64,000 bases of DNA from assembly GCA_030272155.1 (NCBI GenBank), contig CP126201.1, positions 5,159,753 to 5,223,752 of the forward strand. The letters run 5' to 3'. The DNA comes from Tetradesmus obliquus. Taxonomy: Eukaryota > Chlorophyta > Chlorophyceae > Sphaeropleales > Scenedesmaceae. Positions 1-64,000 of this stretch are shown piece by piece. The number at the start of each line of letters is the position of its first letter. Position 1 is the stretch's first letter. The notes below the pieces were generated by a model. That model saw nothing but the letters and a program-made list of their open reading frames with translations. It was not told the DNA's origin and did not search any database. The position numbers and the translations under genes are program-made.

Positions 1-47
1 TGCTGCTGCTGCTGCACTCGCATGCTCCCCCCCCTCCGCCCAAACAG

Positions 48-3000
48 GTGGGCGACCCTGCAGGTGTGGGCGGGCTGGTGGGCTACAGCGTGCGCCTGGA
101 CAGCAAGACCTCGCAGTACACGCGGCTGCTGTTCTGCACCACAGGGGTGCTGCTGCGGCGGCTGATGAGCGACCCGCAGCTCACAGGTGGGCACGGGGGC
201 TGCTGCCGCCTGTTTTACGCGAGGGGGTGGCTGCTCGTGGATGCAGTCGCTCTTTCATCTGATAAATTGTTTCTGGTGTAGACTGGAAAGCAATGGGGTG
301 TTGGTTGCAGCCTCCAATGCCCAGTAGATGTGTTGCAGCAGTGCTGACTACATCAGCTGTGGCCGGCTGTTCTGGCACGCAAGCGTTGCACACGGGCAAC
401 AGTTACGGCAGCCACGCTTGTCCCTGTCCAAAATGCTGTTGCCGCCTGTGCTGCCGCCGCCCTGCTGCTGCCGCCAGGTGTGAGCCATGTGGTGCTGGAT
501 GAGGTGCATGAGCGCAACCTGGAGAGCGACCTGCTGCTGCTGCTGCTCAGGCGCACGCTGCTCTCAGCACAGCTAGGCAGCAACGGCAGCAGCAGCAGGC
601 CCCCGAAGGTGCTGCTGATGTCTGCAACAGCAGATGCGGACCTGTTTGCCGGGTACTTGACGGGCGCAGGCCCTGAGGCGCTGCTGCTGGGGCAGGCGGG
701 CGGCGCAGCGCAGCAGCCACGGCTGTCGCGGTCGCTGGCGGTGGGCCTGCTGAGCATCCCCGGCTTCACGCACCCTGTGCGGCAGATGTGGCTGGAGGAC
801 GCGCTGCAGGCGACAGGCATCGTGGTCGGCAAGCAGTCACGGTGCGCGGGCTGCGGGCTGCTGCGCGGCCCCTTGCATCAGCAGCTGCAACGCTTGCACG
901 CGCCCAGTACAGCACTGCATACCACTCCTGCTGAACACATGCGTCTTCTCTGGGTTACCTGTTGCCTTTGCCTAGCTAACGCCTCGCTTGCTCCTCGCAG
1001 GTATGCCAAGCGCAAGAAGGCCAAGTCCAGTGCATATCAGGCAGAGCCGGACGATGCGGGGCTGGGCTACGAGGACGACGACATGGAGGGCAGCAGCGGC
1101 GATGACGATGACGACAACGAGCAGCAGCAGCGCCCTGGGCAGCGCAAGCAGCAGCAGCAGCGTGCTGCACCAGCCAGGCAGCCCAACAAGCAACCTAACA
1201 AGCAGCAGCAGCGGCCTGGCAGCTCAGGCGGTGCCAAGGCGCAGGAGGCTGGTGCAGCAGGCGGTGGTGGCAGCTGGCAGGCAGCGCTGGGTGCTGATGC
1301 GCCTCACGGGCAGTACAGCGAGGATGTGGTGCGCTCGCTGCAGCTGGTGGACGCCTCCCTCATCCACTACGAGCTCATTGAGGCGCTGCTGCTGCACATC
1401 GTCAACCTGCAGCGCCAGCACGGCCCAGCAGGGCTGCTCAAGGTGGGGGGGGGGGGGGGGGGGGGCGGGGGGCGGGGGGATGCATGCGGGGCGGGCGCAT
1501 GCGCTGGCGCAGCCGCTGGCCAGGATGGCGTGAATGCTGCGCGTGCTGACAGCTTGCAAGGCATGCGCCAAGCGGTGCTGACAGCTTGCAAGGCATGCGC
1601 CAAGCGGTGCGCAGAGCAGTGGCTGTTACCGTTGTTGACAGAGAGTCGTGTGCTGTTGCCTGCACTACTTGTGCTGCGCTGCGTTGCCTGCCTGCCCCCT
1701 GCAGGGCTGGCCGGGCGCGCCGCCTGGTGCGTTGGAGGCCGCGGCCAAGGGCGCGGGCGGGGGCGCGCTGGGCGCTGTGCTCATCTTCATGCCTGGCGCG
1801 CCTGAGATCGACCGCCTGGTGCGGCAGCTGCAGGGCAGCGCCAAGCTGGCGGGGGCGGCGGGCCACGCTGGGCTGCGCGTGCTGCCGCTGCATGGCGGGT
1901 TGCCCGCGTCTGTGCAGGCTCGCGTGTTTGAGCGGCCACCTCGTGGTGTGCTCAAGGTGGTGGTGGCCACCAACGTGGCTGAGACCAGCCTGACCATTGA
2001 TGACGTGACGTGCGTCATCGACACAGGCCGCCACAAGGAGATGAGGTGCGCGCCTGACATGCTGCCCAGGGTGGGCTGAGCGGCAGCAAGATAGTGAGGG
2101 TGCAGCAGCAGTCAAAGGACATCAGGGCGTGTTGATGAAATCAAGGTACATGTACTGCATGCTATTGCGGGCTTGTGGCTGCTTCTGTAGCGCTGGTGCA
2201 GCCAGGCAGGCAGGTTGAAGAGTTCCCTGTCTGCCTTGTGCCGCCCTGCAGTTACGACATGTCACGTGGGCTGTCCCGCCTTGCTGAGACCTGGGTGTCG
2301 CAAGCAGCAGCGCAGCAGCGGCGGGGACGCGCAGGGCGCGTGGCACCAGGTGGGACACCGCTGCGGTGTGCGCAACAGAGCAGCTGCTGGCATGGCACCT
2401 GGATGTGGATCCCCAGCGTGGTGTGGACACCAAGCACAAGGGTTAGCAGTGCAGGCAGGCGGCGTGGGGTGGCTGGGCTGCTGCATGTTGCAATGCATTG
2501 CACCTTGGGTTTTCCCCAGTGATGTCATCGCGGATGCTGCTGCTGCTGCTGCTGCGCTCCCTGCTGCCAGGCGTGTGCTACCGGCTGTGGCCGGGGCGCA
2601 TGTGGGGCCGGCTGGACCCTCAGCAGCCGCCCGAGGTGCTGCGCGTGCCGCTGCAGCAGCTGTGCCTTACCACCAAGGCCACACTGGCGGCAGCAGAGCA
2701 GGAGACAGGTGAGGCGCGGCGCTGAGGCGACAGAGGCATGCAGCAGTCTGCACCAGCAGGGCCTGCTGGCAGTGCATGTCATATCAGACACTGCTGTTGT
2801 GGAGTGCTGCATCCCAACATGACATGGTAACCTTTCACCGTTTCACGCGGCTCCGCTGATCTGCCAGGCTAGGCTGTGGCGTGCAGGGCAGCAGGTGCCT
2901 GGCTGACCACATGGCTTGCATCAGCCATCATAGCGCATAGCATGCAGCACGTGCTTGTGGCCCTCTGCTGACTGTGCTATGGCTGCCGCCTCCTGGCGCT

Positions 3001-5005
3001 GCCTGCAGGCTGCCCTGCCCCCAGCCTGTCCCAGGTGCTGTCCTGCCTGCTGACGCCGCCTCCCGCTGAGGCCGTGGCTGGTGCTGTGTCCCAGCTGGTG
3101 GCGCTGGGCGCGCTGGCGGTGACGCCCTGGGGGGAGGGCGAGGCGCTGACGCCCCTGGGCAGCCACCTGTGTGCCATGCCCATGGACGCTGCCCTGGGCA
3201 AGGCGCTGCTGTACGGCTGCATGCTCAGGTGGGACGGCTGGCGTGGTGTCGCATGCTCAGGTGGGACGGCTGCATGCTCAGGTGGGACGGCTGCATGCTC
3301 AGGTGGGACGGCTGCATGCTCAGGTGGGACGGCTGCATGCTCAGGTGGGACGGCTGCATGCTCAGGTGGGACGGCTGCATGCTCAGGTGGGACGGCTGCA
3401 TGCTCAGGTGGGACGGCTGCATGCCCAGGTGGGACGGCTGCATGCTCAGGTGGGACGGCTGGCGTGGTGTCGCATGCTCAGGTGGGACGGCTGGCGTGGT
3501 GTCGCATGCTCAGGTGGGACGGCTGCATGCTCAGGTGGGACGGCTGCATGCTCAGGTGGGACGGCTGCATGCTCAGGTGGGACGGCTGCATGCTCAGGTG
3601 GGACGGCTGCATGCTCAGGTGGGACGGCTGCATGCTCAGGTGGGACGGCTGCATGCTCAGGTGGGACGGCTGCATGCTCAGGTGGGACGGCTGCATGCTC
3701 AGGTGGGACGGCTGCATGCTCAGGTGGGACGGCTGCATGCTCAGGTGGGACGGCTGCATGCTCAGGTGGGACGGCTGCATGCTCAGGTGGGACGGCTGCA
3801 TGCTCAGGTGGGACGGCTGGCGTGGTGTCGCATGCTCAGGTGGGACGGCTGCATGCTCAGGTGGGACGGCTGCATGCTCAGGTGGGACGGCTGGCGTGGT
3901 GTCGCATGGCGCTGCAGGCAGTGTTCTCTGGGCTCTGTTGAGCAATAGGTGAAAGGCAGCGTTGCTTGCAGGCTGGGGACACGGCTGTAGCTGCCGTCCA
4001 TTAATCAAACGCAAGGTAGCTCAAGCACATGTCTTGTCTCTGTTCACGCTGGAATTGGTTGATGTGTCATGTTCACACATCTGCTTGCTCCATCGCCTGC
4101 TGCGTCCTGCTGCGCAGGTGTGCCAGCCCGCTGCTGACCATCGCTGCCGCCTTGGGCCATGGCCGGCCCATGTGGGTCAACCCGCCACCTGACAAGCGCG
4201 GGGAGGCAGCAGCAGCACGCCAGGCGCTGGCGCGGCAGGTGCGCGGGTGAACGGCTCGCTCTCTTCATGTCAGCATGTGGAACCGCAGCAGTTAAAGAAG
4301 CACCTGCACATTATACATGCTCTGCTAAGGCCTGCTTGCCTTACCAGCATGACACGGGTGCGCGGCTGCGAGGCATGGTTTATGAAAGCTGTGTTTGAGG
4401 CACCACGGCAAGTGACAAACCAGTGCACATCACGACTCCTATCTGCTGCCTGCTCATGCATCATCGCACATTCAGTTGTGCGCGGCACAAGCATCAGGCT
4501 GTGCATCTCTCAACTCGCAGTTTTGCCCCAGAAACATGCACTGCTCAGCCACCTTGCACTGGCTCACCTCCCTGCTGCCCCGCGCTGCGCTGTGCGCCCC
4601 GATACCCCCCCCTCCCCCCGACCCCCCCCCCGCAGGCCTACAGCCAGCGCAGCGACCACCTGGCAGTGGTGGCCGCCTACAACGGCTGGGTGGCGGCACG
4701 CGCTGCAGGGGGCAGGGGCGCTGGCGGGGACTTTGCTCGGCAGCACTTTGTGTCTGAACAGGTGCGGGGCACAATGCTTGAACATTGGTCCGTTTTTTGG
4801 CATGTCTGGATTTAGTGTTCAATTGCTTTGACATCACGTGCTTGCTGCACAGCACATCCTTTGGAGTACGTGCAGTCCGCTGGCCGGCACAGCGTGCGCA
4901 CGATGCGCCTGCAGCATGCACGTAGAGGGCCTGTATAATTATGCAAGGCGCGTCAAGGCACCATACCTCCTGGACACGGTAAACCATCTCTGGTTTGCGC
5001 GGTGC

Positions 5006-5038
<33 letters not shown>

Positions 5039-6164
5039 CAGGTGCTGGAGGCCATCGCCAAGGGCCGGCTGGACTACGCGGCAACGCTGGCAGCACGCGG
5101 CTTCCTGCCAGACTGGTACGTCAGCCACCTGCGCACCCTGCAGCAGCGGGGGCCGGCAGCAGCGGACTGCGGCAGCAGCAGCACGCCGGGCGCCGACGTG
5201 TACGGCGGCTCTGCTGTGGCGTGTGGCGCGCCTGACGAGTACAGCCACAACGCACGCATCGTGAAGGCGGCCATCTGCGCAGGTGGGTGCTGGCTGGGGT
5301 GCCTGACACCTGCTGCAACATACGCTTTGACATGCCTCGCAGCAACCTTGCCAGCAGCAATGACCGATGAGGGTCCAGGGACAGTTGTCCGCCAGACATT
5401 GGGCGCATGCACGCCATGAGCAGGGCTTGAGCTAAACAGCAGAGTTCTGAGCGCTGCCTGCCTGTCCCCCCCCCCCCCCCGCTGCAGGCTTCTACCCGCG
5501 CATCCTGCGCGTGGAGGCGCCCACCAAGTACCAGGCAGTGGCGGGTGGCGCGATGAGCGTGGAGGCTGACCCATCCTCCATCAAGTTCTTCGAGCGCGGG
5601 CTGGGCCGCGTGTGGCTGCACCCAGCCAGCGTGTGCTTCAAGGCGGGCAGCTACACCTCAGGTGCGCGCAGTGCGGCTGGGGCGCAGGCAACATCGATTT
5701 GTGGGTCTTTTGGCCAGCAGATACCGCCTCTTTGGACACAAACTTTCAGCTGCTGATGAAGGTCTAGTAGAAGGCCTAGTAGACCTAGCAGGTCCCCACC
5801 AGCTACCTCATGACAACTCCAGTTGCTGCTGCTGTTTCCCCTCCCCTTGCACCGCCCAGGCTGGCTGGTGTTCACGCAGCTGGTGGAGACGTCGCGCCCG
5901 TTTGTGCGCGAGGCGAGCATGGTGCCGCTGTACGCGCTGCTGGCCTTTGGCGGCGAGCTGGAGGTGCTGCACGAGCAGGGCCTGCTGCTGCTGGACGGCT
6001 GGGCCAAGTTCAAGGCGCCCGCGCGCGTGGGCGTGCTCATCAAGCACCTGCGCGCTGCAGTGGCCCAGCTGCTGGCCGCCAAGGTGGCTGAGCCCAGCCT
6101 GCAGCTGGCAGGGCAGCGCGTGGTGGAGGCGCTGCACGCGCTGCTGGCCACTGACGGCTTCTAG
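48..6164 (+). CDS. DEAH-box RNA helicase (DHX29/36/57-like), 5' end outside window
   Basis: ATP-dependent RNA helicase of the DEAH (DExH) group; the N-terminal part with motif I lies left of the window. Exons that join in frame: 48-186, 478-841, 1001-1442, 1705-2045, 2252-2349, 2571-2708, 3009-3228, 4118-4238, 4636-4761, 5042-5282, 5488-5662, 5860-6164. Visible motifs in order: Ib-like TTGVLLRR, II as DEVHER, III as MSAT, an acidic/Gln-rich insert (exon 1001-1442), IV IFMPG, V ATNVAETSLTIDDV, VI QRRGRAGR, then the HA2/winged-helix region (LTPLGSHL; ASPLLTIAAAL) and a C-terminal OB-fold region (FYPRILRV). These are the standard order for DHX-type helicases, which remodel RNA or RNP in cytosol, nucleus or organelles; the subfamily is not certain. 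The TAG stop is at 6162-6164. The intron after 3228 holds a minisatellite and three introns end in poly-C tracts. Confidence 0.9.
1443..1480 (+). repeat. G-tract immediately at a 5' splice site of the helicase
   Basis: Directly after the exon end at 1442 (AAG|GTGGGG) the intron opens with a long, almost pure G run broken by single C residues. It could form a G-quadruplex in the pre-mRNA. Homopolymer length should be treated with caution because assemblies often err here. Confidence 0.7.
3217..3904 (+). repeat. 21/32-bp minisatellite built on the helicase 5' splice site
   Basis: Thirty copies of a unit containing CATGCTCAGGTGGGACGG run through the start of the helicase intron. Most are 21 bp; copies 2, 12, 13 and 28 have a 32-bp form with extra GGCGTGGTGTCG. 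The first copy is the exon end itself (codons for Gly-Cys-Met-Leu, then AG|GTGGGA), so the array is a tandem expansion of the exon/intron junction. Every copy keeps CAG|GTGGGA, a usable donor sequence. One copy has CCCAGG instead of CTCAGG. Confidence 0.95.
5007..5037 (+). repeat. 31-base poly-C tract before a 3' splice site
   Basis: An uninterrupted run of 31 C residues ends three bases before the acceptor AG at 5040-5041 and acts as the polypyrimidine tract. Similar but shorter C tracts precede the acceptors at 4635 and 5487 in the same gene. The opposite strand is a G-run able to form quadruplexes. Confidence 0.9.
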
Positions 6165-8214
6165 GCGGAGCTGCGGGGGTGGCACCTAGGGCCAGCACCT
6201 AGGGGCATCTGTGGCATAGTGCTGCCCTGCAGGGTGCTCAGCGCATGGTGCTTTTTTTATGGATTGCCGCGCCACATGCGTCATGGCCGGGCAATCTGGC
6301 AGCTGCAGTATGCTAGGTAGCCTGGCTTATGAGAGAGAGGTGTAGTTGCATGTGGCGGCTGTCACTGTCTGAGACCGTTCTGGCACCACATACGCTGGGT
6401 AACCTGGCTGACGGTATACTTGTAACTTGTAACTTGAGAGGTCTGTTGTAGTGCACTGTCTTAAGTTTGAGGGCTTGTGATGCCACCACATCTCGGCAGT
6501 GCCGCTTAGGCTGGACTAAGAAGATGGCCAGTTTCTCGGTACTGGGGCTGGGGTATGAAACCGTCTGTTGACAGCAGGTCTACAGCACCTGCAACACCCA
6601 GCGTGACGTGCTGATCCTCAACAGTTACACGAACTAGACTGTTGATATGCGCCAGTGAAATCACAATTAATTGCAGACCGCTACCACCGTGTGTTGGACA
6701 GCAGGCCCACAACACTGCAACAAGGTGTGAACTCGAACGTTTGCATTACTAACACTGTTAGTATACAGGATATAACAGGTATGGCATACCTGTTGGGGAG
6801 CCAGTGGTAGGATCCTTTCACACCGCAGCAAGTCACAGGACAGCATCAAGCAACAGAAAATGCAATGGCCTCTTGGAATGGTTGCCTAGGCACCAGCAGA
6901 GCTTCATCGTCTATTCCAACACGCTCTCGATCAAATGCATTGCTGTGGCAGATTCACACGGCTGCATGCAGAGGATGTCCCAAGCCAGCCATCAACCTCT
7001 CACCCCGGCGTCATGCTGCTGACATGAGAGCCGCACCATCATGGCGCAGCGGCTACGGCAACTGACAAAATGCTGCCAGCAGAGCGGCTCTGCTGCTATG
7101 ATGTGCATCCCATTGGCGGTAAAAGCCTCAAAAGGCTGTCAACTACAACTAAACCAAAAAACAACTTCACACCTTCAGCTGCCGCAGCAGCTGCTGCTCA
7201 CTGTGCATACAGATTCCGTCACTATTTAAAATCTCAAACAGCCTGTGCTCCGTGACGTTGCAGCTGTCCTAGCCTTGAATGGCACGTAGCCTACACTCTC
7301 ACCATGCTTGGAGCATGTAGCTGACCTGGCAGCCGAGTGCACAACCACCGACATACCCGTGCTCTACAAGTCGCAACCTAGAGATCAGCTGATGCTAAAC
7401 GACACCCCACATGACTGCACCCTCACAAACATATGTTGCGTGCAGAACTCTGCAAACACCAGCTCAGCAGGACACCTAGAGTAAGCCCAGGCGCCCAAAC
7501 CCTTCAGGCGACATGACTTCAGCTGTTGTCTGGTTGCTGTGTACAGCCACAGGGAGCCCACCAGCACCAGCACCAGCACCAGCACCAGCACCAGCACCAG
7601 CACCAGCACCAGCACCAGCAGCAGCAGGAGAGCACACCACGCACAAGAAAGCGTGAGACAGGCACGATCTGCAAAGAGGAGTTTCCTGGCAGCATGTATT
7701 ATGTGAACGGATGATGTACACGGACGTCCTTGCACACTACACAATAGTGCTGCCAACGCTTAGGGATCAAAGTCCTGACAAGCTGGTGTGCGCCAAGTCT
7801 TCTTCACCAGTGACAAGGCTTCGGCGCCTAGCTGCCTGCAAGTTGCCACTCACCCAGCAGGGCGCAGCTTCAGCCCCAGAGGGGGTGGCTCTTGCCACCA
7901 CCGCTGCCTCCAGCGATCTGGACATTGGTCTGCTTCACGCTGCAGGGGCAGCCGCAGTGCACAGTGCAGCAGCAAAAATGATCTAATGGCACTTCAGCTG
8001 GTGCATGTTGAACCGCTAGTTGGGCTGCTGCTGCCATGCAGCTTGAAACATGTACATCTCATATGCAGCAGCCCAAGCTGCAGAGGTGCAAGCGGACAGT
8101 AACATGTTCATCAGACAATGCATGTTGGCTAGTTCAAGGGCAGGACATATGAGTGTTGCTTGTGATTAGGCACAGCTTCACTACCTTAATTGGGCTGCTG
8201 CATGGCTGATGTAC
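6165..8214. other. intergenic, no supported gene
   Basis: Only short overlapping open frames are present, without domain signals or convincing splice chains. The stretch carries the 3' flank of the helicase gene and one hexanucleotide repeat. It could hold a non-coding transcript, but nothing in the sequence shows one. Confidence 0.5.
7558..7622 (+). repeat. (CAGCAC)n hexanucleotide microsatellite
   Basis: About ten perfect CAGCAC units followed by CAGCAGCAG. Read on either strand it is open in several frames (His-Gln or Gly-Ala type), which explains the spurious open frames here. Confidence 0.95.
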
Positions 8215-8755
8215 CTACTTGGTGTTGACTGTGACGGGCTGTGCTGCAACCACTGGCTGCGCTGCTACAACCGGCTGTGCCGCAACCACCGGCTGTGCTG
8301 CCACAACTGGCTGCGCTGCCACAACCGGCTGAGCTGCGACGACTGCCTGTGCCTGGGCAGCGGCAACTGGCTGCGCTGCTACAACGGGTTGGGCAGCAAC
8401 AACAGGCTGTGCTGCCACAACTGGTTGTGCTGCCACGACAGGCTGCGCTGCTGGTGCGGGGTTGTTGATGATTATGATGGGCCCTGGTGCTGGCGCTGGA
8501 GCAGCTTTGGTGTAGGCGTGCTTGCTGCAAACAAGGAGTGCAACAAACGTTCAAATGTCAGGGGAATTAGGGGTTGTGCTGGGACGAGCACCCATTGGAC
8601 GACAGCTGCCCTGTTGAGCTGGCCAGCTAGCTGCTCAGCAGTCGACCACATCCGACTTACAACTTCGCCAGCTTCCTTCCAGGCTTCAATCCCCATGCAT
8701 TGGTCCTAGAAGCAGCCAGGCAGAGGAAGCACAGCGCAAGCACGACGTGCTTCAT
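8215..8755 (-). CDS. small secreted Ala-Gln-Pro-Val repeat protein
   Basis: Two exons, 8661-8755 and 8215-8524, joined by a GTAAGT...TTGCAG intron, give 134 residues ending in TAG. Residues 1-20 form a clear secretion signal (MKHVVLALCFLCLAASRTNA). A short basic linker follows, then Ala-Pro stretches, the motif PIIIINNPAP, and about ten VVAAQP-type repeats up to a TVNTK end. The composition resembles cell-wall or extracellular-matrix structural proteins of algae, but there is no Ser-Pro or Hyp-type motif that would identify it, so the function is unknown. Two related frames lie directly upstream (10015-10275 and 10804-11106), all on the minus strand, suggesting a small tandem family. Confidence 0.75.
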
Positions 8756-10014
8756 CGTGAAAGGTTGGAGGTAAGGGCCTGGCGTTGCACCCGGTATAAC
8801 ACTAAGCACACGTTTGTGGCAATACGGATCTCGTTGTGGGCAATGAATAAGCTGAGGAGCGTGTCCTGTACATGTCCTGCTCTTCACCTGATCGTTGGAT
8901 GTCAGCGCCAGCTGTCGCGGTGCTGGTGCCCGCCGGTCATCGCCGGCAGGTGACTGGCACTTGGGTGTCTGTCGGGCTGTTGGAGCACTCACACGTAATT
9001 TAATATCGATCAATGTTTGTTTCACGTTGGCTGCTAGTCCGATTATGTATGCTGTGATCAGCAGATCTTGATGCTGGCAGTACAGCCTGTACTGTACTGC
9101 CACAGAATGTACATGACCAGTTCTGCTGTCAGTGCACAGGGCCAGTCAGAGACCACCAATCGTACTATCTGACCCGTTCGTACACTTGATGCAAAGAGCA
9201 CACAGCTGTAGGGTGTGTTGTATGCATGCAGCACTGCCCCATATTACTCTTGCAGGTGGCCCACCGGGTGGTGGGCTTTCTCACTCACATACACATGCAT
9301 TGCTGTTTGTCATCAAACCTTTCACAGCACTTCTGTGAAATTTTTACTGCATTCAAGCAAGTGCTTTCAGTCGCACGTGTTGCTTCAAGCTATTATTCAC
9401 TACGTAGCAAAAATGGTGTACGCACCAACACTGCCGCTGCCGCTGCTTACAAGCTGCACAGCAACACGCAGGCTGCTGTCACAAAGAAAACCTGCGAATT
9501 GAAAGCTTCTGAACTCATCAAGCCGTGCTACGTAGCACTAATCCAGTAGGCAAGGTCCGCTGCTGCCCAAAGCCGATCTTCATCTGCATCTGTGCATCCC
9601 TTGCTTCACAGGCGCCGGCCCCACAGTGGATGCATCTTGCTGCCGCCAGCACTGCCAGCCTGCATATTCTTTTGCTGCACACTGCGCATCAACAGACAAT
9701 ACAGCAGCAGCAGGTATGAGGCAGCAGGATACAGCAACAATCACGGCATGCACACCCGAGTTTGTTGCTGCAAGATTTGGCACTTGTGTTGGTCGCGCAC
9801 GTTATCAAGAACATGAAGCACAACGGCAGCAAACGTGCATTGCTTGTGAGCGTTTGCATAGCGTAGCCATGATGATGCCGCCTCTTCCAGCGCGCAATGC
9901 AGCCGTCTGCCAGGGCATTGCGCTCGCCCACCCCACCGAGAACAGTAGGCCTGGCAGCGCATGTTATTGCGCATACTGACAATATCATGCCACGCAGAAT
10001 GACAGCATTGAAGC
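8756..10014. other. intergenic, no supported gene
   Basis: This is the upstream region of the secreted repeat protein and the downstream region of its second copy. Short open frames on both strands have no signal or repeat features and no consistent splice chain. Confidence 0.45.
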
Positions 10015-10275
10015 TCACTTGGTGGTGACTATGATAGGCTGGCCAGCCACTGGCTGTGCTGCTGGCTGGGCCGCCACCACCGGCTGCGCTGCCACTGCAG
10101 GCACTGGCTGTGCAGCGACCACTGGGGTTGCCGCTTGGGTCGGTGCTGCTGCTGGTGTGTTGATGATGATGATGGGCTGCTGGGCAGGCGCAGGCGCTGG
10201 GGCTGCCTTGCCTGCATGCTTGCCGGAGAGCCTGCATGCCGCAGGCAGCAGCGCCAGACAGCAAGCAGCATGCAT
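10015..10275 (-). CDS. paralogue of the Ala-Gln-Pro-Val repeat protein (copy 2)
   Basis: An open frame of 86 residues from the ATG at 10275. It contains PIIIINTP, Ala-Pro-rich linkers and AQPVVAAQP repeats, ending VTTK like copy 1 ends VNTK. The first residues (MHAACCLALLPAACRLSG) are weakly hydrophobic and may serve as a signal, but no exon like the copy-1 signal exon was found. The frame is also open further upstream, so the true start is uncertain and the copy may be partial. Confidence 0.5.
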   Translation of the reverse strand: MHAACCLALLPAACRLSGKHAGKAAPAPAPAQQPIIIINTPAAAPTQAATPVVAAQPVPAVAAQPVVAAQPAAQPVAGQPIIVTTK

Positions 10276-10803
10276 GCTCACGCATGGGACATTGCCAGAG
10301 AATGACTGGGAGTGCGTTTCTGGCAGCACCGAGTCATCATTGCGCGACAAGATAAGGCGCATGTCATAGGGTGAGTGGATGCACAGTCGCTGGTTCTTCA
10401 AGCTGGTGGCCTGAGGGATCTCAACAAACTCAACAACTTGACACTTCAGTAAGTTGCAAAATGTTTGACGCTGCACAGCAGCTGCTCAAGCTGTTGAACA
10501 CACCACACATGGCCATCAGACATTTTTTTTGGCCATCAGACATTCATGCATTTGCTCACGGCGACGGAGCCATAAACTCACAAGCTGAGCAGTGAGTGGC
10601 CCTTTGCAGCGCTCTTGCCTGCCGCAGGCTGGATGTTCTGTTGCTGCAGCAGGAAGCAGTACAGCACTGAGTTGGCAGAGCATGGCAGGGTGTTGATGGT
10701 GTTTCGCATCCGCAGGTTGGCAGGAGCCAGCCTGATGTGCCACACTTTGTGTATGCATGTAACCAACAAGCATGACACCAGTAACCAAATCGGTGGCTGC
10801 CGT

Positions 10804-11106
10804 TCAACAGCGTGGTGAGGGCAGTGCATCTGTGCAGCGCGGCTGCACGCTGCTTGCACACACCGTGACATATGTGTTGACGATCACTGGGGTAGGGGCT
10901 GCCACAGGCTGTGCAGCAACCACAGGCTGCACAGCAACCACAGGCTGTGCGGCAACCACAGGTGCTGGTGCTGGCGCGGGTGCAGGGTTGTTGACGATGA
11001 TGATGTGTGGCTGTGCAGGTGCTGGCGCTGCTGCTGGCGCGTGGATGTCATGCTTCAGCTCATGCAGCTTCCTGCAGGCACAGCCAGCACGGCAGCAGCA
11101 TTGCAT
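10804..11106 (-). CDS. paralogue of the Ala-Gln-Pro-Val repeat protein (copy 3, possibly decayed)
   Basis: A frame of 100 residues from the ATG at 11106 contains KLHELKHDIHAP, corresponding to the copy-1 linker, then PHIIIVNNPAP and PVVAAQPVV repeats. The end differs from copies 1 and 2: after VIVNTY the frame runs on into unrelated sequence, so either a last splice site is used or the end has decayed. No secretion signal is evident. Confidence 0.4.
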   Translation of the reverse strand: MQCCCRAGCACRKLHELKHDIHAPAAAPAPAQPHIIIVNNPAPAPAPAPVVAAQPVVAVQPVVAAQPVAAPTPVIVNTYVTVCASSVQPRCTDALPSPRC

Positions 11107-11238
11107 ATGTGAGCAAGGTGCAACCGTGTAAAGCTTGTATGAGGGGCAAAGCTGTGAGCACATGGTGCGCAAGGCACTGGCGTCTTCTGTCCTTCGTTCT
11201 TCCCCTACACCCGGTGCAGTGGAAGGGCCTTCACTATG

Positions 11239-11413
11239 GTCACTGAAATGTCCAGCTGGATGTCCAGTCATGTCCAGTTGCTGGGGTGCAACTGGACATG
11301 TCAAGTGGCATGTCCAGTGTGAGACTGGACATGGCCATGTCCAGCGTGTGACTGGACATCAAGTGGTAGACTGGACAATCAACTGGACATGCAACTGGAC
11401 ACGCAACTGGACG
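11239..11413. repeat. cluster of ACTGGACATG / CATGTCCAGT decamers
   Basis: More than ten copies of ACTGGACATG or its reverse complement, spaced irregularly and in both orientations, form many small inverted pairs. A second cluster of the same motif lies at 28119-28222. No gene overlaps either cluster. Confidence 0.85.
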
Positions 11414-11792
11414 TGTATTACAGCACACAAAATGATGCTGATGCGTGCATAGTTCATGGTAAAAGAAGCCACAGCATGCAACCGCATGCCTTTGTCGTGC
11501 CAATAGATGGCTCTTAGCACTGGTGACCGGTCATGCATGCTGCTACAATACTGCACTTGTGCAGTACTTGCTTGAATGCAGTACACAAGAGCAGACTGCA
11601 AATAAAAGGCTTGCAGGACACACAAAACACAATCAGCAGCATCAGCCATACAGTCAAATGCAGCTGATACAGACCTCTACTGCTCAGCAGCACCTGCTGC
11701 TACCATCAACCAGCAGCAACTACTCCACATCAACTTGTACTATCCACCAGAGGTGTGAACCAACCGCTGTACCTGCGAATCAACAACACACC

Positions 11793-12095
11793 CTACGTCT
11801 CATACTCTGCAAACTTGTTATTTACTCCCGCCCCTGCCCTCCTACGCCTTCCACCTGCTGCTGCTGTTGCTGCTGCTTCCGTAGCATCCAAGTCGTCTCC
11901 GTCACTGGCTGCAGCTTCAAACTCGTCCTCTTCGCCGCCGCTGCTGCTGCTGCTGCCTGCTTCTGCCTCCTCTTCTGACTCCTTAGACTGCTTCTTCTTC
12001 CTGGGCGGCTGCTTTCCCCCCTTGCCCCCCTTGCGCTTCTTCGCTGGTGCAGCCTCTGCTGCAGCGTCTGTAGCAGGCGCTGCAGCGGATTTTGG

Positions 12096-12132
<37 letters not shown>

Positions 12133-13073
12133 TTGCGCTTCTTCAGGGCCTTAGCTGCAACACTGCTGCCCTCCAGATCCTTGCCCTGCTGCTGAGCTGC
12201 CTTGGCCTCTGCAGTTGGCAGCATCGCCAACAAGCCCTTTCCAGCGTCCTTGCGCAGCTGCTCAACAGTTGCGCGCTCCCCTGTCTCGAGGGCCTTGCCC
12301 AGCGCAGTTCCCTGCAGGACACCATGAGTAGCAGCAGATGCAGCGGCATGCATACCTGTCAGACATGTTGAATGAGCTTGAAGTACACAGAGCAACATGA
12401 GCCCCGACCAGCGTATCCTGCAGGGAAACAGGTGAAGCAGCAGCTGCAGCGGCATGCACATAAGCCAAGTGCTGCCTGAATGAACAGCTTGGTGAAGAGC
12501 ACTGTGCAAGAGCGACAGTTATGTTGCAACACTTTGTCATTGAACTGCAACAAAACGCCATCGGTGCACAACTTCACTTACCTTCGCCTCCTTGAACCAA
12601 AATATACGCGCCCGTGCTGTCTGCGGATCACATCATGTGGACCGAGCCCTTTAGGGTTGGCTCACAGGCTCATTGGGCGCATTCTAAAATGCATACCAGG
12701 ATAAAGCGAACAAGTAAACCAGCACCCTGAAACACAATAACACTTACCCTCGACAGTCCCAGCCGCTCCCGTGCTGCAGGAGCCATGTTGCGCCTCCCCA
12801 GCATCTCAGCCATCCTACTCCAAGCAGCACCGCCTGGCGAGCCCTTGTCAGCACCAGCCTCGCTGGCTATGGCAGGCTTGGCTGAAGACGGTGGGTGCTG
12901 GTCATGCACAGCAGGCCTGCTGTGCGCTGTGCTAGGGGTGCGACCTACACCTGCAGCAGCTGTAGCAGCTGATGCCTCACCGCTGGCGAAGCTCTGCGTC
13001 TGACGCTGTTGCACCTGCTGCTGCTGGTGCTGCTGCTGCTGGTATGCTTGCGACTGTCTGTCAGCGCTGCGCA

Positions 13074-13107
<34 letters not shown>

Positions 13108-15897
13108 AACAGTACGGCTGATGCTGCTGCTTGTTTGCAATGGTGTCGCCTGCTGCAGCTGCTGCTGCTGCTGCTGTTGCTGCAGCTGCTGCTGCTGCTG
13201 AGCCGCACTGCTGCTGCTGCTGCTTGTTTGCAACGCTGGCGCCTGCTGCTGCTGCTGCTGCTGCTGCTGCAGCTGCCGCTGCTGCAGCTGCCGCTGCTGC
13301 TTCTCAAGAGCCTTGTCCAGCACTGCATCTAGGGGATCTAGCTCTTCACCTGCATCTGCCGCCACAGCAGCCATGCTGCCGGTGCTGACACTAGCAGTGC
13401 TGAGTCTGCCTGCTGGCGCTGCCCCGGGAGCCGAATCGAGCCCTGCCTCAGTCACTGCACCACCACCTGAGTCCTGCATGCTGCCAGGTGCCTAAAGCGG
13501 GGTTGATCAATATAGCACAGGGCACATCGTGTTACTTTCACGAACATGAGCGAAGACGACTGCAAGAGAGCGCACTGCTGGCTAAACAAATGCCAATACA
13601 CCAAGAAAGAACAAGTGCAGATGAACACCAATTGTCATGTGATCTGAGCATCCTTGAAAACACAGGGGCTGCAGTAGCTGTGGTTGCTATCATTGCTGCA
13701 TTCTGCATGGCATTGAACGCCTCTGCCTGGCCTATGCTGCCAAACATGGGTTTACCCACCTGAAGCTGGCCTGCGGGTGTTGTGCCACCTCCAGTGCTGT
13801 CTGGTGCCTTCTGCCATACAGTGGGCATGGCATGCATGTCACGTGCAGAGGAGGACGACACAAACCGGCAAGCTCAGCAAGTGTGTGAGTTATGAGTTGT
13901 TCAAGTCCTTCAGCGGGGTACAAACGACAGGGTGATTATGCTGCATCGATTGCTGCCGACTGCCCGACTCAAAGGTGCTGTATCTGCCAAAGCAGAATGT
14001 GCACTTTCCTCAACGTCAGCAACTACCAACGTACACCTCGTCAACCTTGCAGAGCCATGAAGCTGCCAACAGGCTCATGTTAACAAGTTTCTGTCCAAGC
14101 ATGGTTGTTCATCACTTCACCTGTACTGGGAACCAGCAGTCAACTAGGCTGACTGGGCCTGGCTGCTGGCCGGTCATGGCCTCCTCTGCGCTGACAGCTG
14201 CCGCCAGCTGACGTGCTGTTACACCCTGTGCTGTGCCTGCATGCTGTTTGTCGGCAAACTCGGCCAACGGCCTGAACTCATCTGGCAGCGGCGCAGGCTG
14301 CTCATGCCGCCGCTGGTAGAGGTCCCAATACTTCTGCTTCCATGCATCTGCTGCTGCTTCAGCCTCGCTGAGGTTCTTGCGTTTGTTGGCACTAGCTGGC
14401 ACTGCTGCTGCCGCTGCTGCGTTCGCTGCTTGCAGAACACCCTCTGCTGCCTCTTCGCCCAAGCTGCCCTCTTCGAGTGCATTGGCTGCCGCTACAAGAG
14501 CACCTGCCGTCAGAGCGTCAGCGGCAGCATGGGCGTTCTCGATGCTCTTGGCCTGCTGGCAGGCCTTCCTGCAGCAGCAGCAGCAGCAGCAGCAAGAGGT
14601 TTGCAGCGATTGATGTATTTGGAATCCTTTCTGTGATCATCAGTGGTCCTCCAGGTGCTGTACGCTGCTGCTGCAGTGAGATAGCAAGTAGGGATGATAC
14701 AAATGCCCTTGCCCTGGCTGCCACTTTCCCATGCCGCCACTACTACTGCGCATCTCTTAGCACTGTACAGCAAGAAGACACATGGGAATGCCTGCCACAT
14801 CTAGTTTTCAGGCCTTTTGTCACTTGCCTGTTAATCAACCTCACAGCATCCGTGGGGCTCATGCCACAGCCGCGCTGCAGCACCAGGCTGATGGCATCCT
14901 TCAGTGGCACCCACTGCAGGCCCTCGCCATCAGATGCCGTGATGAACTGCCCCTTGAAGCTGCTGGATGGATAGTCAATCTCGGGCTGGCTCTCGCTCTC
15001 GCCCTCGTCCTCCAGATCGTCTTCGTTGGTCTTGAGCACCTGCAAGGCACAAAGCAAACAGGTTGCTGCCCGCATGCCGTAACATGCAAGTGCTGCCACT
15101 TCAGCTGCATCTTGTTCACTGCGCGACTTATGGTGGGGTTCTAAGACATTGCAGCTGCTGTTCACAACACCATGTGGGGATACCAGTGGACTGCGCATGA
15201 ATACGCTCTTGTCCATCAATGCTCTGCTAGCTGGTGGGTGTGCTGCTGTCTCTTTGCAGCTGCAGGCGTACATCTGTAGACGTGCATGCTAGAGAGGTGT
15301 ATCATGTAGCTGATCCCACCCGAATAGTCATTGTGTGCATCGGCCACATCTTGAATGCTATGTCGAGCAGCTTGTTTGGCGTTGGCGGCCCTGTCAGTGC
15401 TGCTGCTGTGCTGCTGCTGGCCCTCCTGCCTCTACTTTCGGCCTTGCTGGCACCTGCAGCGCATCGTATCAACAAGACGCTGAACGTTGTACAAACGACA
15501 GCAGCACTTTACAGTGGGTGAGGTTGGCTGTGTGGAGCAGCTGCCTGCAGCTAGGCCCTTCACCTGCAGGTGCCGCAGCTGTGGCCCTCCCCTTGCTTGC
15601 CACCTTGCCCAGCACCTGCAGCTGCAGCCGCAGCTGACCCTCTTCTACTGTGGAAACCGCTAATGCGTTACCCTGCAGCACGTTCTTGAGGCACCTCTGC
15701 AGGGGAATTACTGCGCCGTTTGTGCTGGAGATCTGAATGTCGTCCTGGCTTTCTACGCCTGTTTCCTGCCTGATCACGGACAGCACCTCCGCGAGAACTT
15801 CTTCTAATGTGTCTGAATCATTGTAAAGCCAAGCGATTTTGAAAGGAGTGCCACCGTCGATGGCAAACACAATCTCCCTGATCATTGTTCCTGCCAT
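11793..15897 (-). CDS. unknown 820-residue nuclear-type protein, ubiquitin-like N-terminus possible
   Basis: Eight exons close in frame: 15564-15897, 15320-15453, 14828-15039, 14121-14568, 13760-13810, 12748-13473, 12582-12620, 11793-12311 (TAG). The third intron uses a GC-AG donor (AG|GCAAGT); exon 7 is a 39-nt microexon (TARARIFWFKEAK). The first ~85 residues (MIREIVFAIDGG, then TLEEVLAEV, then DDIQISSTNGAVIPL) look like a small beta-grasp domain, but this is only an impression. Further on come an Asp/Glu-rich segment, an Ala-rich helical part with basic KRK, a long poly-Gln region with LDPLDAVLDKALEKQ, and a C-terminus with KKRK, poly-Ala and alternating Lys-rich and Glu/Ser-rich tracts typical of nuclear or nucleolar proteins. 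I do not recognise the family. The start could be the ATG at 15897 or the one at 15885. Confidence 0.7.
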
Positions 15898-16356
15898 GAT
15901 CTCCACCACCGATCATTAGCAACGCAACCGAAACAAAACGTGCTGCGAGAAACAAACCGGTCACATCTGCGGGGGGGACTCCAGGAGGGGAAGCATCCGC
16001 CATCTGGATCTGGGGTTTGAACTACAGAGCAGTTACATAACATCTCGAGTCATAAATGGCCAGCTTTGCCTTGTAGAAGAAGAAGACTAGCATATCAAAG
16101 GTGTTAATTGATCCCCATGTGGCTGGAACAGTTGGTCTGAGTGTACCTCTCACATGATGTGCCGTCTTCAGTTGTGCACAAAGGGCTGCACCTGCGCGAG
16201 CTGCACATGCAGCACCTACATCTGTAAGGAATTGTCAGCAGAACCCACTGCTGTTATGCAGCTGTGTCACCAACTTACCGCTGCACATGTGTGTGTGCAT
16301 GCAACAAGCGTGAGGCAGCCATGAACAGGTCATCCGCTCCACCACAGCAGCAAATC
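15898..16356. other. intergenic, upstream of the unknown 820-residue gene
   Basis: This is the likely promoter region of the minus-strand gene starting at 15897. No TATA-like or other motif stands out, and no gene is seen. Confidence 0.4.
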
Positions 16357-19300
16357 AGCGCTGCTCTCAACAGGCATAACAGGAGCACGCGCTGCGCAGC
16401 ACGGCTGCAGCTTGCGCTTTCTTGTGAGTGGCACCTGTTTGGAGGCTTGTTGCGTGCATGCTGTGGCAGCCGGGTGTGCTAAGAGTGTCTAGCAGTGCTG
16501 TGGATGCAGTGTTGCCGCTGCAGCTGCTGCGCAACGCCAGCAGGTGGCAGGGGCATGTGTAAGCAAGCGGTGTTCAAGCGCGCACGCCGCCAGCAGCTGC
16601 CGGCCTGCATGGCGCCTCCTTCACCAGCACGGCTGATCCGCGCTGCTCTCAACAGGCATAACAGGAGCACGCGCTGCGCAGCACGGCTGCAGCTTGCGCT
16701 TTCTTGTGAGCGGCACCTGTTTGGAGGCTTGTTGCGTGCATGCTGTGGCAGCCGGGTGTGCTAAGAGTGTCTAGCAGTGCTGTGGATGCAGTGTTGCCGC
16801 TGCAGCTGCTGCGCAACGCCAGCAGGTGGCAGGGGCATGTGTAAGCAAGCGGTGTTCAAGCGCGCACGCCGCCAGCAGCTGCCGGCCTGCATGGCGCCTC
16901 CTTCACCAGCACGGCTGATCCGCGCTGCTCTCAACAGGCATAACAGGAGCACGCGCTGCGCAGCACGGCTGCAGCTTGCGCTTTCTTGTGAGCGGCACCT
17001 GTTTGGAGGCTTGTTGCGTGCATGCTGTGGCAGCCGGGTGTGCTAAGAGTGTCTAGCAGTGCTGTGGATGCAGTGTTGCCGCTGCAGCTGCTGCGCAACG
17101 CCAGCAGGTGGCAGGGGCATGTGTAAGCAAGCGGTGTTCAAGCGCGCACGCCGCCAGCAGCTGCCGGCCTGCATGGCGCCTCCTTCACCAGCACGGCTGA
17201 TCCGCGCTGCTCTCAACAGGCATAACAGGAGCACGCGCTGCGCAGCACGGCTGCAGCTTGCGCTTTCTTGTGAGCGGCACCTGTATGGAGGCTTGTTGCG
17301 TGCATGCTGTGGCAGCCGGGTGTGCTAAGAGTGTCTAGCAGTGCTGTGGATGCAGTGTTGCCGCTGCAGCTGCTGCGCAACGCCAGCAGGTGGCAGGGGC
17401 ATGTGTAAGCAAGCGGTGTTCAAGCGCGCACGCCGCCAGCAGCTGCCGGCCTGCATGGCGCCTCCTTCACCAGCACGGCTGATCCGCGCTGCTCTCAACA
17501 GGCATAACAGGAGCACGCGCTGCGCAGCACGGCTGCAGCTTGCGCTTTCTTGTGAGCGGCACCTGTTTGGAGGCTTGTTGCGTGCATGCTGTGGCAGCCG
17601 GGTGTGCTAAGAGTGTCTAGCAGTGCTGTGGATGCAGTGTTGCCGCTGCAGCTGCTGCGCAACGCCAGCAGGTGGCAGGGGCATGTGTAAGCAAGCGGTG
17701 TTCAAGCGCGCACGCCGCCAGCAGCTGCCGGCCTGCATGGCGCCTCCTTCACCAGCACGGCTGATCCGCGCTGCTCTCAACAGGCATAACAGGAGCACGC
17801 GCTGCGCAGCACGGCTGCAGCTTGCGCTTTCTTGTGAGCGGCACCTGTTTGGAGGCTTGTTGCGTGCATGCTGTGGCAGCCGGGTGTGCTAAGAGTGTCT
17901 AGCAGTGCTGTGGATGCAGTGTTGCCGCTGCAGCTGCTGCGCAACGCCAGCAGGTGGCAGGGGCATGTGTAAGCAAGCGGTGTTCAAGCGCGCACGCCGC
18001 CAGCAGCTGCCGGCCTGCATGGCGCCTCCTTCACCAGCACGGCTGATCCGCGCTGCTCTCAACAGGCATAACAGGAGCACGCGCTGCGCAGCACGGCTGC
18101 AGCTTGCGCTTTCTTGTGAGCGGCACCTGTATGGAGGCTTGTTGCGTGCATGCTGTGGCAGCCGGGTGTGCTAAGAGTGTCTAGCAGTGCTGTGGATGCA
18201 GTGTTGCCGCTGCAGCTGCTGCGCAACGCCAGCAGGTGGCAGGGGCATGTGTAAGCAAGCGGTGTTCAAGCGCGCACGCCGCCAGCAGCTGCCGGCCTGC
18301 ATGGCGCCTCCTTCACCAGCACGGCTGATCCGCGCTGCTCTCAACAGGCATAACAGGAGCACGCGCTGCGCAGCACGGCTGCAGCTTGCGCTTTCTTGTG
18401 AGCGGCACCTGTTTGGAGGCTTGTTGCGTGCATGCTGTGGCAGCCGGGTGTGCTAAGAGTGTCTAGCAGTGCTGTGGATGCAGTGTTGCCGCTGCAGCTG
18501 CTGCGCAACGCCAGCAGGTGGCAGGGGCATGTGTAAGCAAGCGGTGTTCAAGCGCGCACGCCGCCAGCAGCTGCCGGCCTGCATGGCGCCTCCTTCACCA
18601 GCACGGCTGATCCGCGCTGCTCTCAACAGGCATAACAGGAGCACGCGCTGCGCAGCACGGCTGCAGCTTGCGCTTTCTTGTGAGCGGCACCTGTTTGGAG
18701 GCTTGTTGCGTGCATGCTGTGGCAGCCGGGTGTGCTAAGAGTGTCTAGCAGTGCTGTGGATGCAGTGTTGCCGCTGCAGCTGCTGCGCAACGCCAGCAGG
18801 TGGCAGGGGCATGTGTAAGCAAGCGGTGTTCAAGCGCGCACGCCGCCAGCAGCTGCCGGCCTGCATGGCGCCTCCTTCACCAGCACGGCTGATCCGCGCT
18901 GCTCTCAACAGGCATAACAGGAGCACGCGCTGCGCAGCACGGCTGCAGCTTGCGCTTTCTTGTGAGCGGCACCTGTTTGGAGGCTTGTTGCGTGCATGCT
19001 GTGGCAGCCGGGTGTGCTAAGAGTGTCTAGCAGTGCTGTGGATGCAGTGTTGCCGCTGCAGCTGCTGCGCAACGCCAGCAGGTGGCAGGGGCATGTGTAA
19101 GCAAGCGGTGTTCAAGCGTGCACGCCGCCAGCAGCTGCCAGCCTGCGATGGCACCTCCTTCACCAGCACGGCTGATCCGTGCTGCTCTCAACAGGCATAA
19201 CAGGAGCACGCGCTGCGCAGCACGGCTGCAGCTTGTGCTTTCTTGTGAGCGGCACCTGTTTGGAGGCTTGTTGCGTGCATGCTGTGGCAGCCGGGTGTGC

Positions 19301-19542
19301 TAAGAGTGTCTAGCAGTGCTGTGGATGCAGTGTTGCCGCTGCAGCTGCTGCGCAACGCCAGCAGGTGGCAGGGGCATGTGTAAGCAAGCGGTGTTCAAGC
19401 GTGCACGCCGCCAGCAGCTGCCGGCCTGCGATGGCACCTCCTTCACCAGCACGGCTGATCCGCGCTGCTCTCAACAGGCATAACAGGAGCACGCGCTGCG
19501 CAGCACGGCTGCAACTTGCGCTTTCTTGTGAGCGGCACCTGC
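16357..19542. repeat. 282-bp tandem satellite array, ~11.3 copies
   Basis: Exact-period 282-bp units run from 16357 to 19542, nearly identical except for the first and last two copies. The last full copies differ by small changes (CGTGCACG for CGCGCACG; GCGATGGCACC for GCATGGCGCC). A T/A variant in CTGTTTGG versus CTGTATGG recurs three units apart (17284 and 18130), which marks a three-unit higher-order duplication. The period is a multiple of three, so each unit shows an 89-codon (+) and a 63-codon (-) open frame; these are by-products of the repeat, with no gene-like signal. Confidence 0.95.
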
Positions 19543-20488
19543 CAGGCTTCAAGTTGAAGGCTTGTTGCGATAGCCCTACAAGCATGCTATGGCAGTCTTG
19601 TCTCTTAACAATGTCTTGCAGTGCTGTTGATGCAGATTGCATCAAATGCAGTGCACCTGCAGGTGTTATGCACAATTTTACCATATGTGCATGTGCTATG
19701 CATCACCACGCAGAATGGTTCTGTGCTGGCCCATACATCACCTGCATTGTGTGCTTTGATTGCTGGTTTGCATATTGTGACCGTGCAGCACGATCATGAC
19801 TGTTAGCATGTGTTGATATAGCAGCGTTGCTACCAGCTTGCTGTATGACGTGCCGGCTCAAGTGCTGAACTGCACGTCAATAGCCATTGGCCGCTATGAA
19901 AGCTATGTATGCAGAGTTGAGACGCCTGCCAGGTTGCCTGAGCAGCAGCGCAATGTTTTGGCAATGACTGACTCTTCTTGGTGTTGCGCTCTCAAGCCCT
20001 TGACTACAAGCCAAGCTATGATAGCTCAGCGCGCACCAGCACGCGTATGTACACATAGTTCATGGTTCAAACACAGTCATTACATGACACGCTCAGCAAA
20101 CTTTCACATAAAGGAACCACAGATGTGGAGTACTCCACCTACTGGTAGGTGGCATGCAGCAGCCCCTGCACTGCAGGTGGCACCAGATACTGCAGCGCAC
20201 ACGCACCAGGCAGACACGCGCTGCCATGTAAGCCCTGAACTAATATCTGCAGCGCACACGCACCAGGCAGACACGCGCTGCCGTGTAAGGCCTGAACTAA
20301 TATCTGCAGCGCACACGCACGAGGCAGACACGCGCTGCCATGTAAGCCCTGAACCAGCTGCAGCAGCACCCACGCACCAAGCAAACACACGCTGACATGC
20401 AAACCTAGCTCAATGCACTGTGCATGCCACAATGGTCACAAGCGGCGCTCACAGCGCCTCCACCGATGTACAGCTGCTGCTTGCACAC
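19543..20488. other. intergenic between satellite array and transposase gene
   Basis: No gene is supported. The region contains the degenerate tail of the 282-bp array and a separate 57-bp tandem repeat, then the 3' flank of the transposase gene. Confidence 0.5.
20190..20400. repeat. 57-bp tandem repeat, ~3.7 copies
   Basis: Units begin with TGCAGCGCACACGCACCAGG at 20191, 20248 and 20305, with a diverged fourth copy near 20362. The period is 57 bp, a multiple of three, so a repetitive open frame results on both strands. It lies 3' of the transposase stop at 20489. Confidence 0.9.
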
Positions 20489-23400
20489 CTAGCGCAGCCG
20501 GCCGGCCCCACCAGTTGTGAAGCGGAATGGCACAAAAGCTAGGCTCTTGCCTTCTTCGAATGCGTGCACAAACAGCGGAGCTGCTATGTTCTGCAGCAGG
20601 ACAGGATAGTTCTGGCCTGCAGTGAAAGAGGACTGCAAAATGCCACCCTTGCTGTCCCTGCTCATAGTGCTGAACAGCACCTGATCACAGATGTCAGGGT
20701 CAGTCAATGGCTGCCGGTACGGCAGGAAGTCACACATTGCCAAGCGCAACACCTGCTCACCGGCAGCTGCCGGCAGCGACAAGCGCAGGTAGTACTTCAC
20801 ACGCGCAGCGTACGGCTTGACTTGAGCACCTTCCATGTACAGCACCATCACCCATGTACCGTCCCTACTGCGCGATAGTGGGTACAGCGTGCTCGTCGCA
20901 TAAGTGCCCCCTGGCAACACTGCACGCTGGTACTGCTGCACCACAACCTCATCCCACCTGCCACTCCACCGCTGCCACTCAGCTTGCGTCAGGTTGATGC
21001 GCAGCTTCTCCCTAACAAGGTCCTTCACAGTGCCCCAAGCCTCAGCCCCAAACGGCTTTGGCGCACCCATGAGGTGCCCCTCAGCCCGCAGTACACTGCG
21101 CGGAACACCCAGTGGCGCATCCCTGCCCACATGCTCCTGCCACGTCTGCAGGTTCAGGTGTGCATACTTGAGCCGCGCCCTGCGCAGCGCCCTGGTCACC
21201 ATCTCATCAATGATCATCGTCACCTCTGGGTGCGACTTGGTGCCACCCTTAGAGCGGCCCTTCTTGCCGCCGACCAGCCGCTCAATCCAGAGCTCACCCA
21301 GGGGTGCAGTCAGGCCTCGGGATGCAACTTGCATCAGCAGTTGACAAGCCAACAAGTGGAGGTTGAAGGTGCACAGCTTGCCACCCGAAAGCTCCTGCAG
21401 ACAGTGCATGGTAAATTTGAATCAGCCAGGTGGATGTCATTTGAGAGGAAGCCGCACAGCAGCAGCAGCAGCAGCAGCAGCACCATGCACCACTGCACAA
21501 TGCCTGCCAGCCTACGTTAACTGAGACATGCATGCCAACTGAAAAGATCAACAGACCAAAACAAACTGTTGTCGGCTGCATCCTCGCATGCCACACGATG
21601 GTTGCTACAGCACCAAAGCGGAAAACCTCACATGCAATGCTTGATCAAAAACGTAATGCAGTGCAGCATAACAAGCTCACCCCCTCAGCCGCCTTGCAGT
21701 AGGCCAACAGCTCCTCGTGCGCCTCCATCGCAGCTAGCAGCATGTGGTCCTCGCTGTCAAAGGAGTGGTGGGTCATGTGGAACAAGCCAAAGCGCCGCAG
21801 GTGACCAAAGCTCTTCTTGACAATGTCCGGCTGCAGCACCTCCTCAGAGGTGTTGCCGCTGCGATGCGGACGGAACAGCAGCGGCAGGAAGCACTCCAGG
21901 GCCCGCGCAAAATCTTCAATCTGCCAGGATCCCTTGCTGCTGCTCAGCACATCCCTGGCGGGCCTGTTGAAGTTCGGGTGCAGGCCAATGCCAAGGCCAC
22001 GGACACGGCCCTTGATGATGCGCCTGGACTCATTGGGCACTTGCGGCACCTTGCTCTCCTGCAAGAGACAAAACAAGAAGTGCGCAGAACACGGAAAGCA
22101 GAAAGGCATGTCATGCTGAGACGTGCACTAAACGCAGAGAGAACAAAGGTGGCAGCTAGCAAGCCTGCTAGCAGATGACATCTAAATCTGGGCATGTACA
22201 ACAACACCGCTTTGAGTTGCCAAGCATGCTGAGCGCATGCTGGTTGAACTAATGACATGCTGCAAAGTTTACACTGCATAATATGCAAATGCGTGTGTGT
22301 ACACATATCGTTGTGGTGTAGCGCAAGGTTTTTAGCTGGACACAGAACAGTTTGTGACACTTGCTCACCTGTGCTGCCGCTCCCTTGGCAAAGATGGCCT
22401 CCAGAAAGTCCTTAAACACGCCCAGGAAGAACGCGTGACAGAAGGGCACGATCCACAACCGGTTGGCATCCACCCAGTACAAATCCTCGCTGAGGAAAGG
22501 GCTCAGCCCCTTGAAGGGGGAGTTGTCAGGAGGCTGCACACCAGCAACACGGTACTGCTCTGCAACATGCGCGCGCACGCGGTTCACAAACTCATCCACG
22601 TAGCGGTCATCGCCACCGGCAGTCATGCTGCACGTTTTGCCTGCTCCGTAGCCCTTGGTGATGGCCACTGCATGCCCATACCCTAGATACCGCACCACGT
22701 CATCAACCTTGGTCCCCACCATGATGCAGAAGGGGCAAACCAGGTACGCTGTCCAGGAAGCCACAGTGTACATCAACTTGGCACGCGCAGGGGAGTCCGC
22801 ATACACAGCCCCCAGCACAGCAAAGTGCAGGAAGGCTGTGCCTGCCAAGATGGCGGACGTGTTGGGGTCCCGCTCAGCAGGAGTGACATACACGCCATGA
22901 CCACCTGCAGACAAAGCAGCAGTCATGTGCAGAACAGTAGCAGCACTCAGTAATGGATACAAGTATACAGCATGCCTGTTTTGCCGCTATACCGCCGATA
23001 TTGATGAGAACATCATCAAAGCGGCATCAGCAGCATCAGCAGCAGCAGCAGCAGCGACAGCGGCAGCAGCCGCGCCAGCAAGTACTTCATATATTGCGTA
23101 ACACAACACCTGCGGCACCACCATCACCAGCAGCAGCGGGCGCAGCTGCAGACACACACAGCGCGCCAGTGTCAGTGCTGCAGGCATGCCTACCAAGCAG
23201 CAGCACACCGGATTGAAAGAGAGACAAGTGCCGGCTGTGCACCTGTTGCGAGCATGACATGCAAAGCAGCGCGGATCTGCACATAACACAACTGCTTCCA
23301 AATGCCGCTACACAACGCTGCTGCGCGCACCTGCGCCATCTGAGGCGACGCCGCCACCTCCAATAGCAGCAGCAGCAGTTGCATCACCAGCAGCAGCGGG

Positions 23401-26400
23401 CGCACCTGCAGACACAAAAAGCGCGCCAGTGTCAGCGCTGCAGGCATGCCTATCAAGCAGCAGCACACCGGATTGAAAGAGAAACAAGTGCCGGCTGTGC
23501 ACCTGTTGAGCATGACATGCAAAGCAGCGCGGATCTGCACATAACACAACTGCTTCCAAATGCCGCTACACAACGCTGCTGCGCGCACCTGCACCATCTG
23601 AGGCGACACCACCACCTCCAGCAGCAGCAGCAGCAGTTGCATCACCAGCAGCAGCGGGCACACCTGCAGACACAAACAGCGCGCCAGTGTGCAGGCATGC
23701 CTATCAAGCAGCAGCACACTGGATTGAAAGAGAAACAAGTGCCGGCTGTGCACCTGTTGAGAGCATGCCATGCAAAGCAGCGCGGATCTGCACATAACAC
23801 AACTGCTTCCCAATGCCACTACACAACGCTGCTGCGCGCACCTGCGCCATCTGAGGCGACGCCGCCACCTCCAGCAGCAGCAGCAGCAGCAGCAGCTGCA
23901 TCACCAGCAGCAGCGGGCGCACCTGCAGACACAAACAGCGCGCCAGCGTCAGCGCTGCAGGCATGCCTACCAAGCAGCAGCACACCGGATTGAAAGAGAA
24001 ACAAGTGCCGGCTGTGCACCTGTTGCGAGCATGTCATGCAAAGCAGCGCAGATCTGCACATAACACAACTGCTTCCAAATGCCGCTACACAACGCTGCTG
24101 CACGCACCTGCGCCATCTGACGCAACGCCGCCACCACAATCTTCAGCAGCAGCAGCAGCTGCATCACAAGCAGCAGCGGGCGCACCTGCAGACACAAACA
24201 GCGCGCCAGTGTCAGTGCTGCAGGCATGCCTACCAAGCAGCAGCACACCGGGCTGAAAGAGAAACAAGTGCCGGCTGTGCACCTGTTGCGAGCATGCCAT
24301 GCAAAGCAGCGCAGAATTGCACATCACACAAATGCTTCCAAATGCCGCTACACAACGCTGCTGCGCGCACCTGCGCCATCTGACGCGACGCCGCCACCTC
24401 CATCTTCAGCAGCAGCAGCAGCTGCATCACCAGCACCTGCAGACACAAACAGCGCGCCAGCGTCATCGCTGCATGCATGCCTACCAAGCAGCAGCACACC
24501 GGGTTGAAAGAGAAACAAGTGCCGGCTGTGCACCTGTTGCGAGCATGCCATGCAAAGCAGCGCAGAATTGCACATCACACAAATGCTTATAAATGCCGCT
24601 ACACGCTGCTGCGCGCACCTGCGGCATCTGAGGCAATGCTGTCATCTTCAGCAGCAGCAGCAGCAGCAGCGGCAGCAGCAGCAGCAGCAGCACCACCACC
24701 AGCAGCCGCAGCAGCCGGCGCACCTGCAGAGACGGACACAACGCGCCAGCGTTAGCAATGCATTAGCGTGGAACAAGCACCAGCTGGAAGACTGAGCAGT
24801 GCATATCAAACCATGCAATCCAACATGCACGTTCAAAACGTGTTATGTACCTGTGGGCTGAGGTGGCGCAAGCCGCACTATGTCCGCCGTCAGTGGTTGC
24901 AGGAAGGCATCCATCACTGTGGGCTCTGTCGGGCCCTCGATCAGCACCGTGAGAGAATGCCACTCCGCCCATGCTGACGCGCCATCAGGAAGGCACTCGT
25001 ACCTGCAGCCCGGCAACGGCAGTGGTGTTAGCATTGCGCCATGCCGACACACAGTTGTGGCTCCACAGAATGTTTATTTAGAGCGCTCTTCTCCAGCATG
25101 CAAGCATCATTGTGTTTCATCAACTTCAGCCACACACAGCGCTAGTATTTATGGTTGCGACCCTGACATACCTCCACCAAATGCCGCCTGTGGACCACTG
25201 TCTGTTCTTGAACGGCTGGAAGAAGTCGCCGCCCACTGCGATCACGCCATGGCCTGGTCCAGCTGCCGCACCACCTGTGGCTTTGTTAACGCGCTCCCAT
25301 TCTGGTGAGGCCCAGAGGGAGCCAACCACCTTGGCCTTGGCGGTCCTGATGGCTACCACGAAGTCTGGGTCCATCATCAGCTCCTTGATGGACTCCTGTG
25401 GACGGATGTACCAAAACCTCTGCAAGCAAACAGTCACAATCATCAGGGCAGCAAGACACTGCTGCTGATTTGCTAGTCAGCCTCCCTAGGCGCTGGCGTT
25501 ATGAAATGCCTGCGTAGAATCAGGCAAAATGCTAGCCCGTGTCCTGGACTGTTTCGCGTCAAGCGGCGTCATCAAGAGTGCACCATGATTAACTCACACA
25601 GCTGGAGGACTTATGGCCAGAGCATCTGCCGAGACACCACCAGCCCTGTCAAGCACCCTCCTGCTCACTCACCCTCACAGGCACCTCCTTGCCCAGCACA
25701 ATGTTGAAGCGCTTGCCTCCACACTTGCCGCAGCAGTCATGCCGGTGAGCCTTCCACTCGGAGTGCGGGGTAGGGGGCCAGCCGGTGCACCCCAGGAGGC
25801 AGGAGTGCCACTCGTACTTGCTGGCAGGCGCCACATCCAGCACCTTCTTCATCATGTACAGGCTCTTGGGGAGCGTGTGGTCCTGCAGCAGAAGACAACA
25901 GAGCTTCACCACCGCATGCACGGCACCATGCCAGCAGTAACTGAGCCAACATAATCCGCGTGCACATCAATGTCGATACTGTTACTTACAGCTGTGCATA
26001 CCATATCAACAACACCAGCCAGCGCTAGCTAGCACCTGCACACATGCTGATATGTATGCCTTGCCTCACAATATACATGTCACGACAGCAAAGAGCATTC
26101 CAATGCAGCAGCTCTCACCTGAGGCAGCGCAAACTCAGTCATGAAACCAAGGATGTCGTTGAAAGCCGCATTGGTCATGCTGTGCTCATTCCAGATGGAG
26201 ATCAACTTGTAGACAGCATCCATGTTGTTGACACGTGCTCCTGGGAACAGCGGTTTGTCAGCATGCTCCTGCCACCAAGTGTGCTTGGGCAGGCAGCGTG
26301 GCATGTCCTCTGGCCTGGCGTAGTCCTTGGCAGTTATAGAGGGGTGATCCCAAAAAAAGCCAGAAGATGACATGCTGGCCCGAGCTGCAGACGCAGCAGC

Positions 26401-27699
26401 ATCACCAGGAGTGGCAGCTGCTGCTGCTGCTGCAGCGCCATCACCAACAGCGGAGGCAGCAGCAGCGGCAGCAGCAGGAGTACGCATACCACCTGCTGCT
26501 CCAGCTTCACATGCACCACCCGTCACTGCTGCCCCGTCAGCAGCAGCTACTGTTGCATCACCAGCACCAGCCGCGGCAGCAGCAGCGGCAACAGCAGCTG
26601 CGGCATCTTGCCCGGGTTGATCGGCACCACCGGCTTCATCATCTCCCGCTGCCTCGTCTTCCTCAGGCTCACTGCTAACATCCAGGTCGTCCAGCTCCTG
26701 GAGATGCTGCTGCGCCAGCTGGCGCACCCACGCTTCCTGACCAGGTGTGAACTGCTGCTGCTGAATACCAGACTCCAGCTCTGACCCAAGGTCAACTTGC
26801 TGCAACTGCTCGTCGTCGTCGTCATCATCACTGCAGACTGCGCGAGCACCGAGCCTGACAGCCCCGGCTGCCACAGCAGCTGCGACCGCTGCGCGTGCTG
26901 CACGAATGTCGGCAGCAGCAGCTGCCACCACCTGCTCGCCAGCAGCTGCATGCACTGCTGCTGCAGCGGTTGCAGGGGTGCCATTGGCTGACACAGCTGC
27001 TGCTGCAGCAGCAGCAGCAGCAGCAGCAGCCTGAGCATCACCATCACCATCATCATCAGCAGCAGCCACATCAGCAGCCTGCTGCTGCAGCTGCTGCTCG
27101 TATGAGGCAGATCCGCCAGCGTCATCTCCAAGTGATCCACTTGCTGCAGGCGATGCTGCTGCTGGCGGCGGTGCTGGTGCTGCTGCTCCTGATGGTGGTG
27201 CTGGTGCTGCTGTTGCTGCGGTTTCTGCTGCGGCTGCTGCCGCTTCTGCTGCTTCTGCTGCTGCTGCTGCAGCTGCTGCTCCGGCTGCTGCTGCTGCAGT
27301 GTGCTGTCCGCCACTTGCAGCCTGCTGCAGCACACCTGCAACAGGAGGCAGGCAGCCCACATGATATGCCAGCAGGTGAGTGAATGTTCATGGAAAATGG
27401 CGGGCAGGCAACTTCTTCTGGCCATGGGCCTGCAGGCCAGACAGCTGGCTGACAGCTGCAGGTGTCACTGCATCTGTGCATACGGTACCTGCGAGTTCCT
27501 GGCGCTCCGTGGCATCTGCTTGTGTGTTTGCAGGTTGACATTTTTCAGGCCCATGCTTTTTGTACCATGAGGAATAGCTGCAGTCTTCCCATTTGCGGCA
27601 GAGGGGGCATTGCCTCTCCACCGTCTCAGGTTGGAGCGTTGATGGACGCGTAGGCGCGTCGTGGTAAGCATTAGGACGTTTAACTTTGGTTTTAGGCAT
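20489..27699 (-). CDS. Tnp2-like transposase (CACTA/Plavaka-related), intact gene
   Basis: Eight exons close in frame to 1285 residues: 27489-27699, 26119-27335, 25673-25882, 25172-25419, 24851-25002, 22369-22904, 21681-22058, 20489-21394. Order of parts: N-terminal Cys cluster (CPLCRKWEDC, residues ~31-54), a long Ala/Gln/Asp-rich low-complexity region, then the Tnp2-type core LPKSLYMMKKVL with a Cys knuckle (CGKCGGKRF, ~525). The core continues with GGDFFQPF (~612), IEGPTEP, YADSPARAK (~716), LVCPFC (~735) and PFCHAFFLGVFKDFL (~835). The Asp residues at ~612 and ~716 match the conserved acidic positions of this family, which cuts and pastes DNA in the nucleus. The usual D-x-x-H of the last motif reads P-F-C-H here. 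Terminal inverted repeats were not found. A 1.7-kb tandem array sits in the intron between exons 5 and 6. Confidence 0.8.
23036..24770. repeat. ~250-266-bp tandem array inside the transposase intron
   Basis: Six repeats marked by the core AAACAAGTGCCGGCTGTGCA-type segment begin near 23211, 23471, 23722, 23988, 24251 and 24502. CAG-run length differences explain the variable period. On the transcribed (minus) strand each unit holds an acceptor-like TTTGTGTCTGCAG|GTGCG followed 60-90 nt later by a donor-like GCGCAG|GTGCG. The true acceptor of exon 6 (TTTGTCTGCAG|GTGG) resembles the repeated one. Confidence 0.85.
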
Positions 27700-29728
27700 G
27701 TATCACTTCATCCGGGCAACCACTCAGCGGAGGTGGCCGTGAATGATACTGCAGGCCTGGCAGACCGAACTGCTGTCAGTGAAACCTGAACGGCCTTAAA
27801 ATCTATGTTATTGTACTGAGCAATCTGGGAAACAGCCAATGCGTTGTCCGATCAACAACACATCGCTTGCACTGATGGTTACATGACACGGTAAGCACTG
27901 TCGCGCATGTTGCCATAGTAAAGACGCTGGTTCAACTTCTAAAGCAATAATTTAATATTCAGCTGTACAGAGAACAGAGACCCCGCATGGTCTGACAAAC
28001 CCTACAGCAGGCGTCCTTTAGAGCATATATATGCGGTGAGCTTGTATAAACACAGATTAAATACGTTGTAGGTTGCTTTCAGGCCATGTATCACAAGTCA
28101 ACGCTCCAGCAGCAGCACATGTCCAGTCGCAAAGCGCACAGGACATGAGACTGGACCTGCACACCCACCAACTGGACACGATTTGGTGCGACTGGACATG
28201 CCTGGACATGCAGCTGGACATCTCGGTGACCATAGTGCTTCCATCGCATGCTGCACCCCATGCTGCTGCTGGGACCCCGTTAAGCAAATGTCAGCACATT
28301 AAGCAATGCCAATTAATGAAGCGATGAAGCTGGAGGCCACATGAAGCTGGCAGGGGAGGTGGTGCTGCTGCCAGGGAGTGAAGGGCCATAGCAGCACACC
28401 ACTCTGCAGCTGTGCAGCAGCACATATGTGCTACCATGCATGGTAGCCATGTCCTACACCAGTTGATGTGTGTGAATGGCAGTAAATCATGTGAAAACAT
28501 GTAGCTGCAAGCCACAATTCATTGTGCGTAACGTTCAATGGCTGCCGTTGGCTGACCACGCCCAGCCAACTTACTCCAGCATTGTCCCTTGCAGATGACG
28601 CTGCTGTGCCGGCAAGCGTGTAGCACAGACTGCTAACCATTGCGTGGAAAGCAGACATGATACAAAAGCAGCTAGGATTAAAACTGCTCTCATTTCGCCG
28701 TTAAGACGTGCTTGCAGAATCGATGCTGCTGCGCTCGTACGCAGCTTGACGCCTGGAGGTCTTTGAAATTGCCTTGTTCAAGAGGACGCGCCAGCTGCAC
28801 CTCTTCATGCAAACATCTTTGTGTTCTTGGGTCGTTGAAGCGTACGGCCAACGCTTGACGGAGCAGCAGGTGTGTGCAGGTGCATCGCACCTCGATGGCC
28901 GTTGAGCCCAGCCTGCAGCTGCAGCGAGTGCTGGAAAGTCTGGACGCCACCATATGCCAGCAGGGGCTCGTAGCTGCATCTTTCAGGCCGACTGCAAATC
29001 TGGTATCATACAGCACACCTGTGCTCATGTCGTGCTGCTGTGTGCAGCTCAAACGCTGCACGTGCGTTCTTTGCTCAAACTGTGCACATGCATAAGCAGT
29101 GCACCTACGCGCAAGCTGTGCCAGCAGTGCATCAGCAGCCTAAGCCAACACACTTAGTTTAAGCTTATCGATGTTACCAATTGCCTCGGTTCCCAACACC
29201 CAACTCAAGTCCAGCGCATACCCAAAGCGTGGCTCAGGTCACCTGTCCCACAAAAATGAGATGGTTACCATCAGTGCGTGGAACTGTCAGCAGCTGGCAG
29301 CGCTCCACACAGGACAACGATATGTGCAACAGCCCTGGCTGCTTATTCAGCAGCAACAAGTCAGATATAGCGTGAAGATGCTTGAATATAGGACAAAGCT
29401 TCATCAAGCAATACCATTGTGTACAATTGCACCACATTGCTGCGGCGGCTGTCCAACATGCCCATTGCGGCTGCATTAAATTAACTGACTACAAAAGTTG
29501 CCCAGTAACTGCAAGTCACTCAGCAAGTCATCAAAGAACTGCCTCACTGAACCTTTCCTACCATTTGAACGGTGACGTCCCCACCACTGCACTAGTATTA
29601 AGCTGATGCTGACACTTGCCAAGCACGTTCTTTGCCCAAAAAGCAGTGATGGTTGCAAGATGAGCACCATGCTCTCGTCACCTAGAAATGACAGGCAGCA
29701 TTCAGATCTTCAAACACCAAGCATCTGC
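27700..29728. other. intergenic between transposase and protease genes
   Basis: This holds the promoter side of the transposase gene and the 3' flank of the protease gene. A minus-strand open stretch at 28690-28990 (…FNDPRTQRCLHEEVQLARPL…) looks mildly coding but has no family match, start or splice partners. A decamer cluster lies at 28119-28222. Nothing else is supported. Confidence 0.4.
28119..28222. repeat. second cluster of ACTGGACATG-type decamers
   Basis: At least six copies of the core CTGGACATG / CATGTCCAG or near matches in both orientations within about 100 bp. This is the same motif as the cluster at 11239-11413, about 17 kb away. Confidence 0.75.
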
Positions 29729-32700
29729 CTAGCTTCCTTGTGCTTTGGTCCTGATGACAATGCTGCTGTTGGCTACAGTAGCTGCGCTGCTGCCGCCAAC
29801 TGCCTTGGCAGTGATGCGGTTGTTGCCTGACGCCAGCAGCTGGCAGCTGGTGGCTGCCATGCCCTTCTTGTTGGTGGTCAGGCTGTAGCTCTTGCAGGCC
29901 ACAGCCTTGCGGCTGGGCTTAATGTTGAGCAGCACGCGCTGGCCGATGGCGGGCCGGCCTGTGGCCTTGTCCTGCACCGTCACGCTGACCGTCACGCGCC
30001 CACCCACGGTGGGTGCTGCTGCAGTGCTGGCGGAGGCCACGCTGTGCTGCAGAGTCACCTTGACCCCTGAGGCTGTGCAGGGGTTGACCTCCAGGTACTT
30101 GTGTGCCGCCAGGGCCTGCACAATGCCGAAGCCGTACTTCTGGTCGCGGCCGGCTGTGGTGTTGGCTGGCTTCACGGCAGTCTTGCGCAATGCTGCACGG
30201 ATCTCTGCTGCCGTGCACTGCGTGTGCGCCGACCACACCAGGCCAGCAACGCCAGAGGCAGTGGGGGTCGCCTGCAGCAAGCAACGGCAGCAATGCATGT
30301 CACGGAGCAGCTACTTCAGCTGGACACAGCAGGCATGATCTGTGCAGCTGCCTTGCACTCATGGTCAACATAGCAGGGTGTGCCGTCAGCTAAGTCCGTG
30401 CTGTGGTCAGTGTTAGGCTCTTGCCCCCCCTACCCGGGTGCTTGTGACATAGTGCTTGTGACATATTGCTTGTGACACAGAGCACATGCACGCATCATCA
30501 ACCACGCAACTCCAAACATATGTTTAATTAGAAACCAAAAGCTCATGCAGGCATGCGGCTGCCATGCACAGCGTCCTGCCAGTCCCCCACCCAGGCGCAG
30601 TGCCGCCTCACCATGCTGGTGCCTGACAGCAGGTCGAGGCTGTACTCGTTGGCCTGGCTGACCTCAGTCACGCGGATGGTGGCAGACACAGCCTCCCCAG
30701 CAGCCAGCGCCTCGCGCAGTGCGCGGCCCTGCTTCTGGCTGATGCTGATGGCGGGGGTCCAGCCCTGCTCCGGCGCTGCATCGCAGATGTCCACGCTCAC
30801 GCCCGCCAGCCGCTCACACTCGGGCAGGTCGTCCCTGTTGAAGATGATGGCGCCGATGCCGCCGCCAGCCGCGCAGTTGAGCAGCTTCTCACAGAAGGTG
30901 GTCTCCCCGCGCTGCAGCAGGCAGATGGCGCCGTCAGCCTCACACTTCTCCGCGCCCAGGCCGCAGTCCACCAGGCGCCCGCTGGCTGTGCCTGCCGGTG
31001 AGCCGTCCACGCGCGCCACCTTGGGCTTGTTGAAGAAGTTGGTGTCGTTGGCCAGCGCCGCCAGGGGCGTGTCCAGGCTGAGGATGTCGCGGGAAAAGGG
31101 CAGCGCGGCGTAGCCGCTGGCGTTGGTCATGGCCACCGGGACGGTGGACAGCGTCTGCACGCCGGGCGCGGCCAGCTCCACGTCTGCGTTGAAGGTGGAG
31201 AAGGTGGCCGGCTTGCTGTTCCAGTCCACGGCGCCGATGGAGATGACCTCGTTGTAGCCTGCAGGGTAGTTGGTGGTGTTATCGCCGCCATTCCCCGCTG
31301 CTGCAATCCACAGCACGTCGTTGCGCGCCTTGGCCAGCGCCGCGATGGCTGCCTTGGAGAAGTCTGTGACGCTGGTGGAGCCGTAGCTCATGGAGATGAC
31401 CAGCTTCATGTCAGGGGTGGAGGTGGCCAGCTTGCGCCTGGCAGCAGCAGCAGCGGCAGCAGTGGGCAGGGCAACAAAGCAGAGTGTTGAGTGAGCAGCA
31501 GAGTCAAAAAATGCAGCTAAAGTACCTGTTGCTGGCACTGCAATGCTGCTGCTCATGTGGGTGCTGCAGGGATCAGCCTGCGGCATGAGGTGCTTGGCGC
31601 AGCTGCATGCGGGTTCAGCTGCTGAACTGAAGTTTGCTTGCTGATGCTGTCATGGCTGATGCAGTGTGTGCAGCTACAGCGCTCTCACAGAAGCAGCAGG
31701 GCTGCTGCTGTAGTATAGCGCAGAGCAGCTGCTGCAGCAAACCAGCTGGGCCACTTGCTGCCGTGCTGTGCTGCCGTGGTGCTGCCACACCTGTCCAGCT
31801 CAGCGATGCACTCCTGCCAGGCGGCCACCTCCAGGTCGTCACTGGCGGCCATGTTGGGCCCAAAGTAGTTGTAGTGGTACAGCTGCGCGCCCTCGCTGGA
31901 CACACCCACCACGCCGCGCCCGTTGCGCAGCGCACCGATGGTGCCGCTGGTGTGCGTGCCGTGCCTGCAGCATGGACACCAGGTGCACGGCGTGTCACAC
32001 CATTGTGCAGGCTGTGAAGCCAAGCTGCTTAGCATGCAATGCTGCATGCAGCACTGTGTTACCGGCTTACAGGTTTTTTCTCCCTGCATGTTTTGCGCAG
32101 CTGGCTGTGCTGCCCCGCACCTGTTGGCGTCCTCATACCAGGTGTAGCAGTAGCGGAAGGGCTGGCTGGTGTCGCCGTCAGGGAAGCCAGGCATGCACCC
32201 AGACGTGGCTGCGGGGGGAGACGGCAGGCAGAATAACACTACGTCAGCATAAGCAACACGCAACCCTGTAGCCAGCACCAGAACTCACGTGCAACTGTGA
32301 TGTTGCCGCTGCTGTGGCTACTGCAAGGACGCATTGGACATTCAGTCGGCAACAAGCATTGCCTTTCGTGTTTGCAATTGTGCCTGACAGATGTGCACGT
32401 TGGTGTGCGTGTCACTTTGGCTCAACTCACTCGCGTTGTTGAACTCCTTGTTGGTGCGGTCCAGGCCCGTGTCGATCACGCAGAACAGCACCTTGCTGCG
32501 GAACTTCTTGGCCACCTCCACCATGGCGGGGTCGTCAGCCTGCACCAGCTTCACGCCGTACGGGACGCCCTCACCGCGCCGCCCCAGGTCGGCGTCAGGG
32601 CCCAGCTTGCCGTCAGACTCGCTGCACACCGCCTCCTCCGCGGTGGAGTTGCTGTCGCTGCTGTCAGCTGGCGGCGCAATGCTGGGCGGCGCGATGATCA

Positions 32701-33237
32701 TGCCCGCGGCGGGCTGCGGGAACAGCGCACGCATGCCGCCCGCCTCCACGCGGCCCACGCCACGCATGGCTGCCAGCTGAGCGTTGATCTCCGCAGCAAC
32801 TGCGTCAGTTGCCGGGGTGCTGCTGCTGCTGCCAACGCTGGCTGTGGCTGCTGCTGCGATGTTGCCGCCGCTCACTACAAGCGAGTTGAAGTCTGTGTAC
32901 TCGCGCATGATGCTGTAGCCCTGCTGCTGCAGTTGGCTGCGCACCTGCAGTTTTCAGGCATACAGCGCAGCAGCTGGTGTTAGGGATGGCACTGTGTGTG
33001 CTTTACCACGGCGTCATGGCACGATGCCATCTCATGTCACGTTGAACTGCTGGCAGCCTCCATGCAGTATGCCCTGTCTCATAGTAACAGAATGTGCAGC
33101 CTGCTGTTGCCACAGCTGGGTCTCACCTGGTCCAGCTCATCAGGTTTGTACTGCACGATGAAGCTGCTGGAGCTGCCCTGCGCAAGGATAGGCGCTGCTG
33201 CTGCCAACAGCAGCACAGCTGCAAGCAACCGTACCAT
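29729..33237 (-). CDS. secreted subtilisin-like serine protease (S8) with PA-domain insert
   Basis: Six exons close in frame to 751 residues: 33127-33237, 32431-32944, 32121-32208, 31791-31964, 30612-31437, 29729-30271 (TAG). The start is the ATG at 33237, which opens a classic signal peptide (MVRLLAAVLLLAAAAPILAQ). A propeptide-like region (FIVQYKPDELDQ) follows. The catalytic triad is visible: Asp in VIDTG (~195), His in HGTHTSG (~239), Ser in GTSMATP (~570, with the intron splitting GTSM from ATP), plus the oxyanion Asn in AAGNGG (~345). Between Asn and Ser lies a protease-associated (PA) type insert (GAICLLQRGETTFCEK). The C-terminal part after SGVAGL is a beta-rich, Val/Thr-rich extension. 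It is a peptidase of the secretory pathway, cell surface or vacuole; the substrate is unknown. Confidence 0.92.
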
Positions 33238-34125
33238 GGCTGCCTGTGTCACTGGTTCTGCAGTTAATAATGCTCGCAACCTCCTTGAATTTGCCTTGGA
33301 TTCAACGGTCACTGCCTGGAGTGCCAGAGGGAAGGCAGCAGGTCAAGAGTGACAGCAATACAGCACAGCAACATATGTCAGCTACCTTTCAATGGCTGGA
33401 CACATGATCAAGCAGGGACTATGTTGAAAGCATGTGACGCGATTATCGATTAACAATGCATTCTCCGAGTGCCTTTGAGTGCGCTTTTCTGTGGGCCTGC
33501 CCGGATTGATGTCGCAGTTGGACACTTTTCGTCTAGGAAGCTACGCCAGGAACTGCACTGCTCTATAAGCGCGTGATTGCTGTTTGAATAAGACTGAAGC
33601 AAATGCTCGCTGCGCGTGCAACGACAGCGCACCCGGCAACTCGCGCGCCAATGGCCTCCCTCCCAGCTTTCAGTAGGACTTCGAAACAGCACCTAGTTAC
33701 TGTTCATACACAATACAAAATATTATGCATTCAGCGCGCAGAAGCACGTCATGCACGTTTGGCCACGAGCTGTGAGGAAGGCACCAACAATGCCTGCGAG
33801 CCGGCGATTGACCCCCAAGCCGACGTGGATATGGCCGAAAGCACAAAAACGTACTCTTCCACCATTAATATATGAGTCAGGCATACCGCATCTGCGCACA
33901 CCGCAGGTCCTTTGCCAACTTGGCTCTTTTGGCAAGACAGTTCAAATCAGCAGATCCCGAAACCTACAAGCAAATAGAGCTGGCAGGAAACCGGATGTGC
34001 ATGCTGACTCTGTACAAACAAACTTCACGCACAAGGTACGTACTCGGCAAGCAGCACCAGCCGTGAACCCCGGACCAGCAGTCAAGCTGGCAAGTCACCC
34101 TGACATGCACCTGGTGCGTTTGCAC
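33238..34125. other. left flank of the KDZ insertion, divergent promoter region
   Basis: This is the upstream region of the protease gene (minus) and of a possible small plus-strand gene. An upstream plus-strand frame at 33603-33875 begins like a plastid transit peptide (Ala, Thr, Ser and Arg rich) but cannot be linked with confidence to the exon below. Confidence 0.4.
33907..34035 (+). CDS. isolated internal exon of an unidentified gene next to the transposon
   Basis: A plus-strand stretch bounded by CCGCAG|G and ACAAG|GTACGT, both good splice sites, with phase 2 at both ends. It reads SFANLALLARQFKSADPETY and on to KQTSRT, which looks like ordinary protein rather than low-complexity repeat. 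Its donor lies 91 bp before the KDZ target-site duplication. No downstream exon was found past the element. It may be the remnant of a gene interrupted by the insertion, or a real gene ending elsewhere. Confidence 0.35.
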
Positions 34126-34133
34126 TGCTGCCC
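34126..34133. other. 8-bp target-site duplication, left copy
   Basis: TGCTGCCC immediately before the left terminal inverted repeat, identical to 51366-51373 after the right one. Confidence 0.9.
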
Positions 34134-34193
34134 GAGATATGGTGTGATAGAACGCACCTCCTCAGGAGGGGGTGTTCTACCGTAGAACGCCCC
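34134..34193 (+). repeat. left terminal inverted repeat, 60 bp
   Basis: Starts GAGATATGGTGTGATAGAAC and ends GTAGAACGCCCC; identical to the reverse complement of 51306-51365. Inside are two short palindromes, CCTCCTCAGGAGG and GTTCTACCGTAGAAC, able to form hairpins or bind a dimer. Confidence 0.95.
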
Positions 34194-34425
34194 GTTCTTG
34201 TGGGTGTCCTTTCTATCTATTCAAAGGTTCATTTTATGGCACTGCTGCCTCCCGTAATACTGACAATCGACGTATCTGAGTTGGTATGTGAGCTTCAGCC
34301 GCAAAACACACTCCTTCAAATTGACTGACAGTTGTTGGGCCCACTATGTGACGAGGCAGGCCATTACTCTTACTTTTGAACATCATTAATGCAGATATAG
34401 GTGACAAAGTAAAACAATCATGATG

Positions 34426-34440
34426 AGAACGCCGCGTTCT
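34426..34440. promoter_or_regulatory. palindromic AGAACG...CGTTCT site just before the transposase start
   Basis: AGAACGCCGCGTTCT ends four bases before the transposase ATG at 34445. A near-identical 15-mer, AGAACGCCCCGTTCT, spans the inner edge of the left terminal repeat at 34184-34198. The same sequence at the element end and the gene start suggests a binding site for the transposase itself or another element protein, allowing self-regulation. Binding is inference. Confidence 0.5.
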
Positions 34441-34444
34441 TAGT

Positions 34445-34726
34445 ATGTCTTCGCGTAATACGTTCAACACTCCAGGGGTGCCGATCCTCAAACCTTTGAC
34501 CAAGCCATCCAGAACTAATGGAACTATTCTTAGACCCCTTGCTGAACCACAGCGGGTTGTTGGTCGCAGCAGAAGGAGTGGACTTCAAGCTGGCAGCAGT
34601 TCTTCAGCACCTGGCCCCTTGCCAAACCCAGCAGACAGCGCCTTCCCAGCGCAGCAGAGTTCAGAGGAACAACAGTGGGACGATTACGGCTTTTGCGATG
34701 CAGAGCAAGCACAGGCAGAAGCTGCT

Positions 34727-34772
<46 letters not shown>

Positions 34773-37700
34773 CAGCAGCGTCTATGGGGGCAGCAGCGTC
34801 AGAAGGTGTTGGGGGCGTCTCCGCTACCTTCACTACAGCTGGTGCAGCTGCAGCTGCCCAATCCAAACCAGAACGCACCAGCACTCAAGCTGCGATAGAG
34901 GAAAACTGGCAGCAGTATAGGCAGGACAACTTGGAGCTGTTCTTCAACACACAGGCAAAGCAGGCAGAGTTTGATCAGCAGTACAGCATGTTCCTGCAGC
35001 AGCAGGTCACAAATGCTGTCGGCAGTGCCACATGCGGAGTGTGTGGGCTTGGGGTTGCACACTGCCAGGTAGTGCGCCTCGTGGAGGTCACTGTGATTGA
35101 CATCGCTGCTTGGTTCACAGTGAAGGTGCCTGTGGTGCGCTGCAGCAGGTGCGAGCGGCAACAGCATGTTGGTGCAGTGATAAGGCTACAGAGTGATTTC
35201 GCCTGTATAAGCGCCCGTATGTCTCTATCGGTGCTTATGTATGCATAACTCAGGCAGTGCAACTCGTGGTTGCAGGACTTGGTTGCAGGTTATGGTAGTC
35301 AGCAACGCTTCAGAGATGTTACTGGTGGCTAACCTCATTTCACCTGGATTGCGCACATGCAAACAGGTGTCAGGACAACGCAGGGGTGCGCCCAGCTGCG
35401 GCTGTGGGTGCAGCACAACCAGCTGTCGGTGCTGCCGGGGCTGGATGTGCTGCCGGTGCAGGAGGTCAGGAGCACCCGCTGCAGCAGCAGCAGCAGCAAC
35501 AGCAGCAGGAGCGCCAGCAGCGGGATCAGAGGGCTTGGAACGCCAAAGCCCTACATGCTGGGTGCTTCCCAGCTACACCTGTTCATGGCGAGCACCTGCA
35601 GTTTGCCCAGAAGGAGCGCAGCCTAGTGTGGTTCACTCTGCGCCTGCTGCGGCACGCGTTCGGTCTGCGCCAGCATGTGCAGCGCCTGGCTGTCAGCAAG
35701 CTAGCAGAAGCCCAGCGTGAACTGCTGGAGGAGCAGCTGTACAGCTCGCTGCTGCGCAGCATCAACAGCGACGTGTTCCGGAAGTACTTTGCTGCAGCAT
35801 TAGATAACTACGCTGCCATGTCGCTGGAGGTGGGAAGCCGGCAGTGGCTGGAGCTGCCGCCTGAGAGCCTTGCGGGGTGCTGCACTGTCTGCCGCCGCGG
35901 GCACTTGAAGTTTCTGCAGCAGGAAGGGGTGTTGGGTGAGCACTCATTTGCTGGCAGCAGCAGCGCTGGCGTCTGCAGTGACTGCAGCAACCTAGCCGCA
36001 GCAACGGCAGGAGGTCCTGGCTCTGTAGCTCCAGGCGACGGTGCTGCTGCGAGTGCAGCAGCAGCAGCAGCAGCAGACATAGGGCAGCCGGGAGGAGCAC
36101 CTGCTGGCAGTGGTGACAGTGGATCAGCTGATCAGCACAGCATGTATGCTGCCACAGGCAGCAGCCCTGAAGCAGCAGCAGGCAAGGCAGCAACGTTAGC
36201 AGCGACTGGTGAAGGCAGACCAAGCCGGTCAGCTGTGTTCCACACGCTGGGAGCAGGTTTGATTCTGCATTCAGTCCTGGTGGATGGGCTCCAAAAGATG
36301 CGGCACTTTCGAAAGGCTGGTGAGTCAGTGCTGCCGCGGTGACTTGCAAGTCCACGCTCACATGTCATGCATTCTCGTTCAGTCCCTGTGCTGGCCTGCG
36401 CAGTCTGCATGTTCAGCTGACCCCCTTGCGTTCCACACCTGCACACTTTGTTCAACTGTTCGTGCCTGCCACTTTCACTTCCTGTGCCTGCAGGCCGGGC
36501 ATCAGGGCGGGTGCCATTGCTGCGTGAGCGCCTGCTGCCTGACACTGACTTCATGCTCTGGGACAGTGCTGCGGGTGCCGAAGATGACAGCGCTGGGTCC
36601 GATTCATGCAACACCTTCAAGGCGGACAAGGTGTTGGGCAGGTCATCCGACCTATTTGATCAGAGCGGCATCGTCACCCTGCTGTGCAGGTGAGATGTGT
36701 GTGATGCAGCCACACCAGAGCGCGTATTGCAACCAACCTCGCCATAACAGAGACAGCGCTTGCAACACAGCCACTGCTTCATGGCAGCTCCTGCATTTTG
36801 TGTTGCGTATACGATTCCATCGCGGTGCCTATCCTGCTTGACACATACTTCTGATTGTGCTGCTCATGCAGGCACGGGTTTGTCTTGGCAGCCCTGAACA
36901 TGCCCACAGGGGAGCGCTGGGCATACGCCACCTACCTGCTGCATGTCCTGATGCACGAGCACAGCATCCTGCCGTACATCATGATGTACGACATCAACTG
37001 CAGGTGCGTAGCAGCTTTGTGTTTGGCGACTGTTGTGTTAACTGACGGCTAGGCCAGCTTCATGTGTGTTGTTATTGTGTCTCACACAATCCACGTGTCA
37101 TCACAATCACACTGTGCGCCTCCGCCTACAAGTTTGCAACCTGATGGCTGTCCTGCCTCGCAGGTTCCAGGCTCACTTCAAGAAGTGGGTAGAGCAGCAC
37201 AGCGACTGGTCGCCAGACGAGAAAGCCTTCGCGCTGAGGCACATGCAGATGCCGGTGCCTCCGTTCCACATACACATGCACATGGCAGCATGCCAGGCCA
37301 TGAACGCCCTCAGCCGCGTGCCAGCCGGCGGCACAGGCATCGGCGAGCCCACGGAGCAGATGAACCGCTTCCTGGGGCTGGCGGGTGTGGTGCTGCAGTA
37401 TGCCACACTGGCCTCCAGGGCACTGTGGCTGGAGGTGCTGTTCCGCAGGTGGAACATACGCAAGCTGCGTGATCTGCCACGCCTGCTGGTCTCCAGCGGC
37501 TGTAGGGCTGTTGCGCGCAGGGCGCGGCTGAGCGAGCAGCAGGCTGGCCATGCTGCGCGGGCCATGGCAGTTGCAATCAGACTGCAGCTGGCAGTAGACA
37601 CCGCATTCAAGGAGGAGGTGAGTTCAGTTACGTTATATTGCTGCAGCGATCCGTGTGATAAATGCCACATGATGCCTGTCTTGACATGGCAATCACACCT

Positions 37701-40700
37701 TCACCTGCCTCAGCATCAGCAGTGTGTGCCTCTCCAACAAGCCTGCTGGGCAGTGCATTGGCTGATGCGTTGGCTTATATGACGTCACAGCCACAGCGTC
37801 ATGTCATGATGCCCTGCCAAACGAGTGCAGTACGTGAAGTGCATGTGACTGTTCTTGATGCAGGTGGCGAGTTGGGGCACATGCCCCACCGAGGTGGAGG
37901 CGCTTGGCGGCCACACAGCGCTGCCCTGGCAAGCTGAGGTTGCGGAGCTCATCGTGCAGCTGGAATCCATCACCTGGCATGGCTCAAAGCTGCTGCCCGG
38001 CAGTCTCGTGCAGCGAGTCTGGGGGCTGTCGCTTGCTGCTATGTTGCACAGGTGTGTTGCAGCTATGCACATAGCAGTCCATGGCGCGCTGTTGCTATGC
38101 ACTACTGCAGTGCTAGTGACCTCTCTGCACCACCCGCTTTGTCTAACTGGTTGGGTATGTGCTGAGTAAACATTGGCCAAGCGTTGTAGCGTCCGCGACA
38201 TGCTTCTGTATGTTGACGTGCTCATACCTTTGTGTCCTCCGCCTGGCGTGTGTGCAGCCAGAAGCGCCTGCAGCGGCTGCGGGCTGCCCACCCAGAGACC
38301 GTCTCCTGGGTTGAGGGGTCACTGGAGCTCGAGCAGGCAGTTGCCATGCTGTGCAGCGCCAAGGTTGCAGCCTTCCAGCTGGAACTGGAGCGCATGCAGC
38401 GGCAGCATTTTGAGATCCAGTGGCTGCAGCAGAAGATTGGTGACGTTGCCAGAAAGGAGCACCAGAAGCTCACCAAGGAGATGCAGAAGCTGGGGAGTCA
38501 GCTGCTGGAGTCACTGCAGACGCTCGTCGAGTGGGAGGCACAGCGGCAGCGTTACAAGCAGCACCTGGTCAACGCAGCTACAGGTGCGGAGGCACCCTCT
38601 ATCACTTTCAGAGGGGGGGGGGAACTTGTGCACATCTGTATAAGGCAGGACACAGATCCGCTGATGTGCACATGCTTGCGCTCGCTGTCCAGAAGTCTCC
38701 CATGCATATGCCCCTGCAGTTGCAGGTTGTTCTCGTTGCGGTGTACTGACCTTGACATACTGTTGCCGATGCTACGCCGGCCTTTTGGCGCCTTGCAAGC
38801 TGCACTGTTGCTGCAACTGTATGTCTGGAATTAAATTGCTCAACTTTGGTTATCTGCTGCTGCGCTGTGTGTATCCTGCCGCAGCAACTGAGACTGCTGC
38901 TGCGAGCAGCGGCACGCCTGCATGGCACACGCTGCAGCCGGCAGAGCTGCGGAAGCAGATGTATGCTGGCAAGCTGCCATGGGGCAGCACCGCTCGCGCA
39001 GACCCGGACCTGCACCCTGAGCTCAGCAGGATCAAGCAGCAGATGGCGCTGGTGGCTTATGACCTGCGAGCTGCTGAGCAGGAGGTGCGGCTGGTCAGCT
39101 TTGAGACCAACAGCTACAGACTCAGCATTCAGCAGGAGGTTGAGGAGCTCGTTGCTGCCCTAAATGCGCAGGCTGCACAGCGCAGCCGCGTGAGCGCTAA
39201 GCTGGAGCAGCTGGAGGAAGAGCTGGATCATGCTGCCCAGCCACAGCAATATCAGCTGCATTGCTTGATTAGGGAGGCAGAGCAGGCGGCTTGCACTGGT
39301 CGCACGCGCATGCTCCTGCTGCAGCAGAAGCTGGACTCTGTACTGCGCCTGCAGTCAGCAGCACATGCCGCCTTTGACAAGTACAAGGGCAGCATCAGCA
39401 GCACTGGCAGCATGGCAGCGGTGGCAAGGGGCGCTGCAGCGGCCGTGGCAGAAGAGTTTGCGGCCGAGGCCATGCATGCGGAGGATGACAGCGAAGCTGG
39501 TGACGATGGCGGCTGCAGTGATGATGACGAGCTGTTTGCAGAGCCGGTAATGCCACCACCAGCAGCAGCAGCAGCAGCAGCTCCAGCACCAGCAGTGTCT
39601 GCCGAGGCAGCGCCAGGTGGCAGGCCAGCAGCAGCTGCTGATCACCCCGCAACGTCGGCTGGCGTTGGTGGCAGTGGTGGTCAAGGCAATGAACAGCACC
39701 ATGCACGGGCTCACATCCCGCTGCAGGTCAGGCGCTTCGAGCAGCGGCAGGGCCCCGACCTGGTGGATTCTGGAGTTCTCAGGCAGAACGCCTGGGGCAA
39801 CCAGGTAAATTCGACTATGACAAAGCGGGGTGCTCGTGTTGCGTGATGACATGGTGCATGCGTCATGTTTTGTTCGATGGGCAGGGCGTTGTGACATATC
39901 TGCTGTAGCGTGCAGAGCTTCAGGGATGATTCTCTCTGTGTTCGGGGAATTGATCTGGTAAACACAGGTCGTCACACTCACGTAATTGTTTTTTTGCATG
40001 CTGTGCGTGGTGCTATGCAGTTGCCACCCTGGGAGGCATCGCCCACCCAACTTGCAGCCCACCAGCAGCTGGTTGACTCTGGAGCATGGCCGGCTGCAGT
40101 TGCTGGGCATGTTGCCAGTGATGGGCTGCTTCACCTGCCCAACTCCGCGGCAGTGAAGCTGGGGGGCACCCTTCTGCGCCTGAGGCCTGGGATGTGGCTG
40201 AATGATGAGCTGGTCAACTACGCCATGTGGTGGCTGCAGCAGCGGGACGCGCACATTGCAGGCTCGCCTGTGCCGCAGCTGGATGGGGTGTGGGGCGGCA
40301 TGCAGGGCGTCAGCTGCCACTTCTTCAACAGCTTCTTCATGGGCAACCTGTACCTGTTTGCAGGCACAGTCAGGTACAATGCAGTGCGCAAGTGGACATC
40401 ACCGCGCAGGGAGGTGCTGTCCTGCTCCCTCATCGTGGCTCCCTGCAACCTGAACAATACCCACTGGACACTGGTGGTTGCTGACATCGACAGGTGCAGG
40501 ATCCTCTACCTGGACCCTATGGGGGTGAGTGCCTGGCGTCCTTTGGGTTGACATCTATCAGCCAAAGATGCCTCAAACAAACATGCAGTAACACCAGTGG
40601 CATGTCATGATGTAGCAGCGTCAGTCCTCCACCTTGCTGCATGCGGCCCCCACGTTCACTTGTGAGCAGTATTGCTTGGCGCCGTCACTAGCGGCCACGG

Positions 40701-41147
40701 CACCAGTCTTTTGTGGTTGTAATGATGCAAATTGTGGTTTGTTGCTTGTAGGAATGTCGTGCCGATATCGCTGACGCCATGGCAGCTTGGGTGCAGGCAG
40801 AGGCACATGACAAGCTGGGTCAGTGGTGGGACACCAGCAGCTGGCCCAGGGTGTACCTGCAACCTGGCAGGGACATCCCGCGGCAGACCGATGGTCACAG
40901 CTGCGGCTTGTATGCTGTTGTGCTGGCTGACTGCATAGGCGCTGGTGTGCCCCTGCAGCACTGCCGCATGGCAGGCGCTGATGCAGTTGCTGTGAGGGCG
41001 CGCTTGCTGGACAACCTATGCGAAGGTATAGTTGTCTGGCCCCTTCACGCAGTGTGTGGGTTGCTGTGTTGACACAGATCAACTGCTGTTCCGCATGTGC
41101 TGACATTCGCTCCATGGCGTGCAGGTGTCACTCGCTTTGCCGGCTAG
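34445..41147 (+). CDS. KDZ transposase fused to a Ulp1-type cysteine protease
   Basis: Eleven exons close in frame to 1557 residues: 34445-35148, 35367-36319, 36494-36689, 36872-37003, 37164-37617, 37864-38051, 38258-38583, 38885-39804, 40021-40524, 40752-41025, 41125-41147 (TAG). Parts in order: a poly-Ala tract, a Cys cluster (CGVCG, then VRCSRC), ALHAGCFPATPV typical of KDZ proteins, and DFMLWDSA. Next come the core CRHGF, MYDINCR (~660) and GEPTEQMNRF (~720), two coiled-coil segments, an acidic/Pro-Ala linker, and a C-terminal Ulp1 (C48) domain. The protease has WLNDELVN, His in THWTLVV (~1438), Asp in LDPMG (~1455), Gln in PRQTDG (~1503) and Cys in HSCG (~1509), a complete catalytic set. 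The transposase part cuts and inserts the element in the nucleus; the protease may process the polyprotein or remove SUMO from host factors (inference). Confidence 0.88.
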
Positions 41148-41574
41148 CCAGCACACAACCGCCCACGGCATGCAGGTTCACAGCACAGGCGAGTACCAGC
41201 TACGTTTGTACAACTGACTGAAGCATATGTCTTTTGTTGAGAATGATGTCCTCAGTGCTTGTTGCCTGGAAGCACAGAACTGCAGCCATGGTATGTGGCA
41301 TGACAAATGCAGCTCAGCAGCCGTGCCATGGCGCGGCGCCATGTACTTAGGCTTGTCACCGCAGTGCTTTGAGTGTGTGCGTTTCAGTCGTAAGAGAGGC
41401 TCTGATTGTTTCCAAATTGCACCGGGGTTTTGAGCATGCGTGTTGTGCAGACACGGCCGTGAGCATGAGCATAAGCGTGAAACTGTCTCGTCGGTAGCCT
41501 GCTGTACATCCGTTGTTCGTTGTGCATTGCACCAACTCACGCCGCTGTTTTGCCGACACAACTGTGATGTTATT

Positions 41575-41890
41575 TGGCTGTGCAGGCCAGTCAGCGGCAG
41601 CGCAAGTGCAGGCGTGCGCTGCTGCGCACACACTGCAGGTGCTGCAGCAAGGCGGGGCAAACAGGGCACTTGAGTTGGCAGCGCAGGTCGGGCAGTAGCA
41701 GCAGCAGCGGCTGGTGCTGCTGCAGCGACAGCGCGAGTGCAGGCGGGCGCTGCTGCGCGCACACTGCAGGTGCCGCAGCAGGGCGGGGCAAGGAGGGCAC
41801 TTGAGTTGGCAGCGCAGGTCAAGCAGTAGTAGCAGCAGCGGCTGGTGCTGCTACAGTGGCAGCGCAAGTGCAGGCGGGCGCTGTGGCGAA
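41575..41890 (+). repeat. ~131-bp GC-rich tandem repeat downstream of the transposase gene
   Basis: About 2.3 units beginning GTGCAGGCGKGCGCTG near 41607, 41736 and 41868, containing GGCACTTGAGTTGGCAGCGC. The same sequence occurs in reverse orientation at 44170-44620, so the two blocks form a large imperfect inverted repeat with a ~2.3-kb spacer. Confidence 0.85.
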
Positions 41891-44169
41891 CCGTCACATG
41901 GACAGTGCGATTTGTGTGTATGTTGTGGCGTGATGGACCATTTGCTGCATTCTACGTGGCGCCAGCTTACCACATAGGTGTTGGCATTGTTCCGTAATCA
42001 CCTTGTAACAAAGGACGTCAAGTGTGTTGCAGTGGCTGTGACACGATCAGTCGGGGGCACTATGAGCGGCCTTGCTCAGGCAGCGCACCTACCACGGTGT
42101 AGTACTTTTTGCAGTGCAACAATGATGGTCCATTGATGCGGCCGTGGCCTGCCTGTCAATGTTGAAGTATGAATTCTAGAAGTATAAGCAGTGTCTCAAC
42201 AAATAAGGCCTGCCTAGGCAGCAACTATAGGCTACAGAGCCGTTCTTGGTATGAAGGCAGGACTGGCATTACGCAAGTATGATGCAGTACTCAGGCACTG
42301 GACTATTACAGCACGCAACTTGGAATCTGAATACATTGCACTCAGGGCATGAAAACAACTTAGTGTGCAGCCACATGCCCGTGGCATACCGTATGCCTTG
42401 GCAAGGCGTATATGTTCATAGTTCACAAGGCTTGTGCAGCACACGATTGCTGCACACTGCGTGCAGGTTGCATTACAGTGCTCATGTGCACTTGTAGGGT
42501 GTAATATTCTGTCATCATGCAATGTATTTGCATGGGCAGCTGCATAGCACCTGCAGGTGCTGTCAACTCACTGCGTTGTTTGTCAATACTGGTGATTGTC
42601 AGACAACCCTGCGTTGGTTTTCAAGTAATGCCGGTCAACAACCGCTGTTAGTTCCACACCTGCCAATCACAGCATGTGGTGTACCAATTGCGGACTTACT
42701 TTGAAGTAAAGCCGTGTGCCCAGTGCAAGTTGAATGTGTAGCAAGTGGCCCACTCCGTGAACCGCTGTGTAGTATAATTGTGTTGCTCTGCTCAGCCTGC
42801 CTCAAGCCAAGCTAGCACATTGACATACCTGCAACTGTTTCTATCTGTGCGTGAAGCCTTTCATCCATGTGAGAGCCTGTTTCAGCTGCATAGGCAAACA
42901 CATGCACCTTGCTCAATGTACATCTACAATGAATGTGTATCGCCACAGACGCCGTCGTATACACGATTCAGACGCTGCCTGTACTGCTGCCACACCGGCT
43001 GGCATGTACATGGGCCTTTGCAGGCTGCAGATATGCTTCTTGCACATGCATACTTTGTGCAGTTCCGGACTGGCAGTGCGGCATGACGACAGTGCTGCGT
43101 CAGATTACTGCTAGCACCACACAGTGGCATCAAACCATGTGCTTAGGCTGTGAAACAGCAAAGACGAATGAGGGCAACCTTCTGATGTTCAGGCAACGTG
43201 CAAAAGAGTTAGGTGCTTCTGTGATGCTCATGGTTGTGCTGCAGGGCAACACAAACCACTGTAGCTGGATGCTGTAGGACCATGACACACACAGCAGGGA
43301 AACATGCGCAAACCTACTGCATGCAGCACACAACCAGCCTTTGTACCTGATGTAGTGTACCGTGCAGCATAGTGTGCAGCATGCCAAACGCAAGAGCTGT
43401 GCCGCCTGGCAGGATGCTTGAGTACTAGTTGCGCCTTGACTGCCACACACAACGCCGGCAGCCACCCCCTCGTGGACTTGTTGCATCGTGGGTGGCAAGG
43501 TATGAAAGCTGTTGTTGCAAGTCAGAACTTGCAGTGCCAGGTGATCATATGTATATCAAAGGCCCTTTGATGCCGGGCATGATCATCAGTCAGTCATGCG
43601 CATGCAGGTGAGTACTAGATTTGCAGCTATGTTTATCGTCGAATGCCACACTTGTTGTACACCAGCACTGCATCTCACTGTACAGCAGCTGCGGGCAGCT
43701 ACAAGACGAGTCATCAGCTGGTTCAGCTGCGCAGTTGATGCCTGCTCAGTTGGTGTTCAGCTGGCTGGCAGGTGGCGTTCGGTGTCGACCTCTCTTACAC
43801 CCAGCTCAGCAAATACAACATCAACTGCAGTGAACACTTGAGTTACTGGATGTCCCATTTAGCAGCTTGTCGTTTGCTGGTGTTTTGGTATTTAGGTGCC
43901 TTCAACAAATATCGTTGCCTATGTGATGCGCAAAACTGTCAAAACCACACATTTTGCTGACTCTATTTTATTGCATCAAGACTTCCTTGTAACGATTGAC
44001 AGTCTAGCATGAAAAAAGCAAAGCTGCGCACCTTCAAGCAAAAGCTGGGCCAGAAGACCTCCCGCCTTGTGTCCTTGTTACACATGCATACAAAACTATA
44101 CAACAGAACAAAGCCATAGGCCATGGCCACATGCGATAGCTGTTAATATCCGCTATAGGCTCAGCAACG

Positions 44170-44620
44170 TTCGCTACCGCCTGGCCTGCGCTGCCAACTG
44201 AAGTCCCCTCCTCGACCGGCCTTGCTGCAGCACCTGCTGCGTGCGTGCGCCGTCACAGCAGCAAGCACCAGCTGCCTGGCGCTGCTGCCATAGATGTTAA
44301 CTGCAGTGCTCTCATCGCCCCGTCTGGCTGCGGCATCTGCTGTGTGCCCTCAGTAGAGCCCGCCTGCGCTTGCGCTGCCATTGCAACAACACCAGCTGCT
44401 GCTGCTGCTGCTACTGCCTGACCTGCGATGCCAACTCAAGTGTCCTCTTTGCCCCGCCTTGCTGCAGCACCTGCAGTGTGTGCGCACCAGCGCACGCCTG
44501 CGCTTGCGCTGCCATTGCAGCAGCACCAGCTGCTGCTGCTGCTGCTGCTGCTATCGTTGCCGGGCCTGCGCTGCCAACCTGCTGCGTGTGTGCGCCAGCG
44601 CCCGCCGCCCCTCGCACTGC
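44170..44620 (-). repeat. inverted copies of the ~131-bp repeat downstream of the companion gene
   Basis: Three diverged units, the reverse complement of the 41575-41890 block (for example GCGCTGCCAACTCAAGTG-like segments). They lie just past the stop codon of the minus-strand gene, mirroring the position of the other block behind the transposase gene. Each element gene thus ends near the same repeat in its own sense orientation. Confidence 0.8.
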
Positions 44621-44638
44621 CACTGCAGCAGCAGGTGG

Positions 44639-47097
44639 TCAATTCGCACGGCCAGGCGAGTGCACAAGGCCGGCCAGGGCGGGCACTGGACTGTCGGCAT
44701 GGCTGACACAGGGTGTATCAGATGGTACAGGAGATGGCTGGCCCCCCCACCAAATTTCCGATGGTGACATCACACGCCCTGCATCCATTGCGGCAGTGGC
44801 TGATGGGCAGGCTGGGCTAGCAGCGACCTGGGTATGTTTGGCGACAGCAGCTGCTGCTGCCAGCCCTGCGCTATCGACTGCAGCGCCCTCCTCGCGCAGG
44901 CTTGCTGCCTGCAAACCCACCGCACGTGTTGCTGCTCCTGCATGCACCTGCGGCTCCACTGCAACGGCAGCTGCTTGGTCCGTGCTGCCAGGAGCGCACA
45001 CAGAACCTGCAACCAGCATGTACAGATGAAGCGGAAGACATGAAAGCTGGTTTGGAAGAGCTTGATTGTCTCGTATCATGTGAAGCAAGGTGACCGGGAC
45101 ATGCGTCTGCATGATGCTATGCAACCTCGAACAATGGCAAGGCTCACAACATGACATGCCCTGTGTGTCAGCTGCAGAGTGTAACACACAATATGATGAT
45201 ACTGAACAAAACTCCATGCCGTAGCCACTTTTCCTGCAGCAAAATAAGCAGCCTTCTGTCCACAAAAGCAGACCAAGCTACCAGGCCTGAGGGATGTACA
45301 ACATCTTACCTGACAGTGCCGGGGTGAACGCTGCGCTTGCCAAATGGCTTTGGCTCAAAACCGGAGCTTGGCATGTCGCAGCGCCCGCACCCATCCCAGG
45401 AACAGAGCTACTTGCCAGCATCTGCTGCTGCCACAAGTGCCACTGCAGCGCTGCAGCGTCACCATGCACCAGTGTTGCCTGGCCTGCAGGGTCACAACGT
45501 GTTCCTGCTGCTAGTTTTGCTGTCAGAGGCTGCTGCTGCTGCTGCTGCTGGGCGTATGAACCGAGTGCTGCTGCTGTTGCTGCTGCTGCCTGCAGCAGTA
45601 CGACATCAGGCTGCTGCTGAGGCTGGTGCTGCTCGTGCTGCTGCTGTCGTTGCTGCTGCTGCTGCTGCCGCTGAGGCATTGGGCAATGTAAGCCGGCTGC
45701 ATGCAGTATCGCATCATTGAGCTGCTGCTGTTGCTGCTGCACAAACTCACCATGCACTGCTGCCTCTGGCACAGCGGCCATGGACTGCTGCTGCAAAGGT
45801 ATGGAGCTCTCTGCTGCTGCCTGTGACGCTGCCGCCATGTCCAGGTGCTGCTGCAGCCACTGCTCTGTAGCGGCTGCGTCGTGTGCAAGCCGCTCAACTG
45901 TTGCCTGCTGCAGCATGTCCTCCGCCTGCTGCAGCATGTCCTCCGCCTCATCTACAAACGCCCATTTGATTGCTCCTGCATGTGCAACACACACAGCGCT
46001 CATCAACTGGCGCCACAGTGAGCAAGACGTATGTTGATCAAGAAGCACAAACTACATTGCAATGGCAGCTGGCATGACAATGCAGCCCGACCGCCGGCTC
46101 CAGTCATGTACATGTCATTCCACACACAAAATAAATCACCCTGGCAACTAGCATGGCAGTGCTGCTGTACAAGCTGGCACTAGCCTGTAGGGCACACAGT
46201 GTGTAGTTACAGGCATACATGACAAGAGCAGCAGTCAGCTTGGGCCTTCTCAGCAGCTGCCTGTCACCCACCTAGCAACTCCGCCTGCTGCTTCTGCCAG
46301 CCCTCCCATACTACCTCAGCAAGCTTCTTTGGCGTGCTGTTCTTCCGCGATGCGTACTTCACCACTTCCAGCACCCGCAGCCTGTTCACCTCATCCTTCA
46401 GGCAGTCAAAGCACAAGATGCCCGCATCGCAATGCTGGAAGTGCTGGAAGGGGTCAACACCTGCCCAAAAAGGCTCCTCAGGAGTGCCAAGGCCTGCAAT
46501 GCACAGCAGCAACATCAGCATTCACACCAAGATGGACAGTCGCAGGGTGCATGGTTCTAATTAATTCACCCCCAAAGCTGTAACACAACAATGTTGGCAT
46601 ACAATGCTTAAACATCATGACTCTAACTGATTGCTGCGTACCGCGCATAAAGTAGACACTCATGGTTGGGCGGCTGCCTGCTGTTTGCTCCAGGGTGCTG
46701 CCAAAGCGGATGCCCTCAAAGGTGTTGCAGATCACGTATGCCTGAAGAACGCCAGCCTGGTCGTACTGGACAGACTTTATCGCAGTCTGGCTCTGCAGCT
46801 TCTTGAGCACAAACGCCTGCAGCAGCACGGTGTTGCAGGGAAACCATGGCGCAAGCGCACTCGAAAGGCACAACCACACTACTAAGCATGACCGGTGCAC
46901 AAGGCTGGCCAGGCACCCACACACATCCCATGCGTGCATGTCTTGTCGTCCATGATTTGTTGCCAGCGTACGGAACGCTACTAAGCAACATGTCAATAGT
47001 ACACATAGTGCGGTTGCAAATGCTGCAGGCTGCATGAGAAACAACGAACCTCTAGCTCGTAGACAGTCACCCGAGCGGCGTAAGTTGGCGAATCAGA

Positions 47098-47136
<39 letters not shown>

Positions 47137-50100
47137 AGGGGCTGGCTGCAGTGCGACGGCCAGCTCTTTCCCAGCCAGAAGGTGCACCATGCAGCGCTGC
47201 ACAAACCCCTTGAAAGCAGGGTCAGCAACCATCGCGTGCAGCATGATGCCACCAGGCGGCTGCTTGTTGAGCGCTGGCCTGCTGACTGCTCGCCAACTGC
47301 CAATTGCACAGTCGCTCTCACACACTACCAGCAGCTGAGCTTGGGCATCTGAAACAAACAACAGATGGGGCAGAAATGGCATGAGCTGTTGGCTCACGGG
47401 GCAACACAATCTGTTGGTGGGGCAACATCAACAATCAAACAGCAGCTAAAGCATGCGCCAAGCAAGTCTGTCATGGTGAGTACTGCCGGCATATCATTCC
47501 TCAGACCATACTGCTTACAAAGTACGGGCGCGTTCAGAAGCAATCTTCATTGCACAGTCAGTCAACAACCACCGCACCAGCAGTGTCAGCGCCCATGTGT
47601 GGGTGTGACGCACCTGGTGTGAGGGAAGGGACAGCAGCCTGCTGCGCCTTGAATGACACCTGGAGCAAGCCGGTAGATGACTCTGCTGCAGTCGCCACTT
47701 GCACCGCCAGCGACAGCCCATGTGCTCGTGGCAGCAGCCACTGCAGCACAGGGAGGTAGCCTTGGTCGGGGCAGGGGCAGCCCGCCATGGCCAGGTCCAC
47801 CTGATGCGGCGCAGGCAGGTTCAGTAGCACTCTGCTGGGCAAGCATCCCATGTACATGACGCTGCCCTGCAATACATGTTGGTTCAAAGTTTACAGAGCC
47901 ATGGCATATTAACAGGACCTGACAGCGCACTCTTCACAAGCATGCTCACCATAACATCTGCCACCTGGAAGCTTGCCCCAAGCCTGCCGCGCTCCACCAC
48001 AGCAGCGCTGATCAGGGCACCAAGGTCAGGGTGCTGGCTGATTGAGTGCGGGTCAGCGGTGGCTGCAGCTGGCAGCTGGTCCCGCATGGCCTCACAGCGC
48101 TGCTTCAGGCTTAACATCACATCAGCTGGCAGCTGCAGGCGTGGTGCGACACTGCTAGCTACAGCTGCAGTCTTGCGGCGCTTGCCGCGAGCAGCGCCGC
48201 GCACAGCTCCAGCTGCGGCGAGACCTGCCGGTGCTACTGATGCGAAGCCACTTGCCGCTGCTGGCGGTGCCGCCCCGGGTGCTGCTTCATCGCCCGCAGT
48301 TGGCTCGGCTGCTGCTGGTATTGCTGCTGCTGCTGGTACCGCTGCTGCTGCTGGTGCTGGTGTTGCCGCTGCTGCGGCGGCGGTGGCGCTGTCATGTGCG
48401 CCATCTGCTGCAGGGGCTGGTGCATGCGTTGCTGAAGGTGTGGCGCCATCTGCAGCAGCTGCTGCCCAGTCAAAACCGTCAAACGCATCATCTGCATGAC
48501 ATGGACCAATACAACATGCAGCAGGTGGAGAACAGAAACATGATGTTGGTTTTTGTGCACCAGGTCATGCAGACAACTGGTGAAAGCTGCTTTTGCTAGA
48601 ATGTTGTGCATGCATTCTGCGGCCATTAACCGCAACATGAACAACCATGCAGTGCTCCTATGCAACCAATCAACGCCCCATAAACAAACATGAAAATCTC
48701 ATCTGCGTCCATTGAACGCCACAGAATCAAACATACAGTGCTCATCTGAACCAATCAAACGCAACATCAACAAACATGCAGCCACGAGACCCTGGGATGA
48801 CTTACCGCCAACTGCTGCTGAGCGAGGCGTGCTGACAGCCTCTGCAGCTGCACCTGCTTTCCGCTTCTGACCCGCTGCGGCCTCTGCTAGATTTGACAGT
48901 GCTGCTGTTATGAAGGCTGCACAGGGCTGCAGCTTTACATAAGCACCCAGCTGGTCGCAGGGGTCAGCTGCTGCTGCCTGGCTGCTGAGCAGCTGCAGCT
49001 TCCTTGAGAAGTGCTGCAGCACCAGCAGTGCATCCTTCAGAGTCAGCTTCTTGGGCTGGCTCAGGACCACCTCCTTGGGCCACAGCAGCAGCTGCCTGGC
49101 CCCTGCACAGCTGCAGGCGCCGGTGTCCTTGAAGGTGCAGGCCTCATTCGCGCTGTGCACGCGGTAGTCGGTCCTTTGGAGCTCGCCTGCACCATACGAG
49201 CATACAGACAGGTGATAGTTACTTTGAGTATTTTGTAGGGGTGAATACGTTGCGCTGATGAAGCACACATGCTAGTACCTAACATGTAAACAGCAGCGCC
49301 TGTATGCATGATCAGTTACTACGTTTGGCTGTGTAGTCATGGCCACGATGGCAACACTGCTTTGCAGTACATAGCCTGCTGAGTAGTGCACACCTTCATG
49401 TGCTGCCACGGCCTTGACGTAGTTCACTAAGGCAGCCACTGCATTGGCCGCACGGATTGCGCGCTTGCCAGTGCCCAGCACGTCAACAATCGGCGGCTCA
49501 GGAGCACTGCCCCAGCCATGAATCTGGCGGCGCACTGTCCTTGGGGGCACCGGCAGCACAGCACCTGCTGCCGCCGCTGTAATCATCCTGACTGCAGCCG
49601 CCTGCAACGCTGCCAGGAACTCGTTTCCTGCCTGTACAAGCGCTGCATCGTGGTCGAAGAGGCCGCTACAGTGGTACGACACCCGGCTCAGCAGCTGATC
49701 ACCCTTCCTGGTCATGTTGGCGGTGGCGACAAAGCCGCTGTTGATGCACCCCTCTACTGGCCAGAGTTCGGAGTCTGCACCGTATGCCTGACGGAAATCA
49801 ATTGTGGTGTCACAGGCATGCTCTGCCATGAGCTTGCCGAGTGTAAACTCTTTTTTGTCCCTAGAGTTAAGGTAGGACTTGGTGTCACGTGTCTTCACTT
49901 CAGCTTCAGGTTCATGCTGCTGCTGCTGCTGCTGTTGCCGCCTCTGCTGCTGTTGTTGCTGTGGCTGCTCCTGCTGTTGCTGCTGCTGCTGCGGCGGCGG
50001 CTGGTGCAGAGGCTGCTGCTGCTGCTGCTGTTGCTGCTCCTGCTGTTGTGGTTGTTGCTGTGGTTGCTGCCCCTGTTGTTGCTGTTGCAAGGGATGCTGC

Positions 50101-50490
50101 TGCTGCTGCTGCTGCTGCTCCTGCTGGTGCTGCTGCTGTTGGTGCTGCTGCTGCTGCTGCTGTGGCTGCTGCTGCTGCTGCTGCAGTTGCGCAGTCCTGT
50201 GTTGACCAGTCCAATTGCCACACTGCTGCGTGACTTCTTGGTGCTGCTGCTGCTGCTGCTGCTGCTGTGGCATGGTGTTGCATGCAACCCAACCACCCGC
50301 AGAAGCTTCTGGAGGGTTGCTTGCAGCAGGGCCATCTGCAGCCGATGCCTCTTGGTGCTGCAGGCCTGCCATGTACTGAGCAGCACATGCATCTGCAGCA
50401 GCAGCCACAGCCTGTCCTGCTTGTAAGGCAGTGAAGGCAGCAGCTGCCTCAGCATGCAATGGTGCTTGCTGTAGGTGCTGCTGCTGCTGC

Positions 50491-50526
<36 letters not shown>

Positions 50527-50684
50527 ATATGGTGTATGCCAGCGCCGGCTGCAAATCGTGTACAGCCTGTTTCAGACTGCAGCTGCTGCCCTGAGGCACT
50601 GCAAGCGCCACTACCCATGGCAGGGGCAGTGCTAAGCTGTGCAGAATCAAGTGAACCTGGTGGGTGCTGGAGCGGCTGCAGCAT
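44639..50684 (-). CDS. large uncharacterised companion protein of the KDZ element
   Basis: Nine exons close in frame: 49394-50684, 48806-49186, 47950-48491, 47614-47866, 47050-47348, 46642-46816, 46272-46493, 45310-45975, 44639-45006 (TGA), about 1398 residues. The start is uncertain: the first ATG of the open frame is at 50684, but the frame is open ~90 nt further up and an upstream exon could exist. Exon 1 is mostly poly-Gln, then becomes globular (FTLGKLMAEHACDTTIDF, VRRQIHGWGSAPEPPIVD). Later parts include a Cys-containing segment (ACTFKDTGACSCAG), an Ala/Pro linker, a basic RGAARGKRRK likely nuclear signal, VDLAMAGCPCPDQGY, a second poly-Gln, and HCDAGILCFDCLKDEVNRL. The C-terminal third is Gln- and Ala-rich. 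No dioxygenase, helicase, protease or known DNA-binding motif is recognised. Its integrity inside the element suggests a role in transposition or host interaction, by inference. Confidence 0.75.
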
Positions 50685-51305
50685 CTGCTGCTGAAGGTGG
50701 TGCTGCACTGCAGTTGCCTGTCCTTGTGTAACCGGGGGCAAAGACTGTTCCTGTTGCCCTATGCTGGCTGACCTCCATGACTACAGAACCTGGCGGCACA
50801 TCAACCAACTAGAAAAGATAACTGTTAATGGAAAGCGGGATCGCTGAGCATACTGCTGACCGCGAGATCACAGCCACGGTAGGTTGATTGGGGGAAACGG
50901 AGCAGCTGTCAGCTTTTCGTGCATCCATACATGCAAAGCAGTAGCCGCATCTCCCACTAAGGTTAAGCGTGCATGCCAAAGGATCGTAGGCCGTGATGGG
51001 ATGCAGGTTGGGTGACACCAAACACCTTCAAACCAAAAGCCTGTCATACCCCTGCAGCTTTCTCTCTCTCGCAGCTTGAGAATAGCAAAAATACTATATA
51101 TGGAATACTAGGATGCAGTTTAGATCAATCGGTGAACCTGTTTCACTGCAGTCAACCACCCAGACCTATCACTAATATCAGTGCGTAATAGGGGGGGCTT
51201 TTGATCCTCAAGAACTCCAAATGAGAGAGTTAAGATGTCATTGAAGTCGCTAAAAGCCGCAGTCATGGTCGTTGGCGTAAAGTAGAACACAGCATCAGTT
51301 TCAGG
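50685..51305. other. right subterminal region of the KDZ element
   Basis: Likely promoter and 5' region of the companion gene, transcribed leftward. It contains a pyrimidine-rich TTTCTCTCTCTCGCAG stretch near 51060-51075 and AT-rich ACTATATATGG near 51093. No copy of the AGAACG...CGTTCT palindrome seen near the left gene was found here. Confidence 0.4.
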
Positions 51306-51365
51306 GGGGCGTTCTACGGTAGAACACCCCCTCCTGAGGAGGTGCGTTCTATCACACCATATCTC
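51306..51365 (-). repeat. right terminal inverted repeat, 60 bp
   Basis: Perfect reverse complement of 34134-34193, ending ...CCATATCTC at the element border. Confidence 0.95.
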
Positions 51366-51373
51366 TGCTGCCC
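51366..51373. other. 8-bp target-site duplication, right copy
   Basis: TGCTGCCC, identical to 34126-34133. Confidence 0.9.
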
Positions 51374-51406
51374 TGATATGTGCCAGTGCAGCTGTGGCAT
51401 GCATCC

Positions 51407-53513
51407 TCACTCCTGGTTCTCAGCAGCTGCTTCCGGCACAGGTGGTGTCCAGCTGATGAGCTCGCAAGGGTCACTGTCGGGGTGCTGCCCCAGCCAGCGC
51501 TGCCCGCGCTGCACCCGCAGCACCCTGCACAACAGAAGACACAAGTCGGCCCACAACCGCGTAATTCGTCCTGGTGCCATAGCAGGAGATGGTTCTGAGC
51601 AACTCACACAAGCCGAGGCTTGTGCATGCATATCTTTGTTGAGCAGCAAAGTTTTCTGTTCCAACAAGCTTGCCCAGCAGTGTCCATCCCTGCAGTTCAT
51701 CTAGGGCACTGCTGCTGACACCATGCGAATGTGCAGCACACATGCTGTTGTCAAAAGCTGGCCCTCGCAGCTGTACATAACAGAGACCAAGCTATGTTGC
51801 GTACAAATATCAACAGGGAGCTAGAAGACCACGCGCATCAGTTGTGTGTGTCTGTGGCCCATGCACTGCCTGCCGCGCACCAGTCTGGGTCTGCCGCCAG
51901 CAGCTGCTCAGCGTCCCTGCCCGGCAGCAGCCGCCGGATGTCTGCCAGCACCTCTTCAACACATGGCGTCACCAGCAGCAGCGGCTGGGCCTCAACAAGC
52001 CTGCAGCCGCGGCAGGCGGAACGTGGCGAGTGCGGTGTCAACATCTGCGGTGGTGGTGGCTGTGCAACAGCCTATGCCGCGTGCACTGCGCGGACAGCTA
52101 AACCTAAACCTTTTATTTGGAGCACTGCTGGTGGTGGTGCTGCACTACAAGCAGCCCATAACCTACAAGCAGTACCCTGGCATTCCAACCATAGGGCACA
52201 GCAGCTGCCTCATACGTGCACTGTGCTGCCGTGGATAGACCTCGCATTAGTTATGCCCCATCACCAGCGCAGCCCACCCCTGCTGCCTTTGTGACTCACT
52301 TGTCTACCCGCTCCACATGCAGCAGCTGCTGCAGCGCCTCCACTGCTTGTTGCACCTCGCTGCTGTCCTGCAGCAGCAGCTGCGGCCGCTCCGCCACCAC
52401 CCTGCTGACGTTGGCAGCTGGCAGCAGCTCCCTCAGCGCCAGCAGGCGGCTGCTGGTCACCGCCAGGTCAGCGGTGAGGCCCGCCAGCAGCGCAGGCTTC
52501 AGCTTGAATATGTTGCCGGCTGCAGCAACACGCAGCAGCAGCAGGGCAGGGTTAGGATAAGTTTTATCAAATTTTTGGCCGCTAGCTGCTGTGGCTGCTT
52601 TGCTACCAAACACAGCAGCGAGACTCTAAACAGGTGCACAATGATGTCAAAGAGGCAACTCTTGCATTTGCTTTGGCAAGATGCAGCAGGGCAGCTGATG
52701 TTAACAGCAAGCAGGTGCAGCAGATAGCTGGCAGTGCCAGCTTCCTGAAACTGCAGGAAACCCTGCTGCTGCTGCTGCTGCTACTGCTGGAGTTGATTAT
52801 GATGAACGTGTGTATGCCACAGTGCTGCTGCAGCAGCTGGTCGCCTTGAGCTGCTGTGCCGCTGCCAGGGTGCAGGGCGCTGGCGCACCCAGGTCTGGCA
52901 GCAGCAGCATGAGCGCCTCCAGCCGCTGCTCCATGTCAGCCATGGGGATGGCCAGCTGCTGCGCTGCAACCAGCGCCACCAGCCGGCACTGCGCGCAGGT
53001 TCAGCAGCCAAGACAGCAGGGCGAACAGCTGGTACAGACCATCACTACCTTTTGCTGGTATAAGTTGATACACAGCCTCTCTGCTGTGCTTTTTCTAATG
53101 TAGCTGCCCTTCCTTGCCTTGTGAAGCAGCGATGCAAGAGACATGGCCAACCACTGCCTGCGTCACCTGGCTGTCCAGCACCTGCCATGTCCCCTGCTTG
53201 GCCAAGGGCCTGCCTGTCTGCGCTGATGTGGAGTGTGGCTCACCTTGTTGGCGTCGCTCCACTCGGTGTCCCGCTCCCTGAGGTCAAAGGTCAGGCTCCA
53301 CGGCGCCTCAGGGCGGGCGCACCCACTTGCTGCTGCTGGAGCTGCTGGCAGCATCACCAGCCGCTGCAGCTGCTGCGGGGTGACGCAGCTGCTGCATGCA
53401 AGCACGCCACCGTGATCGGGGTCCGTTGGCTGCTGATGCTGCTGCTGCTGCTGGTGGTGGTGCTTGCTGGGCAACGTGCCGAGGGTGTTGCTGCAGCTGG
53501 GGCCCAGCAGCAC
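51407..53513 (-). CDS. mTERF-like protein
   Basis: Exons that join in frame: ...-53244, 52889-52988, 52300-52519, 51881-52000, and a last exon 51407-51524 with its stop at 51407-51409; the link between the last two is unresolved, as is the first exon (open frame to ~53513 without a clear ATG). The recognisable part is repeats of the mTERF type: LLALRELLPAANVSRVVAER followed by PQLLL, LADIRRLLPGRDAEQLL, and alpha-helical pairs between them. mTERF proteins bind DNA or RNA in chloroplasts and mitochondria and affect transcription, splicing or translation; organelle targeting cannot be judged without the N-terminus. The KDZ element inserted 33 bp beyond the stop, so its 3' untranslated region was probably altered. 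Confidence 0.65.
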
Positions 53514-53899
53514 AGCACTGCCTGCCGTGCATCACCATGGCTCGACGCCCCAAGGCTCACTGCTGCTGGCTTCTTAGGTGTGGTGCCCTATAACTGCTGC
53601 AGTTTCACACTACCAGTGTCAAGTGCGACTCAAAACGCTGCTACATAAGCCTGTGACGCTCTATTCTACTGCAAGCAGTGAACGCAAGCTTCAGGGTTGT
53701 TTGAGTAGCGGGTGATAATGTCGCTTGATAGCATCGTCAACGAGGATCTCTGTATCGTAGAACTGCAAGCCATGGCTTCAACGCAGGGACCACGGCACAC
53801 GTAACTCCCGCAAGCCCTGGAGTGACACATGGGACGCGCATCGGTGTTTGCGTCGCAAATTTTGGAATTGCTTGGAAAGTGCGTATCAACGTTAATGCA

Positions 53900-56430
53900 A
53901 TGGACGTCACACTCAAACCATCGCTTGCTGGCAGCAGCTGCAGGGTGCCACCAGCTGTGGTGACTTTGCACCACAGGCAGCCAGCACCCAGTTCGCGCAA
54001 TGTGTCAGTTAGTTTGAAACTAAAACATTCACATCAACTACAGAGCCACGGGTTAGTGCTGCGGTATGCTGGCAGCAGGCACAGCTTGGCTGTGGTGGCA
54101 GCAGCTGCAGCAGCAGGCGGTGCTGGCAGCCCAGATGGCCGGCTGCCAGTCAAGCAGCAGCTGCTGGGCTTCATCCAGGCCCACTACCTGCCTCTAGCGC
54201 TGCTGACTGCTCTGCTGCTGGGTGCCACGTTCCCTGGCCTGGGAGTGGCCGCGGCAGGGCTGCAGATACCCACGTTCACCACCTTTGGCATTTTTGTGGT
54301 GCAGGTGGGCAGCGGCAGCTGCTGTTTTTTTGTCAGCAGTGTAGATTGACTGCACTCAGCAGTTCAAATCTGCAACACGGGTGAAGACGCAGCAGCCTGT
54401 AGGCCACCATAAACACCTTCATGCCCACTGCTGGTGCTGCTTCTGCCTTCATGCTGCAGGGTTTGCAATTGCGTAGGAAGGAGGCTGCAGCAGCACTGTC
54501 AGCCAGAGGTAACAGATGATGCCGTAGTTCATTTTAAAGCTGCAGCAGCAGTACATGCTGCTCGTTTGTGGGCAGTGGTTTTGTCACAGGGATATTTGCG
54601 CTTGGCTGCCCCACGCTTGACTGCTGGCAGTTGCTTTGCATCTCCTGTTGCTCCGGCTGCTGCTGCACACTGCTTGCTTGCTTTCCCTGCCATCTGTGGT
54701 GCTGCTGCAGGTGCCATTGTGTATGGCCTGGCCTCCATACTGCTGCTGACGCCGCTGCTGGGGCTGGCAGCAGTGCAGCTGCCTCTGCAGCCACCTGCTC
54801 TGGCGGTGGGCCTAGGCGTGTTCTGCTGCATGCCCACAGCACTGTCCAGCGGCGTCACCTTCACCCAGGTACCTTGTCCTTGTTGGGTGCTCTGAGTTTT
54901 TATGACACGGTGGCGACCCTGCAGCAATGCCTGGATGCACCAGCAGACTTGGTTTCACAGCTGCACAGGAGCTGCAGACACACAGCAGCTGCTGCCAGTG
55001 TCAGACACCGCTGTGCGCTGGTTGCCGTTCCTGCAATGCTCACATTAATGCTAATCATCTGGAGTGCCGCATGTTATGGGCTTGTTGTTATTGCCGCTGA
55101 CCTTGCTTTGCCTACCGCTGTGCCTGGGTGCAGCAACTGGGCGGCAATGTGTCGCTGGCGCTGCTGCTCACGGTCACCTCCAACATCTTGGGCATCTTCA
55201 CCATGCCCTTCCTGCTGCCACACATACTGGCAGCAGCACCCATCGCTGCAGGCAGCGGCGCAGCAGCAGCAGGGCCGGTGCTAGAGCCGCTGCCGCTGCT
55301 GGTGCAGCTGGTGCAGACCATCCTGCTGCCCACGCTGCTGGGCGCAGCCATACGTGGCTTCGTGCCTGGTGGGTGCCTGGGCCTTGCAGCACAGTGTGAC
55401 ACCTTGCAGCCACTGATCACAACGTATGCTGCTGTAAAGCGTGCATTGCCTGGCAACCTTTTGATCTTGCTGCCCTCAACTGCAACCGCTTTTCTTTCAA
55501 CATACCCTCATGAGTTGTGGTCTGCCCGCCTGCGCTGTGCTGGTGCATGCAGGTGCGGCGGCTTTCATAGATGCTCGTCGCAAGCTGATGTCGTACGTAT
55601 CAGCGGCGCTGCTGGCACTGGTGCCCTGGATGCAGGTGAGTGTGCAGCCAGCAGCAGCATGAAGGTGCACAGAGTGCTTGATCACAGCTTGCAAGTCCAG
55701 GTGTCAATGTGATGCCTTGGCACGTGTGCGTGGTGAGTGCATTCAACCATAAACGCAAGCTACAGAGCAGCACACATTGACCACTGCAGGTGCACACCAA
55801 CGATGCCTGCTTCATCCATGATTGTCTGCTTATTACTGCCGTGCAGATCAGCAAGACAGCCAGCCAGCAGGTCGCGCTGGATGTGCTGGGCATACTGGGT
55901 GCAGCAGCAGCAGGCGTGGCCATCCACGCAGCCTTCCTGGCCGCAAACTTCACAGCCTGCAGGTGCGGATGCCGCGCGCTGCCAGTCAGCACACACGGTC
56001 GCAGATACTACTGCAGCACTGCTGGCCTGCAGCAGTTTGCCAGCTGCAGCCGACTTGACCATGTGCTGACGCTGCTTTATGGCCGACTGCAGCAAGCATG
56101 CTGCAGCAAGGGCATTGCCAAGTCACTGACACCCTCCCTGATGACGCCACCCTGCCGTGCAGGCTGCTGCGACTGGGTGGTGAGGGCGCTGCTGGCCGTG
56201 ATGTGCGGCGCGCCGTGCTGCTGGTGTCGTCTGTGAAGACGCTGCCCGTGGCTGTCACGGTGTGCAGCAAGCTGGCGCCTGTGCTGGGTGATGCCATGGT
56301 GGGCACTGCAGTAGTGCCGTGTGTGCTGGCACACCTTGCACAGATCATATTCGACTCCATCATGGTGTCACGCTGGATGGCAGCAGACAAACTTGCAGCA
56401 GGCGACGATGCACAGGGAGCTGGCCGCTGA
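53900..56430 (+). CDS. BASS4-like (SBF family) transporter, probably plastid envelope
   Basis: Seven exons close in frame to 437 residues: 53900-54304, 54460-54508, 54711-54868, 55134-55368, 55553-55635, 55847-55962, 56163-56430 (TGA). The start at 53900 opens a Ser/Arg/His-rich, acid-poor leader (MDVTLKPSLAGSSCRV) of plastid transit type; an earlier in-frame GTG is not a start. Around ten hydrophobic segments follow, with family landmarks YGLASILLLTPLLG, FCCMPTALSSGVTFTQ, LGGNVSLALLLTVTSNILG and SVKTLPVAVTV. This is the layout of the SBF-like branch that includes SLC10A7 and plant BASS4. BASS relatives move organic anions with sodium; the substrate of BASS4-type members is not settled. Confidence 0.85.
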
Positions 56431-56950
56431 TGCAGGGCTGGCTGCGGCTCTGTGACAGCCTTCTTGTGTTGGTTGCAGTCTGACACCAACCTGCATGGCG
56501 GTTTGGGCAGCAGTGCGTCAGGCCTGCTCAATATCGCCATATGAGCTTTTACAGGCTCACTCTCCTTGCCGGTGCAGTGACTGCATTCAATGGCATGCGG
56601 GTATGGTGTAAGGGCTGTCATCATGTTAAGCTGGCTGCAGAAGTCCTCATGCAAGCTTGCATTTGTATGGGCGCGATGGATGCCCGTTGTTAATATGTAT
56701 GGAGACGTCTTTGTCTGTCGTGTGCGCCATATGTGAGCTGATTGCAGGCACGCTTGTACTGTGCTTTCCAGTACGCTGCATTTGAGTGAGGCACCTTCTC
56801 GCAGCCTTTCCAGACCGATCAAACCTTTAAAAGTGCTGTTCAACACATCAACGATGATGCACGCAAGGAATAATGCAGCTGCTTGGTGATTTTGCGCAAG
56901 ACAGCGATAAGGCGTCGAAAAGGCTTGCTTGCTCCAAGATTTACCACAAC
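56431..56950. other. intergenic between transporter and sulfatase genes
   Basis: 3' flank of the transporter and promoter of the sulfatase, both on the plus strand. No gene and no clear regulatory motif is seen. Confidence 0.45.
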
Positions 56951-57685
56951 ATGAACGAAGTCACGTTGTACTGGGTTCTACTCGTCCTGCTATCGTCTAC
57001 AGCAGGTGAGCATGCCCAAATGGGCGCGACCGTTTCCGCGCCACTTTGTTCTGGTGCAGCAGCGTCGCCTACGTAAGGTAGCAGTTTTCACCACATTTAG
57101 ATCATGAATTTGTATATTGTAGTAATCTGGGCGAGTGAAGCCGCATCGGCTTCAGCATCGTCATCATCATCAGCAGCACCACTGCCAGCAGCAACAGCGC
57201 ACTCTGTTTTTACTTCTTGGGGTCATCGGCAACAGATGCTGACTTCTGGCCGCTGAATATCTTCAAGTATGACAATCGGTGCAGCTGTCGCTCTAGCCCT
57301 GTGCCGCGTATCTTGCTGCTTTCTCTGCTGTCTGCAGTGAATGCACGTGCCTTGCGCCCTGCTACCAGTGAGCAGCAGCCCAGGCCAAACTTCATCGTCA
57401 TCGTCACTGATGACCAGGGCTGGGACGACATTGGCCTGCATAACCCGGACTATGTGAAGACACCCAACATTGACAGGTTAGCAGCACAATTGCTGACAGA
57501 CGCACGAACAAGGACACCCAGTGTTGTTCACTGCAATGGCAGGGCATAACAACAGTAGCAGCAGCAACAACAGCAAAAATAGAAGCAGCAGCAGCAGCAC
57601 TAGCAGTAGCAGCAGCACTTACAGTAGCAGCAGCCGCCGCCGCCGCCGCAGCAGCAACAGCAGCAGCAGCAGCAGCAGCGACAAC

Positions 57686-57733
<48 letters not shown>

Positions 57734-57786
57734 ACAGCGACAGCGAAGCACCAGCAGCACCAGCATCATTGCCATAAGCAGCAAAT

Positions 57787-57822
<36 letters not shown>

Positions 57823-60800
57823 GAAGAAGCAACATATGAACTTTGACTTGCCTTTCAGTTCAGCAGCAAAGTGGCAGGTGCAGTAAGATACGACGATACC
57901 CAACGTCTGTCCAAATCTAAAATGAAAAACAACTTGGGCGGACAGGACATCAGTTGTGCAATGATGGAAACTGCAACGACATCAGCAACGGCATGTCCCA
58001 AGTGCTCTGTTGCTGCTGAAGCAATACCTTACCATCACATCTGTCAAGCATGCAATCCACTGATTCCTCAGTGCACATCCAGCTGCTATAGAGCGTGAGT
58101 AAAAATGTGGCATCACGCCAATGCTTTGCAGGTTCATCAGAGGAGCCACACTGTTTGACAATTTCTACACTACTCCGCAGTGTGCACAGACGCGTGCAGC
58201 AGTGCTGACAGGGAGGCACCATGTCCGCACAGGCACCATGTTGGTCAGCTCAGGTGCGCAAGCGTGGATAGCAGATATGGATATGGGAGCAGCCACCTAT
58301 TGCTATGTAGAATGCTGCTAGTGTAATTTACTGTTGGCATGCTGCAGCTGTTGGTGGTGTCAGCAATAGCAGATATTTGCAGCGATGCAGGCCTGTTGCA
58401 GCCTTTTCTTTGCTTCATATGCAGAACACTGATGTGCTTGGAGCACAACGTTTCCACTGCTGCTGCTGTCACGCCCTTGACTCTCATGTGCATCACTGTG
58501 CGCAGGGTGGGACCTGTCGAATCCCGCTGAAGCCACAGCCGGCGCAGTGATGTCTGAGGCGGGCTACGCCACAGCAATGTTTGGCAAGTGGGCCCACAGC
58601 AGTCAGGTGCAGGGCTATGAGCCCTGGCACGCAGGCTTTGCCGAGTCGTATGTGCGCTCCAAGTACGAGCCAGACATGCTGCTGAGGTGGGTGGAGGATG
58701 ATGAGGCTGCTGCTTTGCTCTGCACCATGCTGTGCTTTTCATGGCTGGACCACAACACAATGCAGATTGGTATGCCTTTGGCTGCAACCATCTTGGGGGT
58801 GGTGTCACCCTTTCAAAAAAGGATGCGCACTGCCATGCTACAAATCTGATGGTCAACACAACTCTGCATAGCCGGCTGGCATCGGACACGTGGTGTTGAA
58901 TGCTACTTGCATACATTATGCAACCGATCTCTCCCTTGCTGAGTTGCTCCCACGCATGCTTGCAGACACAATGGACGTTATGAGCACTCCGGAACCAATG
59001 GGACGTACCGGTTTGCTGAACAAGCATTAATGTCACGCGTGATCAACTACCTGGCCCGCCAAGCCCCAAGCAACAGGCAGCAAGGACAACAGAGTGTACC
59101 ACAACAACCATTCTTCATGTACTACGCTCCCAGAGCCATACACACGTATGTATCGCTTTCTTGCACTTCTGCTTCAGTGTTGCCGGAGGATCAATCCACA
59201 CCAGCCCTGGCATCTCTAGCTAATGGTGTTGCTGCAACACCAGTGTTGCTTCATGTGATCAGCTTGCAACGCAACATATTGCTCTTGATTGCAGTGGGAG
59301 CAACAACAACAAGGAGACAATGTGTTCTGCAACCTGCATAATAGTTTGACTGTTCAAAGAGACACTGCTGCTGCTGCTGCTAATGGTGCTTCTGCTGCTA
59401 CTGTGGTACAACCATGGGCACAGATCCCCAACTGAGTTATTTGGTGGTCCGCAAAGGTTTTCCCCACCTGAGATGCTTGCACGCTACATGGCAGACCCCA
59501 AATACACTCAAGCGGCCATTGCCAACACAACTGTGCAGGTGCGTTCTCAAATCAGCCAGCTGATGCAACACAAATTACTTGCCTGCTAAATTAGTAGCTC
59601 TCTATCTGCTTGATCCGAACACAAGCGTGCCAAGTGATGGCGTGTTTGAATGTGTAGCGCAACAAGGTGATATTGAAAAAGTGCTTGAGCCTGCCAGTTG
59701 CTCACCAACGGCGCACCACCAGATTGTGTTCATCTTGACAGCATTTGATATCTGTTGTCTTACCGTGCTGATTTTCTCCGTGACACATGGGCTCACATGC
59801 GGCCAGGCTTGGGCAGCGCTGGAGTATCTGGACAAAGTCGTAGGCCGGCTCTTTGACTACCTTGCAGTTAGCGGCTTGGACAAAACTACTTACGTAATGC
59901 TGCTCAGCGACAACGGCTCAGCACTGCTGCCCAATGAAGGCTCCAAAGCCAACCGCATGGTGAGGCATTGGATCTGCATCCGAGCGCTAAAGTTACCCTG
60001 CAAGATCACACATCAACTTGTGCAACAAGCTAAGAAGCTGCCTTTGACGCGCACAACTATCATCCTGTTTTCATGTCCAGTCTCTTCAAATGTGCTTACC
60101 AGAACACATATGTTCTGTGAGTTCCAACTATCACCGTGTTGTCTCCACATTCGCTTTCTTCTATATAAGATCCCTTGCTGCATTGCTTCATTTGTCCTTG
60201 CAGAAGCGCATGCCAAGTGGCATGTTGGGCGGCAAAAGCGACATAACAGAGGGAGGCATCCGCAACTTCCTAGCAGTGCGCGGCCCGGGTGTGCCACACG
60301 GTATTGTTGACAGCACGCTAATGGATGTGACGGACGTGTTGCCGACCATTGCCGACATAGCTGGCATTGAACCTGCTTCAAGCACTCACTTGCCATGGGA
60401 CGGCATCAGCTTCAAAAACCTGATGCTGCCAACAGTGCAAGCAACCCAGGCCACCCGTCAAGCTGGCCAGGTAGCTACCACAAGTCAGGGACGCACCTAC
60501 CGTGGTACTGTCTTAGCCAATGCAGATCAGCTTGGCCGCTACTTGGTCACAATGAGCCCAAGCTGCTGGCATGCCAATGCTGTGCCAGACCTGAGCCCCA
60601 ACAGGTGAGAGAAAATGGGTGCTTATGCTAGACTTTAACTCAACAACCATGTTTTGGAGCTTTGCACAGAAGCCTTAACTCTACTGTAGTTACAATTTAA
60701 GACCACATTGTATGTACAACAGGTATCCTAACCTGGGTCACCACAAATGCCATACAATTTGCTATGGGTGTACACATGTACACAGTGTGCACATGTGCGC

Positions 60801-62906
60801 TGGTGTCATGAGTCACGCATTGTAGGATATGAAACCCAGATGTTGTGGTGCTTTGCAGGACGGTCTTGAAACCACAAGCGCTGTTCAATTGGGATAAAGG
60901 GGCTGTGGTGCGAAAGGCCATGGTGCCTGGCGAGCGCCTGTCTTTCCCAGGCCCCGGCTTAACAAAATGCCTTGCAGTGAGGCACAAGGACCTCAAGTGG
61001 ATTGGGCGCACCGGCAAAGTTTACAGGTGATCACCACATGCTGTTTTTCCATCAGATGATTTTGAAGCCATCTAAGTGATCCGCACAACCATAACACAAT
61101 GTTGCAGCACTAGTGCGCTCACACCAGACGTATACACACACACCTGCGGTAATTGCTCTATGCGGGGAGGCTTGAACCAATTGTGGCCTAATGACATACC
61201 ATGCACGTCACCGCCACACGGTGTTGATCGACTTGCACAGGTTCACAGGCGGCAACCACATTGAGTTGCCGCGATATGAGCTGCCACGTGCTCAAGCTTC
61301 AAAGGCCGCGGACACCATGGCGGCCGCTGCACGGTCTTGGTGGCGTTCTGTTGTGTCAGAGCCATACAGCTTCCAGAAGGCCGCACTGTTTGTAGGCATG
61401 GGCAACGAGAGTTACAGCAACATCATGGCCATGTATGCTCATGACCGCACGCCGGCCAACGTGACACTGCTTGACAAAGGGGCGACCGGGTTTGTGAGCC
61501 CTGGCGACCGGATGTGCTGGAATGTGAAGGTACGACTGAGGTTATCAGCTTTTCTTGAAAAATTAACAGCATCTGTAGAATGAGGTGTCATAAAGTTTGA
61601 CGCAGTCAGAGTTCATGTAGGTTTGTGTCAACAAAACAACATCAAAACAATGCAATTGCCAAATCACAATGCGCAACCGATATTGTGAGCGCATTCCCTT
61701 GGTCTGCTCCTTCTACGAAACATTATGTAACAGTAAGCAAGGCAACAACCTGGCTTCTATGCGAGAACTTTCGGGCAGCAATAACCTTGCAAATTGAAAC
61801 ACGCGCAACACACATGCAAGACTGTGAACCCAACATTGTCAGAGCTTTACTTTGCAGTAATGACGTTAACATTTGCCCGAGTCATGTGATTGATTCTCAT
61901 ACAACACTTGCTGACGTCTTTCAAAGCTTCCATATCTTTCATGTTGCAGGTCATGTCCGACGGTGTTTACAACATTGTCATCATGTACACCTCAATTGTA
62001 GAGGCTACCTTCAAGCTAGCAGTTGGAGATTACAAATCCCTGCTTGACAGTTCTTCGCCGTCCATCACCGCTCGATTGCCTGCCATGGTAGGTGGCGCTT
62101 TTGATATGTGCACACGTAGAGTACCTCCCATGTCTCAAGGATGTAGATTACCTCCCATGTATAATGGAGCAAAATTGCTGACTCTTTGCATACTTTTGCA
62201 ATCATACAACGGCAGTGCAACTAAACCCTGAACAATTAAAAAAAGTGTTCAACTATGACATGTCTGGCCGTGGACCCTACGACTTGCTTTCACTTTGCTG
62301 CGGCTTATACCATCTCAGATGTTGCCAGGACCACCACATGTACACCCCATCTCGCTAAGGATAAATCCAAAGCATAACACTTGATGAAGGCTATATGTTT
62401 AACGGTCAAGCGGTGCAACTTATTACTGACTAGCAACTGGCTTGTGTTGTTTGCCTGTTTCGTAGGATGCACTGAAAGGCATGTCCCTAGGCAACATCAC
62501 ACTGAAGACCACCACTCAGGGCAGTGCCGGCGAGGCATGTTTGACGCTCATCAACACCACCAAGCCAGGCGCCCCCGTCTTCAAAAACCTTGCAAACCTA
62601 CGCTTTGGTAAACTTGCTAGCGACAACCCAACATCAGACGAAGAGTCCAGACTTCTGTCTTCCTTGACACCGCAGCCATCAGGGCAATCATCTTCAACCA
62701 TGGCTGTTCCAGCCCCTGGCTTGGACTTGACGGGCAAGTACAAATGGCTGATTCAAGACTCAAACTCGTTGCGGCAGAAGGGCACTGAACAAGCATGGAA
62801 GGAACTTCAACAGGCAACGGGTTGGGTGGATGGCCAAGATAGCCTTGATAGCATCTATTCACCATTAGAAATAGAGGTTGATTCAGACAGTGGCTTGTTT
62901 GATTGA
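56951..62906 (+). CDS. secreted arylsulfatase-type sulfatase with atypical C-x-Q-x-R active site
   Basis: Twelve exons close in frame to 793 residues: 56951-57005, 57338-57476, 58132-58253, 58506-58686, 58966-59145, 59424-59538, 59807-59959, 60204-60604, 60859-61026, 61241-61529, 61950-62087, 62466-62906 (TGA). The ATG at 56951 is chosen because it starts a signal peptide (MNEVTLYWVLLVLLSSTAV); an in-frame ATG also lies at 56873. Sulfatase features: metal-binding Asp pair in VTDDQGWDD (~43-44), active-site Cys82 in QCAQTRAAVLTGR, GKW, His in APRAIHTSP, SDNG (Asp299, Asn300), and Lys326 within GGKSDITEGGIRN, and TDVLPTIADIAG. The Cys motif lacks the usual Pro. A ~300-residue C-terminal extension has no recognised domain. 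Algal arylsulfatases free sulfate outside the cell, often under sulfur limitation. Confidence 0.9.
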
Positions 62907-63581
62907 TTTGGCAGGTGTTGATAAAATAGCTGGTTGGTTGGTTAGTTGGTTGGTTGATGGGCGGTTGCTTCATCTGGGGTTTCATCTTAGTGAAGTTTTT
63001 TGTAATTAGAATTGTTGTTGTTGACGTCAAGACTGCGCACCTGCGCTTCAGAAAATTTTAAGCAAGTGTACTGTTGCATCAAGTTTAGCTAACACTAGTG
63101 CAACCCTAACACTAGTGCAACCTGCAGTCGCCCAATCACCACAAAACAAGTGTGTCATACATTTGCCCAATCACCAATACATACATCAGCTTTGTCAACA
63201 TGCATAACTATGTCACCTAAGTCAACCTATGTCGGCAGTGTTCATATTGACCGTTTGAAACTGCGGAGCTTCACCCCGCACATGTTCACATTACCAGTTA
63301 CCAGTTACTAGTTACCAAAGTAGGGCCACAAGCCCAGCCACAAAGGAGCCAGACAAGGCTCATGGGGTCCAGAAAGCACAGAACAGAAACACAGACACTA
63401 AGCGTCGGAGACCTCAACAAGCTCAGAGTACTCAGTCTCTGAAGCACTAGACTCAGCCGGAGGCGAACCAACCATCTCAGGATCATTCTGAATCAAAAAG
63501 CAGCGATGTATGAAGGCAGCCACCCTGCTATGTCTCTGCTGCATGAAGTCAGCCAAGCTACGACCACCAGGGCTCACAGCA
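62907..63581. other. subtelomeric spacer between last gene and telomere
   Basis: No gene is supported. It contains short direct repeats (GGTTGGTT runs near 62930-62955, CTAACACTAGTGCAAC twice near 63089-63121, and ACCAGTTAC-type repeats near 63294-63317) and the 3' flank of the sulfatase. Confidence 0.55.
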
Positions 63582-64000
63582 TTTAGGTTTTAGGTTTTAG
63601 GTTTTAGGTTTTAGGTTTTTATGTTTTTAGGTTTTTATGTTTTTAGGTTTTTATGTTTTTAGGTTTTTAGTTTTTTAGGTTTTAGGTTTTAGGGTTTAGT
63701 TTTAGGTTTTAGTTTTTAGGTTTTAGTTTTTAGTTTTGGGTTTTGGGTTTAGGGTTTAGTTTTTAGGGTTTAGGGTTTTAGGTTTTAGGTTTTAGGTTTT
63801 AGGTTTTAGGGTTTAGGGTTTAGGGTTTAGGTTTTAGGTTTTAGGGTTTAGGGTTTAGGGTTTAGGGTTTAGGGTTTAGGGTTTAGGGTTTAGGGTTTAG
63901 GGTTTAGGGTTTAGGGTTTAGGGTTTAGGGTTTAGGGTTTAGGGTTTAGGGTTTAGGGTTTAGGGTTTAGGGTTTAGGGTTTAGGGTTTAGGGTTTAGGG
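63582..64000 (+). repeat. telomere: degenerate TTTTAGG-type zone then perfect TTTAGGG
   Basis: From 63582 to about 63838 the repeat is irregular, with TTTTAGG, TTTTTAGG, TTTTTATG and TTTTGGG variants. From about 63839 to the end it is perfect TTTAGGG, the plant-type telomere unit. The G-rich strand reads toward the window end, so this is the right end of a chromosome. Confidence 0.98.

Follow-up and report, generated by a model that had tools for sequence, protein, structure and literature searches.

Here we ask of an element in a 64,000-nucleotide stretch of Tetradesmus obliquus DNA (hereafter, the window, meaning that whole stretch) what it is, whether the genes between its ends form one unit, and whether it still moves. 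The element very probably belongs to the KDZ superfamily of DNA transposons, as a full-length member of a low-copy family. The direct observations are a bounded unit, two independent full-length insertions with both genes, KDZ and C48 domains, and open frames.

Boundaries and interior of the element

The element occupies window positions 34134–51365 (17,232 bp). An inverted-repeat comparison shows that its left and right terminal inverted repeats (TIRs; 34134–34193, forward strand, and 51306–51365, reverse strand) are identical at 60 of 60 bases, and that the match ends there. Since only ~1.5e-27 pairs of 60 paired bases are expected in the window by chance (assuming equal base frequencies), a fortuitous TIR pair is negligible. 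The TIRs are flanked on either side by TGCTGCCC (34126–34133 and 51366–51373), identified by sequence comparison as an 8/8 target-site duplication (TSD). The left TIR carries three TAGAAC/GTTCTA motifs in alternating orientation; the element contains eight such motifs, seven of which are no more than 150 bases from an end, and they are possibly binding sites for the transposase. A scan of the window for the 13-base TIR-start pattern with up to two mismatches gave two matches, both exact, against a mean of 1.11 expected, and is uninformative at this scale.

The interior contains 131-bp tandem repeats (2.2 copies, 41592–41883) between the two genes, with diverged, inverted relatives at 44173–44551. 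A short dispersed repeat is nested at 43984–44074 (a match of ~90 bp here and ~120 bp elsewhere).

Copies in the genome

The 104.7 Mb T. obliquus genome was searched for further copies. One further full copy was found (C4:345344–363373; 18,030 bp), with the same ends and in the opposite orientation, and no different termini were seen; the full boundaries proposed in the first-pass annotation are thereby upheld. The C4 copy has its own TSD (7/8), its two TIRs differ at 2 of 60 bases, and it is 98.8% identical to the window element (205 mismatches over 17,177 aligned bases). It also contains the nested dispersed repeat, and is longer by 653, 125 and 19 bp in stretches of the 131-bp repeats and their inverted relatives. 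The element had been described as subtelomeric; this fits the window copy but not the C4 copy, which lies ~345 kb from the start of its contig.

Beyond these, a 1-kb right-end fragment is present on C13. When as many as two mismatches are allowed, the terminal 21 bases match five times genome-wide—twice in the window element, twice in the C4 copy and once on C13—while a reversed-pattern control gave no matches, and whole-genome end scans revealed no ends beyond these three loci. A search with the whole element at the DNA level returned 146 matches from 38 of 2,933 candidates, with matches within CAG/CTG tracts removed by eye; those retained include a 112-bp relic at 93% identity (C12:2578115–2578226) and the short dispersed repeat. 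A genome search with the two flanks joined found no empty-site paralog, only the two sides of the window element.

The existence of only two full copies could hint that they arose by segmental duplication rather than transposition. This is highly improbable: on either side the similarity breaks off at the TIR, and the 8-bp duplications of the two copies differ. Given the unlike flanks—those of the C4 copy have no similarity to those of the window element—and the distinct duplications, segmental duplication was rejected as the source of the C4 copy. Both gene 1 and gene 2 are found in both full copies and are therefore part of one element, as had been proposed.

Gene 1 encodes a KDZ transposase fused to a protease

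Gene 1 (34445–41147, forward strand) was drawn from profile matches and the spliced frame as a KDZ transposase that carries, fused at its C-terminus, a protease of the Ulp1/SENP (C48) type. Its 11 exons (34445–35204, 35384–36319, 36494–36689, 36872–37003, 37164–37617, 37864–38051, 38258–38583, 38885–39804, 40021–40524, 40752–41025 and 41125–41147) give a frame of 1,570 aa without a stop; the first intron is uncertain, being one of 326 donor/acceptor choices that leave the frame open. The corresponding database record, hypothetical protein OEZ86_013989 of T. obliquus, is a shorter model of 1,056 aa.

KDZ identity is supported by a match to the transposase family PF18758 (E 2.9e-24; 86.4 bits, cut-off 26.6), which spans four exons at 36280–37455 (forward strand; residues 328–547 converted to bases). 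The protease domain PF02902 (E 6.5e-17) covers two exons at 40312–41003 (forward strand; residues 1177–1331 converted to bases). Alignment of the protease with SENP1 (E 2.9e-21) reveals that the His, Asp and Cys stretches are kept, which we take to be the catalytic residues. Near the transposase N-terminus, a CxC4-like cysteine cluster (35027–35173, forward strand; residues 195–243 of window:34445-35245) gives a weak match below the cut-off (E 0.08; 13.2 bits against 26.9).

All 14 genome matches to the gene 1 core lie in the element's own two copies. Among the protein matches listed (7,991 candidates), the core finds its own record and one outside protein at 34% identity; to that extent, the suggestion of a new family holds. 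No relative of gene 1 was found in viral contigs.

Gene 2, an orphan in the libraries searched

Gene 2, convergent to gene 1 and about 1,400 aa long, is rich in Gln and Ala and has no known domain. It runs on the reverse strand at 44640–50684 (first in-frame ATG to stop) over nine exons: 50780–49394, 49186–48806, 48491–47950, 47866–47614, 47348–47050, 46816–46642, 46493–46272, 45975–45310 and 45006–44640. The start is uncertain: an ATG at 50778 does not share the frame, an in-frame one first occurs at 50684, and the frame upstream is open to 50780. The nine exons provide 1,430 open codons with consistent phases. The earlier claim that both spliced frames close thus stands for the frames themselves, with some uncertainty left over gene 1's first intron and gene 2's start codon.

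No homolog of gene 2 appears among the protein matches listed, within length limits, although the T. obliquus record of gene 1 is present in that database. Pfam gave no family for the full protein at E≤1; when the two main stretches were searched at E≤10, it gave only TOBE_2 (E 0.12, below the cut-off). Neither stretch has a domain over the cut-off in Pfam plus NCBIfam. The first 271-aa stretch has no significant relative in the PDB, and the exon-1 stretch (166 aa) has none in viral contigs; AlphaFold models the latter at pLDDT 41. Gene 2 as a TET/JBP dioxygenase was rejected, there being no TET/JBP match in Pfam, and so was gene 2 as another described protein, with no significant match in these Pfam, NCBIfam and PDB searches. 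Of 16 matches to the second stretch, eight are weak and lie elsewhere (E 2e-4 to 9e-3; 20.7–26.1 bits); these were dismissed as low-complexity chance, four of the eight containing stops.

Two readings of gene 2 were weighed. The first denies it the status of an accessory gene: it would be either a host gene taken up by the element or CAG-rich open frames strung together by chance. The missing homolog and domain, an annotated product that was not found, and long Gln and Ala tracts in a genome where CAG-type tracts are common all point this way, but we consider it unlikely. The N-terminal domain lacks a host copy (4/4 genome matches lie within the two element copies), and in the C13 fragment its frame is open over ~141 codons. 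Between the copies, the pN/pS of gene 2 is 0.55 (p 0.048). Phases are consistent over nine exons, all eight chosen introns are GT-AG, and a codon model trained on gene 1 ranks the chosen frame best of six in 9/9 exons; these tests are biased, because frames and sites were hand-picked for openness. Since MAFFT places indels within CAG tracts uncertainly, CAG-tract indel lengths in multiples of three were left out as evidence. The second reading, which we offer tentatively as a little short of an even chance, is that the product of gene 2 is a new kind of accessory protein carried by the transposon, with no sequence relationship to described families, and a partner of the protease-bearing transposase.

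Age and activity

The first-pass annotation called this copy young and possibly still mobile. At the 1.2% divergence of the two copies, a 60-bp TIR is expected to have no mismatch about half the time; the perfect pair therefore fits a wide range of ages and lends the claim of youth little weight. The claim of mobility is similarly weakened, there being two full copies, of which one is broken in both genes. That the element is autonomous is plausible from its open frames and protease motifs.

The family could be complete but already silent, the window copy having open frames yet making no working transposase. Consistent with this, (i) the genome holds only two full copies and one end fragment, (ii) in the C4 copy, gene 1 is frameshifted and gene 2 is interrupted by a stop, (iii) purifying selection on gene 1 is not detectable between copies, its pN/pS of 0.85 not being demonstrably below 1 (one-sided p 0.30), and (iv) the start of gene 2 is doubtful. 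Against it, gene 1 of the window copy retains 1,570 open codons in 11 exons, and its TIRs and TSD are perfect. On balance, we regard silence as possible but rather doubtful. A silent family is compatible with a KDZ transposon, the latter concerning what the element is.

For the KDZ transposon, a mechanism can be proposed. The gene 1 transposase would bind the 60-bp TIRs, perhaps via the repeated TAGAAC motifs, excise the element, and reinsert it with an 8-bp staggered cut that yields the 8-bp duplication. The gene 2 protein and the Ulp1-type protease fused to the transposase may serve as helpers, whose targets could be sumoylated host silencing factors or the complex formed at the element's ends. 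Together, gene 2 and the SUMO-type protease might, for instance, permit escape from sumoylation-dependent silencing or assist end-complex assembly in a giant element.

As a bounded unit whose two genes can be followed through two independent insertions, the element supplies precise ends for the annotation of KDZ transposons in Scenedesmaceae. It is also a candidate for probing what the accessory genes of giant eukaryotic transposons do; its fused Ulp1-type protease and orphan partner make the question of why large transposons carry extra genes testable.

Comparison with known KDZ systems

Three features place the element in the KDZ superfamily: PF18758, TIRs, and an 8-bp duplication (8/8 here, 7/8 in the C4 copy). 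Movement of a KDZ element in a green alga has already been reported (PMC10828217): in Chlamydomonas reinhardtii, insertion of a Kyakuja element (Kyakuja-3_cRei) into CBA1 was recovered in an experiment (PMC10828217, PMC8226300). By description, that element shares with ours a green algal host, KDZ membership, TIRs and an 8-bp duplication, but its TIRs are imperfect, compared with 60/60 here (PMC10828217, PMC8226300).

Giant KDZ elements with extra genes are likewise on record (PMC12477816). Those of the brown alga Ectocarpus, also compared by description, exceed 10 kb, frequently have extra genes, the majority without a known function, and have nested insertions common to copies, as does the element here; they differ in reaching 30.3 kb and in their high copy number, against two full copies here (PMC12477816).

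Among fungi, KDZ1 of Cryptococcus neoformans (~11 kb) has a KDZ core, TIRs and an 8-bp duplication, like our element, but differs in its 241-bp TIRs and CxC1 domain, and its available description names neither an Ulp1 protease nor a second gene (PMC12810828). Duplications of 8 bp are described for Zisupton and for Zisupton-1_PGr, which is assigned to Dileera; two Laccaria Kyakuja families have 7-bp duplications and are without TIRs (PMC12730594). Fungal TET/JBP-carrying KDZ elements bring an accessory gene, as gene 2 may be here, but theirs is TET/JBP, to which gene 2 has no match (PMC12730594).

The outside protein listed for the gene 1 core, P0002, is 944 aa long and comes from a JGI contig of 7,069 bases. 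It shares PF18758 and is 34% identical over 73% of the queried core, but has no C48 domain listed, unlike gene 1. The element represents a new low-copy family of a known superfamily, with the orphan gene 2 as its interesting part.

Location and ends of the element

The KDZ element lies in the final 64 kb of contig C11 (5159753–5223752), in a genome of 104.66 Mb and 17 contigs, and the window is closed by TTTAGGG telomere repeats (63582–64000). The element is 17,232 bp long (34134–51365). Its terminal inverted repeats (TIRs; 34134–34193 and 51306–51365) are identical over 60 bp, with the match ending past base 60, and the target-site duplication TGCTGCCC is present on both sides; the ends are perfect, as the first-pass annotation had stated. 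Three TAGAAC/GTTCTA motifs, alternating in orientation, occur in each TIR, and seven of the eight such motifs in the element fall within 150 bases of an end. When the TIR was shuffled by mononucleotide 20,000 times, no shuffle contained three motifs. The motifs look like iterated protein-binding sites, a role predicted from their arrangement.

On the minus strand, at 51374–51409, a host-like frame ends in TGA (51409–51407). Because 33 bases separate this stop from the right target duplication, the element may sit directly behind host coding sequence. The window also holds two tandem arrays: 11.3 copies of a 282-bp unit at 16354–19541 (99% matches), and 6.1 copies of a 263-bp unit at 23122–24688 (90% matches).

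A second full copy carries the same two genes

A genome search with the 60-bp end, as proposed in the first-pass annotation, returned five places: two in this element, two on contig C4, and one on contig C13. The same five were recovered by a genome pattern scan with the outermost 21 bases (≤2 mismatches; 0 control matches). The C4 pair bounds a second full copy (C4:345344–363373), 18,030 bp long and opposite in orientation to the window element. Two of the 60 bases differ between its TIRs, its target duplication (TCTGTGCC/TCTGTGCT) matches at 7 of 8, and the sequences flanking it are unrelated to the flanks of the window element. The two copies are 98.8% identical (205 mismatches in 17,177 aligned bases; 25 gaps), their length difference being mostly due to 653-bp and 125-bp expansions of 131-bp repeats between the genes. 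Two independent insertions hold the same two-gene unit, which shows that gene 1 (34445–41147, plus strand) and gene 2 (44640–50684, minus strand) are parts of one element.

On C13, the match covers a right end (~1.03 kb, 92% identical) and stops within exon 1 of gene 2, and contig C12 carries a 112-bp remnant of the N-terminal part of gene 1. Additional small relics may exist, since the whole-element search scored 38 of 2,933 candidates.

The 131-bp repeats (41592–41883 and 44173–44551) face each other between the genes, and their copy number varies between element copies. Nested within both full copies is a diverged copy (43984–44074) of a short dispersed repeat of ~120 bp with GGACAG/CTGTCC near its ends. 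With 40 of 534 candidates scored, this repeat occurs at 40 or more genomic sites, among them loci L063–L074. At L063, a full-length U2 spliceosomal RNA gene (986–1177; 158 bits) lies a few hundred bases from a copy of the short repeat.

Gene 1 encodes a KDZ transposase fused to a Ulp1-type protease

Gene 1 is modelled with eleven exons that encode 1,570 aa. Pfam matches comprise a KDZ transposase domain (E 2.9e-24) and a Ulp1 C48 protease domain (E 6.5e-17); a CxC4 cysteine cluster is at most suggested, under the cut-off (E 0.08). Aligned with SENP1 (E 2.9e-21), the protease region retains the His, Asp and Cys stretches. The database record at this locus, "hypothetical protein OEZ86_013989 [Tetradesmus obliquus]", is identical over the matched core; by eye, the core exons of this 1,056-aa model agree with ours, while its N-terminus differs and some stretches are skipped. 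Our model provisionally uses 35205–35383 as the first intron, one of 326 donor/acceptor choices that keep the frame.

Gene 2 appears to be an orphan partner

Gene 2 is modelled with nine exons that together keep 1,430 codons open, with GT-AG at all eight introns and consistent phases across exons. When a codon model built from gene 1 is applied, the picked frame is the best of six in all nine exons; this test is biased because the frames were picked for being open. Reading in frame, the first ATG falls at 50684, and the one at 50778 lies in another frame. Around this start, the C4 copy and the window element are equally long, and the C13 fragment differs in length by one base. The ancestral start may lie upstream, because the C13 fragment has the upstream ATG in frame and stays open across ~141 codons of shared sequence.

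No family above cut-off was found for gene 2 in Pfam, or for two of its stretches in NCBIfam, and its first 271-aa stretch had no match in PDB. Against ~5.8 billion sequences, two stretches gave no protein at E≤1e-3 among the scored candidates (the best 7,990 in one search and 3,753 in the other, sharing words with the query and within length limits). Within the genome, all four matches to the N-terminal domain fall in the two full element copies, as do 8 of 16 matches to the second stretch; the other eight are weak, low-complexity places. Fold prediction gave no usable structure (pLDDT 41). Within what was searched, gene 2 is the part of the element without precedent.

State, age and predicted movement

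Both frames are open in the window element, while the C4 copy has a one-base shift in exon 2 of gene 1 and a single stop in gene 2, within its polyQ part. In gene 1, 38.5 nonsynonymous and 14.5 synonymous changes separate the copies (pN/pS 0.85, one-sided p 0.30); in gene 2 the figures are 26 and 15 (pN/pS 0.55, p 0.048). The first-pass annotation had inferred that the window element is young and apparently autonomous. With both frames open, autonomy is plausible from the sequence, if putative. Youth is possible, but the perfect TIRs constrain the insertion date only loosely, because a 60-bp TIR pair is mismatch-free ~49% of the time when divergence is 1.2%. In the predicted mechanism, (i) the gene 1 transposase would act on the TIRs in cut-and-paste transposition, (ii) the target would be cut with an 8-bp stagger at insertion, and (iii) the Ulp1 fusion and the gene 2 product would serve as putative helpers.

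Relation to other KDZ elements

The window element is one among several KDZ lineages in the T. obliquus genome. A genome search with PF18758 gave 45 exon-level matches (34 above cut-off alone, 3 more with neighbours), 41 of them outside the two full copies, while all 14 matches to the gene 1 core fall within these copies (12 candidates). Five KDZ-domain loci on contig C3 (L013–L017; 7390909, 7415140, 7439356, 7463267 and 7489727) are spaced 24–26 kb apart, and the surrounding 3.16 kb is 99.6–99.9% identical to the first locus. Judged from 3.16 kb per locus, they appear to be large KDZ-bearing units arrayed in tandem.

Protease fusions of the Ulp1 type have probably been described in KDZ elements elsewhere. 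The literature searched, which was limited to one collection, yielded no report of Zisupton in Tetradesmus obliquus, and no mention of Ulp1 in connection with KDZ was found in it. KDZ elements with TIRs and 8-bp duplications are already described (PMC12730594, PMC12810828), as are Kyakuja and Zisupton elements in Chlamydomonas (PMC8226300) and an experimental CBA1 insertion of a Kyakuja element whose TIRs are imperfect and whose duplication is 8 bp (PMC10828217). Zisupton-like transposases encoded by multiple exons and reaching 1,400 aa are reported from Pristionchus (PMC9297572), and giant KDZ elements (>10 kb) from Ectocarpus, where giant families carry additional genes of mostly unknown function; the latter source also refers to a 31.7-kb KDZ element that transposes actively in C. 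reinhardtii (PMC12477816). The window element is a new low-copy family within the known KDZ superfamily.
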